Shown here piece after piece: positions 1 to 64,000 of a stretch of 64,000 nt of DNA (positions are counted from its first letter, which is position 1; every line of letters starts with the position of its first letter). The position numbers and the translations under genes were made by a program. Location of the stretch: assembly GCF_000979455.1 (NCBI RefSeq), contig NZ_JJOY01000031.1, forward strand, positions 1-64,000, read 5' to 3'. The notes below the pieces were generated by a model. It saw only the letters and a program-made list of their open reading frames with translations. It was not told the DNA's origin and searched no databases. The stretch comes from Methanosarcina sp. 2.H.T.1A.6. Lineage in GTDB: Archaea; Halobacteriota; Methanosarcinia; Methanosarcinales; Methanosarcinaceae.

Positions 1-13
1 TTCTTCTATTTTG

Positions 14-55
14 TCCGTTATTTAGATATACTATTAAAAAAGTTACTTTAGAGGT
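14..55 (+). promoter_or_regulatory. Copy of the leuD/hacB leader (orphan promoter-like block)
   Basis: This stretch is nearly identical to 3078-3120, the leader directly in front of the LeuD/HacB gene. Both contain the core ttagatatactattaaaaaa and end in an aggt Shine-Dalgarno-like string. Behind the copy at 14-55 no open frame follows, so it looks like a duplicated or orphaned promoter plus ribosome-site block. Whether it is transcribed cannot be seen. The rest of 56-312 shows no gene. Confidence 0.35.
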
Positions 56-312
56 CTAGGGTTTCTCAAAGTGTAATTGTGCATATTGCACGTCTTTTAA
101 AAAACGTGTTATTATATCTGAGGGAGATGTCTTGAAAAAAAATCGATGGTCACTATGTAATTACTATAAAGGAACTTTTTATCCCTTCAGGATTAGTGGA
201 TTCATCCAGAAAGCTGTTTGAATCAGTTTTGCGGCGAGAGCTTTGAAGTTCTATCAAAAGTAAAATTAGAATCATAAACCGTTGCATTTGAATCTATTTG
301 ATTTTTCTTCTT

Positions 313-390
313 ACATAACTTATATAGTACATAACTTATATATTACGATTCCACTATCACATAACTTATATATTATATATATTATATATT
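313..390 (+). promoter_or_regulatory. Repeated TATA elements upstream of aglB
   Basis: The motif acataacttatata occurs three times (from about 313, 329 and 358), and the last copy runs into a long TATA-rich stretch ending 20-40 bases before the aglB ribosome site. Each copy contains a TATA-box-like core, so this is probably the aglB promoter region with triplicated boxes. Which box is used is unknown. Confidence 0.45.
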
Positions 391-423
391 TATCACAAAA
401 TGTACCTCCCGAAGGAGATTACT

Positions 424-2952
424 ATGAGTTCTCAGGATCGTCCTGTATCAACTTTTAAATCTAAAATAAAATCCAGTTTGCCTTATACTCTGGCAGTTGC
501 AGTAATTGGTTTTGTAGCCCTATGGATCCGAACACGTCCTTATGATTCGGTGTTCCTATCCAATGGGTTTGTAAGGTTCGGGGGCAATGATCCCTGGTAT
601 CATATGCGGACTTTAAATGTCCTTATTGAAAACTACCCCCAAAGGATGTTTTTCAACCCCATGACCAACTATCCTTACGGGAGTTACATACATTTCGGTC
701 CATTGTTTGATCAAATGATCGCCATTACTACTCTGATTCTGGGGATGGGCAATCCCAGCCCGGAACTTGTTAACGGGGTAGGGGCTTATTTCCCGGCAGT
801 ACTCGGAGCAATTACCGTCATTCCTGTTTATTATATTGGGAAATCTCTGGGAAGCCGTAAAACAGGAATACTGGCTGCTATTTTAATTGCGTTTGCTCCG
901 GGACAGTTTCTATCACGGTCCGTTATAGGCTTCACGGACCACCATGTAGCTGAGACTTTATTTAGTACTTTTTTCATGATGTACTTCATGCTGGCAGTGA
1001 TTTCTGCAAAGAAAAAAGGGCTGCGTTTTGAACATGTGATAAATAAAGAATTGAATACCCTCAAAGAACCTTTGATATGTTCTGTGATGGCAGGTGTGAT
1101 GTATTCGGCTTACCAGCTGGCATGGCCTGGCGCCTCTCTATTCTTATTCGTCATTTTAGTTTATATTCTGTTCCAGTATATTCTGAACAATTTCCGTAAT
1201 GAATCAAGTGATTATCTCGGGATAACAGGAATAGTCACATTTCTTATAAGTGCGATACTTATACTTCCGTTTGTTCATCCTGAAATGGGATTTTCGATGT
1301 ATTATTACTCATGGTTCCATGTTGTTACTCCTTTAGGGACAGTAGTCGGTTTCATGACCTTGAGTTTCATTGAAAGAGAGAGAGAAAAAAGAAAAATTCA
1401 AGCATATTATTATCCTCTGATAATATTCGGAATTATTATTCTGGGACTGCTATTAGCAAAAATTGTAGTTCCACCTCTATATTCATTGGTAATAGGCGCT
1501 CCTGAAGCAATTTTCGGGATCAAAACCGGCGGAGCATCTACAATCGGTGAAGCTTCTTCCATATTCTATTACGGCGGCGTTTTCACCCTCTCAAGAGCCT
1601 TTGATAATTTCACAGCCACCGGTTTCTTAGCCTCAGTCCTGGGGATGCTTTTGCTTGCTGTAAACCTGGTCAGAAAACCGAAACCCGAAGAAGTTCTGGT
1701 TCTTGTCTGGAGCCTTTTGATGCTGCTCGCAATCTATGGACAGAACCGTTTTGCCTACTATTATTCGGTAAATGTTGCAGTCCTCAGCGCCTTTGTAGGA
1801 GGCCTGCTACTTGAAAAGGTAAAATGGAGCCAGCTCAATGAGAAGTTTAAAAGTAATGTAAAATCTCTGGCAGATATCCCGGGATTTTTGAAGTTTGTTA
1901 AAATAGAACAGGTTATTGCAGTCCTGATCATCGTAGTTGTTCTTATTTTACCCGTATACGGATCCGCAATGGAAATGACAAAAGGTACTGGCGGTCCCAA
2001 TGGACCCTGGATCGAAGCTACCACGTGGCTCCAATCCTATACTCCTGACCTGGGTATGGATTACAATGCAATCTATGAAGCTCCCGAGGCCGGAGAACTT
2101 TTCGATTACCCGGACACTGCATATGGAATCATGTCCTGGTGGGATTACGGACACTGGATAGAAACGATTGGGCACAGAATACCAAATGCAAATCCATTCC
2201 AGGCTGGAATTGGAGGGCGCAGAGGGAGCATAGACGAAGAAAACAAGCCCGGTTCTTCCACTTTCTTTACAGCCCAATCCGAAGAAGAAGCAACTGCAGT
2301 GCTTGAAGCCGTTGACCCGGACCCGGATAAAGCCGGAGCCCGTTATATTATCTCAGACGTTGAAATGGCAACAGGCAAGTTCTATGCGATGACAGCCTGG
2401 ACCCTTGATTCCGAAGGATACTATCAGTCTTACTGGACAGGGAGCGGATATCAGTCCCTGCCAAGTACCCGCTACTTCAACTCAATGGAATCAAGGCTGC
2501 ATATTCTGGACGGAAACGGCCTGAAGCAGTACCGGCTGGTCCATGAGACCTGGGCATATCAGACTCAGGAAGTAGGGTACAAACAGGTGTACAACTATCT
2601 CTTTGGAGGCAGTATCCCTGAGGCAGATACTGGTTATGTCAAAATTTTCGAATATGTTAAGGGTGCAAAAATAACCGGAACTGTTTCCCCGAACGAGACT
2701 GTTAATATAAACACGACAATTCTAACGGGCCAGGGAAGGACCTTTGACTATTCCCAGTCGACAACTTCGGATTCCGAAGGCAGGTATGAGTTTACTGTGC
2801 CCTATTCAACCGAAGGTCCCATTTCCGGGGAAACCCAGTTCGATACTGCTCCGGCAGGTGCTTATGTAGTAAGTTATGGGAATACGACTACAGAAGTAAG
2901 AGTCAGTGAAGAAGCAGTATTAAAAGGAGAAGAAGTAAAAGTAAAGGTCTAA
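424..2952 (+). CDS. aglB: Archaeal oligosaccharyltransferase AglB (STT3 family)
   Basis: Membrane enzyme that transfers a glycan from a dolichol carrier to Asn in N-X-S/T sequons on the outer cell face. About 842 residues. After a short cytoplasmic tail the first loop has the acidic metal-site motif GNDPWYH (about residue 55). A dozen or so hydrophobic segments follow to about residue 520, then the soluble domain with the diagnostic WWDYG motif (about residues 572-576). The last 90 residues look like a beta-sandwich of the carboxypeptidase-regulatory type. I chose the ATG at 424 because GGAG lies six bases before it; an in-frame ATG at 400 has no ribosome site. A cis-prenyl synthase (28558-29496) that could feed carrier-lipid synthesis is in the same window. 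Confidence 0.93.
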   Translation: MSSQDRPVSTFKSKIKSSLPYTLAVAVIGFVALWIRTRPYDSVFLSNGFVRFGGNDPWYHMRTLNVLIENYPQRMFFNPMTNYPYGSYIHFGPLFDQMIAITTLILGMGNPSPELVNGVGAYFPAVLGAITVIPVYYIGKSLGSRKTGILAAILIAFAPGQFLSRSVIGFTDHHVAETLFSTFFMMYFMLAVISAKKKGLRFEHVINKELNTLKEPLICSVMAGVMYSAYQLAWPGASLFLFVILVYILFQYILNNFRNESSDYLGITGIVTFLISAILILPFVHPEMGFSMYYYSWFHVVTPLGTVVGFMTLSFIEREREKRKIQAYYYPLIIFGIIILGLLLAKIVVPPLYSLVIGAPEAIFGIKTGGASTIGEASSIFYYGGVFTLSRAFDNFTATGFLASVLGMLLLAVNLVRKPKPEEVLVLVWSLLMLLAIYGQNRFAYYYSVNVAVLSAFVGGLLLEKVKWSQLNEKFKSNVKSLADIPGFLKFVKIEQVIAVLIIVVVLILPVYGSAMEMTKGTGGPNGPWIEATTWLQSYTPDLGMDYNAIYEAPEAGELFDYPDTAYGIMSWWDYGHWIETIGHRIPNANPFQAGIGGRRGSIDEENKPGSSTFFTAQSEEEATAVLEAVDPDPDKAGARYIISDVEMATGKFYAMTAWTLDSEGYYQSYWTGSGYQSLPSTRYFNSMESRLHILDGNGLKQYRLVHETWAYQTQEVGYKQVYNYLFGGSIPEADTGYVKIFEYVKGAKITGTVSPNETVNINTTILTGQGRTFDYSQSTTSDSEGRYEFTVPYSTEGPISGETQFDTAPAGAYVVSYGNTTTEVRVSEEAVLKGEEVKVKV

Positions 2953-2990
2953 AGTAGGACCCACAGTTAAAATTAAAGTCTAAAACAGTA

Positions 2991-3021
2991 AGATGTGCGG
3001 TTCAGGTCCTTCTGCACATCT
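2991..3021 (+). terminator. Hairpin terminator after aglB
   Basis: An 8-base inverted repeat (agatgtgc / gcacatct, 15-base loop) about 40 bases after the aglB stop is followed by a long T-rich tract, fitting an intrinsic terminator. Confidence 0.5.
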
Positions 3022-3128
3022 GCTTTTCCTTCCAATTTTTATTTTTATTTTTTTACTGTACTTTTTTCTTTCACATATCCGCCACTTAGATATACTATTA
3101 AAAAAACCTACTTCAAAGGTGAATTGTG

Positions 3129-3626
3129 ATGGAAAACCCTATCATAGGCCGAGTCTGGAAATTCGGAGACGATGTCGATACCGATGTGATTATCCCGGGG
3201 AAATACCTGAGGACCAAGGACATGCAGGTTTTTGCGGCCCATGCCATGGAAGGTATTGATCCTGAATTCGCTAAAAAGGTGAAAGAGGGAGACATCATAG
3301 TCGCGGGAAACAATTTTGGCTGCGGCTCATCCCGGGAACAGGCCCCCCTTGCGCTCAAGTATGCGGGAGTATCCTGTGTTGTGGCAAAGTCCTTTGCAAG
3401 GATCTTTTTCCGAAATGCGATAAACGTGGGGCTGCCCCTTATGGAGGCTGATGTTGAGTGCCAGGAAGGAGACGAGATCGAAGTTGACCTGCTCAAAGGT
3501 GAGGTCCGAGTTCCTGGAAAAGAGGTTTTCAGAGGAAACAAACTGCCTGACTTCCTGCTCGATATGCTTACAGACGGCGGACTTGTTGCCCATAGAAAAA
3601 AAGTACAGAGCCAGCAGAACGAATAA
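3129..3626 (+). CDS. LeuD/HacB-type dehydratase small subunit
   Basis: Small (swivel) subunit of an aconitase-family hydro-lyase, 165 residues, the usual length. It carries [15 protein letters not shown] near residues 14-28 and the conserved GCGSSREQA (about residues 59-67). These enzymes isomerise 3-isopropylmalate (leucine) or homoaconitate and homologues (coenzyme B in methanogens). The substrate loop reads YLRT; in Methanocaldococcus that form is, as I recall, associated with homoaconitase rather than isopropylmalate isomerase, so HacB is the favoured reading. A matching beta-decarboxylating dehydrogenase is at 5496. A GTG sits directly before the ATG; the AGGTG ribosome site fits either. 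The stop codon lies in a two-copy 21-base repeat (3621-3661). The large subunit is not in this window. Confidence 0.85.
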
Positions 3627-3758
3627 TAACTGCTTAAGTAAGAATAATAATTGCTTAATATACAGTAACGAACTTGATTGAGCAAGATTACTTACAAGAA
3701 ACAGGGTCGAGTCCGAGAAGCCGAACAGATCCAGTAATTACTCAAACAGCCGATACCT

Positions 3759-4631
3759 ATGATTTTTCCTGATGAGTACAAACATGTGGGAGTAACAAAA
3801 GCTTTTCCCACAGGCACTGAAGAGTTAATTTATTTCCTTACGGAGTACCTGATCGAAGAAAGAGAAAATCCCGAAACCGGCAGCTCTGAGTATGCAGTTT
3901 ACCATGTAATTAAAAGTGGAGAAGGGCTTCTCAGAAAGGTTGAGAGACTCGAACTGCTTGCCTCCGGAGATGAGGTGATCAGGTATGACAGGGAATTAAA
4001 CATAAAAGACCGTTCCCTCCTGATCGAGACCGCATTAGAGCTCTGCACAGGGAAGGTGAACACTGTCATTTTTACGGGTGTAGACAGGCATGTCACAATT
4101 GTCCATGACCCTGATCCTTCGAGCATCCTTGAAATAGAGATCCTTGACGTTGCTCCCCCGGAGCCGTCCTGGCTTTCCCAGGTTGTAAGGAGGCTTGAAG
4201 CCAGCGGAATTTTCGGGGATCTGCAGGTCAGGTTTACTGAAAAGATAATTGACCTCAGGCAGTTCGAAGGAGAAAATACAGTTTTTCCCTGTAGCGCATC
4301 GGGGCTTGAGGGGAAATGTCTGGACTCGGACGTGCTGACCGAAAACGGACATCTCCTCGTAGGGTGTGAGATCTCAAAGACCCTTTTTGAAATGCGTTTT
4401 CCGGAACTTGATTACTCCTTCGTAAATATCTGTCCTTTCAAGTCCGAAATAGTTGTGCCCTCAAAATCCTTTATTACGCGCTGCTGCAGGTCTGAAAAAT
4501 CAGGGCTTGTCACAATCAATGGCTTTGAAGGGGCTGTTGTCCATTGGGGGGCATCGGAATTCCAGGTTGTTGAAGCGGTCCGGAAGCTTGTGAACCGGCT
4601 TAGGGGGAAAGGTTCAGAGGAAAAAGTGTAA
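3759..4631 (+). CDS. Conserved-looking hypothetical protein, 290 aa
   Basis: I do not recognise a named family. It is a soluble, acidic protein with no signal peptide or membrane segment. The C-terminal half holds several cysteines (FPCSASGLEGKC, VNICPF, RCC) and ends in a segment like a ligand-binding alpha/beta fold (LVTINGFEGAVVHWGASEFQVVEAV). Codon use resembles the flanking core genes. It sits between the dehydratase subunit and mntP in the same orientation with gaps of about 130-170 bases, so co-transcription is uncertain. It may be specific to methanogens, but no function can be assigned. Confidence 0.75.
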   Translation: MIFPDEYKHVGVTKAFPTGTEELIYFLTEYLIEERENPETGSSEYAVYHVIKSGEGLLRKVERLELLASGDEVIRYDRELNIKDRSLLIETALELCTGKVNTVIFTGVDRHVTIVHDPDPSSILEIEILDVAPPEPSWLSQVVRRLEASGIFGDLQVRFTEKIIDLRQFEGENTVFPCSASGLEGKCLDSDVLTENGHLLVGCEISKTLFEMRFPELDYSFVNICPFKSEIVVPSKSFITRCCRSEKSGLVTINGFEGAVVHWGASEFQVVEAVRKLVNRLRGKGSEEKV

Positions 4632-4678
4632 GTATAGTTTCAGCCCCCCTCTCCCTTCACTTAAATTTATTTCAGGGT

Positions 4679-4732
4679 CTTTTAGGTGCATTGCAATCAC
4701 TTTTAAGTGCATTACAGGTACCTTTAAGTGCC
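4679..4732 (+). promoter_or_regulatory. Triple direct repeat upstream of mntP
   Basis: Three successive copies of a motif like cttttaagtgcattaca (at about 4679, 4700 and 4721) lie 70-120 bases before mntP. A TATATAAA box at 4777-4784 follows. The arrangement suggests an operator for a metal-responsive repressor, but the repeats do not match a regulator site I can name. Confidence 0.35.
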
Positions 4733-4802
4733 AGGGATTCTATTATCCCGGAAAATCTGACATTCCCGGAAAACCCTATATAAAACGAAAATGGAGTAAC
4801 AA

Positions 4803-5363
4803 ATGTCTTTTCTAACCAGTTTCCTCTTAGCGCTCGGGCTTGCAATGGACGCTTTTGCAGTTTCCATGTCCAGCGGTACAACGATAAGGCCGTTCAGGCT
4901 CAATGATGCCCTGAAGCTGGCTGTTTTTTTCGGGGGCTTTCAGGCTTTCATGCCGGTGCTGGGCTGGCTTGGGGGAAGCGTAGTAAGCGGCTTTGTTTCA
5001 GACTATGCCCCCTGGATTGCATTCGGGCTTCTTGCCTTTATCGGGTGCAAAATGATTTATGAGGCACTTTACGGAAGCCCGGAAGGAAAGGTAAGTTCCC
5101 TTAACTATTCTTTGCTTTTCCTGCTTGCAGTTGCAACAAGCATAGACGCTCTTGCAGTTGGAATTAGTTTTGCGTTTCTTAAGACACCTATTCTTGAGCC
5201 CGTTATTATCATAGGCTGCGTGACCTTTTTTATGTCTTTCTTAGGGGCAATCCTCGGCTACCGGATAGGACATTTCTTTGAACATGAAGTTGAAATCCTT
5301 GGCGGCCTGATCCTTATAGGACTTGGCGGGAAAATCCTGGCCGAACACCTGCTCTGGATCTGA
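4803..5363 (+). CDS. mntP: Manganese efflux pump MntP
   Basis: Small inner-membrane exporter that lowers cytoplasmic Mn(II). 186 residues, six predicted helices, with the two-fold internal repeat of the family: GLAMDAFAVS near residue 12 and ATSIDALAVGI near residue 103 each carry the membrane aspartate. The start has GGAG about seven bases upstream. A TATATAAA box at 4777-4784 would place transcription initiation close to the start codon, which conflicts with use of that ribosome site; either the mRNA is nearly leaderless or another promoter is used. The C-terminus and stop codon are the first unit of a degenerate tandem repeat (5352-5445). Confidence 0.9.
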   Translation: MSFLTSFLLALGLAMDAFAVSMSSGTTIRPFRLNDALKLAVFFGGFQAFMPVLGWLGGSVVSGFVSDYAPWIAFGLLAFIGCKMIYEALYGSPEGKVSSLNYSLLFLLAVATSIDALAVGISFAFLKTPILEPVIIIGCVTFFMSFLGAILGYRIGHFFEHEVEILGGLILIGLGGKILAEHLLWI

Positions 5364-5445
5364 AAACTCTTTTTTCTGGACTCCAAAAATCTGTTTTCAG
5401 GATCTAAAAACTCTGCTTTCTGGATCTAAAAGATCAACTTTGGAA
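5352..5445 (+). repeat. Degenerate tandem repeat containing the mntP stop codon
   Basis: About four imperfect copies of a roughly 22-base unit resembling ctggatctaaaaactct. The first copy contains the mntP stop codon. Confidence 0.6.
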
Positions 5446-5495
5446 TCTTAAACAGTTACGCCAGATTCATATACTTCAAGCCATGATGCAGTATC

Positions 5496-6491
5496 ATGAA
5501 ACTGGCGGTAATCGAAGGTGACGGGATTGGCAGGGAAGTGATCCCTGCGGCTGTGGAAGTTCTTGATGCTTTTGGGCTTGAGCTTGAGAAAGTGCCCCTG
5601 GAACTGGGCTATGCCAGGTGGGAAAGAACCGGGATTGCAATGTCAGGAGAAGACATAGAAACCATAAAAGGGTGTGACGCAGTCCTTTTCGGGGCAGTCA
5701 CTACTGTGCCTGATCCTAATTACAAAAGCGTGCTTCTTACCATCAGGAAGGAACTGGACCTATATGCCAATGTCCGGCCTGTAAAACCCCTCCCCGGCAT
5801 AAAGGGTGTTACCGGAAAAAACGATTTCGACTTTATCATTGTAAGGGAAAATACTGAAGGGCTGTACTCAGGGATCGAGGAAATAGGGCCTGACCTTTCC
5901 TGGACAAAAAGGGTAGTTACCCGAAAAGGCTCTGAGAGGATTGCAGAATACGCCTGCAAGCTTGCAAAGCAGAGAAATAACAAATTGACCATTGTCCACA
6001 AGTCCAACGTCCTGAAGTCCGACAAGCTCTTTCTTGATGTCTGCCGGCAGGTTGCCAGTTCACATGGGGTGGAGTACAGCGACACGCTGGTTGATTCAAT
6101 GGCTTACAGTCTTATGATGCGCCCCGAAAAATACGACGTTGTTGTCACAACGAACATCTTCGGGGACATTTTGAGTGATATGTGTGCGGCTCTTGTCGGA
6201 AGCCTGGGGCTTGTCCCGAGCGCCAACATCGGGGAAAAATACGCCTTCTTCGAGCCCGTGCACGGCAGTGCGCCGGACATCGCAGGAAAAGGCATTGCAA
6301 ATCCGCTTGCTGCCATCCTCTGCGTGAAGATGCTGCTTGAATGGATGGGCAACTCCGGAGCCTCGATCATTGATAGGGCAATAGCCGATGTGCTTCAGAA
6401 AAATATTATTACTCCTGACCTGGGAGGAACTTCAACAACTGCGGAAGTGGGGCATGCGGTTGCAGAATATGTGAAATATGCACTGAAATAA
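5496..6491 (+). CDS. Isopropylmalate/homoisocitrate dehydrogenase (LeuB/AksF family)
   Basis: NAD-dependent beta-decarboxylating dehydrogenase, 331 residues. It oxidises and decarboxylates 3-isopropylmalate (leucine) or homoisocitrate and longer homologues (coenzyme B). Visible motifs are the N-terminal EGDGIGREV, the substrate segment VRENTEGLYSGIE (about residue 113), a catalytic-region DSMAYSLMM near residue 200, and the cofactor loop EPVHGSAPDIAGKGIANP near residue 250. The pairing with a YLRT-type dehydratase subunit 2 kb upstream favours the coenzyme B (Aks) role, but leucine synthesis cannot be excluded. Part of the 3' end (gcactgaaataagctg) is repeated about 30 bases downstream, again including the stop codon. 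Confidence 0.88.
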   Translation: MKLAVIEGDGIGREVIPAAVEVLDAFGLELEKVPLELGYARWERTGIAMSGEDIETIKGCDAVLFGAVTTVPDPNYKSVLLTIRKELDLYANVRPVKPLPGIKGVTGKNDFDFIIVRENTEGLYSGIEEIGPDLSWTKRVVTRKGSERIAEYACKLAKQRNNKLTIVHKSNVLKSDKLFLDVCRQVASSHGVEYSDTLVDSMAYSLMMRPEKYDVVVTTNIFGDILSDMCAALVGSLGLVPSANIGEKYAFFEPVHGSAPDIAGKGIANPLAAILCVKMLLEWMGNSGASIIDRAIADVLQKNIITPDLGGTSTTAEVGHAVAEYVKYALK

Positions 6492-6588
6492 GCTGGTTGA
6501 AACTAAACTGCATTGAAATAAGGCTGAATAAGGCTTTTTCCTTTACTTCAAGCGGGTATTTTTATACCTTTACATCTATTTTTTGATT

Positions 6589-7254
6589 ATGCAAAGTAAC
6601 TGGAAGCTTTGCTTAAGAGTAACGGGGGGTTTTATTCTGCCAGAGTTTTTCGATGTTTCACAGCTTATTACTGAAGGAATGGTTGTATATCCCGGAAATC
6701 CGAAACCTTTGATCGAGAGGTATGCATCCGTACCGAAGGATAGGGTAAATGAGTCTATTCTGACCCTGGGAAGTCACATAGGCACGCACGTTGATTCAAG
6801 GCTGCATGTTCGGGACGGAAAAGAAGGAGCTGCATCCCTGCCTCTTGAAAGCTTTTATGGAAAATGCAGGGTTTTTGACCTTGTCCATGTGGAAGAAGAG
6901 ATCCACAGGCAGGATCTTGAAGGGTTTCAAATCGGTCCTGGGGACATAGTGCTTCTCAAGACCAGAAACTCTACCCTTGGATACGTGAAATTCCGTGAGA
7001 ACTACGTGCACCTGAAAATGGATGCAGCCGAATACCTTGTCAATGCAGGAGTCAAGACCCTGGGGTTTGACTACCTCAGAGTCAAAAAGCTTGAAGGGGA
7101 CGACGAGGTTCATGAACTGCTTATCAATAACATGACTCTGTTTGAAGGCCTCAACCTTGCTGGCGTTCACGAAGGGGAATATACGTTCCTGGGTTTGCCT
7201 CTTCTTATAGACGCGGACGGAGCTCCGGCAAGAGTTATACTGGTCAAAGAATAA
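6589..7254 (+). CDS. Cyclase-family protein (kynurenine formamidase-like), paralog 1
   Basis: Metal-dependent hydrolase of the cyclase/arylformamidase superfamily, about 221 residues. The metal motif reads HIGTHVDSRLH (about residues 64-74), whereas the family normally has HxGTHxDxPxH; the proline is replaced, so activity or substrate may differ. The C-terminal LPLLIDADGAPARVILV is typical of the family. A TATA-like string TTTATACC lies about 27 bases before the ATG at 6589 and no ribosome site is visible, so the mRNA may be leaderless. A TTG two codons earlier is the alternative start. A second, canonical-motif paralog is at 54150. The physiological substrate is unknown; Methanosarcina is not expected to use a kynurenine route here. 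Confidence 0.8.
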   Translation: MQSNWKLCLRVTGGFILPEFFDVSQLITEGMVVYPGNPKPLIERYASVPKDRVNESILTLGSHIGTHVDSRLHVRDGKEGAASLPLESFYGKCRVFDLVHVEEEIHRQDLEGFQIGPGDIVLLKTRNSTLGYVKFRENYVHLKMDAAEYLVNAGVKTLGFDYLRVKKLEGDDEVHELLINNMTLFEGLNLAGVHEGEYTFLGLPLLIDADGAPARVILVKE

Positions 7255-7305
7255 TCTGCCTCAGAGGGTCAATATAAAGTTATTCACCCGACCTTCTCTT
7301 TTTAT

Positions 7306-7499
7306 TTAATTCTCAATTATTTTTTCCCTGTTTCTGTTCTTTATGAGTTCATCCCAAAAGCTATTTAATTCTTGGTCATAAGAGTTTTCGGAATTGCTTT
7401 CATGATCAGGAGCTGATCAATTGTTTGAAGTACAGGGTTCAAGAAGCAAATTTTGAATATTAAGAGGAGCTCAATAACTGTTTTTTCTTCCGGACTCAT
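7306..7499 (-). pseudogene. Possible frameshifted small gene
   Basis: A minus-strand frame from an ATG at 7499 (beginning MSPEEKTVIELLL, 44 codons, AGGGGTGG just upstream) overlaps a second frame ending at 7306 (SNSENSYDQELNSFWDELI). Both look protein-like, as if one gene of about 60 codons had suffered a frameshift. The remainder of 7255-7763 holds a short triplicated gttcctaact repeat (about 7560-7585) and the budA promoter; no other gene is visible. Confidence 0.28.
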
Positions 7500-7705
7500 C
7501 CACCCCTGTTTAATTTCGCTTGAACCTCGCTGGCATTATTTTATAAAATATGAGCACTGTTCCTAACTGTTCCTAACTGTTCCCAATACCGGGCTTTCTC
7601 AATACCAAACTTATAATAATAACTCACCAAGTCACTCTCCTCGCCCATACAGAACTTCTATCTTCAATTTTCTAAATATTTGTAAGTTCATCTCTAAGTA
7701 TACTA

Positions 7706-7723
7706 AAAAAATTTATAATATCA
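7706..7723 (+). promoter_or_regulatory. TATA-type promoter of the acetolactate decarboxylase gene
   Basis: The string aaaaaaatttataatatc, an A-rich element running into a TATA-like box, lies about 50 bases before the ATG. This allows a leader of about 20-30 bases with GGTGAGG as ribosome site. Confidence 0.45.
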
Positions 7724-7763
7724 CTAACAAGAATTCTTACTAAATATCCGGTGAGGACTATAC

Positions 7764-8630
7764 ATGAATAAAAAAAGTTTTTTGATTGTTTTAATTCTTT
7801 TCTCAGTTACTTTTGTTTCCGGTTGCACCAGTCATGACGATGACTTTTCCGAAAAATCCGGCAATATTGAGAAACCCGACAATATTGAGAGCAATGCGGA
7901 CTCAGCTTCAGGTATTCGCGGTAGTGAAATTGACGTTCTCTATCAGGTCTCAACAATTGACGCTCTTCTTCAGGGCGTTTATGATGGGGTTCTGCCAGTT
8001 GCGGAACTTGAAACCCATGGGGACTTTGGTATAGGAACCTTTGACGGGCTCGAAGGGGAAATGCTCGCCCTTGATGGCAATTACTATCAGATAAAAACAG
8101 ATGGAATTGCCTATCCTGTATCCGGGGAAATGACAACTCCTTTTGCCACTGTCACCTACTTTGAAGCCGATGATAATTTACGGCTTGAGGAGCCTGCAAA
8201 CCTTACCGAACTTGAAGACTTCCTTGACCTTAACCTGCCTTCGGAAAACCTTTTTTATGCGGTCCGGGTTGAAGGGAATTTTTCTTACATAAAAGCACGA
8301 AGCGTACCAAAACAGGAAAAACCTTATCCCAAACTTGCGGATGCTGTATCCACCCAGTCGGTCTTCGAGTTTGAAAACATAAGCGGTACACTGGTAGGAT
8401 TCAGAGCCCCTGAGTACGTGAAAGGTGTAAATGTGCCGGGGTATCACCTTCACTTCATTACAGGGGACCGAAGTGCAGGTGGGCATGTCCTGGATCTTGA
8501 GATGGAAAACGGAGATGCTGCTCTCGATATTACCAGAGCGTTCTTCATGGAGCTTCCTGCCAGTGGAGACTTCTATAACGTGGAACTGGGTCAGGACCTT
8601 CAGGCTGAAATGGAAACGGTTGAAAAGTGA
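7764..8630 (+). CDS. budA: Alpha-acetolactate decarboxylase with lipoprotein signal
   Basis: Converts acetolactate to acetoin. 288 residues. The N-terminus is a clear signal sequence ending in a lipobox-like VSGC at Cys21, followed by an Asp/Ser-rich linker to about residue 50. The catalytic domain begins at QVSTIDALLQGVYDG and includes GDFGIGTFDGLEGEM and the zinc-ligand segment GYHLHFITGDRSAGGHVLD (about residues 220-240), with two His in HxH and a third His. The domain is complete by eye. Export is unusual because acetolactate is a cytoplasmic intermediate of branched-chain synthesis; in bacteria some homologues are also exported. It stands alone, with its own promoter and terminator. Confidence 0.87.
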   Translation: MNKKSFLIVLILFSVTFVSGCTSHDDDFSEKSGNIEKPDNIESNADSASGIRGSEIDVLYQVSTIDALLQGVYDGVLPVAELETHGDFGIGTFDGLEGEMLALDGNYYQIKTDGIAYPVSGEMTTPFATVTYFEADDNLRLEEPANLTELEDFLDLNLPSENLFYAVRVEGNFSYIKARSVPKQEKPYPKLADAVSTQSVFEFENISGTLVGFRAPEYVKGVNVPGYHLHFITGDRSAGGHVLDLEMENGDAALDITRAFFMELPASGDFYNVELGQDLQAEMETVEK

Positions 8631-8653
8631 TCTTCAGCTTTCACTTTTTTATA

Positions 8654-8677
8654 TTTTCCTTCGTTTTTGAAGGAAAA
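8654..8677 (+). terminator. Hairpin terminator after acetolactate decarboxylase
   Basis: A 9-base-pair stem (ttttccttc / gaaggaaaa) with a 6-base loop lies 24 bases after the stop, in a strongly T-rich context. Confidence 0.6.
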
Positions 8678-8957
8678 TCCCCCCTTCCCCTTTAGTTTTG
8701 TTTTATTTCCCTTACTTCTTACTAATTTTTGCTTTTCTTTCCTCTCACTTACATTCAATTTTTATGTTTTTTCTTTCACTTCTTCTTAATTTAATTTCCG
8801 TTTTGCCCTTATTTTCTCTTGTAAATTTTTAGGTATATTATTTCTGTTTTTCTTTCTGTTATTTCTTCTTTATTTTCTTCTTTGTCTGATTTTTTTGTTG
8901 AGAAATGAATCTCAACATTCCGCCTGTTCATAGAGGGTTTGCAGCTTTTACTATCTT

Positions 8958-9041
8958 GATTTACTATTCCTGATTTATTATTCCTGATTTACTATTCCTG
9001 ATTTACTATTCCTGATTTACTATTCCTGATTTACTATTCCT
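8958..9041. repeat. Six-copy 14-base tandem repeat
   Basis: Six near-perfect copies of gatttactattcct. The surrounding 8680-8957 is very T-rich and shows no gene. The repeat lies downstream of the small minus-strand gene at 9069-9212. Confidence 0.85.
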
Positions 9042-9068
9042 GATACAACTGTTAACTCAATTCTGGCC

Positions 9069-9212
9069 TTACATGTTCGGTACTGAAACTTTCATCTTCA
9101 GGTTCATTCCCGGTATATCCCTTAACTGTCCGGAAATGTCTGTGTTTCTGAAGCTTTCAAACTGTTCATAGTACTGAGCGCGTTCAACCAGTCCTCTGAA
9201 TATCTCTTCCAT
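9069..9212 (-). CDS. Small protein, 47 aa
   Basis: A 47-codon frame starting MEEIFRGLVERAQYYEQFE and ending MKVSVPNM. GAGGTG lies six bases before the ATG, an excellent ribosome site. The protein is charged and probably helical in its first half. No family is recognised. It lies 304 bases downstream of the FprA gene in the same orientation, so it could be the distal end of the redox operon or a separate unit. Its ribosome site and codon use in an otherwise AT-rich gap are the evidence that it is real. Confidence 0.55.
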   Translation of the reverse strand: MEEIFRGLVERAQYYEQFESFRNTDISGQLRDIPGMNLKMKVSVPNM

Positions 9213-9407
9213 TGTATTCACCTCTATTTCCAAAAACTACTTCAGTATTTATTAAGCTCCGCCAAGCAGGGTGAAAGTATTTTTTGATGGAGTCCAGGAG
9301 ATGGAGGTTTCAAAATCTATATGGTTACCAGACCTGAAAATATCTCAAAGGGGGGTCAGAAAGAGCCTCCTGATAAATTCCCCGGAGGATAAGGGTACCT
9401 CAAAAAA

Positions 9408-9500
9408 GAGTTTAAAATAAATGAGTTTAAAATAAATGAGTTTAAAATAAAAGAGTTTAAAATAAAAGAGTTTAAAATAAATGAGTTTAAAATAAAAAAC
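9408..9500. repeat. Six-copy 15-base tandem repeat
   Basis: Six copies of gagtttaaaataaat (last base t or a) directly after the 3' end of the FprA gene. The gap 9213-9407 shows no gene. Confidence 0.85.
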
Positions 9501-9515
9501 TAGAGGGAAACTGGT

Positions 9516-10724
9516 TTACTGTTCTTTTGCAAGAGCTGCAAGCTGCTCTCCAAGTTTTCTGCATTTCTCCAGTTCTTTTTCATATGGCCTGTACCTTGCC
9601 TGCAGTCCGGGTTCCAGTACCTCTATTCCTGCATTTTTTAATTCCTGTTCTATTGTTTTTACTGCTCCTCCTCCCCAGCCATATGACCCGAACGCCATAG
9701 CTTTTTTCTTCTGGGGGCGCAGGCCTTTTATGTATACAAGGAAGTCTCCGACTGTTGGAAAGATTCCGTTATTAAGGGTCGGTGAGCCCACTGCAAAGGC
9801 AGCTGCATCGAGCATCTCTTTCATTATATGGCTCCGGGTGTTTTTCCGGAGATTAAGAAGTTTGACCTCAACTCCTGCTTCCCGGACAGTTTCTGCAATC
9901 TCGTTTGCCATTATTTCCGTGCTGCCCCACATAGTGTCGTATATGACAAGCACTTTTTCCTTTACTTCCCCATTAGCCCATGCCCTGTATGCCTCAAGGA
10001 TTTTTTTGAGGTCCTGTTTCCATATGATTCCATGGGAAGGGGCTATCTGCAGAGGCTCTATTCCCATGTTTTCCAGTATTCCCAGAAAGCGAAGAAGCGG
10101 CATGTGAAATGGCATCAGTATGTTTGCATAATACTCGGCAGCTTCCGGGATAACATCCCCTACTTCGAAATCATACCTCTTTGAGGTGGCTATATGCTGT
10201 CCGAAACCGTCATTTGAGAAGAGGATCCTGTCTTCTTTCAGGAAAGTTTCCATGCTGTCAGGCCAGTGCAGCATTGTGGCTTCCAGGAACATGAGGGTCT
10301 TTCCTCCAAGGTCAAGCTGGTCGCCGGTCTGCACAACCTCAAGGTCCCAGTTCTCGCTGCCCGAGTCTCTGAAGTAGCCTTTAAGGATGTCAACGCCCCT
10401 TCTCGTAATGAGGATCTTTGCATCGGTTTGTTTTTTGAGCTCTGCCAGGGAACCTGCGTGGTCAAGTTCCATATGGTTTACTACAATGTAGTCAAGCTTT
10501 GAAGGATCGATTATCCGGGTAATACGCCTGAGCATTTCCCCTGCAAAGGGAGCCTTTACGGTATCGATAAGGGCGGTCTTTTCCCCAACAACAAGGTAGG
10601 AATTGTAGGTTGTCCCACCAGGAGTGGTAAAACCGTGAAAGTCCCTGCCGTTCCAGTCAATTGCCCCTACCCAGTAAACTCCCCTCACAAGTTCGACAGC
10701 TCCATCGGTTTTTTCGAGTTCCAT
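9516..10724 (-). CDS. fprA: A-type flavoprotein FprA (F420H2 oxidase type)
   Basis: Diiron flavoprotein that in methanogens reduces O2 to water with F420H2. About 402 residues. The N-terminal metallo-beta-lactamase-like domain shows VNHMELDHAGS (HxExDH diiron ligands) and TMLHWPDSM. The C-terminal flavodoxin domain begins at VLVIYDTMWGSTEIMANEI and includes SPTLNNGIFPT and GSYGWGGGAV. I use the ATG at 10724, which gives an N-terminus like other FprA proteins and has GGAGG upstream (spacing about 11). An ATG at 10751 overlaps the stop of the upstream ferritin-like gene and is the alternative. First-line O2 detoxification fits the neighbours (rubrerythrin-like, Isf, superoxide reductase). Confidence 0.93.
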   Translation of the reverse strand: MELEKTDGAVELVRGVYWVGAIDWNGRDFHGFTTPGGTTYNSYLVVGEKTALIDTVKAPFAGEMLRRITRIIDPSKLDYIVVNHMELDHAGSLAELKKQTDAKILITRRGVDILKGYFRDSGSENWDLEVVQTGDQLDLGGKTLMFLEATMLHWPDSMETFLKEDRILFSNDGFGQHIATSKRYDFEVGDVIPEAAEYYANILMPFHMPLLRFLGILENMGIEPLQIAPSHGIIWKQDLKKILEAYRAWANGEVKEKVLVIYDTMWGSTEIMANEIAETVREAGVEVKLLNLRKNTRSHIMKEMLDAAAFAVGSPTLNNGIFPTVGDFLVYIKGLRPQKKKAMAFGSYGWGGGAVKTIEQELKNAGIEVLEPGLQARYRPYEKELEKCRKLGEQLAALAKEQ

Positions 10725-10747
10725 ATCTTCACAGCCCTCCCGGTTTT

Positions 10748-11254
10748 TCATGTCTGCATCCGAAACTGAGTGATATATTCAAGGTAGCTGTCAATAATCT
10801 CGTAGTGGCCTCTTTCGTATCTTGCCAGCATTTCAAAGAACTTTTTCTGAGTCTCGTCTTCGACTCTTTTTGCCATTTCCGAATAAAAGTCCTCGCTCTT
10901 TCTCTCATGTCTCATGGCCGCAAGAAGAATGCCTGTATCTCCAGGGGTGATCTCGCCCACTTTTGTTCGGCTGACATCAAATTCAGGGCTGAAAGACTGC
11001 CCACTTGGGACTTCCGTGCTGATCGCGGGCAGTTCTTTTTTATCACGGTACCCTTCGAGGTAGCCAATATGCTTCACTTCCTCGCTTGCCAGGTGCTCAT
11101 AGAGTTCCTTGAGTTTTGGGTTTTCCATTAAGGTAGCCTTTTGCAGGTAGAAGTCCCTTGCTTCTATTTCCCTCTCGATTGCCAGAGCTATGGCTTCTTC
11201 AATCCCTTTAAGATTTCTTACTTCCTTTACTGTATCCTGATATGAACTCTTCAT
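10748..11254 (-). CDS. Ferritin-like diiron protein (rubrerythrin-type domain)
   Basis: 168 residues, predicted four-helix bundle. The diiron-type motifs are EREIEARDFY and SEEVKHIGYLEGY in the first half and RHERKSEDFY and ARYERGHYEII in the second, giving the paired ExxR/ExxH pattern. No rubredoxin-like Cys4 domain is present, so it is an erythrin without its own electron carrier. The likely role is peroxide or O2 reduction with electrons from a partner such as the desulforedoxin at 16175 or Isf. AGGGGG lies about eight bases before the ATG, and the stop codon is next to the start of fprA, so the two are probably co-translated. Confidence 0.85.
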   Translation of the reverse strand: MKSSYQDTVKEVRNLKGIEEAIALAIEREIEARDFYLQKATLMENPKLKELYEHLASEEVKHIGYLEGYRDKKELPAISTEVPSGQSFSPEFDVSRTKVGEITPGDTGILLAAMRHERKSEDFYSEMAKRVEDETQKKFFEMLARYERGHYEIIDSYLEYITQFRMQT

Positions 11255-11309
11255 ACCTTTTACCCCCTTAGAACCTTATTTTTTCAGGTTTCTCCTACTT
11301 TTAAAGTTT

Positions 11310-11945
11310 TTAATTTCCGGTCTCTTTCTTAGTTTTGTGTTTCTTTTGTTCTTTCACCTTCAAGGTTATATCTTCAGAAGGCCGTTCAAGTCCAAATACA
11401 TCATAAATCTCATAGGGACTGGCAAGTACGGTTATGTTTTCCATCTGCGCAAGTTTTTCCGAGTTTGTAACATCTACTTCGCGCATACTTAGCTCAAATG
11501 CTCTCCCGCTGGGTGCAGCAGTTTTTACAGTTCCCCTTTTCTGGTCTACAGGCAGGATGAAAATAGGTGTTTTTCCTTTTGCGGTCTGAGAAACTGCATT
11601 TGTAACAAGGGTATCTGCAATCCCGTACACGATCTTTGCCACTGTATTGGCAGTTGCCGGGGCTATGAGCAGGAAATCATAATGTCCCATCTGCAGTGGG
11701 CCTGCAATGAATGGGGAGTTGGGGCCTGCATCGACTTTGAAGTTAGGGAAATCGTTCTGGATTTTGTCCCACAGGTGATACCATTTCATCACGGTTTCAC
11801 CCTCTTTGGACAAGAAAACCATTGTTTCAACGCCTGTCTGGTTCTTAATATCCACCAGAATACTATAGGTTTCAATCATCTGGTCTCCGGAACCTGTAAT
11901 TCCCCATGCTATGCGTTTAACTTTCTTGCCTAACGGTTCTACCAA
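11310..11945 (-). CDS. afpA: Archaeoflavoprotein (AfpA/DmrB-like)
   Basis: FMN protein of the flavoprotein/HFCD fold, 211 residues. The N-terminal RIAWGITGSGDQMIETYSI and central LLIAPATANTVAKIVYGIADTLVTNA are typical FMN-binding segments. AfpA of Archaeoglobus passes electrons between ferredoxin and Isf, and related DmrB proteins reduce dihydromethanopterin. The gene directly downstream in transcription order is the ferritin-like protein and upstream is Isf, favouring the AfpA role. Translation appears to start at TTG, with AAGGAGG eight bases before it. The Lys-rich C-terminal tail (about 15 residues) looks disordered. Confidence 0.82.
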   Translation of the reverse strand: MVEPLGKKVKRIAWGITGSGDQMIETYSILVDIKNQTGVETMVFLSKEGETVMKWYHLWDKIQNDFPNFKVDAGPNSPFIAGPLQMGHYDFLLIAPATANTVAKIVYGIADTLVTNAVSQTAKGKTPIFILPVDQKRGTVKTAAPSGRAFELSMREVDVTNSEKLAQMENITVLASPYEIYDVFGLERPSEDITLKVKEQKKHKTKKETGN

Positions 11946-12057
11946 AATAACATCCTCCTTAAGGTTTCAATCTAATTTCTGATGACCTATTATCCTGATG
12001 ATCTTACTTTTAATCGGATTTCTGAATTTCTTACCCTTTACGTCCATCCTTGCTAAT

Positions 12058-12747
12058 TTACTGCTTATTTGTTTCTTCTTCAGGGTTTTCGGGTGCCGGG
12101 GTTTCAGACTCTTCTACGGAAGCAGCTGTCTTTACGAGTAAGGCTGTCTGGATAAGCCTCTTAAGGGTTTTTTTAAGGCTCCGCATGCCTTCCGAATCTT
12201 CTGAAACCCCTTCTGCTCCCTTATCCTTTGACCAGAAGGTCCCTCCCAGGTTTGCTCCAAAGGAACCCCCTCCAACAGGGATCATTTCATTAATTACATA
12301 AAAGTTAAGAATAGTCTGGATAGCAGGCTCCTGCCCGCCTATCCGGTCCCCTCCGTCCGCGATTCCCATTCCGACCTTATTTAAAAAGACCTTTGGGTCT
12401 CTGGCGACGACAGCTCTGCAGCGGTCCATAATCGTTTTTGTCTGGGCGCTTACGGTTCCCTGATAGACAGGAGTGCCTATAATCCAGGCATCTGCCCAGA
12501 TCATTTTGTCGTATAGCTCAGCCGCAATGTCGTCTTTATGGACGCAGCCTTCCTTTTTCTTAACACAAAAATCACAATGAATGCAGAAGTTTAACTTTTT
12601 CCCTTTGGAGGAGAAATAGTCCGTCTCTGCGCCATATTTCTCTTTTGCAATCTTCAGGGCTTCCTGAACCAGAAAATCAGTCGCCATATTCCTGGGGCTT
12701 CCCGATATTCCCAGAATCCTTATTGGTTTGGTTTCGGTTTCTTGCAT
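12058..12747 (-). CDS. Iron-sulfur flavoprotein (Isf family)
   Basis: Flavodoxin-like FMN protein with a compact cluster motif CIHCDFCVKKKEGC near residues 52-65 (CX2CX2CX6C), the hallmark of Isf, which reduces O2 and H2O2 with electrons from ferredoxin. 229 residues. The FMN phosphate loop is GISGSPRNMATDF near residue 13, and GTPVYQGTVSAQTK lies near residue 93. The last 30 residues are Glu/Pro-rich and probably disordered. GAGGGG is immediately upstream of the ATG. It is the first gene of the run Isf-AfpA-ferritin-like-FprA, all on the minus strand with gaps of 20-110 bases. Confidence 0.9.
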   Translation of the reverse strand: MQETETKPIRILGISGSPRNMATDFLVQEALKIAKEKYGAETDYFSSKGKKLNFCIHCDFCVKKKEGCVHKDDIAAELYDKMIWADAWIIGTPVYQGTVSAQTKTIMDRCRAVVARDPKVFLNKVGMGIADGGDRIGGQEPAIQTILNFYVINEMIPVGGGSFGANLGGTFWSKDKGAEGVSEDSEGMRSLKKTLKRLIQTALLVKTAASVEESETPAPENPEEETNKQ

Positions 12748-12920
12748 GTCCCCTCGCCTGTATTTCTCATAAACGCTAAGTGTCTAAAATAAAAGCTAAT
12801 ATCAAAAGTTAAGCATCTGCTTAAATATATCTATATGATAGTATGTCTTCTGGGCAATAATCTTATGCCTGAATGCTTTTAGCCTAATTTTTAACGTTTG
12901 TCTTCTTTTTTTCTTTCTTT

Positions 12921-14300
12921 TTATCTCTTAAGCCTTCTGAAGGCGCTACCCAGAATGAGTGCAATTCCTGTTCCGATAATCCCGAAGCCTGGAGTTGAGG
13001 ATTTTTCCTCTTCGGGGTACGCTGCCATATCAATTACAGGCACTGAATAGGCTCCTTCACCGAAAAGCTCGTCAATATGCTCCTGAGCAGCCGATCTGTA
13101 GTGAAGAACCGCCTTTGTGCTGATAGGATTGGAGGCATTTTCAGGCATTATGAATGAATGCTTTTCAACTACAGATTCTTTCGGGCTTATTCTGTTATCG
13201 GAAAGGATACTTTCTGCTTCCCATACTTTTACTGTGGGGTTTCCTTCAGAGTCCGCAAAAACCGTGTGATAGACCGTTGCTCGAGGGTCAATTATCCCCT
13301 TTTCGTCAAGTTCCCCTGAGTGATATATTTCCTTTCCTTCACCGTCCAGTGCAATAAGCTCAAGCCAGATTTCCCGCTCTTCAGTAACCCCGGTTGGAAT
13401 TTTGTGTCCTGCCCCTGTATTTGTAATCTCTACCTCAATTTCCACATTTTCTCCCGGTTCTGCCGAAGCAGGAGCTGTTACCTCAAGCTCTGCAGCGTGT
13501 TGAAGATACTCAATAGCTCTTTTTTCGTGCCTCCCTTCCCCCATAATGCCTGTTACGAAAGCGTTTGCGCCCACAAAGTTATGGGTATACACATGTTCCC
13601 TCTCCGGGCCTGTTGAGGCAGCTTTTCCAGGGTTTTCTTCGAAGCCGACGATTCCGGGGGTCATATGGCAGGCCTGACAGGTCACTCCTTCTTCAGCATA
13701 TGCGCTTTCCTCCCATTCCGTATAAGTGGCGGCAAGAGTCAAATTATTTACCGGATGGTAGATATTGTGGCACATGCCGCAGTACCCGGACTCGTTATAA
13801 AACTCATGCGCTTCGATCTCATGGGAAGGAGACTCTGCATCGGCCCTGTTTCCCCATTTTACATCTCCGGGCTCAAGGACATAGGGAGCGTTTCCTATCC
13901 CCTCGCTTTCGGCAACTGAATGGCAGAAATCACACTGTACTCCTTCTTTTGAAACCTCGCTCAGGCGAGATCCGTCGAGGGGTGGGATTTCAGCCGAAAC
14001 CACTCCTATGGGCGTATGGCAGCGAGAGCAAAACTCAGGAGAAAGACCCTGGGCTTCTGCAGCTACACCGTATTCCTGAAGCATTGCCTGGTAAAAAAAG
14101 TCGCTGTCCGCATTCGAATGCATTGAGCCATCCCATTCTCCAAAGCTGCTCCCGTGGCAGTTGGAACAGATGCCGGATTTCGAAAATTGGTCCGATGTAA
14201 AGTTTCCAGGTCCGCCTGGTTCTGCAGCGCCGGTAGATGCACATACGAGTCCTGCAAAAAAAATAGTAGTAATTAGAATTAGAAGTTCCGTGCTTTTCAC
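12921..14300 (-). CDS. Pentaheme cytochrome c with PGF-CTERM-like anchor
   Basis: Secreted multiheme protein, 459 residues, start GTG with GGGGGAAC upstream. A signal peptide covers about residues 1-25. Five CxxCH motifs are visible: CSNCH (45), CSRCH (91), CDFCH (123), CGMCH (174) and CQACH (208), with additional His that can serve as distal ligands. Residues 270-420 form a beta-rich domain without cysteines. The C-terminus TPGFGIIGTGIALILGS followed by FRRLKR matches an archaeal PGF-CTERM-type sorting signal, so it is probably surface-anchored. Likely role: electron transfer between the membrane or surface and external acceptors. It lies between the Isf-FprA run and superoxide reductase. 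Confidence 0.9.
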   Translation of the reverse strand: MKSTELLILITTIFFAGLVCASTGAAEPGGPGNFTSDQFSKSGICSNCHGSSFGEWDGSMHSNADSDFFYQAMLQEYGVAAEAQGLSPEFCSRCHTPIGVVSAEIPPLDGSRLSEVSKEGVQCDFCHSVAESEGIGNAPYVLEPGDVKWGNRADAESPSHEIEAHEFYNESGYCGMCHNIYHPVNNLTLAATYTEWEESAYAEEGVTCQACHMTPGIVGFEENPGKAASTGPEREHVYTHNFVGANAFVTGIMGEGRHEKRAIEYLQHAAELEVTAPASAEPGENVEIEVEITNTGAGHKIPTGVTEEREIWLELIALDGEGKEIYHSGELDEKGIIDPRATVYHTVFADSEGNPTVKVWEAESILSDNRISPKESVVEKHSFIMPENASNPISTKAVLHYRSAAQEHIDELFGEGAYSVPVIDMAAYPEEEKSSTPGFGIIGTGIALILGSAFRRLKR

Positions 14301-14558
14301 TGACGTTCCCCCAGACTATGTCCTCAGGTTTTCAGGTTTTCCAGGTGCACGTTTACTTTTTTCCCCGGATATCTAATTTTAACTCACTGATAATATTTCA
14401 AGAGGCCGTGAGTGTTGTTTTTTCTCGGGTGCGCAAGTTCATGGGTGAGGATTTTTTTCTCCGTATACCCTGCAAGTTCACTCTTCACACGCTATAGTTT
14501 TCACTTACTCTTATGGTGATAAGATCTAGCTCACCCTTTTCCCTGTTAGTTTTTCTCT

Positions 14559-14927
14559 TTAGCTCATCCTGATGGTCATGAACTCTTCCCAGAGCCCATG
14601 GATGTTGCAGCTTTCGAGAGCACGGAGTTTGCTTTCCTTTTCTGCTAGGGATTTATCTGCCTCAACTGTGAATATGGCTTCAGCTTTCTCGTTTTTGTGC
14701 AGGGATAGCTCTACTTTTCCTATCTTTTTGTCATTGAGGTAGAGTTCGATCCACTCGATGTGGTGTTTTTCTTCCATCACATGAGGAATAAGTCCCACCT
14801 CCACAATCACATCAAAAGACTCTCCTGCAATGATTGTTTTTGGCACATGGATTGCCGGGACGTGCTTCTTTTCCCCTTCTGTCAGGTTTTTAGAGTCAGC
14901 CGGTTTGTTTATCTTTTCTTCAGCCAT
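14559..14927 (-). CDS. sor: Superoxide reductase (neelaredoxin type)
   Basis: Reduces superoxide to H2O2 at a mononuclear iron. 122 residues, the one-iron class, as the desulforedoxin-like N-terminal domain is absent. Candidate ligands by position are His22 (KKHVPAI), His49 and His55 (IPHVMEEKHHIEWIELY), Cys107 and His110 (CNIHG). The usual HP after the second ligand is HV here. It lies 3' of the CMD-family protein, the DUF2180 pair and the desulforedoxin gene, whose product could be its electron donor. AAGGAAA precedes the ATG. The gap 14301-14558 shows no gene. Confidence 0.92.
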   Translation of the reverse strand: MAEEKINKPADSKNLTEGEKKHVPAIHVPKTIIAGESFDVIVEVGLIPHVMEEKHHIEWIELYLNDKKIGKVELSLHKNEKAEAIFTVEADKSLAEKESKLRALESCNIHGLWEEFMTIRMS

Positions 14928-15103
14928 TATTTTTTCCTTCCACTCCTGGCTTATTTCAGTCGAATTTTAAGGAACAGTGAGTTAGTGGCGCGAATATAAC
15001 CCTTTACTTGCAGAGGGGTGTGCCACTGCAACTTTAACTGCAACTTTGATTTAAAAAAATATAATTTTGGAATGTAGTTTTTTATTTATTTTAAATGTGG
15101 CTT

Positions 15104-15457
15104 TCACATTTCTTTCAGCAGTTTAAGAGCATTCCTGCATGCAGCCACGGCAGGAGCACCTGAGGTGATGAAGATGACTTCCATCGTCTCCATAATCTCT
15201 TCTTTGGTAGCCCCGTTTTTGAGCGCACTTTTCATCTGGGATACGGTACAGGACTCACACTGCTTCGATGCCACAACTGCAAGGGCCATAAGGATCTTCA
15301 TCTTGGCCGGAAGGGCTCCATCTGTCAGTATTTTGTGGTCACATCTTCGGTATTTGTGCAGGAATTCCGGATCAAGATCCCCAAGCGTCTCCAGAATTTG
15401 AGGAGTGAACCCCATTTTTTCTCCCATACTCTCAATTATTTCTTTGTGCTCTGTCAT
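15104..15457 (-). CDS. CMD/AhpD-superfamily CxxC protein (MdrA-like)
   Basis: 117 residues, all helical, of the carboxymuconolactone decarboxylase superfamily. The redox motif CESC is at residues 67-70, but the AhpD proton-relay His three residues later is replaced by Gln (CESCTVSQ). A Methanosarcina protein of this superfamily, MdrA, has been described as an iron-sulfur disulfide reductase; the context here (superoxide reductase, zinc-ribbon-like proteins, Mer/FpoF nearby) fits that protein. A dimer could bind a cluster through the paired CxxC. GGAG precedes the ATG. A true decarboxylase role is unlikely in this setting. Confidence 0.8.
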
Positions 15458-15598
15458 CCTACTGGTCTCCTTACTCCGTTATATTACTACCATATTACTA
15501 CCAATTGGTATTGGTTAATAATAATATGGATTATTAATATTAATTATTTATATTAAGTATTAATCCTGGCATATATATTAATATGCACAATCGTCTTT

Positions 15599-15823
15599 TT
15601 AGACGCAGAACCCGTCTTCAAGAATGGTACCGATGCATTCTTTACACATCATCCTTGGAAGGCCCTTCTTTAGAGTCTTGTGGGGCAGCGGGTATCCTCC
15701 TCCCTTCATGGGGAATTCTACCTGCTTGATGTGTTCCATGCAGAGGCCCTTTCCGCAGACGATGCAAACGCCTACTGCTTCACTATCCTTATTTTCTTCA
15801 ATGCAATCGTAACATTTCAGCAT
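15599..15823 (-). CDS. DUF2180-type cysteine-rich protein, copy 2
   Basis: 74 residues. Cys pairs (MLKCYDC near the start, CIVCGKGLCMEH, MMCKECIG and a terminal FCV) suggest two zinc or iron sites of a small treble-clef type. The start at 15823 is set by the GAGGTGG that overlaps the end of the upstream paralog, leaving 11 bases between the genes. It is about half identical by eye to the product of 15835-16065. DUF2180 is a small methanogen-associated family of unknown function. Translational coupling with copy 1 is likely. Confidence 0.8.
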   Translation of the reverse strand: MLKCYDCIEENKDSEAVGVCIVCGKGLCMEHIKQVEFPMKGGGYPLPHKTLKKGLPRMMCKECIGTILEDGFCV

Positions 15824-15834
15824 TCTAGGCCACC

Positions 15835-16065
15835 TCAACAAACGTCATTAAACAGACAGTTTTCTTTCAGGGCTTCATGGCAGGGAATACAGACAATTCT
15901 TTTGATGTGTTCCCGGTCAGGCTTAAGTTCAACAGGATAGTCGCCTTCCCACGCAGGAGTTTCCTCGTGGATAAGGTGCTCTTTGCAAACCCCTCTCCCA
16001 CATACAATACAAATCCCAACGGCGTCCGTATCTTTACCTTCTATGGCGCATTCATAACATTTCAT
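15835..16065 (-). CDS. DUF2180-type cysteine-rich protein, copy 1
   Basis: 76 residues, a paralog of the next gene. It starts MKCYECAIEGKDTDAVGIC and has CGRGVCKEH and CIPCHEA, plus a C-terminal Cys pair. GGAGGG lies six bases before the ATG; a GTG immediately before it is an alternative. The tandem duplication and preserved cysteines indicate metal binding. It sits between desulforedoxin and the CMD-family gene, so a role in redox or metal handling is an inference from position only. Confidence 0.8.
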   Translation of the reverse strand: MKCYECAIEGKDTDAVGICIVCGRGVCKEHLIHEETPAWEGDYPVELKPDREHIKRIVCIPCHEALKENCLFNDVC

Positions 16066-16174
16066 CACTTTCCCTCCGAATCAAGAAATCCTGTTTTTAT
16101 TCGTATTTTATCCGAAAATTTTCAGGTCTTAGATCTCATAAATTTATCATATGAGAAAATTTCTGACTCTTTTA

Positions 16175-16300
16175 TTATTCTTCTATGAGGGTCATGTCTT
16201 CTCCGCAGCAAACAAGCGTTCCGCCTCCGACTTCTGTTACGATTACTTCATTGCCGCAGATCTCACATCGGTACTTTTCTCCTTTTCTGGATACAGCCAT
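16175..16300 (-). CDS. dsr: Desulforedoxin, 41 aa
   Basis: A 41-residue rubredoxin-like iron protein. Cys12 and Cys15 (YRCEICGNEV) and adjacent Cys31-Cys32 (LVCCGEDM) give the Fe(Cys)4 arrangement of desulforedoxin and of the N-terminal domain of desulfoferrodoxin. GGAGGTG lies about seven bases before the ATG. It is the first gene of the minus-strand run to superoxide reductase, so it probably supplies electrons to that enzyme: a split version of the two-domain desulfoferrodoxin. The small size makes it easy to overlook. Confidence 0.88.
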   Translation of the reverse strand: MAVSRKGEKYRCEICGNEVIVTEVGGGTLVCCGEDMTLIEE

Positions 16301-16778
16301 AGCTAATTCACCTCCTGTTTTTAGTTTAAAATTATCAAAACTTTTAAGCGGGCTTTTCCCATGCTCCGTAATTCCTGGTACTCACTCCGGATTTTATCAA
16401 CACTCCTATATATTAACCATTCTTTGTATATAATTGTAAGGATTTTTAAAAACGTAACATAAATTTTTTCCTTCTATCCAAATCGGTTTTATTTTTTTCA
16501 TACATCTTTATCCTGGGCTTTAAGGTGTTTTCTTCTCCTCTTTTCGTTAACTGTAAACCCAATATTTGTCACTTGCTAACCAGGGTAAACTCTGCAAATT
16601 TCGGCACCCCACATTTTTATAATATAAACCTTTTCCTAGTTCCAGAATTAAAACTTCCTTTAAAATAAGCTAATTATTCTTTTTCCTGCACCTTATCAGT
16701 ACCGTTTGAAATATGGCTTGAAAATGTCCTGTTCTGGAAAAGGTTTATAAGGTTTGATTATTTCATTTTGAATGAATC

Positions 16779-16899
16779 AGGTCTTGAATAGGTCTTGAAC
16801 AGGTCTTGAATAGGTCTTGAACAGGTCTTGAACAGGTCTTGAACAGGTCTTGAATAGGTCTTGAACAGGTCTTAAACCGGTCTTGAACAGGTCTTCAAT
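16779..16899. repeat. Eleven-copy 11-base tandem repeat upstream of mer
   Basis: Eleven head-to-tail copies of aggtcttgaac with t/c change at the last base. The 11-base period is near one helical turn, so copies face the same side of the DNA. It lies in the 825-base gap between desulforedoxin and mer, which holds no other gene; short inverted att/aat-rich elements follow to 17050. Confidence 0.9.
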
Positions 16900-17059
16900 T
16901 TAAAGAACTGTTTGAGAAATCGTTTTATCAAGTTTTTTATATACATTTCATTTAATACAGTTAATTATATATAGATTCTTAAATACTGTTATATGAATTC
17001 TAGTTGAAGGTTGTAATTAACCTCAATTATAATTGATGTTAATTATAATTTATAACATA

Positions 17060-17070
17060 TTTATATATGG
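17060..17070 (+). promoter_or_regulatory. TATA box of the mer promoter
   Basis: The string tttatatatgg lies 56-66 bases before the mer ATG and gives a leader of about 35-40 bases that contains the GGAG ribosome site. It is a good archaeal box for a highly expressed gene. Confidence 0.55.
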
Positions 17071-17110
17071 GGCGAATAACAGACCCATCTAGCCATTAAG
17101 CAGTAGTTAA

Positions 17111-18112
<1,002 letters not shown>

Positions 18113-18170
18113 TTTTTATTACATCTTGCATAGCCATTTTTAATTTATTTCGTTATATTTTTAAAAACAT

Positions 18171-18187
18171 CTTGCCGATAAGGCAAG
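18171..18187 (+). other. Hairpin between mer and fpoF
   Basis: Inverted repeat cttgcc / ggcaag with a 5-base loop, 15 bases before the fpoF ribosome site. It may be a processing or attenuation hairpin that sets a different level for fpoF than for mer. Confidence 0.4.
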
Positions 18188-18213
18188 TTTATCAAGGCAT
18201 TGGAGGTAACTGA

Positions 18214-19254
18214 TTGCCACCAAAGATTGCAGAAGTCATCGAACATGACGTATGCGCAGCCTGTGGGGCATGCGAGGCCGTATGTCCTATCGGAGCTGTT
18301 ACCGTAAAGAAGGCGGCAGAAATTCGAGATCCGAACGATCTGAGCCTGTATGAGAAAGGGGCCGGATACCAGGTTTGTGAAGGTTGCTTAACCTGTAGCC
18401 GTGTCTGTCCGGTAGTGGACGGCTTCATCGAGAACGAGCTTGCAAACGTGCGCAAGTTCTTTGGTGCAAGGTCAAAGGACAATGCAGGCAGCCAGGACGG
18501 AGGAGTAGCCAGCGGTATCCTTAAATCTCTCTTCAAGCAGGGTAAAATCGACTGCGCAGTTGGGATTACCAGAAATGAAAACTGGGAACCTGAAGTGGTC
18601 CTGCTGACAAGCGCGGAAGATGTGGAACGGACAAGAGGTACAAAGTACACATCAGACCCCGTGATTGCCGCGCTCAGGGAAGCTTTCGAAAAGTACGATC
18701 GGATCGCAGTTGTTGGAGTGCCCTGTCAGACTCATGCAGCACGGTTGATCCGGGAAAATGTAAACGAAAAGATCGTGCTCATTGTCGGACTGCTCTGTAT
18801 GGAAAGTTTCCATCATGAGGTCATGCTTGAGAAGATCATTCCTGAAATCCTTCAGGTAAAGGTCGAAGACATCCGGAAGATGGAGTTTACCAAGGGTAAG
18901 TTCTGGGTCTACACCGATGATGGCGAGGTTCACTCCGTGCCTATCAAGGAAGTGGCCAAGTTTGCCCGAAACCCCTGCCACCACTGCTGTGATTATACTT
19001 CGGTCTTTGCCGATATCTCAGTAGGTTCTGTCGGGGCTCCTGACGGGTGGAACTCGGTCTTTATCAGAACCGATATCGGTGAGAAGTACTTCGATATGGT
19101 CCGCGATGATATGGAGATCATGGAAGACCCCAAGCCGGGCCTCGAACTTGTCGGAAAGCTTATCGATATGAAGCGTAAGGGCAATGCCGGGCACTTCCTC
19201 GAAGTCTGCGAAAAGTTCAGCTTTGAGACTGGAATCCACAACGAAAAGATCTGA
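18214..19254 (+). CDS. fpoF: F420H2 dehydrogenase subunit FpoF (FrhB family)
   Basis: Iron-sulfur flavoprotein that oxidises F420H2 and passes electrons to the membrane Fpo complex or, as a free protein, to ferredoxin. 346 residues. Two 4Fe-4S motifs lie at Cys14/17/20/24 and Cys55/58/61/65, followed by FrhB N- and C-domains (GVASGILKSLFKQGKIDCAVG; CHHCCDYTSVFADISVGSVG near residue 260). The start is TTG with GGAGGT six bases upstream. In Methanosarcina fpoF lies apart from the fpo operon and next to mer, which is the arrangement here and separates it from other FrhB paralogs. Confidence 0.93.
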   Translation: MPPKIAEVIEHDVCAACGACEAVCPIGAVTVKKAAEIRDPNDLSLYEKGAGYQVCEGCLTCSRVCPVVDGFIENELANVRKFFGARSKDNAGSQDGGVASGILKSLFKQGKIDCAVGITRNENWEPEVVLLTSAEDVERTRGTKYTSDPVIAALREAFEKYDRIAVVGVPCQTHAARLIRENVNEKIVLIVGLLCMESFHHEVMLEKIIPEILQVKVEDIRKMEFTKGKFWVYTDDGEVHSVPIKEVAKFARNPCHHCCDYTSVFADISVGSVGAPDGWNSVFIRTDIGEKYFDMVRDDMEIMEDPKPGLELVGKLIDMKRKGNAGHFLEVCEKFSFETGIHNEKI

Positions 19255-19310
19255 AGTCTAAAATTAAATTCAATAAGAGAAAACCAGTACAAATTTGAGG
19301 TTGGACCCGA

Positions 19311-19832
19311 ATGACACGAGCTTTCTATATAGGACGTTTTCAGCCGTATCATTTCGGGCACCATGCCGTAATTACGCGGATTGCAGAAGAGGTGGATGAA
19401 CTGGTTATAGGCATCGGAAGTGCCCAGAAAAGCCATGAAGCCACCGACCCGTTTACTGCAGGGGAAAGGGTACTGATGCTCTATAATGCGCTTGAGCACC
19501 TTCCTATCCGTCATTACGTCCTACCCATCGAAGATGTCAGGTATAACTCTATCTGGGTCCACCACGTCGCATCCAGAACCCCTCGTTTTGACGTGGTGTA
19601 CTCAAACAATCCTCTCGTCATCCAGCTTTTCCGGGAAGCCGGGTTCTGCGTTAAGGAGTCCCCACTCTATATCAGGGAAAGGTACTCTGGAACTGAAATC
19701 AGGAGGCGGATGATTGCGGGAGAAAAGTGGGAGCACCTTGTCCCGAAACCTGTTGTAGAAGCAATCAAAGATGTCGATGGAGTAACCCGTCTCAGGAATG
19801 TTTCTGCAAGCGATAACAACTTTTCTCTATAA
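19311..19832 (+). CDS. nadM: Nicotinamide-nucleotide adenylyltransferase
   Basis: Makes NAD+ from NMN and ATP. 173 residues, the archaeal NadM type. The N-terminal GRFQPYHFGHHAVI carries the nucleotidyltransferase HxGH motif and YSGTEIRRRMIAGE near residue 125 is the second ATP-binding motif. GAGG precedes the ATG. It follows fpoF by 56 bases and may be co-transcribed. The last two codons and the stop are part of the first unit of a four-copy tandem repeat. Confidence 0.93.
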   Translation: MTRAFYIGRFQPYHFGHHAVITRIAEEVDELVIGIGSAQKSHEATDPFTAGERVLMLYNALEHLPIRHYVLPIEDVRYNSIWVHHVASRTPRFDVVYSNNPLVIQLFREAGFCVKESPLYIRERYSGTEIRRRMIAGEKWEHLVPKPVVEAIKDVDGVTRLRNVSASDNNFSL

Positions 19833-19920
19833 TGCTTTTTTCTTACTTTTCTCTATAATGCTTTTTTCTTACTTTTCTCTATAATGCTTTTTTCTTACTT
19901 TTCTCTATAATGCTTTTTTT
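19821..19920. repeat. Four-copy 26-base tandem repeat containing the nadM stop codon
   Basis: Four near-perfect copies of a 26-base unit beginning ttttctctataatgc; the first contains the nadM stop. The gap to 20480 is AT-rich with no gene. It contains a few TATA-like strings, for example ctatatatttatatt near 20287-20301, likely the promoter region of the next gene. Confidence 0.88.
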
Positions 19921-20480
19921 ATAGTGCTTTATTTCATAATGGTTTTTTATCATTTTTCCATTTAATGGTTCTTTTGAGCCCTCTAAATACCAGCATATTC
20001 TTAATTTATTTTATTAATAACATTTAAAAGTTAATGCCCTCACATATCACAATATTTTCTCTCTAATCGAAAAATTTTTATAAAAGAGGGAACTATCTTC
20101 ATTCAGCATACTCTCTAATATTATTCAATATCTGTTCGATTATCTATTTGCCTTTTGAGGATGATGTGTTCTAAATTTTAACCTGTATTTTACGTATTGG
20201 TTTTATTTGTAAATGAGCATAATCTCGAAAATGCACTAGGTGATTATACTATATTGAAAAATATCTCAGTATGCCTAAATTCTAAACTATATATTTATAT
20301 TAAAACCGTTTGTTGCAAAAACACACCTAAAAATCGCTTAATCATAGCAATATATTTTACTCTTTAAAATCCTGTTTTTTAATCTGGAAGTGTATGTTTT
20401 ATTAAACAGTAAAAACCGGATTAGAAATCAAACATCTTTAAAATATTTCTGATTAAGTGACTATTATGGAGGATGTAATA

Positions 20481-20969
20481 ATGCTAAAATTTGCGTTTGA
20501 TAAATGGATGAAGGTACTGTGTATTTTCACATTAGTCTTTTTTGTCCTGTCAATGACAGGAGCAGCATGCAGTAGTAGCAGCAGTACAAGTAAATATAAA
20601 ACAGATGCGATATCTGATACCTACAAAGTACCTGCCAGCCAGACATCCAAGACATTTAACGTACTGGCTAATGACAAAGGATCCGGCCTCAAAGTTGTGA
20701 CTACCGGGTACATCACTACGGCAAAAGGCGGCAAAGTGCTGATGAAAAGCAATGGTGCATTTAGCTATGTAAAGCCAGTTGCCTGTTCTAAAAAAAGTGA
20801 TAGTTTCACATATAAGGCAGTAAACAGGTACGGAGCTTATGACACTGCAAAGGTAACACTGAATTTTAAATGCAGTACCAGTTGCTCTACATGTTCCAAG
20901 ACCTCTACATGTTCTAAGACCTCTACATGTTCCAAGACCTCTACATGTACAAAGTGCTCTTGCAAATAA
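20481..20969 (+). CDS. Secreted protein with cysteine-rich C-terminal repeats
   Basis: 162 residues from the ATG at 20481, chosen for its GGAGG eight bases upstream. A signal peptide (about residues 1-30) ends at AACSSS, with a weak lipobox. Residues 35-125 resemble an Ig-like/cadherin-like extracellular module (DTYKVPASQTSKTFNVLANDKGSG is the usual opening, with the terminal SFTYKAVNRYGAYDTAKVTL). The tail is a tandem repeat of TCSKTS in which every unit carries a Cys (about nine Cys in the last 30 residues), encoded by an 18-base DNA repeat. It could form disulfides or bind metal at the cell surface. A strong terminator follows. Confidence 0.75.
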   Translation: MLKFAFDKWMKVLCIFTLVFFVLSMTGAACSSSSSTSKYKTDAISDTYKVPASQTSKTFNVLANDKGSGLKVVTTGYITTAKGGKVLMKSNGAFSYVKPVACSKKSDSFTYKAVNRYGAYDTAKVTLNFKCSTSCSTCSKTSTCSKTSTCSKTSTCTKCSCK

Positions 20970-21002
20970 ACATTTTAAGGGAACAGTGAAGTGTTAATTT
21001 TC

Positions 21003-21019
21003 CGGGGATTTAATCCCCG
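21003..21019 (+). terminator. Hairpin terminator
   Basis: Perfect 7-base-pair stem cggggat / atccccg with a 3-base loop and a T/C-rich tail, 33 bases after the stop of the secreted Cys-rich protein. It sits between convergent genes and may serve both. Confidence 0.7.
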
Positions 21020-21044
21020 TTTCCCTTGCTTTTTCCTTACACAA

Positions 21045-21605
21045 TCAAGGAACAAGGTCAATCCAGTCAATGGACCCGGGTTTATACTCCGGCATTTCTT
21101 TTTCGTTTCCACTTAAGATGTTGTCTATGATTTTTTCGAGATCCTGCTCTACTTCTTCAACACTCTTTCCTGTAGTATTAACCTCATAAACAATATCACA
21201 CCACTCAAAAGCCTCAACCAGGATAACATCGAGAGCTTCCGCCTCAGTGTTCTCCCTGATTTTCTCTTCCGAGTAGCCGCGTGTCTCCAGTCTGTTTTTC
21301 AGTTCCGGCGGGTATGCCCGGAGGACGATAATAGTATCAGCAATATAGTGGGCAAGGTGGCTTTCAAGAATTACTAATTCGTTTGCGGATCCTTTTTCCA
21401 TTTCATTAATAAGCTCAGGAAGGCGGCTTTGGACAAGCTCCATATCCGCAACTACTGCATCCCTTTTTTCATCAACTTCGGTGTAGAGGTGTTCTTGTTT
21501 GATAAGGTCGTTAAGGTGAATTACCTTCCACTGCCTTCTTTTTTCTAGAAGCTTGCTTACCGAGGTTTTCCCCGTACCCGGCGTACCTGTGAGTCCTATG
21601 AGCAT
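21045..21605 (-). CDS. Adenylate kinase-like protein (AK6/Fap7 type)
   Basis: 186 residues with a P-loop at the very N-terminus (MLIGLTGTPGTGKTSVSK). AK6/Fap7 proteins have adenylate kinase or ATPase activity and help 18S/16S rRNA maturation in eukaryotes and archaea. The LESHLAHYIADTIIVLRAYP segment near residue 80-100 and RLETRGYSEEKIRENTEAEALD (lid-like region) are typical. The ATG at 21605 gives the standard N-terminus; an in-frame ATG at 21707 overlapping the upstream gene would add a low-complexity extension and is less likely. No clear ribosome site is seen. Confidence 0.85.
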   Translation of the reverse strand: MLIGLTGTPGTGKTSVSKLLEKRRQWKVIHLNDLIKQEHLYTEVDEKRDAVVADMELVQSRLPELINEMEKGSANELVILESHLAHYIADTIIVLRAYPPELKNRLETRGYSEEKIRENTEAEALDVILVEAFEWCDIVYEVNTTGKSVEEVEQDLEKIIDNILSGNEKEMPEYKPGSIDWIDLVP

Positions 21606-21703
21606 GGAGAGGGAGAAAGGGTTTATCGCAGTTATACTTAATGCCGGTGATTGGCTGGGCTGCTGATTGTGAGGCGGCGAATTAAAAATTTTTCGGATTT
21701 CTT

Positions 21704-24085
21704 TCATTCCCGCCTTTTCAGCACCGTGACGATCCCCAGGTATCCGTCCACTGCGAGGTAGTCTCCGTTTTTTATGAGCTCTGTTGCATCCGGGACGCCG
21801 GTAACGCAGGGAATCCCATATTCTCGTGCAATGATTGCCCCATGGATCAGCATTCCTCCTCTGCGCTCCACAATTGCGGAACAAAGGGGCACGATAAAAG
21901 TCATATTGGGGTCTACGGCATCACAGACAAGGACTTCCCCTGCTTTCAGGTTGAAAAGGTCGGTCTCTTTCAGGATAACTTTTGCAAATCCTTCGGCTAC
22001 TCCTCGCCCGGAAGGGTTTCCCAGGAGCTGCCTTGGCTTTACCTTTTCCCTGAGGATTTTCGACTTTAGCGGCGGTTTTTTCCATTTGGGGCTATAAGAA
22101 GGGTCTCGAAGAGTTTTTGTTAGCTCTGCTGCGAGTTCCGGGGCGTAAAAAGCCTGAGCTTCTTCCGGAAGCCTGGCTTTTTCGTGAACTCTTTCAATTA
22201 GCCTTTTTCTGCCTTCGAAAAACGCCCTTTTGAGTTCAGCCTCTATTTTCCCGAGATAGATGTTGTCATCATCTCTGAGGCGGTAGCTCGCACGGCCAAG
22301 GTCAAGCAGTTCGGATGCACACTGCTTATTTTTGTCTTCGAAGCCGGATATAAATTTTTCTTTCAGGTACTGCATACGGTTACTGCTTATTTTTTCTGCA
22401 GGCATGGGGGCCGGGGGATGGAGGGCCATCTCAAGGAGCAGCCTGTAAAGGCCTTTTTTTGCTCCGGGACTTTCAGAATAGCTCCCTCCGTATCTGGATA
22501 TAAAAGAGTCAAGTTCTTCTTTAAATTCAGTTAAGGCTTTTCCCTCAGCTTCAATTTCAGGTCTTCCTTCAAGCTCAGTTCTATTTGTGTCTGAATGTCG
22601 GGTATCTGTATCCGAAGGTCTTGTTTCCCCCGCAGGTACTATCTCGGGCTCAGGCCTGCTCTCTTTTTCCGGGGCAGTTTCCTCAGCTTCAATCTGCTCC
22701 TTTATCGACTGTATAAGCTCTGGACTCTTCCGGATTTTTTCGGAAATTTCCTCAAGTTTTCGGTTCCTTTCGAGGCTTAACATTTCAGTCCCGGAAAGGA
22801 GGTCTGCAAACTCATAGGGGTCTTCGGGGTTTATGGTTTCATTATAGACTTTTCCAAAAAGGCGGGCCCCGTGAGCAAAGGGTATGAACTCCTCCCAGTA
22901 AATGTCATACCACTTCCTGTAGATTTCAGCCCTTCTTTCTATTTCCCCCGCAAGAGCAGAATCTGACAGTCTTTCAATATTTTCTCTTTCCAGGTCCCTG
23001 GCTTCTGCCTGCATGGCCGGGATGTATTTTTCCTCTATGGCTTTCCTGAGCTCTTTGAGGTTCTCGAAACTTCTCCTGAGGCTCAGATACCAGCGCCGTT
23101 TTTCGTCCCTGTCTTCCCGCAGGATAGTGGTTATCGGCCTTGCCTGGAGAATATAAAGGGTTGAGTCCCGGAAGGTCCATTCTATATCCTGGGGAACTCC
23201 GAACAGGTTTTCTGCTTTTCGGACCAGTTCAAAGACTTCCAGGACCTCAGCAGGGGTAAGAGGAGGAGTTTTTTGAAAAGCTTCTGGCAGGGCTTTAAGT
23301 TCCGAACCTTCTCCTCCTGCAAACACCGCTTTTTCCCTTTCAGCCGGCATGTGAGTTTTTATGCTTCCAGTCTGCCTGGCAAGGGTCCAGCGGTCAGGCT
23401 CCACAGTGCCGTCAACAAGCCCCCTGTTAAGCCCGTACACAGCTTCGATAACGGCTTCGGATTCGTTATCAGGATTTTCCCCGAAAGCAACTCCAGATAC
23501 TCTTCCCTCTATCATTTCCTGAACCAGCACAGCCATTGCACTGCTGAGAATATCAAGCCCCATTTCTTTTCGATATAGGAGGGCCGTATCCGACCAGAGG
23601 GAAGCCCATACAAGGCGGAGGTGCCGCAGGATAGCCCGGGCTCCACGGATATTGACATATGAGGCGTGCACACCTGCAAAAGAGGTCTTTGCGCTGTCTT
23701 CTCCGGGGGCAGAAGACCTGACTGCAACTATTTTATCTCCAAAATGACTGGCAAGCCCTTCTTCCAGTTCCTTTTCCATTTCCCCGGGAAAGGGAGTCCG
23801 GGTGAACATGTGCTTTATTTTTTCAGAAATATCCCAGAGTTCTTCCCAGCGCATCTCCTCAAAGGGCTTTCGGCTGAGTTCAAGGAGGATTCTGCCCCTG
23901 AGCCCTGTCCTGTCAACGTATGCCTCGTAAGCTTCAGTGCAGATGCAAACACCTGCCGGGACGGTCAGTCCCTTCCTGTGCAGTATACCAAGGGCGGAAG
24001 CTTTTCCTCCGCAGGCTTTTCCGGTATTTTCCCGGATCTCTTCAATAGGTATGATCCACCTTCCCGTAATCAACCCCCTCTCCAT
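21704..24085 (-). CDS. PEP-synthase-like dikinase without PEP-binding domain
   Basis: 793 residues. Residues 1-330 form the PPDK/PPS N-terminal ATP-grasp domain (GGKASALGILHRKGLTVPAG, VAVRSSAPGEDSAKTSFAG, DIEWTFRDSTLYILQARPI). Residues 340-690 are a Glu/Arg-rich helical region with a Pro/Glu-rich linker near 470-510. Residues 700-793 are the swivelling phosphohistidine domain with GGMLIHGAIIARE, placing the catalytic His at about 748. In PEP synthase the His domain is central and a PEP-binding TIM barrel follows; here the protein ends 45 residues after the His. The order ATP-grasp, helical middle, His domain is that of rifampin phosphotransferase-type enzymes. The substrate is unknown, and annotation as PEP synthase would be misleading. 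Confidence 0.82.
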   Translation of the reverse strand: MERGLITGRWIIPIEEIRENTGKACGGKASALGILHRKGLTVPAGVCICTEAYEAYVDRTGLRGRILLELSRKPFEEMRWEELWDISEKIKHMFTRTPFPGEMEKELEEGLASHFGDKIVAVRSSAPGEDSAKTSFAGVHASYVNIRGARAILRHLRLVWASLWSDTALLYRKEMGLDILSSAMAVLVQEMIEGRVSGVAFGENPDNESEAVIEAVYGLNRGLVDGTVEPDRWTLARQTGSIKTHMPAEREKAVFAGGEGSELKALPEAFQKTPPLTPAEVLEVFELVRKAENLFGVPQDIEWTFRDSTLYILQARPITTILREDRDEKRRWYLSLRRSFENLKELRKAIEEKYIPAMQAEARDLERENIERLSDSALAGEIERRAEIYRKWYDIYWEEFIPFAHGARLFGKVYNETINPEDPYEFADLLSGTEMLSLERNRKLEEISEKIRKSPELIQSIKEQIEAEETAPEKESRPEPEIVPAGETRPSDTDTRHSDTNRTELEGRPEIEAEGKALTEFKEELDSFISRYGGSYSESPGAKKGLYRLLLEMALHPPAPMPAEKISSNRMQYLKEKFISGFEDKNKQCASELLDLGRASYRLRDDDNIYLGKIEAELKRAFFEGRKRLIERVHEKARLPEEAQAFYAPELAAELTKTLRDPSYSPKWKKPPLKSKILREKVKPRQLLGNPSGRGVAEGFAKVILKETDLFNLKAGEVLVCDAVDPNMTFIVPLCSAIVERRGGMLIHGAIIAREYGIPCVTGVPDATELIKNGDYLAVDGYLGIVTVLKRRE

Positions 24086-24107
24086 TAAAAATATCAGACC
24101 TGAATAG

Positions 24108-24225
24108 AAAAATGTCTGATTATATCTCTAAATGTCTGATTAAATCGAAAATGTATACTTATATCTTTAAATGTCTGATTATATCTCTAAATATCTGATT
24201 AAATCGAAAAAGGTTCGATTATATA
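24108..24225. repeat. Degenerate repeats upstream of the dikinase-like gene
   Basis: Alternating copies of aaatgtctgattatatctct and a variant ending in aaatcgaaaa, about five units. It contains many TATA-like strings and lies in the promoter region of the minus-strand gene ending at 21704. Confidence 0.65.
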
Positions 24226-24245
24226 TATCAAACCGAATTAATATA

Positions 24246-24770
24246 TTAAACCGAAACTTCAACAACATGCTGGAAACGGGTCACAACAATGTATTTTTCT
24301 ACCCGGATTTTCAGAAAAGCCGTTGTGGGCGAATGCAAAAAATCCATAAGGTAAGGATGCTTCATCAGATATATTTTTTCCATTATGCTGCGCTCAAAGT
24401 CCTCGACGGGCTCTACTTTTCCCAGCACTGTTACAGCCATTGCGTCCCGAAAATCTTCGATTGTGTTCTTCCTGTTATCAATCAACAGGGAAATTGAAGG
24501 ATTTGCTGACAAATTTGAGTATTTCCTGGTTGCTTTCGTGGTCGAAAACAGAATATACTTGAGCTTTTCATCCGAGGCAAACGCAACAAGGCTCACGTAA
24601 GGCGCTGTTCCGTTTTGAGTTGCCAGGACGGCAAGGGGCTGAGGTTCAAAAAATTCTTTCAGTTGTTCTAGCAGTTCTTTTTTTTCGAGCCCTATCTTCT
24701 TCTCTACAGGGGTTTCCCCTTCCTTTTCTTCCAGGTCCTGAGGAATTACGGATGCTATCTCATCTTTCAT
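24246..24770 (-). CDS. Pyridoxamine-phosphate-oxidase-fold FMN/F420-binding protein
   Basis: About 174 residues. The split-barrel domain begins near residue 35 (FEPQPLAVLATQNGTAPYVSLVAFA) and contains LKYILFSTTKATRKYSNLSANPSISLLID, the flavin/F420-binding region of this superfamily, then AMAVTVLGKVEPVED. The first 30 residues are Glu/Lys-rich. The start at 24770 has GGAG eight bases upstream; a GTG two codons earlier is possible. It is probably an FMN- or F420-dependent reductase of unknown substrate. The next gene downstream encodes a cytochrome b5-like protein, whose start lies 320 bases upstream of this ATG. Confidence 0.8.
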   Translation of the reverse strand: MKDEIASVIPQDLEEKEGETPVEKKIGLEKKELLEQLKEFFEPQPLAVLATQNGTAPYVSLVAFASDEKLKYILFSTTKATRKYSNLSANPSISLLIDNRKNTIEDFRDAMAVTVLGKVEPVEDFERSIMEKIYLMKHPYLMDFLHSPTTAFLKIRVEKYIVVTRFQHVVEVSV

Positions 24771-24856
24771 ACTCACAACTCCCTCTTGTTTGCTATTTCC
24801 TGAATTTTCCTGAAACCTTCAAATCATTTGTCAAAACCATTCATTACAAAGCCTTT

Positions 24857-25090
24857 TTATTTTTTCAAAGTTCCGACAACAGGGTAATCCTTAAAAACTT
24901 CAGGGCCGTGGGGCGCTTCGTTGTCCATTGCTTCCGAGAGGTCCTGCCCTGAATCATGGAGCCCCTGGTGAGTGCCGTCTTCCCATAGATAACTGTTTGA
25001 TACGTCGTATACCTGGCCGGCATAGGCGATGTAAACCTTGCCGTTCTTCCCGTTGTACTCTGAAAGTTCTTCAAGTGTATACTCTTTCAT
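24857..25090 (-). CDS. Cytochrome b5-like heme-binding domain protein
   Basis: 77 residues, soluble, a single cytochrome b5-like domain: YTLEELSEYNGKNGKVYIAYAGQVYDVSNSYLW followed by a His-containing loop (DGTHQGLHDSGQDLSEAM) and PHGPEVFKDYPVVGTLK. The order matches short prokaryotic b5-like/MAPR-type proteins. The axial ligands are not certain by eye because the HPGG loop is altered. A GGGGAAAA string precedes the ATG. Confidence 0.82.
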   Translation of the reverse strand: MKEYTLEELSEYNGKNGKVYIAYAGQVYDVSNSYLWEDGTHQGLHDSGQDLSEAMDNEAPHGPEVFKDYPVVGTLKK

Positions 25091-25198
25091 TTTCGATTTT
25101 CCCCTTTCTTTGACTTTGCAGTACTGATCTGAGTTTTAATCTCATCCAATCTGAGTTTTAATCTCATCCTGAGGCATGTATCCAGCTGAGTGCGAACC

Positions 25199-27292
25199 TC
25201 AAACATTAAGCATCTTTAACATATCGTTGGTTTCAGTAGTAGGAAGCCGGCATTCATAGTTCTGGCAGACGTATGCAGTTGCCTTTCCCTCAATCGGGAG
25301 CTGTTCTTTTGTGTATTCTGCAAGGTCTGTAATTTCGGAATTTTCTCCTTCGGGCCTGAAAACCAGCACTTTATTAGGTATGAAGTAGCTCCAGAGCTCT
25401 TCAAGCATATGTACTGTATCCGGAGATTCGCGTTTTCCTGAAATAATTACTTCATATGAAGGTCCCAGTCTGAAATCAAGGGAAGACAGAAACTGAGTGT
25501 ACCCCGAAGGCGCTTTCCGGATCAGCTTTGAAAATGAGCGTTCGAGCCTGTCAGCAGTTTCCTCGAGTTCAGGATCTGCAATTATCCTGGAGAGGCGCAG
25601 AAGGTTCAACATTTCAATTGAGTTCCCGGACGGTATTGCTGCATCTATAAACTCCTTTTTTCTGAAGATAAGAGATTCACTATCGTTGGCTGTGAAATAG
25701 AGTCCCCCGTTGGCCGGGTCCCAGAAGTGTTCAAACAATTCACTGTTCAGGGAAATGGCTGCTTTGAGGTGCCGCAGCTGGAACCCTGCCTCATAAAGTT
25801 CCAGGAGACCATATGTCAGGAAGGTGTAGTCATCGGAAGTTCCGGAAATTCCTGCAACTCCATCCCTGTAACGGTGAAGTAGCCTGTTGTCGGGGCTGTA
25901 AAGGGTTTCCATAATAAAATCTGCGGCTTTTTCTGCGGCTTTCAGATATTTTTGTTCCCCAAAAACCTGGAAGCCTTTTGCAAAAGCTGCAATCATAAGC
26001 CCGTTCCAGTCGGTCAGGATCTTATCATCCATTGAAGGCCTTTTGCGCTCGTATCTGGCTGCAAGGAGTTTCTCTCTGGAACGTTTTACCCGTTTTTCAA
26101 CCTCTTCTACGGGAATCTTAAGTTCGGCTGCAAGGGAACCCGGAGAGAGGGCCATGTAGAAGAGATTTGTTCCGGTTTTTCTGCCCCTTATCTCTTCTTC
26201 AAAGTTGCCTCCCTCCCTCAAATTGAACATTTTTATAATCAATTCGGAATCCTCAGGGCCAAGGACGCTCCGGACCTCTTCTATGGTCCACAGGTAGTAC
26301 TTTCCTTCTTCCCCTTCAACATCGGCATCCTCCCCGCAGTAAAACCCGCCTTCCGGAGATGTCAGGTCCCTCAAAACGTAATCAAGGATTCCCTCTGCTG
26401 TTTCTTTATACAGGTTTTTCCCGGTAACCTGATAGGCTTCAGTGTATGCAGCTGCGGTAAGAGCCTGATCGTATAACATTTTTTCAAAGTGAGGCAGAAC
26501 CCACATGTTGTCCGTGGAATAACGATGAAAACCCGAGCCCAGCTGGTCATAGATTCCTCCCCTGCGCATATTGTCCAGGGTATGTTCTACCATATGAAGG
26601 GCTTCAGGGTTTCCGCTGCGTTTCCAGTAGCGGAGCAAAAAGGAAAGTTTGTGCGGGGTCGGGAACTTTGGAGCCCCTTCAAAGCCTCCATACTCGATAT
26701 CAAATGAATTCAGAAGTTCGTCGTAAGCTTCTTCGATTACCTCTTCCCCAAGTCCGTCTCCTGCAGACTCTACAATCATGCTCTGGATGGTAGATGTAAT
26801 CTTTTCAGCTGAATCAAGCACATCCTCATGTTGCTGGTTCCAGATTTCTTTTATCCTGGGCACCAGTTCCAGCATTCCTGTCTGGTTGAAGCGCGATTTT
26901 TTCGGAATATAGGTGCCTGCAAAAAAGGGTTTTTTACCCGGAGTAATAATAATATTAAGAGGCCAGCCTCCTCTTCCAAGAATAATCTGGCAGACAGTCA
27001 TGTAGATATTGTCAATATCCGGTCGCTCTTCCCTATCCACTTTTATGGAAACAAAAGCTTCGTTCATGAGTCTTGCAACTTCTTCATCCTCAAAAGACTC
27101 ATGTGCCATCACATGGCACCAGTGGCAAGTGGAGTATCCAATTGAGAGAAAAACAGGCTTGTTTTCGTTTCTGGCTTTCTCAAAAGCCTCTTCTCCCCAC
27201 GGGTACCAGTCCACAGGATTATAGGCGTGCTGTAGAAGATAAGGGCTCTTTTCGTTAATCAGGCGGTTATGTTTTCTTTGTTCTTTTCCCAG
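25199..27292 (-). CDS. YyaL/DUF255 thioredoxin-domain protein with apparent CTG start
   Basis: About 697 residues: N-terminal thioredoxin-like domain with [16 protein letters not shown], then an alpha/alpha barrel like six-hairpin glycosidases ([32 protein letters not shown]). The family's function is unsettled. The first ATG/GTG/TTG in frame is the GTG at 27214, but the frame upstream encodes [18 protein letters not shown], the conserved family N-terminus. The frame is open back to the rhodanese stop with no ATG, GTG or TTG. The best start is CTG at 27292 with a GGGGGG run six bases before it; ATT at 27298 is the alternative. A small sequencing error is also possible. It directly follows the rhodanese gene (21-base gap). 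Confidence 0.85.
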
Positions 27293-27313
27293 TAAAATCC
27301 CCCCTGCGTTTCC

Positions 27314-27829
27314 TCACGTTTTCTGATCCCGCCAGGCAAGCATGCCGCCTCTCAGGACCTTTACCTTTCCAAAACCATTTCGGGTAAGAATCTCCGCAGC
27401 TCTGGTTGCCCGCATACCGGAACGGCATACAACTATTATCTCCCTGTCTCTTACATTTTTTAGCTCCGAAATCCTGTTTTCCAGGCTTCCAACAGGGATA
27501 TTTACCGAGTTTTCCAGATGCCTCAGTTTTCCGGAAAGTTCATTTTCTTCTCTGACATCAAGGATAAGAATAGGAGCTCCAGATTCCAGTTCATTCTGCA
27601 GTTCAGAGGCTGAGATGGTGTCCTGATTCAGATTTTCTCCCTTCCCGGATGTAGCTTTTCCTTTATCTGAGCTGCCGGACTCTATAGCCTCTCTGGAAGC
27701 TTGAGAACTGCGGACGCCGGAGTCTCTTGATCTAAAAAGCTTTTTTACCCAGTTTGCAGGCCCTACTTCCAGTTCCTCAGCTATTTTAAAATCCCTTCCT
27801 TTTCTGTAAAGTCCGAATTGAAAATTCAT
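27314..27829 (-). CDS. Rhodanese-like sulfurtransferase domain protein
   Basis: 171 residues. The first 70 are polar and probably disordered apart from a short segment (FKIAEELEVGPANWVKKLF). Residues 75-170 are one rhodanese domain with LILDVREENELSGKL and the active-site loop VVCRSGMRATRAAEIL (Cys near residue 139). It probably carries persulfide sulfur. The ATG and its GAGGG ribosome site lie at the edge of an IS200/IS605-like end fragment (27831-27874), which also precedes the start of the DUF362 gene at 49782. It is probably co-transcribed with the thioredoxin-domain gene. Confidence 0.85.
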   Translation of the reverse strand: MNFQFGLYRKGRDFKIAEELEVGPANWVKKLFRSRDSGVRSSQASREAIESGSSDKGKATSGKGENLNQDTISASELQNELESGAPILILDVREENELSGKLRHLENSVNIPVGSLENRISELKNVRDREIIVVCRSGMRATRAAEILTRNGFGKVKVLRGGMLAWRDQKT

Positions 27830-27830
27830 A

Positions 27831-27874
27831 AACCCTCACAGGAAACCCCTGAATCTTTAGCTCAGGGGCGGTTG
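27831..27874 (+). mobile_element. Solitary IS200/IS605-like right-end hairpin (copy A)
   Basis: Stem cccctga / tcaggggc with loop containing atctttagc, followed by ggttgac. This is the form of an IS200/IS605 right end and of the 3' end of TnpB-associated omega RNA. No transposase or TnpB gene is nearby. About 45 bases, including the part next to the rhodanese ATG, match copy D at 49742-49784 in reverse orientation. Confidence 0.6.
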
Positions 27875-28053
27875 ACTATAATATTGCAGCCTTTGAGGGG
27901 GTCGGGTAGAAGCTCCTGAAATATCTCTTGAGCAGCTGTATATGCCGCAGTCTGCATGAGTTTCAGCTTTCGCCTTTCCAGAAACTTTAAATAATCCTGA
28001 AAATAGCCCTGCGTCAGATAGGCAGATATATCATCATCAGGTTTTCTGATCAT
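27862..28053 (-). CDS. Hypothetical short frame truncated by IS-like end
   Basis: A 63-codon frame starting MIRKPDDDISAYLTQGYFQ, helical and charged, with no clear ribosome site. Its stop codon lies inside the IS-like hairpin (the last residues, VNRP, come from the element), so a longer gene may have been cut by insertion. No family is recognised. An in-frame start farther upstream (28104) is possible. Confidence 0.3.
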   Translation of the reverse strand: MIRKPDDDISAYLTQGYFQDYLKFLERRKLKLMQTAAYTAAQEIFQELLPDPLKGCNIIVNRP

Positions 28054-28104
28054 TAAAATAAATGCCCAGCAGGAGTAAGGATTTAACCCTCTACAAGCGC
28101 CCAT

Positions 28105-28557
28105 TATGACTCCCCGTATCTAAATCAGTAGCTACCAAATATTTGATCCTTTTCCGGATAACCTTACTTGATAACTTTATCCCGTCAATAGATTTTTTTA
28201 TTTTATCGGGTCTGCGATAAGTTTTCAGGGTCATCTGATAGCCCCGGAAACTGAAAAATTAGGTATAGCCAAACTTTCCCCAATTTACATAGTCGTCACC
28301 GGAATATCAATATATCGGTACTTTTTGGGATTGTTTTTCCGGCAGGCTACCAGGTCAAGAAGAAACTTTGAAAAAATAGGAACATGGAATCTATGCAGTA
28401 CAAAAAAAGTTTATTGTGATTATGGAACTTACAGGTTAACAGGGGACTAATTATTCGTCTCATTTAAGCAGGATACCCCCTTCCTCGATTCCGAAGCAGC
28501 AGGGTGGGGTAATTGACATCTATTCAGGTATCCTGTTTTCCACAGGCTTTAAATATC
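28105..28557. other. Intergenic gap without a recognised gene
   Basis: AT-rich sequence between the hypothetical frame and the 3' end of the cis-prenyl synthase gene. No frame with a ribosome site, repeat or hairpin stands out. Confidence 0.5.
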
Positions 28558-29496
28558 TCAGGATACTCCCTGCTTTTTTGCTGGCAAAAGCTGTCCGAGT
28601 TCTTCGCTTTTTTCCCCGCATTTTCCTACTCTAAGGAAATTTATAATTTTTGAGACACGGTATGAGTGTTCCCGCTTTTTTTCTTCTTTTCGCGCCTGAT
28701 ATACTCTGATCGAACGAAGAAGGTCGATTTTTCGGAATTCGGGCCAGAAAGGAGCGCAGAAATAAGTTGCACATTCGCTGCCGTTAGCCTGCCACGGCAG
28801 GAAGTTAGAGACTCTCTCATCTCCTCCTGTGCGGACAATCAGATCCACATTCGGGACTGGGACTCCAGGCGCAGGGTAGAGGTGTTTTGAAATCAAGTTT
28901 TCGTTAACATCTTCCAGAGAAAGTTTTCCACTGGACACGCAGGTTGCAATATCCCTTACCGCCTGTATTATATCTTGCCTACCCCCGTAAGCAATAGCCA
29001 CGTTCAAATTGAATTTCCTGTGGTGTTCGGTAGCTTTCTCAATCTTTTCAATTGACTCGTTCAGAAAAGCCGGCAGTTTTGTTCTGTCACCTATTACCCT
29101 GACCTGCATCTCTTTTTCGTAGGTTCTCTTATCGGTATGAAGCTTCAGAAATTTATCATTGATCAGATTAAAGAGTCCACCAACCTCTTCTTCTGAACGC
29201 TGGAAATTTTCAGTGGAAAAGGCATAGAGAGTAAGCTGTTTTACTCCTATCTCATAGCACCATTCAATAACTCTTTCAGTAACTTCGGCTCCCATAGCGT
29301 GTCCAAAACTGAGAGCTCTTCCCAGCTGGCCGGCATATCTGCGGTTTCCATCCATGATTACAGCTATGTGTCCAGGGATTTCAGAGCTCAAAATCTCTTT
29401 TTCAAGGATCTGCTCATACTTCTGGTAGAACACGCTGAAAGTCCGGTTTTTCATGAAGCGAAGCCCTGCCCGGAAGATTCCCTTGCTCCAGGGCAT
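28558..29496 (-). CDS. uppS: Cis-prenyl diphosphate synthase (UppS family)
   Basis: Extends an allylic diphosphate to a polycis-polyprenyl diphosphate, the precursor of the dolichol/undecaprenol carrier for N-glycans and polysaccharides. 312 residues. Motifs are [29 protein letters not shown] (catalytic Asp, near residue 50), [18 protein letters not shown], and the C-terminal [19 protein letters not shown] and [12 protein letters not shown]. The N-terminal 40 residues and the Lys-rich insertion ([15 protein letters not shown]) near the end are variable in the family. The start is placed at the first ATG, with no strong ribosome site. It lies just outside the polysaccharide cluster. Confidence 0.93.
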
Positions 29497-29685
29497 CTTT
29501 TTTAAATCCTTTATGCGCTTTCCTCCTGAGGTGTCTAGATATGAGAAATGCCCAAGTAGATTTCTCTCCTAATGGAACCTAATACCTTCTCTTGCCAAGA
29601 TGTTAATATTTCTTTTGCTTAAAAATTTTCTCTATATATGAAAAAAATCTACTTATGTATATTTTATGAAAAAATAAGCAGGATA

Positions 29686-30040
29686 CCCATGTCTTAAGAC
29701 ATAGGAGGAATGCGTCAACTTCCTTTATAATAGGGATGGTAGTGAGAAAAACATTCTCCTCTCTACTTTCGTAGAGTAATGCGTATCCCGATTGTGAAGT
29801 CAATCAAGGAATCCGATCCCCTTTCGATCTAATATGGAAAGGTTTCACGATGCAAGCACTGTCCCTACCTCTCAGGTCTGTTTAATCCATCCTTATAGCC
29901 TTAAACTGAGGCGACATTCAAGGGTAACTATGTATTCCTTCTTATCGTTTACCGATTTTGTTAACTCCACTCGGTGATCTGGTCAACAAGGGCATTTACA
30001 TGCCCGCGACTTTAGTCGTGGGTTATTGACTCAGGGCGTG
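29686..30040 (+). mobile_element. IS200/IS605-like end relics (copies B1 and B2)
   Basis: Two hairpins of right-end type occur in one direction: cccatgtcttaagacatagg followed by gcgtcaac (about 29690-29722), and cccgcgactttagtcgtggg followed by ttattgac (about 30002-30030). The sequence between shows no open frame of useful length and may be decayed transposon material. The rest of 29497-30200 shows no gene. This marks the left border of the polysaccharide cluster. Confidence 0.5.
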
Positions 30041-30200
30041 AAAAGATCCCATTAAACTATTTGCAGTCCATTCTTGATTAATTCACTCATTTGGTTCTGA
30101 TGGATTATGAAATTCTTCTTTAAATTAATTCATCTTTTTCGTTTGTTGATATTTTTGGATACTGATAGTGGATACATTAGAGACAGGGATATGTATAAAT

Positions 30201-30650
30201 TTATCTCAGGTGTTTTTCCGAAGGTTCCGTAATACTTCTTTTTTTTAAGGGGGATGCATGGATTATTCTAAAACTTACAGAATATGTAATAGTAATGCAT
30301 GTGTCTTCGGTTAAGTGATGAATCGTGATAATTGCCTCTACTTTCACAATAATTGTCAAATATTTGGATCTTATTGTGGGCTGGAACAATGTATCGATTT
30401 CATGTAAAATAGGCCAAAATTTAAGGCAGGCTTCTGGTTCAAAATCGATAGCTTTAGGGCAAGAAAATTCCTTAACCGATGACCAATGAATAGTAATGTG
30501 ATTGGTGTAGTTGGCGGATTCAAAGGACTTAAGCAGAATTTGATTAGAGGGCACAAATTTTCTGATTTCACGAGAAATCTCTAACGTGATTAATAAATAA
30601 AATCCTTCACATAAAAATACTCGCCGCAATCTGTATAAATATTTGCACAA
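30201..30650 (-). CDS. Hypothetical frame, 149 codons
   Basis: A 149-codon frame from a GTG at 30650, divergent from the polysaccharide cluster. No ribosome site is visible and the product (rich in Ile, Thr and His) matches nothing I recognise. Its length in AT-rich DNA is more than expected by chance, so it may be a real or recently decayed gene. Treat it as uncertain. Confidence 0.3.
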   Translation of the reverse strand: MCKYLYRLRRVFLCEGFYLLITLEISREIRKFVPSNQILLKSFESANYTNHITIHWSSVKEFSCPKAIDFEPEACLKFWPILHEIDTLFQPTIRSKYLTIIVKVEAIITIHHLTEDTCITITYSVSFRIIHASPLKKRSITEPSEKHLR

Positions 30651-30700
30651 AGTTTATTACCCAGATAATCCATCTATTAAGTGGGCAGGAGGGTTATTAA

Positions 30701-31477
30701 GTGCCACAATTTAACGAACTAGACTTCACGGTTGATAAATTTCGCCGATTATGCTCATCAATGACAGATAAATATACTTTCCTCAAGATGGCTGAGTATG
30801 TCGCTGCAGGTGATAAGCTTCCCGATAATTTTGTATTGATGCGTCACGATGTGGATGTATCAGCTAAGAATGCACTTAAAATTGCACGCATAGAAGAGGA
30901 ATTTGGTATATGTTCAACCTACTACTTCAGAACCACTAAGAAAACTTTTGTTCCTGAAATTATACAGGATATTGAGAAAATGGGACATGAAATCGGGTAT
31001 CATTATGAAACTTTGAGTAAGACAAACGGAGACTATGAAAAAGCTATCAAATTATTCGAGAATGAAGTGCATAAATTCAGAAAAATTTGCAACCTCAAAA
31101 CTATCTCTATGCATGGCGCAGTACTGTCCAAATATGACAGCAGAGATTTATGGAAATATTATGATTTTAGGGATTTTGGACTTATTGGAGAAGCTTACTT
31201 ATCTGTTGCGAAAAATCTCAATTATTTCACTGACACAGGACGGGGCTGGAACTCCAAGAATAATTTGAGGGATTTTATCCCCGGTAAAACTGAACACGCC
31301 TTTGTTGAAACGACTGATAATCTTATTGAGTTAATTGAGAGTTCCCAAATAAGTAATTTTTACATTACATTGCATCCGAACCGATGGAAGTCAACCGTTT
31401 TCGACTGGAGTCTATGGTGGTTACAGGAACTTGCACTAAATTCTGGAAAGAGAGTTTTGATCGCGGTGAGAAGATGA
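30701..31477 (+). CDS. Polysaccharide-deacetylase-like protein
   Basis: 258 residues, NodB-like fold without signal peptide. FVLMRHDVDVSAKNALKIARIEEEFGICSTYYFR carries the metal-binding Asp pair (HDVD, near residues 47-50), EIGYHYET the HxxxH-type site near residue 97, and FYITLHPNRW near residue 222 the C-terminal His. It is probably cytoplasmic and acts on a sugar intermediate rather than a mature polymer. Start GTG with GGAGGG eight bases upstream. First gene of the cluster; it overlaps the next gene by ATGA. Confidence 0.78.
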   Translation: MPQFNELDFTVDKFRRLCSSMTDKYTFLKMAEYVAAGDKLPDNFVLMRHDVDVSAKNALKIARIEEEFGICSTYYFRTTKKTFVPEIIQDIEKMGHEIGYHYETLSKTNGDYEKAIKLFENEVHKFRKICNLKTISMHGAVLSKYDSRDLWKYYDFRDFGLIGEAYLSVAKNLNYFTDTGRGWNSKNNLRDFIPGKTEHAFVETTDNLIELIESSQISNFYITLHPNRWKSTVFDWSLWWLQELALNSGKRVLIAVRR

Positions 31478-32634
31478 CCGAGGTCGTAACAAACACTATG
31501 GAGAAAGGTGTGATTGTTATTGGGGGGCATGTTCAGGGGCTTGGAATTATACGGATTTTCGGAAGGAATGGTATTCGCTGCTACTTGCTAGATTCAAACA
31601 GTATTAATATTGCAAAACATTCAATATATTGTTCTAAATTTATTGAAATAGATCCGGAACAGGAGTTCACTTCTTTTTTAATTGAACTTAATTCTAAATA
31701 TAACCTGAATGGCTGGCTTCTAATTCCAACGGATGACAATTACGTCAGAATCTTGAGTCAGAACAAACAGTTACTGGAAAAATATTTTCGTGTAAGTGTT
31801 GACGATTGGCAAGTTATTGAAAAATGTTACAATAAAAGAATAACTTATCGAATAGTTCAAGACATGGGGATAGACATGCCAATAACTTATTTCCCAAACA
31901 ACCTTGAGGAAATTAAAACTTTGAATGTTGATTTCCCCTGTATCATAAAACCTGCTATTATGCATAAGCTTAATAGTCAAATACATCAAAAAGTCCTTGT
32001 TTGCAAAAATAGAGAGGAGTTAATTACTAATTATGAAAAAGTATTGCATTATATCTCCGCTGATGAGGTAATTATTCAGGAAATAATTCCCGGAGATAGT
32101 GAAAATCAATATTCTGCATGTTTTTTCTATAATCGTACTGAGCCATTTGTTAGTCTTCTTGCCCGAAGAAAAAGGCAGTACCCTATGGATTTTGGAAAAT
32201 GTACCACTTTTGCAGAGACAATATTTGATGAATCTCTTCTTGAAAATGCTCAACTGATATTGAACAAAATTAATTTTTGGGGTCTTTGCGAAGTTGAATT
32301 TAAAAAAGATGAACGAGATGGCAAATACAAATTTTTAGAAATAAATCCTCGATCCTGGAAATGGCATTCAATTGCTAATAAATCAGTTTCTCCTTTCTTA
32401 ATTAGTTTATATAATTTTATTTATGATGGCAGGCCCATTTTTAAAAATGATTGGGATAAATGTTGCTGGAAAGATCTTATAACTGATTCTTTTGTAACCT
32501 TGATATTGTTGACATCATTTAAATTTACTACAAATAAATGCCAAAATATAGAATTTGCAGTATTTGATATCAATGACATCAAGCCATTAATTCTCGAAAT
32601 TATTTATTCTCCGTATTTGTTCCTATCGAGGTGA
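31474..32634 (+). CDS. ATP-grasp ligase
   Basis: 386 residues from the ATG that overlaps the upstream stop (ATGA), which fixes the start. The Rossmann-like N-terminus (GVIVIGGHVQGLGIIRIFGRNGIRCYLLD) is followed by an ATP-grasp domain: FPCIIKPAIMHK near residue 156, EVIIQEIIPGD, GLCEVEFKKDERDGKYKFLEINPRSWKWH. These enzymes join a carboxylate to an amine through an acyl phosphate. In a polysaccharide cluster the product may be an amide-linked amino acid decoration of a sugar, but substrates are unknown. Confidence 0.8.
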   Translation: MTEVVTNTMEKGVIVIGGHVQGLGIIRIFGRNGIRCYLLDSNSINIAKHSIYCSKFIEIDPEQEFTSFLIELNSKYNLNGWLLIPTDDNYVRILSQNKQLLEKYFRVSVDDWQVIEKCYNKRITYRIVQDMGIDMPITYFPNNLEEIKTLNVDFPCIIKPAIMHKLNSQIHQKVLVCKNREELITNYEKVLHYISADEVIIQEIIPGDSENQYSACFFYNRTEPFVSLLARRKRQYPMDFGKCTTFAETIFDESLLENAQLILNKINFWGLCEVEFKKDERDGKYKFLEINPRSWKWHSIANKSVSPFLISLYNFIYDGRPIFKNDWDKCCWKDLITDSFVTLILLTSFKFTTNKCQNIEFAVFDINDIKPLILEIIYSPYLFLSR

Positions 32635-32639
32635 ATTAA

Positions 32640-33773
32640 ATGATTCCTATTAATAAACCTTTAATTCTCAAAGAAAGAAAAGGGAGTACAGAATGCATAA
32701 CACAACAACTGTCTCAATTTCTTCCAAATAAACATATCTATATTACGTTCTCTGCCAGACAAGGTCTTGATGTAATATATAAGCATTTATACAAATCCCA
32801 GGGCACTCTTAATGTCGCGGTATCTCCTTTGACTTGCTTTGAAGCTCTATATCCTATCATAAACAATCATCACAATATTCACTTTATTGATATTAACTCA
32901 CGTACATTAAATATGAATGAAAAGCTGATTCCTGATGATGTAGATGTGATACAGGCAATTCATTTTGGTGGAAATCCACAGGATATGGACAAAATCACCT
33001 CATTAGCTATAAAAAATAAACAAATTGTTATTGAAGATTGTGCTCAGGGTTTTGGATCCCTTTACAAAAATAAATTTGTGGGTTCTTTTGGAGAATATTC
33101 CGTTTTTAGTTTTGTGAAAACTCTCTATGGGTTAGCTGGTGGTTTTGTTGTTTCTGGTTCAAATTTAGATTTACCGGAATACAAAAAACTCGGATTAATA
33201 CCTACATATTATAGAATACTTAAGCGTATCTTGGAATCAAAAAATTCTTATAATTCTCAAATTGTAAATTTTATCCTTTATAATTGTGTTTTATCCCTGA
33301 GACCTGAAGACTTGTCCATTTTTTATAAAGAATATACCGTTAACGAAAAAATAATTGACTCTATTTATTCTCAGTTGTTAAATTCCGAAATACTTCTTAA
33401 AAAACGGATTGAAAATGCGCATTACATTCTGGACAGGATAGATGCAGATCGTGCATCTGGCCAGCATATACTCCCTGAAGCGACTTCAAACTACACAAGA
33501 CTTTATTTAACTCTCGAAAATAGTAGCTCAAAAGAAGTTATTATAAGAATGAGGGAGAAAGGGGTCGGAGCAAATCATCTCACTCAAAATAGCATTGAAT
33601 TTTATCAAAACTCTATTTTTGAAAATCCATATTTGCTGAAATTCTCCGAAAAGACGGATCTTCCTAATTACAGAGAGATTCACGATCGGGTACTAAGTTT
33701 GCCAGTTTCTCCAAATCTTTCAGAAGATGAAATGGATTACATTACACAAAACTTTAATTATTTCACAAAGTGA
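32640..33773 (+). CDS. DegT/DnrJ/EryC1-type aminotransferase
   Basis: 377 residues, PLP enzyme normally aminating a keto-sugar nucleotide. IVIEDCAQGFGSLYKNKFVGSFGEYSVFSFVKTLYGLAGGFVV contains the Asp of DCAQ and the candidate PLP Lys (SFVKT), though the surrounding motif is not the usual HPTK; the family assignment is good, the sugar unknown. It starts five bases after the ATP-grasp stop. The codon use is AT-rich like its neighbours. Confidence 0.8.
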   Translation: MIPINKPLILKERKGSTECITQQLSQFLPNKHIYITFSARQGLDVIYKHLYKSQGTLNVAVSPLTCFEALYPIINNHHNIHFIDINSRTLNMNEKLIPDDVDVIQAIHFGGNPQDMDKITSLAIKNKQIVIEDCAQGFGSLYKNKFVGSFGEYSVFSFVKTLYGLAGGFVVSGSNLDLPEYKKLGLIPTYYRILKRILESKNSYNSQIVNFILYNCVLSLRPEDLSIFYKEYTVNEKIIDSIYSQLLNSEILLKKRIENAHYILDRIDADRASGQHILPEATSNYTRLYLTLENSSSKEVIIRMREKGVGANHLTQNSIEFYQNSIFENPYLLKFSEKTDLPNYREIHDRVLSLPVSPNLSEDEMDYITQNFNYFTK

Positions 33774-33924
33774 TGCATCTGAAGAGTTATACTAATAGTA
33801 AGAAATTAAAAATTACAGGATTTATCGTTGTGTTCGGGTATTTTAATCATACTTACAAAAATCTGTACCTTTCATTAAACATCAATAAATTTTCTAGCTT
33901 TAGTGGATCATGAGGACGGTTCGT

Positions 33925-35160
33925 ATGAAGAAAGGTTTAATAATCACAAGTAACTTCCCTGAAAATCGTACCATTTCAAGTTTTCTTTCTAGATTACTTT
34001 CTAACAAAATTATTCAGAAGAATGTGGAACTGTTTGTTCTTGCTCCTCATGCACATAGGTCTCTATTCACTGAAGAGTTATATGGTACTCACGTCTTCAG
34101 ATTTCCATACTTTTATCCCTTCAAATTTCAGAAACTTGCTTATGGGGGTGGAATGCCATACAATTTCAAAAATAGTATCGTTGCAAAAGTACAAACTCCA
34201 ATATTTTTTATATGTGAATTAATTTCTGCAATATTACTGGCAAAAAAAGAAAAAGTAAGTTTTATAAATTCTCACTGGTTATTTCCTCAAGGCTTAGTTG
34301 GTGCCATATGTAGCAAAATTTTAGGAATTCCACATATTGCCAGTATACATTCCTCCGAAATTACTTTTCTTGGTAAGTTGCCACTGAAAAATACAATTAT
34401 ACCATTTGTTTTTGCAAACAGTGTATATGTTCTTTCAGCAAGTTCACATCGAGCAAGTGAACTTTTATCATATACTTCCAGTGAATTTGCCGAAAAAGCA
34501 AAAGATAAAATTCATGTAGTCCCGATGGGAGTTGACATCAGTCGATTCAGCTGTATTAAAGATAAAGATTTTTTGAAATCAAAATATGGATTAAAACCAA
34601 AATTTATAGTGCTCTTTGTCGGTCGATTGGTAGAAGTCAAAGGATGTGAGTATCTAATTCAAGGATTCAGGACCGTGATTGATTCATTCAAGGATATTCA
34701 ATTAGTTATAGTTGGAGAGGGCCCTCTTGAAAATACTTTGAAAGAAAAAGTGAGGGTTCTCGGATTGGAAGAATACGTTGTGTTTGAAGGTCTCGTTGAA
34801 AATAGTTATATTATTGATTATTACATAATGGCGGATATTGTGGTAATTCCTTCAATTGTAGATTCTTTTGGTTTTCAGGAAGGTTTCCCGGTTGTTGTGA
34901 TGGAGTCTTTAGTAGTTGGGAAAGCTATTATTTCAACAAAAACAAAAGGAATTATGGAAGCCATTCAAGACAGGTATAATGGAATTTTAGTGGATCAGAA
35001 GGATGCAGAACAAATTTCCTCTGCTCTAATGGAACTGTTAACAGATGACTCCCTCAGGGAAAAAATTTCTACTAACGCATTGGAAAGTAGAAAAAAATAC
35101 GACTGGGATATTATAGCAAACGAATATCTTAGGGTAATGGAGGGGGCTTCTATTGACTGA
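33925..35160 (+). CDS. Family 4 glycosyltransferase (first of pair)
   Basis: 411 residues, GT-B fold. N-terminal domain MKKGLIITSNFPENRTISSFLS; C-terminal donor-binding domain with FVGRLVEVKGCEYLIQGF near residue 235 and the E(x)7E signature in DSFGFQEGFPVVVMESLVVGKAI near residue 320. The ATG at 33925 is preferred because GAGG lies nine bases before it. It overlaps the next gene by eight bases. Likely role: adds one sugar to the lipid-linked repeat unit. Confidence 0.88.
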   Translation: MKKGLIITSNFPENRTISSFLSRLLSNKIIQKNVELFVLAPHAHRSLFTEELYGTHVFRFPYFYPFKFQKLAYGGGMPYNFKNSIVAKVQTPIFFICELISAILLAKKEKVSFINSHWLFPQGLVGAICSKILGIPHIASIHSSEITFLGKLPLKNTIIPFVFANSVYVLSASSHRASELLSYTSSEFAEKAKDKIHVVPMGVDISRFSCIKDKDFLKSKYGLKPKFIVLFVGRLVEVKGCEYLIQGFRTVIDSFKDIQLVIVGEGPLENTLKEKVRVLGLEEYVVFEGLVENSYIIDYYIMADIVVIPSIVDSFGFQEGFPVVVMESLVVGKAIISTKTKGIMEAIQDRYNGILVDQKDAEQISSALMELLTDDSLREKISTNALESRKKYDWDIIANEYLRVMEGASID

Positions 35161-36307
35161 TCTTTTTTTGTTAATTACTTCGCTTGCAGGAGGAGGAGCT
35201 GAGAGAGTTGCTTCTGAGCTAAGCCTTAATCTGAGTCCAAACATAAGTAGACAAATAATTATCTTAACAGATGACGTCTGCTACCCTTCCAAAGAACCTC
35301 CTTTGTCCATGAATCTCAAATTTCAGGGTCCTTTAGCCTTAAGTATTCCCTATGCGTTTTTAAAGGGAACTATGGCGTATAAAAAATTAAAAACCGAAAA
35401 CAAGCCTCGTTTTTCTTTGAGCTTTTTAACACTTGATAATCTTATTAATTTGGCTTCAGGTTATGGTAATTATAAAACTAAAAATATTATTTCAGTTCAT
35501 ACTTCTCTGTCAATGAAGTACAAAGATTCCCCCAAAAATAGAATTATCAAATATATGATAAGTGTGATATATAAAAGAGCAGATCTGGTTATAGCTGTTT
35601 CTGAAGGAGTAAGACAAGAGTTAATTTACGATTTTAACATCAGTCCTGATAATGTAAAAGTACTATATAATCCTGTAGACCTGGATAACGTTAAAAGGCT
35701 TGCAGAAAAAGAGATTGACAATGATAACTGGTTCAATGAAGACACCCCATTGTTTATCAATATGGGACGATTGACAAAAGCAAAGGGCCAGTGGCATTTA
35801 ATCAGAGCATTTTCTGAACTGAGGCAACACAGAAAGTGCAAGCTTGCAATAATAGGATATGGGGAATTGAAGGAGTACCTTGAAGACCTGGTGAAGCAAC
35901 TTAATTTATCTGATGATGTTCTATTTTTGGGGTGGCAAGACAATCCATATAAGTATATCTCACGTTCCTCTTTTTTTGTATTATCCTCGCTTTGGGAGGC
36001 TCTACCTTATGCGCTCACCGAAGCAATGGCCTGTGGTTGTCCAATCATTTCCACTGATTGTAATTACGGACCTCGGGAAATACTGGGTGATAACAGGTAC
36101 GGAATACTTGTACCACCCATGGATGGAGACATGCGCAGTGCTTTGGAGCCATTGTCTACAAACGAAAAAATTTTGAGTCAGGCTATGATGAACTTTCTCG
36201 ATAACTCTGAACTTAGAGATTATTATGCTCAAAAATCAAAAGAAAGAGCGAAATATTTTTCAACAGTGACGTGTATACGAGAATACGAAAAGATATTCTG
36301 TGAATAA
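35153..36307 (+). CDS. Family 4 glycosyltransferase (second of pair)
   Basis: 384 residues, GT-B fold. The acceptor domain begins LITSLAGGGAERVASELSLNL, a common GT4 opening. The donor side has INMGRLTKAKGQWHLIRAFSEL near residue 200 and SSLWEALPYALTEAMACGCPIISTDCNYGPREIL near residue 282, typical of the family. The apparent start is TTG with GGAGGGGG upstream, overlapping the previous gene, so translation is coupled. Confidence 0.9.
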   Translation: MTDLFLLITSLAGGGAERVASELSLNLSPNISRQIIILTDDVCYPSKEPPLSMNLKFQGPLALSIPYAFLKGTMAYKKLKTENKPRFSLSFLTLDNLINLASGYGNYKTKNIISVHTSLSMKYKDSPKNRIIKYMISVIYKRADLVIAVSEGVRQELIYDFNISPDNVKVLYNPVDLDNVKRLAEKEIDNDNWFNEDTPLFINMGRLTKAKGQWHLIRAFSELRQHRKCKLAIIGYGELKEYLEDLVKQLNLSDDVLFLGWQDNPYKYISRSSFFVLSSLWEALPYALTEAMACGCPIISTDCNYGPREILGDNRYGILVPPMDGDMRSALEPLSTNEKILSQAMMNFLDNSELRDYYAQKSKERAKYFSTVTCIREYEKIFCE

Positions 36308-36564
36308 ATAATGACTCTTCACTCTATTATATAATCAGTTGTTTCTATTAAAATTAAAATATATACTGGTGTTACAATCCTTGATGTAAATAACTGAAGG
36401 AGTCTGACTGTTACTTGGGATATTTTGAAACTCTTACTGATTGGGGGTAAAATTGGTTTGGGATATGTTCAATACGATCGATCTCAAATTCGGGGAGTTA
36501 GATTTTAAACTGCTTATGTGAAATGACATAGATACTAACTAAAATTACATGTTTGAGGAATTTA

Positions 36565-38295
36565 ATGAAAACTAGTCTATTGACACGATTTGTTTTGTTA
36601 TCAACATCTTTTACTTTCTTAATGATAACTATTTCCCTAATCTATCTTGAAATAAATCCCGTAATGGGTTATGAAATCTCGATTTATTCCTCTACACCTT
36701 CCATTTTTTGGATTTCAATGATTTTGGGATTAATCAACGGATTTTTATTGACTTATCTTGGAATAACTGATCAAATCAAAAGAGCCCATATTCTGGGTAT
36801 ATTTGAAATACTTTTTGTTAACTCTCTAGTCCTTTTATTATCTGCCTTACGGGACTATATTGTTAATCTATTGCGAGGAGACGCACCATCATATATCGGC
36901 CTTGTAAAGGATTTGACTATTCATGGAAACCTAACCGACGACTTTTATCCTTTCGTATCTATAATGGTTTCTCAGCTTCATCAAATTTCAAATATTTCCA
37001 TAGTCTCGCTTGCAAAGTATATTCCAACTCTCTTTTACATATTTTCTATTCTTTCAATTTACTGTCTCAGCAAATCACTGATTTGTGACAAAAAATTTAT
37101 TTTCTTCTCAGTTATTGCTGCTACACCTTTATTTTTTGCATGGTTTTCAACAGCCATGTATTACATGTTGTTATCAGTTTTTACTTTACCATTACTTTTT
37201 TACCTTTTAACTAAACTTGAAGATATGCGTTTCAGGCTTTTGATTATTATTTTCTGTTTTGTTTTTCCTTTATTCCATCCCATTACAGCTATAGTAGTAA
37301 TATTATATCTATTTCTTTCATATCTCGTTCAAAGATATCCATTCAGTGATACTAAAAATTATTATATACCTGCTACATTGGTGATTTTGTCATCAGTCTC
37401 CTTGATCTTTTGGTTTAGCAATCAGTATGCTGTCACTCGATCATTTTTCATAATTGTAGCGAATCTTTTAGGAATATTTCAAGCCAACTCTACCTTTACT
37501 CAAGCTACTTATTATTCTGAAAAATTAGGTTTTATCTCAACTATTTATACACTTTCACATCTGATACTTGATGAAATGATATTTTATTCTTTAGCAGTCG
37601 TTGCAATATATCTCATAATTTTTAAAAAAGGTTCCCTCGAAAAAAGGATATTTGCGCCATTCATAGCTTGTTTCATAACAGGAACTCTACTGGTAATGTT
37701 TCTTTTTTGTTTTACTGTTGCTCATAGACCTGACAGATTACTAAACTTGAACTTCAATATGATGCTTGCCCCACTTTTTGTAGCCTATCTTCTCTATCTA
37801 AATCATAAAAATCGATTAAAGACAGTTTTATTAATAAGCTTAATTCTTCTTGCTACAGTTTCTACTTACTTTTCATTATATCAATCACCATTTACCACGA
37901 GACCAAATGACTATATGACTCTTAGTGAGTATCATGGTTCAAACTGGTTATTGTGCAATAAAAATTTTCTCATTCATACAGTTGATTTAGCAAACCCTAT
38001 TTCTAGATATGCAGATTTCACTTATGGGGTAACATATAGAGCGCTTAGAAAGGATTTGAAAAGAGAATATTTATTGCCCGATCATTTTGGATTTGCCACC
38101 CCGTTTGATAATCGCTTTCCTATTGACAGAGATAGATATCTGGTTCTTTCTCCATATGATGAAGAAGCTTATACTAATATATGGGGACATACTAAAAGAT
38201 TCAATAAAGATGATTTTGGAAAAATAGATGAATGCCAAAATACTTTAAAGATATTTGATGACGGTGGTTTTAAAACATATTTGATAAGAGTGTGA
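36565..38295 (+). CDS. Multi-pass membrane protein, polymerase or glycosyltransferase candidate
   Basis: 576 residues with about 12 hydrophobic segments to residue 440, then a soluble domain of about 130 residues. A loop after the fourth segment holds RGDAPSYIGLVKDLTIHGNL, which resembles the acidic first extracellular loop of GT-C enzymes; the position suits a GT-C transferase or a Wzy-like polymerase. No family-specific motif settles the choice. GAGG lies six bases before the ATG. It stands between the glycosyltransferases and the flippase. Confidence 0.72.
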   Translation: MKTSLLTRFVLLSTSFTFLMITISLIYLEINPVMGYEISIYSSTPSIFWISMILGLINGFLLTYLGITDQIKRAHILGIFEILFVNSLVLLLSALRDYIVNLLRGDAPSYIGLVKDLTIHGNLTDDFYPFVSIMVSQLHQISNISIVSLAKYIPTLFYIFSILSIYCLSKSLICDKKFIFFSVIAATPLFFAWFSTAMYYMLLSVFTLPLLFYLLTKLEDMRFRLLIIIFCFVFPLFHPITAIVVILYLFLSYLVQRYPFSDTKNYYIPATLVILSSVSLIFWFSNQYAVTRSFFIIVANLLGIFQANSTFTQATYYSEKLGFISTIYTLSHLILDEMIFYSLAVVAIYLIIFKKGSLEKRIFAPFIACFITGTLLVMFLFCFTVAHRPDRLLNLNFNMMLAPLFVAYLLYLNHKNRLKTVLLISLILLATVSTYFSLYQSPFTTRPNDYMTLSEYHGSNWLLCNKNFLIHTVDLANPISRYADFTYGVTYRALRKDLKREYLLPDHFGFATPFDNRFPIDRDRYLVLSPYDEEAYTNIWGHTKRFNKDDFGKIDECQNTLKIFDDGGFKTYLIRV

Positions 38296-38557
38296 TATGA
38301 TATGGAAAATGCCAGAGCAAGCCAGTTATTTCGGCTTTTAATTATGAGCATGTTTCTAGATTTATGTGGTTTAATTTACTTCAGAGGATTTTCACAGAAT
38401 CCGCATTTAATTAAGCAAAAATAAACGTGAGTAATTCATAAGGCGCATGCTTATCCAGAAATTGAATACATTGGTTCGATATATTGTTTTGGAGCTAAGT
38501 ATAACCTCAAATTGAAGCCGGAAAATCAAAAGTTTTGAATTTATAATAGAGAGAGTT

Positions 38558-39877
38558 ATGATCAGCGAATATGTTAAATTTAAGAAAGAGTCGTTCTTCA
38601 TATCAAAAAATAAACTTGCTACTGTTTACAGGAAGCTATTTGCCCAAAAAACGAGTGCAGAAGTAAAGAATATTTTCAAAAACATATCATATGTTACCGC
38701 TGGAACTGTTATCGAAGCCATCAGCTGGTTTCTATTTAATGTTTTATCCGGAAGATATTTAGGCCCGGATGAATATGGCAAATTCATACTTATTCATTCA
38801 GTAGGGATGTTTTTATATTTACCAATGATACTTGGAGTAGGCACCGGGATTATTAAATATACTTCCGAAAAAATTGATTTTAATCGACAAAGCAGTATAA
38901 TAACCACATCACACATAACTGTGCTGATTTTATCTGTTTTATGTAGCTGTATATACCTTAAGTTTTCAACGGCACTGATGAAAATTTTTTTGATATCTCA
39001 AAATCTTCTTAATTTAGGAATTATTTTTGCGATTATATATTCTTTTTACATAATAACCACGAGTACACTTCAAGGTATCTTCCAGATAAGGAAATATGCA
39101 ATTTTAAAGCCAGTTTGCAGTTTAATTATACTGATCTCATTTCTGATTTTTGTGTTAAGTGAAACACTTTCTTTTGAGTCGCCTATTATCTCAATGTGTG
39201 TAGCTTATTTAATAACAGGGAGTATTATCCTCCTGTCAATTCAGAAATATCTGAGATCTCAATTTTTTGATTTTCAATGGGCAAAAACTCTCGTAAAATA
39301 TGGAATTTTTTCGTTCCTTAGCGCAGTGTCATATATTGTCTGTACCAACATTGATAAAATATTGATTAACAGATACCTTATGATCGAAGACGTAGGCTTG
39401 TTCAACGCATACTGCATCTCCTCATTGAAAATAATGAGTATGTTTTCGGGAATTCTAGTAACTGTTTTGTTTCCTTTAATATCAGGACACGAAGAAAAGC
39501 GATCTATATTAAAGAGATATAAATCACTCGTTCCCTACATTATACTTTTAGGGATTCCCATAATGGCAATCACACAGATTATAACATTAAAACTTTATGG
39601 AGATAATTTTGAACTAAACTTAAGACTTGTACTTCTTTTTAGCATGACAGCTGTGCTTTTTTCATGGTATGATATTTACGGTTGGATTTTTAACTCAATG
39701 GGAATAAAAGGTGCAAAGCTGACCATGTATGGAACTATTACGATAGCTGTAGTAGACATAATTCTTGACATTTATCTTATCCCTCGTTTTGGACTTGATG
39801 GGTCAATTATCGCCACTGCAATTTCTTATTGTGCAGGCTTAACTGTAATTCATATAAAAAGACCATACAGGACTTAG
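38558..39877 (+). CDS. Wzx-like polysaccharide flippase
   Basis: 439 residues, about 12-14 membrane segments, of the MOP superfamily: SYVTAGTVIEAISWFLFNVLSGRYLGPDEYGKF is the characteristic first-helix region, and VKYGIFSFLSAVSYIVCTNIDKILINRYL the middle repeat. It would move lipid-linked repeat units across the membrane. Start ATG with GAGAG upstream. The 3' side passes into a degenerate region with an IS-like end at 40255-40318. Confidence 0.88.
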   Translation: MISEYVKFKKESFFISKNKLATVYRKLFAQKTSAEVKNIFKNISYVTAGTVIEAISWFLFNVLSGRYLGPDEYGKFILIHSVGMFLYLPMILGVGTGIIKYTSEKIDFNRQSSIITTSHITVLILSVLCSCIYLKFSTALMKIFLISQNLLNLGIIFAIIYSFYIITTSTLQGIFQIRKYAILKPVCSLIILISFLIFVLSETLSFESPIISMCVAYLITGSIILLSIQKYLRSQFFDFQWAKTLVKYGIFSFLSAVSYIVCTNIDKILINRYLMIEDVGLFNAYCISSLKIMSMFSGILVTVLFPLISGHEEKRSILKRYKSLVPYIILLGIPIMAITQIITLKLYGDNFELNLRLVLLFSMTAVLFSWYDIYGWIFNSMGIKGAKLTMYGTITIAVVDIILDIYLIPRFGLDGSIIATAISYCAGLTVIHIKRPYRT

Positions 39878-40254
39878 CAAAGGGTTCAAGATGGATTTCA
39901 TAGATCGTTCCATCGATACCTGGATTTATTCTTTTTCCAATCACTTGAGAACTTGCGCTTTCAGGTCTTTAAAGGAAGAAACCATTTTCCAAGGAAGAAA
40001 TCCCTCCTTGCGTAACCTGCCGTATTTTCAATCTGGCCTTTTGTCTGAAATCTGTATGGCCTGCACAAACGGAGAATAAAACCAGAGGGTTTGAACCATC
40101 CTAAAGGCCTGTTGTTTGCGGCTTCCGAATTAACTTTAGATATTTGAGAGTGGTAATATCCCTAATGTAATACAAAACATGATCGGAACATAATGCTGCT
40201 ATCAATATCAAAAAATTTGCACTCATAGTATCTGAGGTAGAGTTTGGAGAATCG

Positions 40255-40318
40255 TTTTTTCTGTAGAATGAGGGATGAACCAAGAAGTCCCTAAGTCTTT
40301 AGCTTAGGAGTAGTTCAC
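40255..40318 (+). mobile_element. Solitary IS200/IS605-like right end (copy C)
   Basis: The run aatgagggatgaaccaagaa leads into a stem tccctaag / cttaggag with loop tcttta, then tagttcac. This is the clearest match to the 3' end of a TnpB-associated omega RNA and right end. No TnpB frame lies upstream; 39878-40254 contains only a 62-codon frame of doubtful value (39891-40079). The hairpin resembles copies A and D. Confidence 0.6.
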
Positions 40319-40404
40319 TTTCGTGGTATGTCCTCATATAGGTGGAAAGATATATCTAAGTCTACAGGACATCCAAAAAAAATTTACTCAATGGGGCAGG
40401 TATA

Positions 40405-40686
40405 ATGTTTAAATATATTATGGCACATGGTACATATTTATATAGCTCATCTTTTTATAATTTACTTTTTTTCACGACGGCCGTAGGGATTCCTAAGTAT
40501 ACAGAAGCGATAGCCTTACCACTTTTTTTGCTCCTTTCTTTAAAATTAATTTTACAAGGATCTAATCTATGGAATAGAACTCTGGCAACGTTCCTTGATC
40601 TGGCAATTTATCCACTTTTGTTTCTTTATGGTATAGTAGTCATTTTTAAAGTTGCAAATGTAGTTGCTCAAAATTATCCCAGTTAA
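40405..40686 (+). CDS. Small membrane protein, 93 aa
   Basis: 93 residues with two to three hydrophobic stretches (FYNLLFFTTAVGI, AIALPLFLLLSLKLIL, LDLAIYPLLFLYGIVVIFKV). GGGGCAGG precedes the ATG. No family is recognised. It lies between the flippase and the beta-helix protein and may belong to the polysaccharide unit, but no conserved residue points to a function. Confidence 0.55.
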   Translation: MFKYIMAHGTYLYSSSFYNLLFFTTAVGIPKYTEAIALPLFLLLSLKLILQGSNLWNRTLATFLDLAIYPLLFLYGIVVIFKVANVVAQNYPS

Positions 40687-40890
40687 TACTAAACTGTACT
40701 GCATTTTTTTCAACAGAATGACCTGAGTATCTAAGTCTTGTAAAAAACAATCTCGGTGGAAAGATACTTTTGCTGTATAAAATCATGCAAGAAAGTATTT
40801 CCAAGGTATGTGATTAAAGAAATACCATTACTTGAAGTTGTAATGTTAGCAGCAACAACGAGGTTACATTAGGTTTTAGGATGATCCCTT

Positions 40891-42639
40891 ATGAAATATT
40901 CAAAAACTTATTTGGCAGTATTTGTTCTTGCTCTATTATACATTACATTAACTAGCCCTGTCCCTCTGGTGTCAAACATCACAATTGACGATGGTGCTGA
41001 ACCGGTTGTTAACCCTACTCATTTGATGTCAAATATCGCAATTGATGATGGGTCTGAACCGATTGTTAATCCTACTCATTTGGTGTCAAACATTATAATT
41101 GATGATGACGCTGAGCCCGCTGTCTCTAATTTGTATCTGACGTCTGACTATACGGATGACGCTGCTTGCATTCAAGCGGCGCTAGACAACTTAAAAAGCG
41201 GAGGTACAATAACTATCCGCGAAGGAGACTATTATATAACAAAACAAATATCTCAAAAAGACAAGAGTCTGAATATAATAGGTGAAGGAGAAGTAACTCT
41301 TCATCTTCAAACTGCCGAAAGTCCGGATAGTGTAATATTTTTTACTGGATCAATGATCACAAACGAACCTCTCTCTGCTGACGCTGACAAAGGTTCGTCT
41401 CAGTTGGTTTTAAATGATGCTTCACAGGTTCGTAAAAACGATCTAATTAAGATCTGGAAAAATGTTCAGTGGTGCCCTCTGGATTATCCTGACCAAATGA
41501 CAGGAGAAATGTATTCGGTGCAAAGTGTGAACGAAAACGTTGTCACTTTAAATCAGTCGCTCCTGAGGGATTATAAATTACATGAGATTGTCCAGGCTGA
41601 AATATACAGACCGATCGAAATACATATAAAAAGTATAAGTATACAGGACAGCGGTGCTACAACATCACATCATGGTCTGGCTTTGAGGTATTGCAAAGAT
41701 AGCTCTGTTACTGACTCCTTGTTCAAAGATAGTGGATACGTCGCCATTTCCTTTTATTCCTGTTTTAATGTGGATGTTAATAATAATGAAATTTACAATT
41801 CAATTTTTCCAGGGAGTGGATACGGAGTGGCGGTGTGGAGCGGATCGGCATTTGTTAATATCGACAATAATTACATAGAAAACTGTAGGCATGCTATAAC
41901 AGGCAATACGGATGAACGTAAGGCTTTAAATCGAGACGTTTTTATTAATAATAATACTCTGATAGGAGCTAACATCAAAGGTGCCAATGTAATTGATGCT
42001 CATCCTGTTACTATTAATTATATCGTAACTAAAAATAAAATATATCCGCAGCTTCCGTATTTTTTTGCGTTTCTTGACGGTACGCAATACTCAGAATTTT
42101 CCGAGAATGAAGTCTACGGGGGGTATGGCGCAGTCGCAAGAAGAGGTAGCGTAAATGACGGAGTCCATATAATAAAAGATAATACTATGGATGGAATTGC
42201 TGGATATACTTATCAATCAGGTGAAAACGGCATTGGAGATACGCTTATAATTATGAATAATACTCAAAAAGGTGGAGAATACGGGATTATTTTCCAAGAT
42301 TCTGAAAGCTTTAGGAATATAATAATAAGCAAAAATAAATTTAGCAATATCTCACGTCAAGGAGTATATAAGAAGCTCTTTATAAATGGAGTGAATCTGG
42401 AAATTTCTGACAATGTTTTTAAAAATATAAAAAGAGATGGGGTATATATAGACGGGAATTCTTTTACAAATGCGGCTGTCAAAATACATAATAATACTTT
42501 TATAAACGTATATCCCTTCAGTTCAGGTTCCAAAATCACAATCAAGAACATTCAAAATGCTTCTGTTAGCGGAAATCATATTCTCAATGCTCCTATTGCT
42601 ACTTTTTTGGCATTGCCAGCTTCAGGAATGCACCCTTAA
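40891..42639 (+). CDS. Secreted right-handed beta-helix protein, 3' end broken
   Basis: 582 residues. Signal sequence (about residues 1-25), then three tandem 19-residue repeats (SNITIDDGAEPVVNPTHL and variants, residues 27-85), then a pectate-lyase/NosD-like beta-helix: AACIQAALDNLKSGGTITIREGDYYI is the usual first turn, followed by many short NN-rich rungs (NNEIYNS, DNNYIEN, NNTLIG). It probably binds or modifies surface polysaccharide. The stop falls exactly where a PKD domain would begin; the frame shift is described in the next entry, so the protein is probably a truncated version of a longer one. Confidence 0.78.
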   Translation: MKYSKTYLAVFVLALLYITLTSPVPLVSNITIDDGAEPVVNPTHLMSNIAIDDGSEPIVNPTHLVSNIIIDDDAEPAVSNLYLTSDYTDDAACIQAALDNLKSGGTITIREGDYYITKQISQKDKSLNIIGEGEVTLHLQTAESPDSVIFFTGSMITNEPLSADADKGSSQLVLNDASQVRKNDLIKIWKNVQWCPLDYPDQMTGEMYSVQSVNENVVTLNQSLLRDYKLHEIVQAEIYRPIEIHIKSISIQDSGATTSHHGLALRYCKDSSVTDSLFKDSGYVAISFYSCFNVDVNNNEIYNSIFPGSGYGVAVWSGSAFVNIDNNYIENCRHAITGNTDERKALNRDVFINNNTLIGANIKGANVIDAHPVTINYIVTKNKIYPQLPYFFAFLDGTQYSEFSENEVYGGYGAVARRGSVNDGVHIIKDNTMDGIAGYTYQSGENGIGDTLIIMNNTQKGGEYGIIFQDSESFRNIIISKNKFSNISRQGVYKKLFINGVNLEISDNVFKNIKRDGVYIDGNSFTNAAVKIHNNTFINVYPFSSGSKITIKNIQNASVSGNHILNAPIATFLALPASGMHP

Positions 42640-42785
42640 ACGTCGCCTTTACTGACACAAATCAAAACTCACCTGTTGCCTGGAGAAACGTTGAAGAATA
42701 TTCTGCGGTAGATCTGAAAAAAAGAATGTGGCAAAGTCAGGATAATTACCTCAAAGTCAAGATAATTACCTCAAAGTCAAGATAA
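42627..42785 (+). pseudogene. Out-of-frame PKD-domain remnant
   Basis: In a different frame the sequence after the beta-helix reads NAPLNVAFTDTNQNSPVAW, a typical PKD-domain opening. It directly continues the in-frame LPASG if one A is added near 42627. After that the PKD core (WDFGDG) is absent and a 20-base tandem repeat follows, so the 3' part is decayed. The rest of 42796-43166 shows no gene. Confidence 0.6.
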
Positions 42786-42795
42786 TTACCTCAAG
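42734..42795. repeat. Three-copy 20-base tandem repeat
   Basis: Three copies of aagtcaagataattacctca (first with one change) inside the decayed 3' region of the beta-helix gene. Confidence 0.9.
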
Positions 42796-43166
42796 GGTAA
42801 TTTTGCCTCCTTGATCAAAGTCACATTTGAGCCTCCGATGGCAATTCATGAATTAGTTTTGGAGCGGTTTTAAATACAAATCCAGGACAACATTCCTGCC
42901 CAAAAGTGATGATCAGATCAATTATCAAAAAAGGTAGGGAAAAGTGCTTTCATTCCATGTGCCTGGTATTCTAAGGATTTCATGTTCGTTTTGGAAGCCT
43001 TCAGATTTTCAGTCTCTCCAATTTGTATATCGAGCTGATCCCAAAACCAATTTTATTCTCAAAAATCAGTAAAGTTTCAGAACTATTTTTTCATGATCTG
43101 AAACTTGATAGATTATTCGGAATACGGGATTACTCTAACCTATAAAACAGATAGCAATAAGGCGGC

Positions 43167-43469
43167 TCAGTAGTTCTCAAGAACAGAGCCGACAATGTTT
43201 TTGTAACTCTCTTTCAGGGAATAGACGTTGTGGTCCCCGGTGACATTTATGCTCAGGATTCCAAGTCTGGTATTCATAAGCCCGACCATGGCTGACACTC
43301 CCCGGTAACTTACCTCGAATTTTCCTTTATCAAGGTAGTCATAAACTTCACCGGTGGTGAACTTGTCTCCGGTCAGGAAGAGATTGAGCACAACCTTGCG
43401 TATCCCGTTTTCATCCCTGCCGAGATACTTTATCAATCTCGCTCTTACCCTTTCTTCCGCAGTCTGCAG
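43167..43469 (-). CDS. DUF2551-type winged-helix-like protein, apparent CTG start
   Basis: About 100 residues, resembling an archaeal DUF2551 protein: LIKYLGRDENGIRKVVLNLFLTG and VYDYLDKGKFEVSYRGVSAMVGLMNTRLGIL suggest a winged helix that may bind DNA. The first standard start is a TTG at 43436, but the open frame continues upstream as LQTAEERVRARL, which extends the first helix naturally. There CTG at 43469 has GAGGTG seven bases before it, much better than anything before the TTG. So CTG initiation is likely. The protein is isolated between accessory regions and has core-like codon use. Confidence 0.75.
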   Translation of the reverse strand: MQTAEERVRARLIKYLGRDENGIRKVVLNLFLTGDKFTTGEVYDYLDKGKFEVSYRGVSAMVGLMNTRLGILSINVTGDHNVYSLKESYKNIVGSVLENY

Positions 43470-44269
43470 TTTCGGACACCTCAGTTTTAATGATAATTTG
43501 AATTATATTCTTTTATTTGAGTTATATTCTTTTAATATTGTATTCTTCCCATTCTGGTTGTTATTTCCAAACAGATGCGACCCTTAAGTAGGGGCGCTAA
43601 GAATCGAATACCCTATATCCTTATCGTTTATATATTTTAGGATTACTTTTGTTTAAATATTTATACTGAAGTATATTATGGATATACAGATATGTTATGA
43701 AGATCCACCGACCAATTCAGAAAAGGATGAAACCTCATAATTTTTATATCTCGAACCTTCAGCCTAACACAACAGGAATGCAGTGAAGGTTAACTGTCAG
43801 TTACTATACCTGAGATGGTGCCCTTCTTGAAGATCCATTAGATCCATTTGTATTGCAGAATAACATCTTATGTATAAGTAGTTTACAGTAGAAATTGGTG
43901 GAAATAATTTTTAACTAATGCTGCCAGTTCAGCCTGCAAGCAGAAAGACGACAGGGGATAATTAGAAAAGGGATGATTAAAAGTATAAATCACGGATTAA
44001 GTTGCTTTGTTAAAATTACCTGAATAAGCAACCTGAATCTGATTTGGTCCTATTTGTCTGGAGTTGTCCAGGGTTCTTTGAATATAAGATTGTGGATAGT
44101 CATAATAAAAGAAAGTAAGCTGCCGCAGTAAACAGGATTATATATCAACGCTATCTGGCGCACACAGCCCTGAAATTTATTCAGAAGCAGCTCATTAGTC
44201 ATTTTCCTGTCTTCCAGTTTGCGGCAAGGCAGTAACACTCTTTTCAATTTCAATTATTTGTGCTTTTAC

Positions 44270-44473
44270 TCAGTTGATTTTCCAGTACATAGAGAATATG
44301 GAGACGCAAAGGCCGAACAGAAGAGTGCTCAGTATTGAGATAATCTGATTGACTATCCTACTCTCCCCGTTTTCTTCAGATTTACTCTCTTCTGGCTGTG
44401 CAGAAGCTTTCACAAATTCCTGCATGGTTTTTGTGGACAGACCTGTGTTGTCATCCGGAACCTGATGATTGAC
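44270..44473 (-). pseudogene. Possible 3' remnant of a membrane-anchored surface protein
   Basis: A minus-strand frame encodes VPDDNTGLSTKTMQEFVKAS, a polar linker and a hydrophobic tail (IVNQIISILSTLLFGLCVSIFSMYW), like the C-terminal anchor of archaeal surface proteins. It is open only between two stops and has no start, and the 5' part is not recognisable. The remainder of 43470-44658 is AT-rich and shows no convincing gene. Confidence 0.35.
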
Positions 44474-44667
44474 GTATTAAGGATACTGATAAAAATGATC
44501 TATACACAGAGTCAATTTCCATGGTTTTGGAGATTCTGGAGAAATTGCTACCATCGAACTTAGGATTTTTGGCTGAATGAAAATAGAAAGTCTTTTTATC
44601 TATTTTCACCAGTTGTAAATATGAGCTTTCATATACAGTCAATTGTAGTAAATATATTGTGAGCTGC

Positions 44668-45348
44668 ATGTATTCTGAGAATTTGATGACACTCTCTTTC
44701 GTTCCTCTGGAAAATATACCCCGCTTATGGGAACAAAACGATGTTCTTATCTTTCTTATTGATCTGGATAATTATGACACATTAAGTATGGAATGTCTCA
44801 ACAGTATTGAAAGAGAATATCTGAAAAAACTTCAAACAATGTATTTCAAAAAAAGATATATTGTCTCCAGAATGGTTTTGAAACATGTTCTATACCATCT
44901 GCTTAACAAAAGTTCTGTCCTGGATATCTCTACATATAAAGACGAGTGCGGACAAGTCCATATACTCAACCATGAAGAGTTGCACATATGCATATCCTAC
45001 TCTGAAAATGTTGTAACTCTTGCAATATCAAAAGTTGAGGTTGGTATTGATGTCGAAATTAAAAGATCACTAACACTAAAAAATACTTTAAAATACTTTC
45101 AAACAACATTTTCCTGCACCGAAAAATCTGCCCGCGACGCCGACATTTTGAGGGCATGGACTATGAAAGAGGCTTATTGTAAGTTTTCTAATAAAAACAT
45201 ATTTTCCATTCTCAGCAAAGAGCCGGACTTCAATAATATCTGTTATTTAAGCTATTTATTAGACAATAAATACATCTTTTCTGTCATTACTGATTCGGGT
45301 CCACATACTATTAATATAAGTCGACTTGAGAAAATCAACTACGTTTGA
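44668..45348 (+). CDS. 4'-phosphopantetheinyl transferase (Sfp-like)
   Basis: Attaches phosphopantetheine from CoA to a carrier protein serine. About 226 residues. The two signature motifs are present: GIDVEIKR (near residue 130) with the Mg-binding Asp and Glu, and WTMKEAYCK (near residue 168) with the catalytic Glu/Lys. A carrier protein gene lies 300 bases downstream, its obvious partner. The start is uncertain: GTG at 44659, ATG at 44668 or ATG at 44686. The gap to the next gene (45349-45644) is AT-rich with a TATA-like string near 45540. Confidence 0.87.
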   Translation: MYSENLMTLSFVPLENIPRLWEQNDVLIFLIDLDNYDTLSMECLNSIEREYLKKLQTMYFKKRYIVSRMVLKHVLYHLLNKSSVLDISTYKDECGQVHILNHEELHICISYSENVVTLAISKVEVGIDVEIKRSLTLKNTLKYFQTTFSCTEKSARDADILRAWTMKEAYCKFSNKNIFSILSKEPDFNNICYLSYLLDNKYIFSVITDSGPHTINISRLEKINYV

Positions 45349-45644
45349 AGTAAGAATGTTTGATAAAATCAGGTAAAAAAGCATAAGAGATCAAGGAATA
45401 ACCCATTTTAACTTCTCTGAATAACTTTATTATTTTATTATAAAACTGTATGGATCAAGTGCCATAACCTGATACGTTTAAGTTCCTTTTAATTTCTTTT
45501 TTTCCAATGATTTTTTAGCACGCAATTGTTCAAATTATTTATATAGTTGTATTACATAATTACCTGTGGGGCTTTCAACCACTATAGACAAAGTGTGTGT
45601 TACGTGCGATTAATGATCTTATTTGAGTAAAGGGGTAAGATTGT

Positions 45645-45890
45645 ATGGAACAGATAAAGAATGGCATACTTGATTATTTGAAGGATAATTCTTTCATGGA
45701 GCGGGGAACTGTTCTTAGAGACAGTGATTCTCTCACTCAGAACGGCATCATAGATTCTATCGGTTTACTCGAATTGATAGATTATATCTGTGAAACATAT
45801 TCTATCGAAATTCCTGAAGATATGCTAACTCCGGAGAATTTCGATTCTCTACAGGGGATCACTGACCTGATAACCAGACTGGCGAAGTGA
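45645..45890 (+). CDS. Acyl carrier protein
   Basis: 81 residues, four-helix carrier protein. NGIIDSIGLLELIDYI supplies the attachment serine (Ser38, in DSIG), and FLEDNSF-like first helix and IPEDMLTPENFDSLQGITDLI complete the fold. GGGG precedes the ATG. Stop and next start are adjacent (TGAATG), so it is co-translated with the AMP ligase. Archaea lack bacterial fatty-acid synthase, so a dedicated carrier with its own transferase and ligase is unusual and implies a special acyl or aminoacyl intermediate. Confidence 0.9.
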   Translation: MEQIKNGILDYLKDNSFMERGTVLRDSDSLTQNGIIDSIGLLELIDYICETYSIEIPEDMLTPENFDSLQGITDLITRLAK

Positions 45891-47375
45891 ATGGTTATGA
45901 GAATTGATGCTTATATCACTGAACACGCCAGAAAAACTCCTCACCAGACTGCCCTTGAAGAGGGTAAAAATTCCATTTCTTACAGCTGTCTTGATGAGGA
46001 TATAAACATAATTGCCTCATCTCTGATTGACTTTGAGCACTGCAGATTTGCAATACTGGCTGAGTCCGGGACACAATACATAAAGGCACTTATGGCAGTA
46101 TATCGGTCAGGCAACATCGCAATACCCCTGCCAATCGAATTACCGGGGTTAAGCCTTGAACGAATTCTTGATGCTGCATGCATTAATAACATAATTGCAA
46201 CGAAAAAACAGTACTTAAGATTTGGAGATGGATTTTTTGAGCGTTTTGGAACTGTGATCGTTGTTTCAGATGATACTGCAGTGGAGACCTGCAGCAAAAG
46301 AGTGATACTCGAGAGAAACAATCCAGAACTGAGGCTGGTGCTTTATACCTCAGGTACAACAGGCACTCCTAAAGGAGTTATGTTGAGCGATAAAAACCTG
46401 GTATCAAATGCCAGATCAATAATCGAGGTTCTGAGCATAACCCCTAAAGATAAAGCAGCACTGGTAATCTCTCCCCATCATGCCTTTGGGAATTCAATAA
46501 TCAATTCCCACCTGATGGCTGGAGGCTCGATCCACACCGGGACAATGAATTTCATAGACCCGGTTTTTAATCTCATTGAATCCGGAGTATCCATATTCTA
46601 TGGAGTGCCCAGCACCTATCGTATTCTTCTCAGATATCCGGAAAGGTTCAAAAAAGCCTTTGCAAATGTCAGGACCGCTGCATCTGCTGGCGGAGCTATG
46701 GACAGGGTTATTGTACGGAGTATCAGGGAGTTAAGTCCAGGTACGCAGATTCTGCCAATGTACGGCCAGACCGAAGCCACAGCAAGGCTTGCCTACTTAC
46801 CAGTAGAAGACGTGGACAAATTTATCGATACGATAGGAAAGGCGATTCCCGGGGTCACACTGGAGGTCTTTGATTTTGAAAACCTGCCATTAAATCCCGG
46901 CATCTCAGGCGAACTTGTTGCCAGGGGGGACAATATCCTGCTGGGTTACCTGAATGATGAAGCTGCAACTGAAAAGAGGGTCATCGACGGGTGGCTGCAT
47001 ACAGGGGACCTGGCGCAGAAACTTCCGGGCGGGTACATCAGGCTGCTTGGACGTAAGGACGACCTCATTAAAATAGGCGACCACCGGGTTAACCCGAGAG
47101 AAATCGAAAAAGAGATCGAAATGAACAATGAGGTTTCCAGCGTTTTTGTTGTGCCTGTTTCCCATGAGCTTATGGGCAACGCAATCAGCCTCATGGTCAT
47201 ACCAAGTCAGGAAACTAAAGTTGATGAAATTTTTGCTTTTTGCAGGAAGAACCTGCCGGGATACCTGTACCCCAGGGAGATCCTCTTCATTGACCATCTT
47301 CCGCTGAGCGAGAACGGAAAAATCTCCAATAGGTCCATTATAGAGGAGTACCAGCATGTCAAAGCTAGCATGTAA
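45891..47375 (+). CDS. AMP-forming acyl/aminoacyl ligase
   Basis: 494 residues of the ANL superfamily. Core motifs are LVLYTSGTTGTPKGVMLS (phosphate loop, about residue 150), MYGQTEATARLAYLP, GWLHTGDLAQKLPGGYIRLLGRKDDLIKIGDHRVNPREIE (hinge and C-terminal domain) and LPLSENGKISNRSI with the catalytic Lys. It would adenylate a carboxylic acid and load it on the carrier protein encoded just upstream. The substrate pocket cannot be read by eye. A second ATG two codons later is possible. It overlaps the next gene by 20 bases. Confidence 0.92.
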   Translation: MVMRIDAYITEHARKTPHQTALEEGKNSISYSCLDEDINIIASSLIDFEHCRFAILAESGTQYIKALMAVYRSGNIAIPLPIELPGLSLERILDAACINNIIATKKQYLRFGDGFFERFGTVIVVSDDTAVETCSKRVILERNNPELRLVLYTSGTTGTPKGVMLSDKNLVSNARSIIEVLSITPKDKAALVISPHHAFGNSIINSHLMAGGSIHTGTMNFIDPVFNLIESGVSIFYGVPSTYRILLRYPERFKKAFANVRTAASAGGAMDRVIVRSIRELSPGTQILPMYGQTEATARLAYLPVEDVDKFIDTIGKAIPGVTLEVFDFENLPLNPGISGELVARGDNILLGYLNDEAATEKRVIDGWLHTGDLAQKLPGGYIRLLGRKDDLIKIGDHRVNPREIEKEIEMNNEVSSVFVVPVSHELMGNAISLMVIPSQETKVDEIFAFCRKNLPGYLYPREILFIDHLPLSENGKISNRSIIEEYQHVKASM

Positions 47376-48372
47376 AAAGTGTGTTCTGAATTCGGATATT
47401 CCGGGCATAGAAATTAACGAAGAAAGCGGCCTCTGCCATTTTTGTGAGACTTATGTCCCTCTTTCTTCAAAGGAAAGGGAGCAGTACCTTAACAGGATTG
47501 AAGAACTCTTCAAAGAATACAGCGGCAGGGGCAATTATGATGTGATATTTGCACTTTCAGGTGGAAAAGACTCTTCATACACACTTTACAAACTCAAAAA
47601 AGACTACCCCTTCCTGAAAGTACTTGCTGTCCAGTTTGATAATGGGTTCACTTCAGATTATGCCGTAGTAAATGCAAAGAAAATGTGTGAGATTACAGGA
47701 TGCGACTATTTTAAACTGACAATGGAAACAGAGGTCCTGTACGAGCTCTTCCGAAAGGCAGCCGAATCCTATGATGCATTCCCGAAGTTTGCCAAATACA
47801 GAGCAAGCGACATATGCAATATCTGCATCAGCGTCATCAAACAGAAATTGCTGGAACAGGCCATAGTTCAGAATGCTCCTTTTGTTGTATTTGCCTTTAC
47901 AGCAGGACAGTCGCCCAATCCCATAATCAATCTGTCAGCTAATTTTATACAATGGTCAAGGAATCTTTTTGAAAAGCAGCTTCAAAAAATAGGTGTTGAT
48001 GACAGGGATGAGCAGTTCCTCATTAAAAATGAGGTAATTAAAAATATCGGTGAAGTTGCTCCATCCATTCTGCATCCGCTCTGTCTGTGGGAATATAGTG
48101 AGGACAAAGTGATTGAAACAGTAATGGAGCTCGGGTGGAAAGCTCCCGACCTTAATGACAGTAATTCAACTAACTGTACGCTGAATTCTTTTGCATGCCA
48201 TAATCACCTCGAAAAGTACGGCTTCCATCCATATGCCTTTGACATAGCAGGGCTTGTCCGAAGCGGGGAAATGTCAAGGGAAGAAGGGCTGGAAAAACTT
48301 CATCAGGAACTATCGCAGCCGCTGATAGAGGAAGCTGCAGAGAAACTTGAAATAAAGATAAATCACTCATAA
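47356..48372 (+). CDS. PP-loop amidotransferase (WbpG/PseA-like)
   Basis: 338 residues, ATP-pyrophosphatase fold. Two Cys pairs near the N-terminus (CKKC at 6-9, CHFC at 27-30) suggest a zinc site. The PP-loop is SGGKDSSYTLY at 68-78. Further Cys (CNICIS, and CTLNSFACHNH near the end) may bind metal. The arrangement resembles N-acetyl-sugar amidotransferases that make acetamidino or amide groups on surface sugars with ammonia from a HisH-like partner, but no such glutaminase is nearby. GAGGAG provides the ribosome site within the upstream gene. Confidence 0.8.
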   Translation: MSKLACKKCVLNSDIPGIEINEESGLCHFCETYVPLSSKEREQYLNRIEELFKEYSGRGNYDVIFALSGGKDSSYTLYKLKKDYPFLKVLAVQFDNGFTSDYAVVNAKKMCEITGCDYFKLTMETEVLYELFRKAAESYDAFPKFAKYRASDICNICISVIKQKLLEQAIVQNAPFVVFAFTAGQSPNPIINLSANFIQWSRNLFEKQLQKIGVDDRDEQFLIKNEVIKNIGEVAPSILHPLCLWEYSEDKVIETVMELGWKAPDLNDSNSTNCTLNSFACHNHLEKYGFHPYAFDIAGLVRSGEMSREEGLEKLHQELSQPLIEEAAEKLEIKINHS

Positions 48373-48535
48373 AAGAGCCGGCTGAAAGTTTAATCCGATA
48401 TTCTTTCAGCAAAGAGTTATTCTTTATATGCCCAGTTATTTTTAATAAATGATCCGGGGATTCAATATATTATTGCATACAGTTTAAAAGTATAACTAAC
48501 TACCATAACAAATAATCGATCAGGGGAGTAATACT

Positions 48536-49600
48536 ATGCAGATAACCGGGAGTAGCGTAGCGCAGACTACAGAGGGTAATATCGCGCAGTTATCAAAAAA
48601 TAATACCGGGCGGTTAACGGACAGCAGTAATACGCAGATTATGGATGAATTGAACAGAGATGCTGATAAGCTTGCTGAAAGACTCAGGGGTTTTATTAGA
48701 GGTCAGATCACGGCCTTTAAGAAAAAAGGAGTGGTTCTGGGGGTTTCGGGGGGTATTGATTCAGCTGTAGCCCTTACGCTTTGCGTACAGGAGTTCGGCA
48801 AAGAAAACGTATACGGCCTTCTCCTCCCTGAAAAAGAATCTGCTCCTTCAAGCAAAACCCTGGGGGCAGAAATCTGTGAAAGCCTGGGAGTTTCATATGA
48901 GGAGGTCCCGATTTCTCCAATCATTGAGTCTCTTGGCATCTATAACAAAAAGGAACAGATAATAAAAAGGACCTGTCCGGAATATGACCCCGAAATACAT
49001 AACACCTCACTCGTGCTGCCTGATTTCCTTAATCAGGGATTGTTGAACGTTCCTCATATCAGGTTGATAAAAGACGGGGAAACGGTTGCCAGGCACAGGT
49101 TGAGAGCAAACGATTATCTGGAATTGATAGGGCTGCAGAATGTTAAGCAGCGGTCCAGAATGATAGTCCAGTATATGTATGCCGAAAAGATGAATTACGC
49201 TGTTTGCGGCACAACCAACAAGACCGAACTTGTCCTTGGCCAGTTTGTTAAATATGGAGATGGAGGTGTAGATCTCGAACCTTTTGCAGACTGCTATAAG
49301 ACTCAGATCTATGCTCTGGCAAAACACCTCAGGGTAAATGAGGAAATTATAAAGCGCCCGCCAAGTGCCGACACATGGAGCCATTATACAACTGATGAGG
49401 AGTTCTACTGGCGTATGCCCATACACATCCTGGATCAGCTCCTGTATGCCCAGGAACATAAACTGCCTTTAGAGATCACTGAAAATAACACTGGCCTGCC
49501 CAGAGATACCATAGAAAAAGCCTGGAGGCACGTTGACAGAGTAAGAGATAGCACAGAGTATACACGGGCTGCTCCTCCAATCTGTTATCCGGGCATATAA
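48536..49600 (+). CDS. NAD-synthetase-like ATP pyrophosphatase
   Basis: 354 residues. NadE-type PP-loop GVSGGIDSAVALTL at about 69-82, and AVCGTTNKTELVLGQFVKYGDGGVDLEPF near residue 220, typical of NAD synthetase. But archaeal NadE is about 250-270 residues; here a 50-residue polar N-terminus and a large insertion (about residues 110-190, with EYDPEIHNTSLVLPDFLNQG) are present. It adenylates a carboxylate and amidates it; the location in a carrier-protein cluster suggests a different substrate from nicotinate. GGGGAG precedes the ATG. A housekeeping NadE role cannot be excluded. Confidence 0.78.
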   Translation: MQITGSSVAQTTEGNIAQLSKNNTGRLTDSSNTQIMDELNRDADKLAERLRGFIRGQITAFKKKGVVLGVSGGIDSAVALTLCVQEFGKENVYGLLLPEKESAPSSKTLGAEICESLGVSYEEVPISPIIESLGIYNKKEQIIKRTCPEYDPEIHNTSLVLPDFLNQGLLNVPHIRLIKDGETVARHRLRANDYLELIGLQNVKQRSRMIVQYMYAEKMNYAVCGTTNKTELVLGQFVKYGDGGVDLEPFADCYKTQIYALAKHLRVNEEIIKRPPSADTWSHYTTDEEFYWRMPIHILDQLLYAQEHKLPLEITENNTGLPRDTIEKAWRHVDRVRDSTEYTRAAPPICYPGI

Positions 49601-49741
49601 GTCACATGGAGCAAATGCTTCATTAAATGTGGTGCCTGCCAGAAAAGCCATTTGAGGGTTTTTCCTCTTAATGGTCAACAAAATCAACATTCGAAGTCAA
49701 CGTTAACTCAATCAGCAATTCTGAAGGATAAGCGTCAACTA

Positions 49742-49776
49742 CCTCTGAGCTAAAGACTCAGGGGTTTCCTGCTGAG
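49742..49776 (-). mobile_element. Solitary IS200/IS605-like right-end hairpin (copy D)
   Basis: Reading on the minus strand: stem ccctgag / ctcagagg around tctttag, then tagttgac. It matches copy A (27831-27874) almost base for base, including the stretch up to the neighbouring ATG. No TnpB or transposase is adjacent. The element directly precedes the DUF362 gene, whose TGAGG ribosome site falls at its edge. Confidence 0.6.
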
Positions 49777-49781
49777 GTTTT

Positions 49782-50915
49782 ATGAACACCAGAGTTTCCA
49801 TTGTACGCTGTTCCGACTATTCGGGTGTAAAAGGTGCAATTAAGGAGGCACTCAACCTGATAGGCGGGCTTGAGAGCGTTATATCTCCGGGTAATCGCGT
49901 GCTTCTTAAACCCAATGTACTTGCGATCCGGCCTCCGGAGGATGCCGTCACCACTCATCCTGCAATAGTCTCTGCAATGTGTGAACTGGTCCTGGAAGCA
50001 GGAGGTATTCCTGTTATAGGGGACGGGTCAGGGATTGCGAAACCGGGTTCTACGACGACTACGGAGGCTTTTCGTGCATCGGGGATTGAAGGTGTAGCAT
50101 CCGCTGTCGGCGCAGAGCTTATCAATTTCGAGACCTCCGGTTACACTGAGGTTTCTGTTCCCAACGCCAGGCATTTCCCACGCCTGTACGTCGCAAAAGC
50201 AGTCCTTGAGGCTGATGTGGTAATCTCACTTCCAAAACTCAAGACGCATGAACTGACACTCTATACGGGGGCTGTCAAAAACTTCTTTGGGGCAGTGCCT
50301 CAGAAAATAAGAAAGCAGGCACATGCCCTGGAAGATCGTGACCGTTTTGGACATGCTGTTGTCGATATCTACTCTATCGCCAAGCCTCATCTTGCAGTTA
50401 TGGACGGCGTTTTCGGAATGGAAGGGAATGGACCTTCGAATGGCACACCTGTACTTGCAGGCGTGGTCATGGCAAGTTATGACTGTGTATCCCTGGATAT
50501 CGTAGCCTCTGAGCTTATAGGAATCAATCCTTTAAAAGTTCCTACAAACAAAGCTGCGCTCTCAAGAGGGTTCGGCACCAGGCATCCGGAAGTTGCAGGA
50601 GTGCCTCTGCAGGAGGTAAGTCTCAGGTTTAAAAGGTCGGAAGGTGGAATTACTGCCTACATGCCGTCTTTTCTTATTGGAATTCTTCGAAAGCAATTAA
50701 CTGTAAAGCCTTTTATCAACACGTCAAACTGTGCGCTTTGCAAAGCCTGCGTTATGAATTGTTCAGCGCATGCAATTGAGGAAGTGGGAAGAACACTAAA
50801 AATTAACCAGCAAAAATGTATCCAATGCTACTGCTGTCGCGAACTGTGTCCGAATGATGCAGTAGAAATAAAAAAGTCTTTACTCCTTAAAATTGTAACC
50901 CGAAGTAAAACCTGA
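49782..50915 (+). CDS. DUF362 protein with C-terminal ferredoxin domain
   Basis: 377 residues. The DUF362 domain covers about residues 1-290 (RVLLKPNVLAIRPPEDAVTTHPAIV, KLKTHELTLYTGAVKNFFGAVP). The C-terminal 60 residues hold two 4Fe-4S motifs (CALCKACVMNC and CIQCYCCRELC). Family members are uncharacterised redox proteins. TGAGG precedes the ATG and lies in the IS-like end fragment. It follows the NadE-like gene by 180 bases and may form part of the same unit. Confidence 0.85.
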   Translation: MNTRVSIVRCSDYSGVKGAIKEALNLIGGLESVISPGNRVLLKPNVLAIRPPEDAVTTHPAIVSAMCELVLEAGGIPVIGDGSGIAKPGSTTTTEAFRASGIEGVASAVGAELINFETSGYTEVSVPNARHFPRLYVAKAVLEADVVISLPKLKTHELTLYTGAVKNFFGAVPQKIRKQAHALEDRDRFGHAVVDIYSIAKPHLAVMDGVFGMEGNGPSNGTPVLAGVVMASYDCVSLDIVASELIGINPLKVPTNKAALSRGFGTRHPEVAGVPLQEVSLRFKRSEGGITAYMPSFLIGILRKQLTVKPFINTSNCALCKACVMNCSAHAIEEVGRTLKINQQKCIQCYCCRELCPNDAVEIKKSLLLKIVTRSKT

Positions 50916-51056
50916 TAAGATCATTACATGATAAGATAATCATAATCTCACTTCTTTCAAAATTGTATATTTTATAATCTCAATTAATGTGGTTCAAACT
51001 TCAATTAATGTAGTTCAAGACTGACTATAGGAAATATATTTATCGGTGGAAAAACA

Positions 51057-51110
51057 ATGAAAAGCAAGTGTCGGGGATTTTTTCACCGCAAAATGGGGAG
51101 TATTATATGA
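51057..51110 (+). CDS. Possible 17-codon leader peptide
   Basis: A short frame (MKSKCRGFFHRKMGSII) whose stop overlaps the acyltransferase start as ATGA. A GGTGG string lies about seven bases before its ATG. It could be a coupled leader or chance; the acyltransferase has its own GGGGAG site. Confidence 0.25.
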   Translation: MKSKCRGFFHRKMGSII

Positions 51111-51640
51111 CCGCCTTAGTATCAAACAGAGATAAAGTAACTTTTGGTGAAGTAGCTGATCATTACCATAGCAATAAACTCGTCTTTGGAATGAAGTACT
51201 TTAAGAACTGGGTTCTGGAACGTGTTGCATCGTGGTTTCCGATTCCTTCATGGAGAGCGAAATTTCATAAAATGCGAGGCGTGAATCTCGGAAAAAACGT
51301 ATATGTCGGCTATGATGTGGTCTTTGACAGGCTTCACCCTGAAATGATCACAGTGGGAGATTACTCTGAAATAGGAGACCGCTGCATCCTCTCAGCTCAT
51401 TCCAGAGGTAGCCTGACCACAAGACAGGCATATCCGAGGACTATAGATCCCATAAAAATCGGAAGTGGAGTTTCTGTAAATCCTGGATGTATAATCACCC
51501 AGGGAGTCGAGATAGGGGATAACTCGATAATTGGTATTGGATCTGTGGTTACCCGTGATATCTCTCCAAACAGTCTTGCTCTGGGTTATCCGGCTCGAGT
51601 CGTTAAAAAGCTCGACGGTGTAGGCGAGCTTCAAACCTGA
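51107..51640 (+). CDS. Hexapeptide-repeat acyltransferase
   Basis: 177 residues from the ATG at 51107 (GGGGAG upstream). Left-handed beta-helix protein with [LIV]G-x4 turns in the second half: VNPGCIITQGVEIGDNSIIGIGSVVTRDISPNSLALGYPARVVKKL, and the probable catalytic His in LSAHSRGSL. It resembles WbbJ/maltose O-acetyltransferase-type enzymes that acetylate sugars using acetyl-CoA. Here an acyl-carrier donor is conceivable because of the carrier gene 5 kb upstream. Last gene of the cluster. Confidence 0.87.
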   Translation: MTALVSNRDKVTFGEVADHYHSNKLVFGMKYFKNWVLERVASWFPIPSWRAKFHKMRGVNLGKNVYVGYDVVFDRLHPEMITVGDYSEIGDRCILSAHSRGSLTTRQAYPRTIDPIKIGSGVSVNPGCIITQGVEIGDNSIIGIGSVVTRDISPNSLALGYPARVVKKLDGVGELQT

Positions 51641-51780
51641 TTTACAGGGCCTTAATCCCTTTTACTTTTTTTATCTTCATTACTTATTGTATTTCTGAGT
51701 ATTGATCTCTGATTATTTTAATCCACTACTTTTTATTTTTTCCCAATGTATTTTGTTTAATCTTTCAACCCGATCTCGAA

Positions 51781-52365
51781 TCATTTTTCCGCTCTGTAAC
51801 TGAATTCAAACCCAAATCGACTCAAAGCAAACAGTGCCATTAATATTACCATGAATATAAAGAAAACAGATACAAAAGATGCTGTCAGATAATAAAATAA
51901 ACCGGCCCCTGTGAATTCTGCATTCATTAGTAAGAATACACTGGTAGGTTTATTGTAAAGCGGATAGAGATAAGGACAGTATGCTTCAGTTATATCATCT
52001 AACAGCAGGTGCGTGAGGAAAGCAGATTCTGCAAAAATTGCCATGTATACCGCTTTATTGAGCTCCCTGTATGCAGCATATCCGACAATCCCTCCGAACA
52101 GAATTGCAGTAGAACTGAACAGCAATGAATGTGTCGGGATCGGGCCAACCCAGCAGTGTTGTAAAGTGCCGTTTATGAGCAGATTATATACAACTATTAG
52201 ATCCGGGAACATAGTGCATAAACCACCTACAAACATCAGCAATAGTAGCTTCCTTGAGTCTCTGAATGAGAGCTCTCCGCGAGAGAGCGCTTTTGTTATA
52301 GCATATATGGCTACCGCGCCGATGCAAAACAAAAAAAACAGAACATGTACGACCGGATATGGCAT
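51781..52365 (-). CDS. DUF457-type membrane-bound metal-dependent hydrolase
   Basis: 194 residues with five or six hydrophobic segments. The family motifs are FPDLIV near residue 50, PTHSLLFSS near residue 74 and LTHLLLDDI near residue 115; their His and Asp are likely metal ligands (YdjM-like). The ATG at 52365 has GGGGG upstream, and an ATG six codons earlier is less likely. The function of the family is not established. Convergent with the acyltransferase. Confidence 0.75.
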   Translation of the reverse strand: MPYPVVHVLFFLFCIGAVAIYAITKALSRGELSFRDSRKLLLLMFVGGLCTMFPDLIVVYNLLINGTLQHCWVGPIPTHSLLFSSTAILFGGIVGYAAYRELNKAVYMAIFAESAFLTHLLLDDITEAYCPYLYPLYNKPTSVFLLMNAEFTGAGLFYYLTASFVSVFFIFMVILMALFALSRFGFEFSYRAEK

Positions 52366-52602
52366 AAGGACCCCCTTTTCCAAATTTATGGCTTATTTTT
52401 TCACACGAAACGGATCTGAGAGCATTTAGGATCTTCCATATCTAATCAAACCAGAGAGAAGATTAGTAGCTCTCTAAACTCTATTGGTCTATCTTCTATA
52501 AGGCCCATCTTCTATAAATTTTTATCTATGTGCCGGTCCGCTGAAAAAATCTTGTCCTGCTTTCTTTAAAAGGAATTTGGATTTAAGTCCGGGCAGACGC
52601 CC

Positions 52603-53664
52603 TCATAGAGGAATAAGTTCTACAAGCAGCCCGTCTTCAAAAGGATGCCTTTCAATTATGAAAAGCTTTGTTCCAAGGGGTTCAAGTTCTTCTTTGAGTC
52701 CGTCCTTAAGGTCTTCGAGCACCCACCAGGCGATCTCAATTTTTCCTTCCTTTATTTCATATAGTTCGTCAGGAACTTCTATCTCCCTGAGGATCTCTTT
52801 TGCAAGTTCCTGGTCCCCTTCGTTGATAACCCCATAGATAAGAGTGCCTTCTTCCGTGACCTCGTCAAATTCTCTTGCTGTGTTTTTTGCAATCCTCTGA
52901 AACCTTTTGCGCAGCTGGACTGCATCCTTATAAGTCGAAGAACAGAAATGCACTCTTTTGCACGTACTAAAGGCAGTTTTAGCATAAGTATGGGACCCGG
53001 CAGCAGCACAGGAAATGTCTGTTTCCAGGGAAAACCCATTTTCATGAAGGGCATTTGAGTTATTATCAGAAAATTCCAGTTCGTTCAGGTTGAGGAAAAT
53101 TCCCATTTCCTCTGCAAAAGCCGCAACTTTCTCTGCACCTTCAAGGGAAGGAATTTCTATTCCGGTTTCTATTCCCAGATCTTTTGCATTTCGCAGGGTA
53201 TCTGCATAGGGGCTTTGCATGAGCTCTCCCCAGACAGCCTGTGGAGGATGGAAGCGGATTTCGTCAAGGCCTGCTTCTGCTAACTTTTCAAGGGTTTCCC
53301 TCTCAGGAGCAAGAGACGTATAAAGATGAATATGATGAGCTTTTCCAAAAGAGGACTTAAGCAGGCAGATGTAGTGCAGGACTCTCTCCACTTTAAGTAG
53401 AGGCTCTCCACCAGTAATCCCTGTCCCGAGGGCGTCCATAAGCTCAGCTTCCTTTAACAAATCCTCATCGCTTTTTACAAGCCTTTCGTTTGCAAAAACC
53501 AGGTCTTTTCCACGCCTTTCATCGGAAAGTGGGCAGTAAAAACAGTTTTTAGGGCAAAGGCCAGTTACAAAGAGCACCATTTTGGCGCCCTGCTGGCAGA
53601 GCCTGCAGCCTTCTGAAAGGTAACTGCAAAAGGAGCCAGTCTCATCTTCTGTGAACTTTTCCAT
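52603..53664 (-). CDS. Radical SAM protein (COG2108-like)
   Basis: 353 residues. CPKNCFYC at 37-44 is the radical SAM CX3CX2C motif, followed by GTGITGGEPLLKVERV (glycine-rich SAM site). Three Cys just before it (13, 20, 23) may bind a second metal. It resembles archaeal proteins related to pyruvate-formate-lyase activases, of unknown substrate. A TATATAA box at 53691-53697 lies 27-33 bases before the ATG at 53664, so the mRNA is probably leaderless or nearly so. Longer frames upstream run through repeats and are not used. Divergent from the ferredoxin gene. Confidence 0.85.
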   Translation of the reverse strand: MEKFTEDETGSFCSYLSEGCRLCQQGAKMVLFVTGLCPKNCFYCPLSDERRGKDLVFANERLVKSDEDLLKEAELMDALGTGITGGEPLLKVERVLHYICLLKSSFGKAHHIHLYTSLAPERETLEKLAEAGLDEIRFHPPQAVWGELMQSPYADTLRNAKDLGIETGIEIPSLEGAEKVAAFAEEMGIFLNLNELEFSDNNSNALHENGFSLETDISCAAAGSHTYAKTAFSTCKRVHFCSSTYKDAVQLRKRFQRIAKNTAREFDEVTEEGTLIYGVINEGDQELAKEILREIEVPDELYEIKEGKIEIAWWVLEDLKDGLKEELEPLGTKLFIIERHPFEDGLLVELIPL

Positions 53665-53690
53665 ACCTGAGACTGCATATTCTTTTGTCC

Positions 53691-53697
53691 TATATAA
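53691..53697 (-). promoter_or_regulatory. TATA box of the radical SAM gene
   Basis: TTATATAG on the minus strand, 27-33 bases before the ATG; transcription would begin at or a few bases before the start codon. Confidence 0.5.
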
Positions 53698-53840
53698 GGC
53701 TTGTTTCCGGATGCCGGCCCTTGCCCCGAATGAGATCTCCCAAATGAAAATGAATTTTTTCGGGCCCGGTTCAGAAATTAATGGTTCAGAAAATAATGGT
53801 TCAGAAATTAATATATCTATCAGACGCCAAAGGATCACTG

Positions 53841-54026
53841 ATGTCAGAGAAGGACGGATACGTTGTAGTTTTCGGCTGTAAAAGGTGCGGCAAGTGCAAG
53901 GATGTATGTCCTGTGGGTGCCATTTACGAAGAAAACGAGCTTGCGAAGATTGATCCTGAAAAATGTAACCTCTGCATGAAGTGCATAGATGAATGTACCA
54001 ATCGATCCATCATTTACATGGAATAA
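53841..54026 (+). CDS. Two-cluster 4Fe-4S ferredoxin
   Basis: 61 residues. The two motifs [12 protein letters not shown] (Cys13-Cys23) and [11 protein letters not shown] (about 43-53) each have CX2CX2CX3C with a following P or T. The ATG at 53841 gives the compact protein; AAGGA lies six or so bases upstream. The divergent radical SAM protein may be its partner. Three copies of a ttcagaaattaatgg-type motif (53766-53812) lie in the shared promoter region. Confidence 0.88.
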
Positions 54027-54149
54027 TATGAAAATAAGTCAAAACCCGGTCGGAACGAAGTCAGAGTGAAATCAGGATCAAACCAGAATAAGTTTGAATG
54101 AAGTGAATCCGAAAAAAAAGCCATAGATAATCAGGGCAGGCGAAATGAG

Positions 54150-54866
54150 ATGTTTAATCCGGAAAAAATGCCAGTTAAGGGAAATATCATAGATGTTACA
54201 GTCCCTATTTCATCTCTTACTCCGATTTTTCCAGGAGACCCGGAGCCTTCAATTGAAAGGGCCTGTACTCTCGAAAAGGACGGGTGTGCAGTATCCATAT
54301 TGAGTTTCGGGAGCCATACCGGCACGCACGTTGACGCGCCGTCTCACATCCTGAAAGATGGACTTTCAGTTGATAAACTGGACCTTGAGAGCCTTATGGG
54401 CAAGGCGGTTGTTCTGGATTTATCCCGAAGAAATGGGGCATTGACAGACAATATTCTTGATAAGGCTTATAATGACCAGAAAATTACTGAACGTGTTTCT
54501 ATCCTCCTCCTGAAAACAAAGGCTTCTTTCCGGAATGAACAACATCCCGAAATTCCTGGCTTTCAGGCAGGGAAACCCGATAGAAAAGAGGAATTTGAGG
54601 AATCTGCATACCTCGATGCAACTGCTGCAACCTGGCTTGTCCGGAACGGGTTCAAAACAGTAGGAATTGATGAATTTTCCGTGGACAGCCTCTCCTCAGA
54701 AAGCCTGCCTGCTCATCACATGCTTCTTTCAAACAACGTGAACATTGTGGAATGTCTTGACCTCAGCTCAGTCGATACAGGGATGTATTTTTTCCTGTGC
54801 CTGCCCCTTAAAGTTGAGGGTTGCGACGGTGCCCCTGCAAGGGCATTACTTATTTCTGACTCCTGA
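54150..54866 (+). CDS. Cyclase-family protein (kynurenine formamidase-like), paralog 2
   Basis: 238 residues. Canonical metal motif HTGTHVDAPSH near residue 56-66, complete compared with paralog 1 at 6589. IDVTVPISSLTPIFPGDPEPSIER is the usual family opening and CLPLKVEGCDGAPARALLI the ending. A probable amide or ester hydrolase of unknown substrate. The stop codon is contained in the first unit of a four-copy repeat (54853-54908). ATG at 54168 is an alternative start. Confidence 0.87.
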   Translation: MFNPEKMPVKGNIIDVTVPISSLTPIFPGDPEPSIERACTLEKDGCAVSILSFGSHTGTHVDAPSHILKDGLSVDKLDLESLMGKAVVLDLSRRNGALTDNILDKAYNDQKITERVSILLLKTKASFRNEQHPEIPGFQAGKPDRKEEFEESAYLDATAATWLVRNGFKTVGIDEFSVDSLSSESLPAHHMLLSNNVNIVECLDLSSVDTGMYFFLCLPLKVEGCDGAPARALLISDS

Positions 54867-54908
54867 TTTCTGACTCCTGATTTCTGACTCCTGGTTTCTG
54901 ACTCCTGA
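54853..54908. repeat. Four-copy 14-base repeat containing the cyclase stop codon
   Basis: Four copies of tttctgactcctga (third ends in gg). The first includes the stop codon TGA of the preceding gene. Confidence 0.9.
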
Positions 54909-54929
54909 TTTCAAAACCAGGCCATTGTT

Positions 54930-55529
54930 TCAGAATCTGGCCATTGTATATTTTATGCCGTCCAGGGTAACCATTTCAAACCGGAACTCGCCCGAAACCG
55001 GGGATTCTATCACCACTCCCGTACTTTCGAGAACTGAAGACTTCTGGCTGCTGTCCTGGCTTTCGGCAGGAATCCAGATGCTTTCCGGATTCTGTATGCC
55101 CTTTATAAAGTGGATGGGTTTTCCTTCAATCAGCACTCTCTTTTTAACGCCATTTTTGTACTGGTAGATAAGGGTATTGTTTTCCGGAATCCACTCGGAG
55201 TCGGTCAGGTTGCCATTACATTCATGGTCGGGGTCCACTCCGAAACTGATGTACCTGACAGACGGCGGGAGGGAAAAGGTCAGGGTGCACATGCTCCCCT
55301 CAGGGCTGTACCTGTCTGCAGGGTTTCGGGCATATCCTCCCTGGATCGAGAGAAGGGAAAGGGAAGCAGTTTCTGCCTGGGCTTTAATCTCCGCTTCCTG
55401 AAGGACAGGAGAAGCTATGTTCCAGGCCTGAGCCAGAAGGAGCACTACTGCAGCTAGAAGCGCAAGATACACTACAAGTTTAAGGGGGATGGTGTCTGCG
55501 GCCACAGTGTCGGAAATAAATTTTTTCAT
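54930..55529 (-). CDS. Archaeal membrane-anchored protein, pilin-like N-terminus
   Basis: 199 residues. One hydrophobic helix at about 17-38 (LKLVVYLALLAAVVLLLAQAW) follows a short charged stretch, then an alpha-helical region (LQEAEIKAQAETASLSLLSIQGG) and a beta-rich exterior domain. The arrangement recalls archaeal pilin-like or flagella-related accessory proteins, but no class III cleavage site is obvious. Function unknown. It is convergent with the cyclase gene. Confidence 0.65.
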   Translation of the reverse strand: MKKFISDTVAADTIPLKLVVYLALLAAVVLLLAQAWNIASPVLQEAEIKAQAETASLSLLSIQGGYARNPADRYSPEGSMCTLTFSLPPSVRYISFGVDPDHECNGNLTDSEWIPENNTLIYQYKNGVKKRVLIEGKPIHFIKGIQNPESIWIPAESQDSSQKSSVLESTGVVIESPVSGEFRFEMVTLDGIKYTMARF

Positions 55530-55761
55530 GTAATTGTAAATGACCCTTACATATTAAAAAATTTTACTTGATGAGACGTAGAAGTTTTCTGGCAGCTAAA
55601 ATCTAAAAGGAAAACTTGAAGATAAAGAGCAGGCTAAAAGATAACAGGAGACGACTGACAAAAGCAACCTTGAATAAAATAATGCTCAAAAGATAAACCC
55701 GATAAAAAGATAAACTGAAAATGAAAAGTACAATTCATCGGAACACACAGGAGGGTTTGGG

Positions 55762-56205
55762 ATAAACGAAGAATGCGAGGAAAATCTGCTATGCATTCCT
55801 TTTTCTGAGGAGCAGCTTGAGGAAATCAAAAAGTATGCAGCCCTTTACGGCATGGAGGTTGAAGAATTTATAAAAAACGTTTGCCTGACTCACTGTCTCC
55901 AGCAAATGGAATACGTCCACGGGCAAAAGCCAGAAGGACCTGAAGCTGGAGAAGGGGCTGCAAAATCGGAAAACGGGTCAAAAACCGAGCCAAAGAAAAT
56001 CGATATTAAAGGCAAAAAGCCTACCTCAAAAGATCTGCTTGACGGGCCGCTCGTCCTGGACCAGCAGTGCATAATGGATTTATTTGCAATCAAACGAGAG
56101 TTCGGCCATACTTCAAATAACAAGATCATTACTGTTGCCCTGAAACTGGGTTTAAATCAGCTCAGTGTGGCCCTTGATATGCTCAAGCACAAACTGGAAG
56201 AATAA
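55762..56205 (+). CDS. Hypothetical protein, apparent ATA start
   Basis: About 147 residues. The first standard start in frame is ATG at 55852, but the 30 codons before it read as one continuous helix with the following part (PFSEEQLEEIKKYAALYGMEVEEF). The frame is open back to 55714 with no ATG, GTG or TTG. At 55762 an ATA has GGAGGG six bases upstream, an ideal spacing. Residues 50-85 are Pro/Lys/Glu-rich and disordered; residues 90-147 are helical (DQQCIMDLFAIKREFG). No family recognised. It may be a regulator. Confidence 0.68.
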   Translation: MNEECEENLLCIPFSEEQLEEIKKYAALYGMEVEEFIKNVCLTHCLQQMEYVHGQKPEGPEAGEGAAKSENGSKTEPKKIDIKGKKPTSKDLLDGPLVLDQQCIMDLFAIKREFGHTSNNKIITVALKLGLNQLSVALDMLKHKLEE

Positions 56206-56307
56206 AAGAAAGTGAAATAAGAGAATCGAAGAATAAAATAAAATGAAAAAAGAGAAAAAGTTAAGAAAATGGCCTTTGCAGGCAATTTTTCTGAAAGTGC
56301 AGGGTTT

Positions 56308-56862
56308 TTAAGCCCTGCTGGTAAACCATTCCAGGAACTTATCGACAGCCCTGCGCCGGTGGGAAACCTTATTTTTCTCTTCGTCCCCGAGTTCCCCGAA
56401 GGTCATGCCCTGGTACTCGAAGATAGGGTCGTACCCAAAACCGCCCGTGCCACGCTCTTCGTATGCGATTTTCCCTTCCACTATTCCAGGGAAAACCAGG
56501 GGCTCTTTTCCGGGTTCGCAATATCCGATTACGGTTTTAAAATATGCGGCCCTGTCCTCTTCTCCTTCCATCATTTTGAGCACTTTAGGATTTCCCAGTT
56601 TGTCTTCCACAAAACGGGAGTATGGGCCCGGAAAGCCGTTTAAGGCATTTATGAAGATCCCGGAGTCGTCTACCATCACAGGCATGTTCAGTTTGTTTGC
56701 AACATACTGTGCCCCGTAAGCCGCGATCGGTTCAAGTTCATCTTCCTGGAGTTCCGGATAACCATTTTTGTTCTGGATTACCTCGATTCCGAAAGTTCCG
56801 AGGATATCCCTTACTTCGGCAAACTTGCCCTTATTTCCCGTAACAAAGACGATCTTATGCAT
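56308..56862 (-). CDS. rdgB: XTP/dITP diphosphatase (RdgB/HAM1 family)
   Basis: Hydrolyses XTP, ITP and dITP to prevent their incorporation. 184 residues. Motifs TGNKGKFAEVRDIL at the start, VMVDDSGIFINALNGFPGPYS near residue 65 and SHRRRAVDKF near the end are those of the family. The start overlaps the last codons of the Kae1-Bud32 gene by eight bases, so both are translated from one mRNA. The gap downstream to 56206 contains nothing recognisable. Confidence 0.95.
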   Translation of the reverse strand: MHKIVFVTGNKGKFAEVRDILGTFGIEVIQNKNGYPELQEDELEPIAAYGAQYVANKLNMPVMVDDSGIFINALNGFPGPYSRFVEDKLGNPKVLKMMEGEEDRAAYFKTVIGYCEPGKEPLVFPGIVEGKIAYEERGTGGFGYDPIFEYQGMTFGELGDEEKNKVSHRRRAVDKFLEWFTSRA

Positions 56863-58498
56863 AGCGAGCCCTCTTTTTTATCTCTTCAACTCTCCGGAGT
56901 ACATCCTCTGAATCTATAAAAGTACTTCCATACCCTTTTTCGAAAGCTTTAACAAGGGTTTCGTGGTCGCGGTGAGTACTTTCAAAAGTCTGGAAAAGCA
57001 CATGGACATCCACACCTCTGGCTTCCAGGCTTTTGTCAAAATAAGCAAGCCCGAAGTCAATGAGGTAAAGCCTCTCGCCTGCAAGCAGGAGGTTTGAGGT
57101 GGTAAGGTCTCCGTGCACTATACCTGAACTGTGCAACTTGCCCACAAGTTCTCCGACCTTTTCCGAAACCTCGGGAGTTATAAGATACTTTATGGGGACT
57201 CCTTCGATGAACTGCATTTTGAGCTTGAATTCCTCAACATCGTAGATGATTGGCGTAGGCACTCCCGTGCGCCTGGCTTCAGACATCAGGCGGGCTTCTG
57301 CCCGGTTCCTTTCTCTCCTTATCCTTTCATCTATCTCTCTGTGCCTGTAAACCTTAGGGACCCTTTCCTTAACAAGCACCTTCTTCCCTTCAGGTCCATC
57401 CTCAAGGTAAACAACAGCTTCAGCCCCACTGTCCAGCATTTCTCCGGGGGGAGTCCTGAAGAACGTCTCAGGAGAGATTTCAGGGACCCTTTTCATATCC
57501 TCTTCCTTTATCCAGGTCACTTTCACATCATCGGTCCTGAAACTCGGGTTCACACGCGAGTCTTCAATGGAGAGGGTATTTCCGGACTTATACATCAGGA
57601 GCCCGGTATATGCGATCATTGTCCCGTTGTCGCCCATGAAGCGTTTTTCGGGTACATAGAATGTTGCATCCCTGGCTTCACACATCTTGTTTAACATCTC
57701 GCGAAGCCTGGTATTTGCACCTACTCCGCCTGCCAGCAGCACTTCCTTTTTTCCCGTGTGGGCAAGGGCTCGTTCCGCAACCTCCACAACCATTGCAAAA
57801 GCTGTTTCCTGATAGGAATAACAGACATCTTCAAGAGTGGCTTTTTTCAGGGCTTCGCTTGAAGCAGTGGACAGCCCGGAAAATGAGAGGTCCATTCCTT
57901 TAATCACATATGGGAGATGGATATATTGCTTTGCGTCTTTTGCGCATGTCTCGATTTTAGGCCCTCCCGGGTGAGACAGGCCTGCTCCCCGCGCAAATTT
58001 ATCAAGGGCGTTTCCAAGGCCAATATCAAGAGTCTCGCCAAAGACCCTGTACCGCCCTTCCATATATGAGATAACCTGGGAATTTGCCCCGCTTACATAA
58101 AGAACTACAGGGTCCTTTGCAGGGGTTTTCCAGATCCCTATTTCTATATGAGCAATGCAGTGGTTGACCCCTATAAGAGGAATACCCAGGGACAGGGAAA
58201 GCACCCTGGCTGCGGTTGCAACAGTCCTCAGGCAGGGTCCGAGTCCGGGGCCCTGAGAAAAAGCTATGCCGTCAATATCTGAAGGCTCCACCCCTTTTTC
58301 TTTTGCCTCTGCAAGGAGTTTTTTGATAACACTTGCTGCATATTTTGCATGGTGCTGGGCGGCTTCCCTGGGGTGGATTCCGCCTTTTTCGGGTTTATAT
58401 GTCTCTGTGACCTCGGCAATGATCTCGGTCTCGGTCACGATTGCGGCACTCAGGTTCCAGGCAGTGCCTTCGATTCCAAGGATGAATGTGTTTTTCAC
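56855..58498 (-). CDS. Kae1-Bud32 fusion (tRNA t6A synthesis)
   Basis: 547 residues. Kae1 domain (about 1-325): GIEGTAWNLSAAIV at the start, NHCIAHIEIG (iron site His) near residue 107, DIGLGNALDKFARGAG, and the GGVGANTRLREML segment. Bud32 kinase domain (about 340-547): VLVKERVPKVYRH, HGDLTTSNLLLAGERLYLIDFGLAYFD. Together they form the core of the KEOPS complex that makes threonylcarbamoyladenosine. The start is GTG at 58498 with GGAG upstream; ATG farther upstream would add 26 unrelated residues. Confidence 0.95.
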   Translation of the reverse strand: MKNTFILGIEGTAWNLSAAIVTETEIIAEVTETYKPEKGGIHPREAAQHHAKYAASVIKKLLAEAKEKGVEPSDIDGIAFSQGPGLGPCLRTVATAARVLSLSLGIPLIGVNHCIAHIEIGIWKTPAKDPVVLYVSGANSQVISYMEGRYRVFGETLDIGLGNALDKFARGAGLSHPGGPKIETCAKDAKQYIHLPYVIKGMDLSFSGLSTASSEALKKATLEDVCYSYQETAFAMVVEVAERALAHTGKKEVLLAGGVGANTRLREMLNKMCEARDATFYVPEKRFMGDNGTMIAYTGLLMYKSGNTLSIEDSRVNPSFRTDDVKVTWIKEEDMKRVPEISPETFFRTPPGEMLDSGAEAVVYLEDGPEGKKVLVKERVPKVYRHREIDERIRRERNRAEARLMSEARRTGVPTPIIYDVEEFKLKMQFIEGVPIKYLITPEVSEKVGELVGKLHSSGIVHGDLTTSNLLLAGERLYLIDFGLAYFDKSLEARGVDVHVLFQTFESTHRDHETLVKAFEKGYGSTFIDSEDVLRRVEEIKKRARYA

Positions 58499-58621
58499 GG
58501 CTTCCACTCTCCTTCCGGTGCGTCTCCTCTGCTTGCTATCACTGCCTTCGATAATATCGGAGAGGGTTATATACATTTGCTTTTCCGGTTTCTCTTCCCT
58601 GGCTTCAAAACTTCCCGAGCT

Positions 58622-61600
58622 TTAAAATTTCCCAAGTTTCTCAATGCTTTCTCTCATGGGTTCCGGAGAGAACAGGCTTTTTTCAAGCTTTTCCGTAAAC
58701 TCTTCCAGAATGGATACAGGGATGTCAAAGTCCGGAGGCGGTGGAGTAAGCGTTTCAAGTTCAAGTTCTTCTTGTTCCGGCCTGCCAAATCCGAATGCCG
58801 GAAGGAACAGGAGGGCGGACAAAATCAAAATCGAGCTTACATACTCTTTTTCATAAAGCGCCCATAAAACATTGTTTTCACCAGGCTGGTAAAAAATCTG
58901 GCTTACAATTGCTGCCGGCCAGGATACAATGGGGAGGGTTGAGGCTGCGGGGTGAGACAGCAGCAAGCTGAAGATCAAAAGGAAAATTAGCCCGAATCCT
59001 GCTTTTTTAATAAAACCGTATGTTCCCGGAGCAAGCCACCATTCCCACCAGGCATATCTACGATTTCTTACGCGGATACTTTTAAGGAGCAGGGATGCAG
59101 GCTGTTTTACCTTCCTGGAATTCTCAAGCTTCAGGCATTCTTCGAGCCTTTCCGAAGCTTTTCGGAAGTAACGGATCTTGCAATAAAAAAGTCCCAGGAA
59201 GTACAGGGCATAAGCTTTCAGTTCGTTGTCTTCGGGTTCCTGGCAGATGGCTGCCTTTTCAAGTTTTCCGGCAGCCGCAAGGAGCATGTACCTGAAACGC
59301 GCACTATTTTCCTCAAAAGAAGCTTCTGCACACATATACCTGGCGTATGCATCCCAGAGCAGGAGCCTCTGGTCTTCCGTATCCAGGGCAAGAGCTCGTC
59401 TGAAGGACTCAAGAGCGTCTTCACATGCCTGTTCTTCAAGCTCTACTCTGCCTTTCAGGCTCCTTGAGAAGGCATTCTCCGGAGCTTCTGCTATTGAAGC
59501 TTCAAGCTCTTTTAACGCACCCATGCTGTTCCCGAGCCTGAAGTAAATCTCTGCAAGCCCGTTTCTGGCATGAATGTTCTTCGGGTTTGCTTCAGTTGCT
59601 TTCCTGTAAGCCCGAAGGGCTTTTTCAAAACCTCCCTGCTTAGAAAAGGCAAAACCCAGCAGGCAGGAGGGAAGATCAGGGTCCGTCTTCTCTACTGTGG
59701 ACCTCTCAAGGACCTCGGCAGCCTTCTCAAAATCCTGAAGCCTTATCAGGGCAAAGGCTTTCATTACCGAAGCCGTGGCATCTTTGGGATCGAAGATAAG
59801 GGCTGTATCAAACGTTTCCAGGGCTTTTTTCCATTCTCCGCGGTGTGAAAAAACAATACCTTTCCCGGAACAGGAGATTTTCCCATTTCCGGAAAGCTTT
59901 CTGGCACTCTCAAAAGCTTTCAGGGCTTCTTCATATCTGCCAAGAGCGTCAAGGGCAAAACCTTTCGCGGTCCTGAGCATTTCCAGCACGGGCTTTTTCC
60001 CGGCAGGGTCCAGAATCCGGGACATCTCCACTTTTTGTTCATCACCGGGCCTTCCGGCTTTTTCTGTGCCTATGGTTGTGTAAAAAATCTCTTCTGCCTG
60101 CTCAAAAGCCTCCAGAGCTTCTTCATATTTTTCAAGGCATATGAGAGCAATTCCTTTGTAGACAAGGGGAGATATGTCCTCTGATCTGTGTTTTGCTGCT
60201 CTGTCAAAAGCTTTAAGTGCTTCTTTATATTCCCCAAGTTCGGCAAAAGCAAGCCCCCTGTATTTCCAGCCCTCAGCCCCGATTTTATTTTCAGGAAGCT
60301 CCTCGGACAGCTCAAGGTATTTTTTAAAAGCTGTCTGGAGCTGGTTTTCAAGAGGCTCTTCGGTATTATTTTGCCTGGTTTTAAGCCTGGAGAGGGCGAC
60401 TCCGCGGTTGTAGCGGGCCGGCAGGCTGTCATAATCAAGTGTAAGGAGATTTTCATAAGCTTCGAGGGCTTCTCTGTACTTCCCGAGTTTGCAGAGTACA
60501 TTTCCCTTTCCGTTCCAGGCAAAGGCATTCTCTATATCAAGCCTCAGAGCCTTCTCAAAAGCCTCAAGAGCTCCGGAACAATCCCCAAATTCATAATAGG
60601 CCTCCCCAATACCGCTCAGGATGCAGCTATTTTCTGGCCCGAAGGAGAGGGCTTTTTCGTAAGCCTGCATTGCTTCATAATATTTTCCGAGGGCAAGGAA
60701 GCAGCTGCCCATCCCCTCCCAGCCTTCTGAATTCTCCGGGTCTTCTTTAAGGGTTTTACTGAATGAATCAAGTGCCTGTTGATAGTTTCCAAGAGCCAGC
60801 AGGGCTTTTCCCCTGTTAATTTTTGCTTCAGTAAGGGAACTGTCCATCTGAAGTACACTTTCAAACGCCTGAAGCGCTTCCCCATACCTTCCCAGGCTTC
60901 CGAGCAGCCTACCTTTTTCGATCCTGTTTTTTACGTTCATGGGCTCAAGAATAAGGCTTTTTTCAAAAGCTTCAAGCGCTTCTTCTTTTTTTCCAATGCC
61001 TTCCAGAATTTTCCCCTGAGTTTCCCAGGCTCCTGCAGAAGCGGGTTCAATTTCCAGAGCCTTTTCACATGCTCTCAAAGCTTCCCTTCTTCTTCCCAGG
61101 GAAAGGTATGCTTTTGCCTTGCCTTCCCAGGCCCCTGCATGTAAGGGTTCCAGTGCCAGTGCTTCTTCAAAAGCTTCAAGAGCTTCCACACTCTTTCCCA
61201 GAATGTAGAGGGATACTCCCCTGTAGTACCAGGCTCCAGGGTTTTCAGGATTTATTTCAAGGGCTCCTGAAAGGGCTGAAACTGCTTCGATATGCCTTCC
61301 AAGCCGGTTTAAGGCAAGCCCGGTGTAGTAAAGAGCTCCTGCATGTTTTGCGTCTCTTTCAAGCACCCCTTCGAAAGCCTCCAGAGCCTGCTCCGGAAGG
61401 TTCAGGTACCCGAGTGTAAGCCCCTTAAAGTAGCGGGCAGAAACATTGTCCGGATCAAAAGCAAGAGCCCTTTCAAAAGCTCCCAGAGCTTCCTCCGGTC
61501 TGTCCAGGTAACGCAGTATATTTCCCCTGTATTGCCAGGCGACTGTGTCCTGAGGGTTTATCTCAAGCAGGGCATCGAAAGCTTCAAGAGCCTTTTCAAA

Positions 61601-61684
61601 ATTATTCTCTGACCCGATCGGATTTTTCAGGTTCAAAAGAGCAAGCGCTTTACTGTACCAGGCTCTGGCATAAAGAGAGTGCAT
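58622..61684 (-). CDS. Large TPR protein with C-terminal membrane segments
   Basis: 1020 residues. About 22 tandem TPR motifs of 34 residues (pattern W/A-x2-L/G-x3-L-x2-A) cover residues 1-880; AWYYRGVSLYILGKSVEALE is a typical unit. Then two hydrophobic segments (YGFIKKAGFGLIFLLIFSLLL and SSILILSALLFLPAF) lie near residues 910-975, and a short C-terminal tail follows. It is probably membrane-anchored with a large scaffold in the cytoplasm; partner unknown. The DNA is itself repetitive, so unequal recombination can change the number of repeats. Confidence 0.88.
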   Translation of the reverse strand: MHSLYARAWYSKALALLNLKNPIGSENNFEKALEAFDALLEINPQDTVAWQYRGNILRYLDRPEEALGAFERALAFDPDNVSARYFKGLTLGYLNLPEQALEAFEGVLERDAKHAGALYYTGLALNRLGRHIEAVSALSGALEINPENPGAWYYRGVSLYILGKSVEALEAFEEALALEPLHAGAWEGKAKAYLSLGRRREALRACEKALEIEPASAGAWETQGKILEGIGKKEEALEAFEKSLILEPMNVKNRIEKGRLLGSLGRYGEALQAFESVLQMDSSLTEAKINRGKALLALGNYQQALDSFSKTLKEDPENSEGWEGMGSCFLALGKYYEAMQAYEKALSFGPENSCILSGIGEAYYEFGDCSGALEAFEKALRLDIENAFAWNGKGNVLCKLGKYREALEAYENLLTLDYDSLPARYNRGVALSRLKTRQNNTEEPLENQLQTAFKKYLELSEELPENKIGAEGWKYRGLAFAELGEYKEALKAFDRAAKHRSEDISPLVYKGIALICLEKYEEALEAFEQAEEIFYTTIGTEKAGRPGDEQKVEMSRILDPAGKKPVLEMLRTAKGFALDALGRYEEALKAFESARKLSGNGKISCSGKGIVFSHRGEWKKALETFDTALIFDPKDATASVMKAFALIRLQDFEKAAEVLERSTVEKTDPDLPSCLLGFAFSKQGGFEKALRAYRKATEANPKNIHARNGLAEIYFRLGNSMGALKELEASIAEAPENAFSRSLKGRVELEEQACEDALESFRRALALDTEDQRLLLWDAYARYMCAEASFEENSARFRYMLLAAAGKLEKAAICQEPEDNELKAYALYFLGLFYCKIRYFRKASERLEECLKLENSRKVKQPASLLLKSIRVRNRRYAWWEWWLAPGTYGFIKKAGFGLIFLLIFSLLLSHPAASTLPIVSWPAAIVSQIFYQPGENNVLWALYEKEYVSSILILSALLFLPAFGFGRPEQEELELETLTPPPPDFDIPVSILEEFTEKLEKSLFSPEPMRESIEKLGKF

Positions 61685-61941
61685 GGTGCCTCGGGAATTG
61701 TCTTCTAAAAATATTTGTGTGGAATTATATATACGCCCGGCTATATATACGACTACAGAAAATAGTTACTGATTTACTAAATCTGGTATTTGCCTTTGTC
61801 TTCAGGCTCAGTTCTGAGTATCCTACTGCAAAAAAGAGCTTATTCAGAAAATAGTTTATGCAAAAAAGAGATTTATGTGAAGATGATGGTTGATAGTTCT
61901 CTGTTATCAATCGGTAGATCTTATAAATTGAGGTGGTAAAA

Positions 61942-62034
61942 TTGTCCAGGAAGAGGGATTTTACAGCTACATTAATTTTTCTTTTAATGCTTTTATTTAT
62001 TTTGATTCGTTTTTTAAGTTCATCTCAGAATTAA
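61942..62034 (+). CDS. Small membrane protein, 30 aa
   Basis: A 30-codon frame MSRKRDFTATLIFLLMLLF with a basic N-terminus and one hydrophobic segment of about 14 residues. Start TTG with GAGGTGG five bases upstream, which is stronger than chance. No family recognised. The surrounding gap (61685-62248) is otherwise empty and very AT-rich downstream. Confidence 0.5.
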   Translation: MSRKRDFTATLIFLLMLLFILIRFLSSSQN

Positions 62035-62248
62035 GTTTCTTATTAAAGGATCTACAAAAAAGTATTCTAATTTTTTTTGATATCATCATTTATTTCTGTT
62101 TTATTACAATCTATGAATATATAATCTAAAATAAGCTGTTATTATATTTTATTTTAAAGATCGTATATTAAATAATATTTTATGCTTTATAACGTAAATC
62201 TCCGGGAAATAAAAAACAGCTTTTTTTAGATGTTAAACCAATATTAAT

Positions 62249-62410
62249 TTACTCTTTCTTTTCCGGCGGAAGCTTGAAGATCAGCCTGACGTTCTTTAAG
62301 GTCAGGTTTTTTATGATAAGGGGTTTTGGCCCCAAACCTTTTATTTTCAGATTTTTTATGTTCGAGTCTTTTATTGTGATAATTTTCGTTCTCGTGTTTT
62401 TCTCTGACAT
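62249..62410 (-). CDS. Small basic protein, tandem paralog 2, 53 aa
   Basis: 53 residues (first part MSEKNTRTKIITIKDSNI), no Cys, very basic. The core LKIKGLGPKPLIIKNLTLKN is shared with the neighbouring gene (62412-62552). Its start follows one base after the upstream stop, and AGGGG in the last codons of that gene is its ribosome site. No known family. The alternating hydrophobic/basic pattern suggests a beta-rich or nucleic-acid/lipid-binding peptide. Confidence 0.7.
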   Translation of the reverse strand: MSEKNTRTKIITIKDSNIKNLKIKGLGPKPLIIKNLTLKNVRLIFKLPPEKKE

Positions 62411-62411
62411 G

Positions 62412-62552
62412 TTACCCCTTTACTTTTCTGATGTCCTTTAAATTCAGGTTCTTTATAATAAGATGTTTTGGTCTCAGACCCTTTATTTTCAGGCTTTTTA
62501 CGTGAATGTTCTTTACTCTGATTATTTTTGTTTTCGCACTTTCCTCAGGCAT
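62412..62552 (-). CDS. Small basic protein, tandem paralog 1, 46 aa
   Basis: 46 residues (first part MPEESAKTKIIRVKNIHVKS), with the core LKIKGLRPKHLIIKNLNLKD shared with the following gene. GGAG lies about ten bases before the ATG. The two are adjacent with a one-base gap and clearly arose by duplication; conservation of the core but divergence of the ends indicates selection for protein sequence. Function unknown. Confidence 0.7.
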   Translation of the reverse strand: MPEESAKTKIIRVKNIHVKSLKIKGLRPKHLIIKNLNLKDIRKVKG

Positions 62553-62890
62553 ATTTTATTCCGCTCCTTGCTAAACAGTGTCTTTCAGCTTTCTGAATAT
62601 ATTTTTGATGAAGTATACTATTCTGAAAATAACTTGTTTTTATCCTTGTTTTAAGTTTGAGACATCTTTCCGTAGGTGTCCTCAAAAAAATGATATAACT
62701 TAAAGATATTACTTCCAAATAGAAATTGGCATACAAAATAGATAAATTATTGCATAAAAATATCCCTAAAATATAACTTAGCGATATTTAATTAGGTAAA
62801 TAATTGGGGTCTAAAAAAATATAAATATTGAAAGGAGACCTGCGACAACTTAAGTGGAAAAAGTGAACAGAATTTGGCATAATCTTCAAA

Positions 62891-63097
62891 GAAAAGACTT
62901 GAGATGTTTCTCTGAAAAGACTTGAGATATTTCTCAGAAAAGACTTGAGATATTTCTCAGAAAAGACTTGAGATGTTTCTCAGAAAAGACTTGAGATGTT
63001 TCTCCGAAAAGACTTGAGATGTTTCTCCGAAAAGACTTGAGATGTTTCTCAGAAAAGACTTGAGATATTTCTCAGAAAAGACTTGAGATATTTTCTT
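62891..63097. repeat. Nine-copy 23-base tandem repeat
   Basis: Nine head-to-tail copies of gaaaagacttgagatatttc plus tca (23 bases), with a/g change at one site and a/c/t at the end. It lies downstream of rps27ae and upstream of the two small basic genes. No spacers separate the copies, so it is not a CRISPR. The rest of 62553-63181 shows no gene; TATA-like strings near 62730-62830 may serve the small genes. Confidence 0.92.
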
Positions 63098-63181
63098 CCG
63101 GAAGAGGACGTAAGTGAAAGGAGCCGCAGGAAAAACTCCTGCGGTCCGGGTTGAAAAATGAGTTATGATTTCCCGAGCGGG

Positions 63182-63331
63182 TTATTTCTTGAACTCGGTG
63201 TAGCCGCACTTTCCGCAGGCGAGGCGGTTTTTGTGTTCGGCAAGGAATACACCTGGTCCGCATCTGGGACAGAACTGTTTGAGTCTGGTTACGGAGTCGC
63301 CCTGGACTTTGTAGTAATCTTTTACTGCCAT
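63182..63331 (-). CDS. rps27ae: Ribosomal protein S27ae
   Basis: 49 residues, zinc-ribbon protein of the small ribosomal subunit. CPRC at 21-24 and CGKC (39-42) are the zinc ligands; [18 protein letters not shown] and [14 protein letters not shown] are typical. GAGGTG lies about seven bases before the ATG. It follows rps24e by 21 bases, as in most archaea. Confidence 0.95.
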
Positions 63332-63352
63332 GTTTATACACCTCAGTAAGGC

Positions 63353-63658
63353 TTACGCCTCTTCTTCCTCAGTTTCTGCTCCGGGGGCAGGGTTTCTCTT
63401 CAGGACGTATTCAAGTTCTACTGCTTTCATGCGGCTTGCATCTTCGTAGAGCTTGGCATAACCCTTGCTTTCCTGCATTCCGTACTCTGTGTTGATCCTC
63501 TGGATGACCAGAAGTTCAAGGGGAGCATTCAACATTGCAGCAAGCTTGTTCCGTACATCACTTCTGGAAGGGGTAGAACCTTCATATTTCACAACGAAAT
63601 CCAGTTCCCTTCTGTTTAAAAGTGCATTATTTTTATCTTTAAGGATCTTTATGTCCAT
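63353..63658 (-). CDS. rps24e: Ribosomal protein S24e
   Basis: 101 residues. [33 protein letters not shown] and [23 protein letters not shown] are the family motifs. The acidic tail (GAETEEEEA) is common. It overlaps the end of the upstream dephospho-CoA kinase gene by 20 bases, so translation is coupled. Confidence 0.96.
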
Positions 63659-64000
63659 CTAAAATTCTCCGTATCTTATCCAATTCATTATTCTGATTTT
63701 TGCTGATGAGCTTTTCAAAAAGAGCCCTTATTTTTTCTTTCTTTTCCTCAGTGACCTCTACAAAGACCACACCCTCATCGGGTTGCCCGTAAAGGACCAC
63801 AGACCCCAGCGGAGCCATAAGGATTACCGGAAGAGTTGCCAGGTCTTCTTCTCCTCTTACAAAAATGCGGAGAAGCTTTTCTGAGGCAAACGCTTCGCAA
63901 AGGGTTTTTATCAGCTCATCGGTGATAATCCCCGCAGGGTTGTCAACCGAAACTTCTTCATAGACCTTATCCCTGTTCCGGGCCGACACATCTCTGGATA
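63639..64000 (-). CDS. GTP-dependent dephospho-CoA kinase (DUF359), 5' end outside window
   Basis: C-terminal portion of the archaeal DUF359 protein, the GTP-dependent enzyme for the last step of coenzyme A synthesis. [19 protein letters not shown] and [27 protein letters not shown] are conserved. The family is about 170-190 residues and the frame is open to the window edge, so the N-terminus with its Asp-rich GTP site is missing; a GTG at 63989 is internal. It precedes rps24e and rps27ae, an order widely seen in archaea. Confidence 0.87.

Follow-up and report, generated by a model that had tools for sequence, protein, structure and literature searches.

According to the literature, acyl carrier proteins are largely missing from archaea (PMC3533463), yet most Methanosarcina genomes examined and several sister genera keep a carrier pathway as a five-gene unit. 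One copy of this unit lies in the window, a 64,000-nucleotide stretch from Methanosarcina sp. 2.H.T.1A.6, and the question raised by the locus is what acid is loaded on the carrier, how it is modified, and where the product is sent. No description of the archaeal cluster was found in the open-access literature searched, and the conserved gene set was apparently undescribed before.

Gene content and conservation of the module

The initial annotation placed seven genes in one direction, and the ORF check of the window confirmed all seven on the + strand. However, only five of them, encoding a phosphopantetheinyl transferase (PPTase), an acyl carrier protein (ACP), an AMP-forming acyl ligase, a WbuX-like protein and a NadE-like protein, constitute the conserved module. 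The DUF362-ferredoxin protein (49782..50915, +; two 4Fe-4S motifs, DUF362 match 2.6e-59) and the left-handed beta-helix (hexapeptide) acyltransferase (51068..51640, +; Hexapep match 4.4e-10) were accessory. The middle genes had also been described as overlapping or abutting, which is the case for the ACP, ligase and WbuX-like genes only; the gaps from the PPTase through the hexapeptide gene were 296, 0, -20, 163, 181, and 152 nt, so that the rest are separated by 152–296 nt.

The PPTase is of the Sfp type (4'-phosphopantetheinyl transferase; 44659..45348, +), and its family match begins at an internal ATG at 44668, the likely start. The matches of the PPTase to ACPS (1e-4) and of the ACP (45645..45890, +) to PP-binding (7.5e-4) were both slightly under the Pfam cut-offs. 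The Sfp motifs G-I-D-x-E and W-T-x-x-E-A-Y-x-K and the phosphopantetheine serine of the ACP, Ser38 within DSIG, were kept across relatives, and the genome gave no second match of the ACP kind. The earlier proposal of a dedicated carrier system was supported, and its rarity in archaea was borne out.

The gene set was then sought in other archaea by counting strong matches in a sample of 296 genomes of the phylum. Strong matches to the PPTase, ACP, WbuX-like, and NadE-like proteins were found in an identical set of 23 of the 296 genomes, and the gene order was repeated in approximately 30 Methanosarcina genomes. Therefore, it was concluded that the cluster was not a chance assembly, and the refutation named in the initial annotation, a failure of the genes to co-occur in other genomes, was strongly contradicted. 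The five-gene module was kept in most Methanosarcina genomes examined and in several sister genera, with up to three copies per genome, and occurred in a rearranged order in Methanomicrobiaceae, where a GNAT gene lies beside the ligase gene. In one genus (g14), the PPTase was unlinked from the module with co-occurrence kept, and the core was missing from the genus-mates G001 and G283. A link to methanophenazine was considered and rejected because the core was missing from several Methanosarcinaceae genera. IorAB-like genes were observed upstream at three loci (L007, L013, and L017) and were not conserved elsewhere.

Proposed pathway and the NadE-like protein

From the observed gene content, conserved motifs, co-occurrence and neighbourhood, we infer a set of chemical steps, a class of acid and an acceptor. 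The reading that we prefer, tentatively and with somewhat less than even confidence, is a thiotemplated pathway in which an amidated, probably thionated acyl group would be formed on the dedicated carrier and passed to a surface or matrix polysaccharide. The PPTase would place phosphopantetheine on Ser38 of the ACP, and the ligase (45891..47375, +) would adenylate a non-alpha-amino carboxylic acid and charge the ACP with it. The NadE-like enzyme (48536..49600, +) would activate a second carboxylate as an adenylate and amidate it with free ammonia. Subsequently, the WbuX-like protein (47356..48372, +), as a predicted Fe-S PP-loop ATPase, would modify the ACP-bound amide, most likely by O-to-S exchange to give a thioamide in the manner of CtaC. 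A FabG-like reductase may adjust the acyl chain in some genera, and the hexapeptide acyltransferase, a proposed acyl-ACP:glycan transferase replaced by GNAT in Methanomicrobiaceae, would transfer the group to a sugar of an exported polysaccharide.

The NadE-like protein (NAD_synthase match 5.9e-55) belongs to the PRK00876 subfamily and is predicted to be an ammonia-dependent amide synthetase paralogue. A role as the housekeeping NAD synthetase was rejected because the canonical NadE was encoded separately on contig C51, with a PF02540 score far above that of the NadE-like protein, and because the canonical DExxLGxxY stretch was replaced in the latter. Moreover, the NadE-like protein carried an insertion of approximately 50 residues that the canonical NadE lacked. 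The motifs of adenylation and ammonia chemistry, SGGIDS and GTTNKTE...KYGDGG, were conserved.

The closest operonic relatives of the NadE-like protein were found in rhizobial asnB-ACP-acyl ligase-NadE operons, in which the ACP, ligase, and NadE-like trio is likewise encoded in one operon and the NadE-like proteins share the insertion. In the 1.68-Mb pSymB record of Sinorhizobium meliloti, the ligase of this operon was the only AMP-binding enzyme; thus, it was identified as SMb20650, which is reported to acylate the ACP SMb20651 in vivo (PMC7232532). Unlike the archaeal module, the rhizobial operon has AsnB instead of the WbuX-like protein and no adjoining PPTase, and the proteins of the two groups share only 27–34% identity. 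Among the archaeal loci, an AsnB gene was found in the divergent contig L035 only, and elsewhere the WbuX-like gene occupied its place. The comparison ties the orphan rhizobial ACP operon to the archaeal module, and the two may make related groups.

Possible amidation or sulfur transfer by the WbuX-like protein

The WbuX-like protein had been annotated as a WbpG/PseA-like amidotransferase. It resembles the N-acetyl sugar amidotransferases (WbpG, PseA, and WbuX) in its overall fold, PP-loop, Zn ribbon, and polysaccharide setting. The PP-loop (SGGKDS, residues 68–73) and the tetracysteine Zn-ribbon (C6, C9, C27, and C30) were invariant, and in a Foldseek comparison the nearest fold was that of the sugar amidotransferase 8wex (TM 0.70), with 4Fe-4S thiolases ranked after it. 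The one paper found describes 8WEX alone, as a Legionella amidotransferase (PMC10607449), and the idea that the consecutive PDB entries 8weu, 8wev, and 8wex form one pathway was discarded, as 8weu and 8wev are titled feruloyl-CoA synthetase of Amycolatopsis. The fold and the Zn tetracysteine of the annotation were thus retained, but the assignment itself was not. The WbuX match (2.4e-35) was under the curated cut-off, the score on TIGR03573 (N-acetyl sugar amidotransferase) was 122.6 bits against a cut-off of 203.2, and the sugar amidotransferases formed a clade of their own (support 100/99) with the WbuX-like protein outside. No HisH/HisF partners were found in the conserved neighbourhoods of the WbuX-like gene, whereas they were present beside three true sugar amidotransferases. 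The WbuX-like protein is also distinguished by its tie to a carrier protein and by an extra cysteine triad.

This triad, C154/C157/C274 (CxxC...C), was present in 37 of the 37 Methanosarcinaceae WbuX-like sequences checked and invariant in a 23-row set including Methanomicrobiaceae. In the alignment, it was common to two NRPS-fused WbuX domains and missing from four bacterial sugar amidotransferases. To our knowledge, such a triad has no role in amidation. It resembles those of 4Fe-4S thiolases and of CtaC, and cluster binding is predicted from this resemblance, which makes O-to-S exchange a likelier reaction than the formation of an amidine. Given the lack of HisH/HisF genes, the position outside the amidotransferase clade and the thiolase-like triad, sulfur transfer by the WbuX-like enzyme is considered at least as likely as amidation, and thioamidation would be one such outcome. 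What looked like a sugar amidotransferase is accordingly read as a likely Fe-S enzyme for carrier-bound transfer of sulfur or nitrogen.

In closthioamide synthesis, the carrier-bound thioamide synthetase is CtaC, which requires C154/C157/C284 and a PCP-bound substrate (PMC6772006). Compared by published positions, the cysteines of this PP-loop ATPase from Ruminiclostridium cellulolyticum (154/157/284) correspond to 154/157/274 here, and the WbuX-like gene neighbourhood holds a carrier protein, a PPTase, and an AMP ligase, as in a CtaC-type setting. The closthioamide pathway likewise uses a stand-alone carrier protein without NRPS megasynthases and belongs to an anaerobe. In contrast, the archaeal cluster lacks peptide-forming enzymes; it has an amide synthetase of the NadE-like kind and acyltransferases of the glycan type instead. 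Neither a condensation domain nor a peptidyl transferase was found in the cluster, nor a gene for a sulfur donor, which counts against the preferred pathway, whereas CtaC acts on peptide amides. The fold nearest to 8wex, the AsnB at this place in the bacterial relatives and a Cys-triad homologue in genome L106, which is without an ACP, were also counted against the preferred pathway.

Possible, but on balance unlikely, is amidation only, in which the WbuX-like enzyme would use ammonia to convert an acyl-ACP carboxylate or amide to an amide or amidine that is then placed on the polysaccharide. The amidotransferase fold, the score on TIGR03573 and the replacement by AsnB, an amide former, in rhizobial operons favour it, although the last observation suits thionation equally well. 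The missing glutaminase partners, the sub-threshold score, the separate clade and the triad, absent from the amidotransferases aligned, speak against it. The more specific version of the preferred pathway, in which a CtaC-like Fe-S enzyme on a stand-alone carrier would constitute the first archaeal thiotemplated thioamide pathway with its group attached to the aggregate matrix polysaccharide, is doubtful, and we know of no thioamide decoration in any polysaccharide.

Probable destination of the group and nature of the loaded acid

A link to surface polysaccharide had been suggested from the neighbouring island, which includes a polysaccharide flippase (38558..39877, +); a gene for a secreted right-handed beta-helix protein (40891..42639, +) also belongs to the context. 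This island was not syntenic in close Methanosarcina relatives, which was counted against the preferred pathway, and support for the link came from other lineages instead. The hexapeptide protein was present in 10 of the 12 core-positive genomes, in two of them unlinked, and in none of the six core-negative genomes. The unlinked gene adjoined flippase and disaggregatase-related genes, and this co-occurrence supports decoration of a matrix polysaccharide. Moreover, sugar genes adjoin the core in Methanolobus, Methanoculleus, and other lineages, as well as in Azospirillum, where glycosyltransferases precede the operon and a GNAT follows it. A route for modifying the aggregate matrix polysaccharide of methanogens is suggested, bearing on aggregation and surface chemistry. 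Laboratory Methanosarcina strains, in which genes can be deleted, make the question directly testable, and the module is very probably carried by one of them, Methanosarcina acetivorans.

Less probable, and on balance improbable, is that the product is a small metabolite, either secreted or kept in the cell, such as an amide or thioamide resembling a siderophore, signal, or antibiotic, and that the polysaccharide neighbours are incidental. The thiotemplated logic resembles that of closthioamide (PMC6772006), rhizobial operons usually lack adjoining glycan genes, and genomes may hold several module copies. However, the acyltransferase co-occurs even when unlinked and is then among polysaccharide genes, glycan genes are repeatedly found next to the module in several lineages, and the cluster showed no dedicated exporter.

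The initial annotation had likened the first genes to D-alanylation of teichoic acids (Dlt), in which an AMP ligase and a small carrier feed a surface polymer. Such loading of an amino acid for esterification to a wall polymer is largely refuted by the sequences and very improbable: DltA models match the ligase at 2.4e-44 but below cut-off and ranked under many other ligases, Phe199 stands in the alignment where the alpha-amino-binding Asp is expected, no MBOAT (DltB) or DltD gene was found among the cluster ORFs, and NadE- or WbuX-like enzymes are not part of Dlt. The ligase (AMP-binding match 1.5e-54) retains the A10 lysine, Lys477. Its structure model had a pLDDT of 80.8, with residues 194–211 too weak for a pocket reading. 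The structures nearest to this model were malonyl- and oxalyl-CoA synthetases, a faint hint that the substrate could be a short diacid.

The carrier-protein gene set and its conservation

The ORF listing of the window gave seven ORFs on the + strand, in agreement with the gene list of the initial annotation: a PPTase (44659-45348), an acyl carrier protein (ACP, 45645-45890), an AMP-forming acyl ligase (45891-47375), a WbuX-like PP-loop ATPase (47356-48372), a NadE-like protein (48536-49600), a DUF362-ferredoxin (49782-50915), and a hexapeptide protein (51068-51640). The PPTase and ACP scored just under the Pfam cut-offs, with the Sfp motifs and the DSIG serine conserved, respectively, and the other five gave domain matches. 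As the successive intergenic gaps were 296, 0, -20, 163, 181, and 152 nt, the evidence for a single operon was good only for ACP-ligase-WbuX. On the - strand 3' of the cluster (51781-53838) were genes for a YdjM-like membrane protein and a radical SAM protein; this pair followed the cluster in most Methanosarcina and not in other genera.

Of the Methanosarcina genomes examined, most encoded the ligase at 66-92% identity, as did other genera of the same family. The order PPTase-ACP-ligase-WbuX-NadE, hereafter the core, was retained across the compared loci, with the DUF362-ferredoxin and hexapeptide genes next in most Methanosarcina and a FabG-like reductase 3' of the NadE-like gene in several genera, including Methanolobus, Methanococcoides, and Methanomethylovorans. 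In Methanoculleus and other Methanomicrobiaceae, the core genes were retained at 25-61% identity, the WbuX-like and ACP genes being on the opposite strand and a GNAT acyltransferase adjoining the ligase.

Strong matches to the WbuX-like protein, NadE-like protein, ACP, and PPTase occurred in an identical set of genomes (23 of the 296 sampled from the phylum), and two core-less genus-mates (G001 and G283) had no strong match to any of the four. In genus g14, the PPTase was present at a genomic site distant from the core; thus, the association goes beyond inherited synteny. Accordingly, the earlier proposal of a dedicated gene set for carrier-protein acylation and amidation, for which lack of co-occurrence elsewhere had been named as a refutation, withstood this comparison. 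Genomes G022 and G016 harbored two or three core copies and a single PPTase each. Among the three copies of G016 (L016, L017, and L033), one had a broken ligase, only one carried the PPTase, and two sat in glycosyltransferase/flippase clusters. The carrier-protein pathway in methanogens is real and conserved, and it has apparently not been described previously.

The PPTase genes of two genus-g3 genomes (L020, 3885-4568; L031, 4103-4741) contained one in-frame TAG, at which L021 has Gln. As TAG can be read as pyrrolysine in Methanosarcinaceae, these PPTases may contain pyrrolysine or be produced by read-through. Moreover, a short contig of a Methanosarcina MAG (L035, 462-5014), possibly contamination, carried a divergent asnB-NadE-ligase set resembling the rhizobial operon, its NadE being interrupted by a frameshift or ambiguous bases.

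The ligase and its bacterial relatives

In the alignment, Phe199 of the ligase occupied the position of the alpha-amino-binding Asp in NRPS/Dlt adenylation domains, so an alpha-amino acid is an unlikely substrate. Lys477 of the A10 motif was retained. The closest folds to the ligase model were malonyl-, feruloyl-, and oxalyl-CoA synthetases, the pocket being modelled with low confidence. We are fairly sure that the core is one functional module with holo-ACP, onto which the ligase loads a non-amino acid.

Searching plasmids with tblastn revealed an asnB-ACP-ligase-nadE operon in Rhizobium, Sinorhizobium, Mesorhizobium, and Nitratireductor, and the order glycosyltransferases-ACP-ligase-asnB-nadE-GNAT in Azospirillum. 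Since pSymB of Sinorhizobium meliloti encodes a single AMP-binding enzyme, located in this operon, the operon ligase is SMb20650. SMb20650 has been reported to be cotranscribed with the ACP SMb20651 and to acylate it in vivo, without substituting for the long-chain acyl-CoA ligase FadD (PMC7232532). Thus, the ACP-loading step has an experimental precedent; SMb20651 was said to need further investigation (PMC5686131).

Predicted chemistry of the WbuX-like and NadE-like proteins

Against the N-acetyl sugar amidotransferase model, the score of the WbuX-like protein fell short of the curated cut-off. It was aligned with four bacterial amidotransferases, three of which adjoin hisH or hisF genes, and with two NRPS-fused WbuX-like domains, from Roseovarius (L040) and Streptomyces (L041). 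The WbuX-like protein and both fused domains shared a CxxC near the middle of the sequence and a further Cys downstream of it, which were missing from the four amidotransferases. In the tree, the amidotransferases formed a separate 100/99 clade, with the WbuX-like protein and the fused domains outside. C154, C157, and C274 were present in 37/37 sequences checked and, like a four-Cys Zn ribbon, were invariant over Methanosarcinaceae and Methanomicrobiaceae. This CxxC...C pattern recurred, more closely spaced, in the host's NcsA-type tRNA thiolase. The structure model of the WbuX-like protein (pLDDT 91) had its best match in a sugar amidotransferase of Legionella (8wex, TM 0.70); the 4Fe-4S thiolases NcsA, TtuA, and LarE came next.

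CtaC of the closthioamide pathway, an Fe-S enzyme of the PP-loop type, converts amides to thioamides only when they are bound to a carrier protein, and it requires C154, C157, and C284 (PMC6772006). Since the PP-loop, Cys triad, and carrier setting match those in the published description of CtaC, on which the comparison was based, CtaC-like sulfur transfer is our leading guess for the WbuX-like protein, and a thioamide is the leading reading of the module chemistry. An amide or amidine as the outcome ranks second. AsnB occupies the place of the WbuX-like protein in the bacterial operons, which counts against CtaC-like sulfur transfer, as does a triad homologue (L106) in a genome (G170) without ACP. 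L106, an archaeal PP-loop protein with the pattern LCLGC ... FDCLVDS, formed a third separate branch. The two triad-bearing domains were fused to NRPS condensation/adenylation modules on plasmids (L040, 9424-17472; L041, 11935-14115), and the Roseovarius fusion adjoined a flippase and an acylneuraminate cytidylyltransferase.

The host genome (4.07 Mb) encodes a canonical NadE separately, on contig C51. The cluster protein retained the PP-loop and the GTTNKTE...KYGDGG core, the canonical DExxLGxxY stretch was replaced, and the cluster protein had, in common with the rhizobial operon proteins, an insertion of approximately 50 residues that was missing from canonical NadE. From these motifs, it was read as a putative ammonia-dependent amide synthetase with a substrate other than that of NadE.

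Accessory genes and the probable polysaccharide link

Cluster-type DUF362-ferredoxin occurred only in core-positive genomes and was missing from genus g3 and Methanomicrobiaceae; therefore, it is accessory. The hexapeptide acyltransferase was found in 10/12 core-positive vs 0/6 core-negative genomes tested. In two genus-g3 genomes, it was far from the core and adjoined a flippase, an ATP-grasp-like protein or large membrane protein, and secreted beta-helix proteins, one of which bore a disaggregatase-related domain. Methanosarcina aggregates have a methanochondroitin matrix, which disaggregatase breaks down, and disaggregatase-related proteins (PF06848/PF08480) adjoined the module at L014, L019, L056, L064, and L069. 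The core was flanked by glycosyltransferases, flippases, WecB/WecC-like enzymes or sugar dehydrogenases at L013/L016/L017, L068, L077/L078, and L056, and by unrelated genes in most Methanosarcina. The module product is likely used on a surface or matrix polysaccharide.

Upstream of the core, the polysaccharide island of the window (30001-44000) had no synteny in the compared Methanosarcina loci. It encodes an ATP-grasp protein, a DegT aminotransferase, two glycosyltransferases, a flippase, and a beta-helix protein, and its low GC (0.31-0.37 vs 0.42-0.49 in the flanks) suggests horizontal gain.
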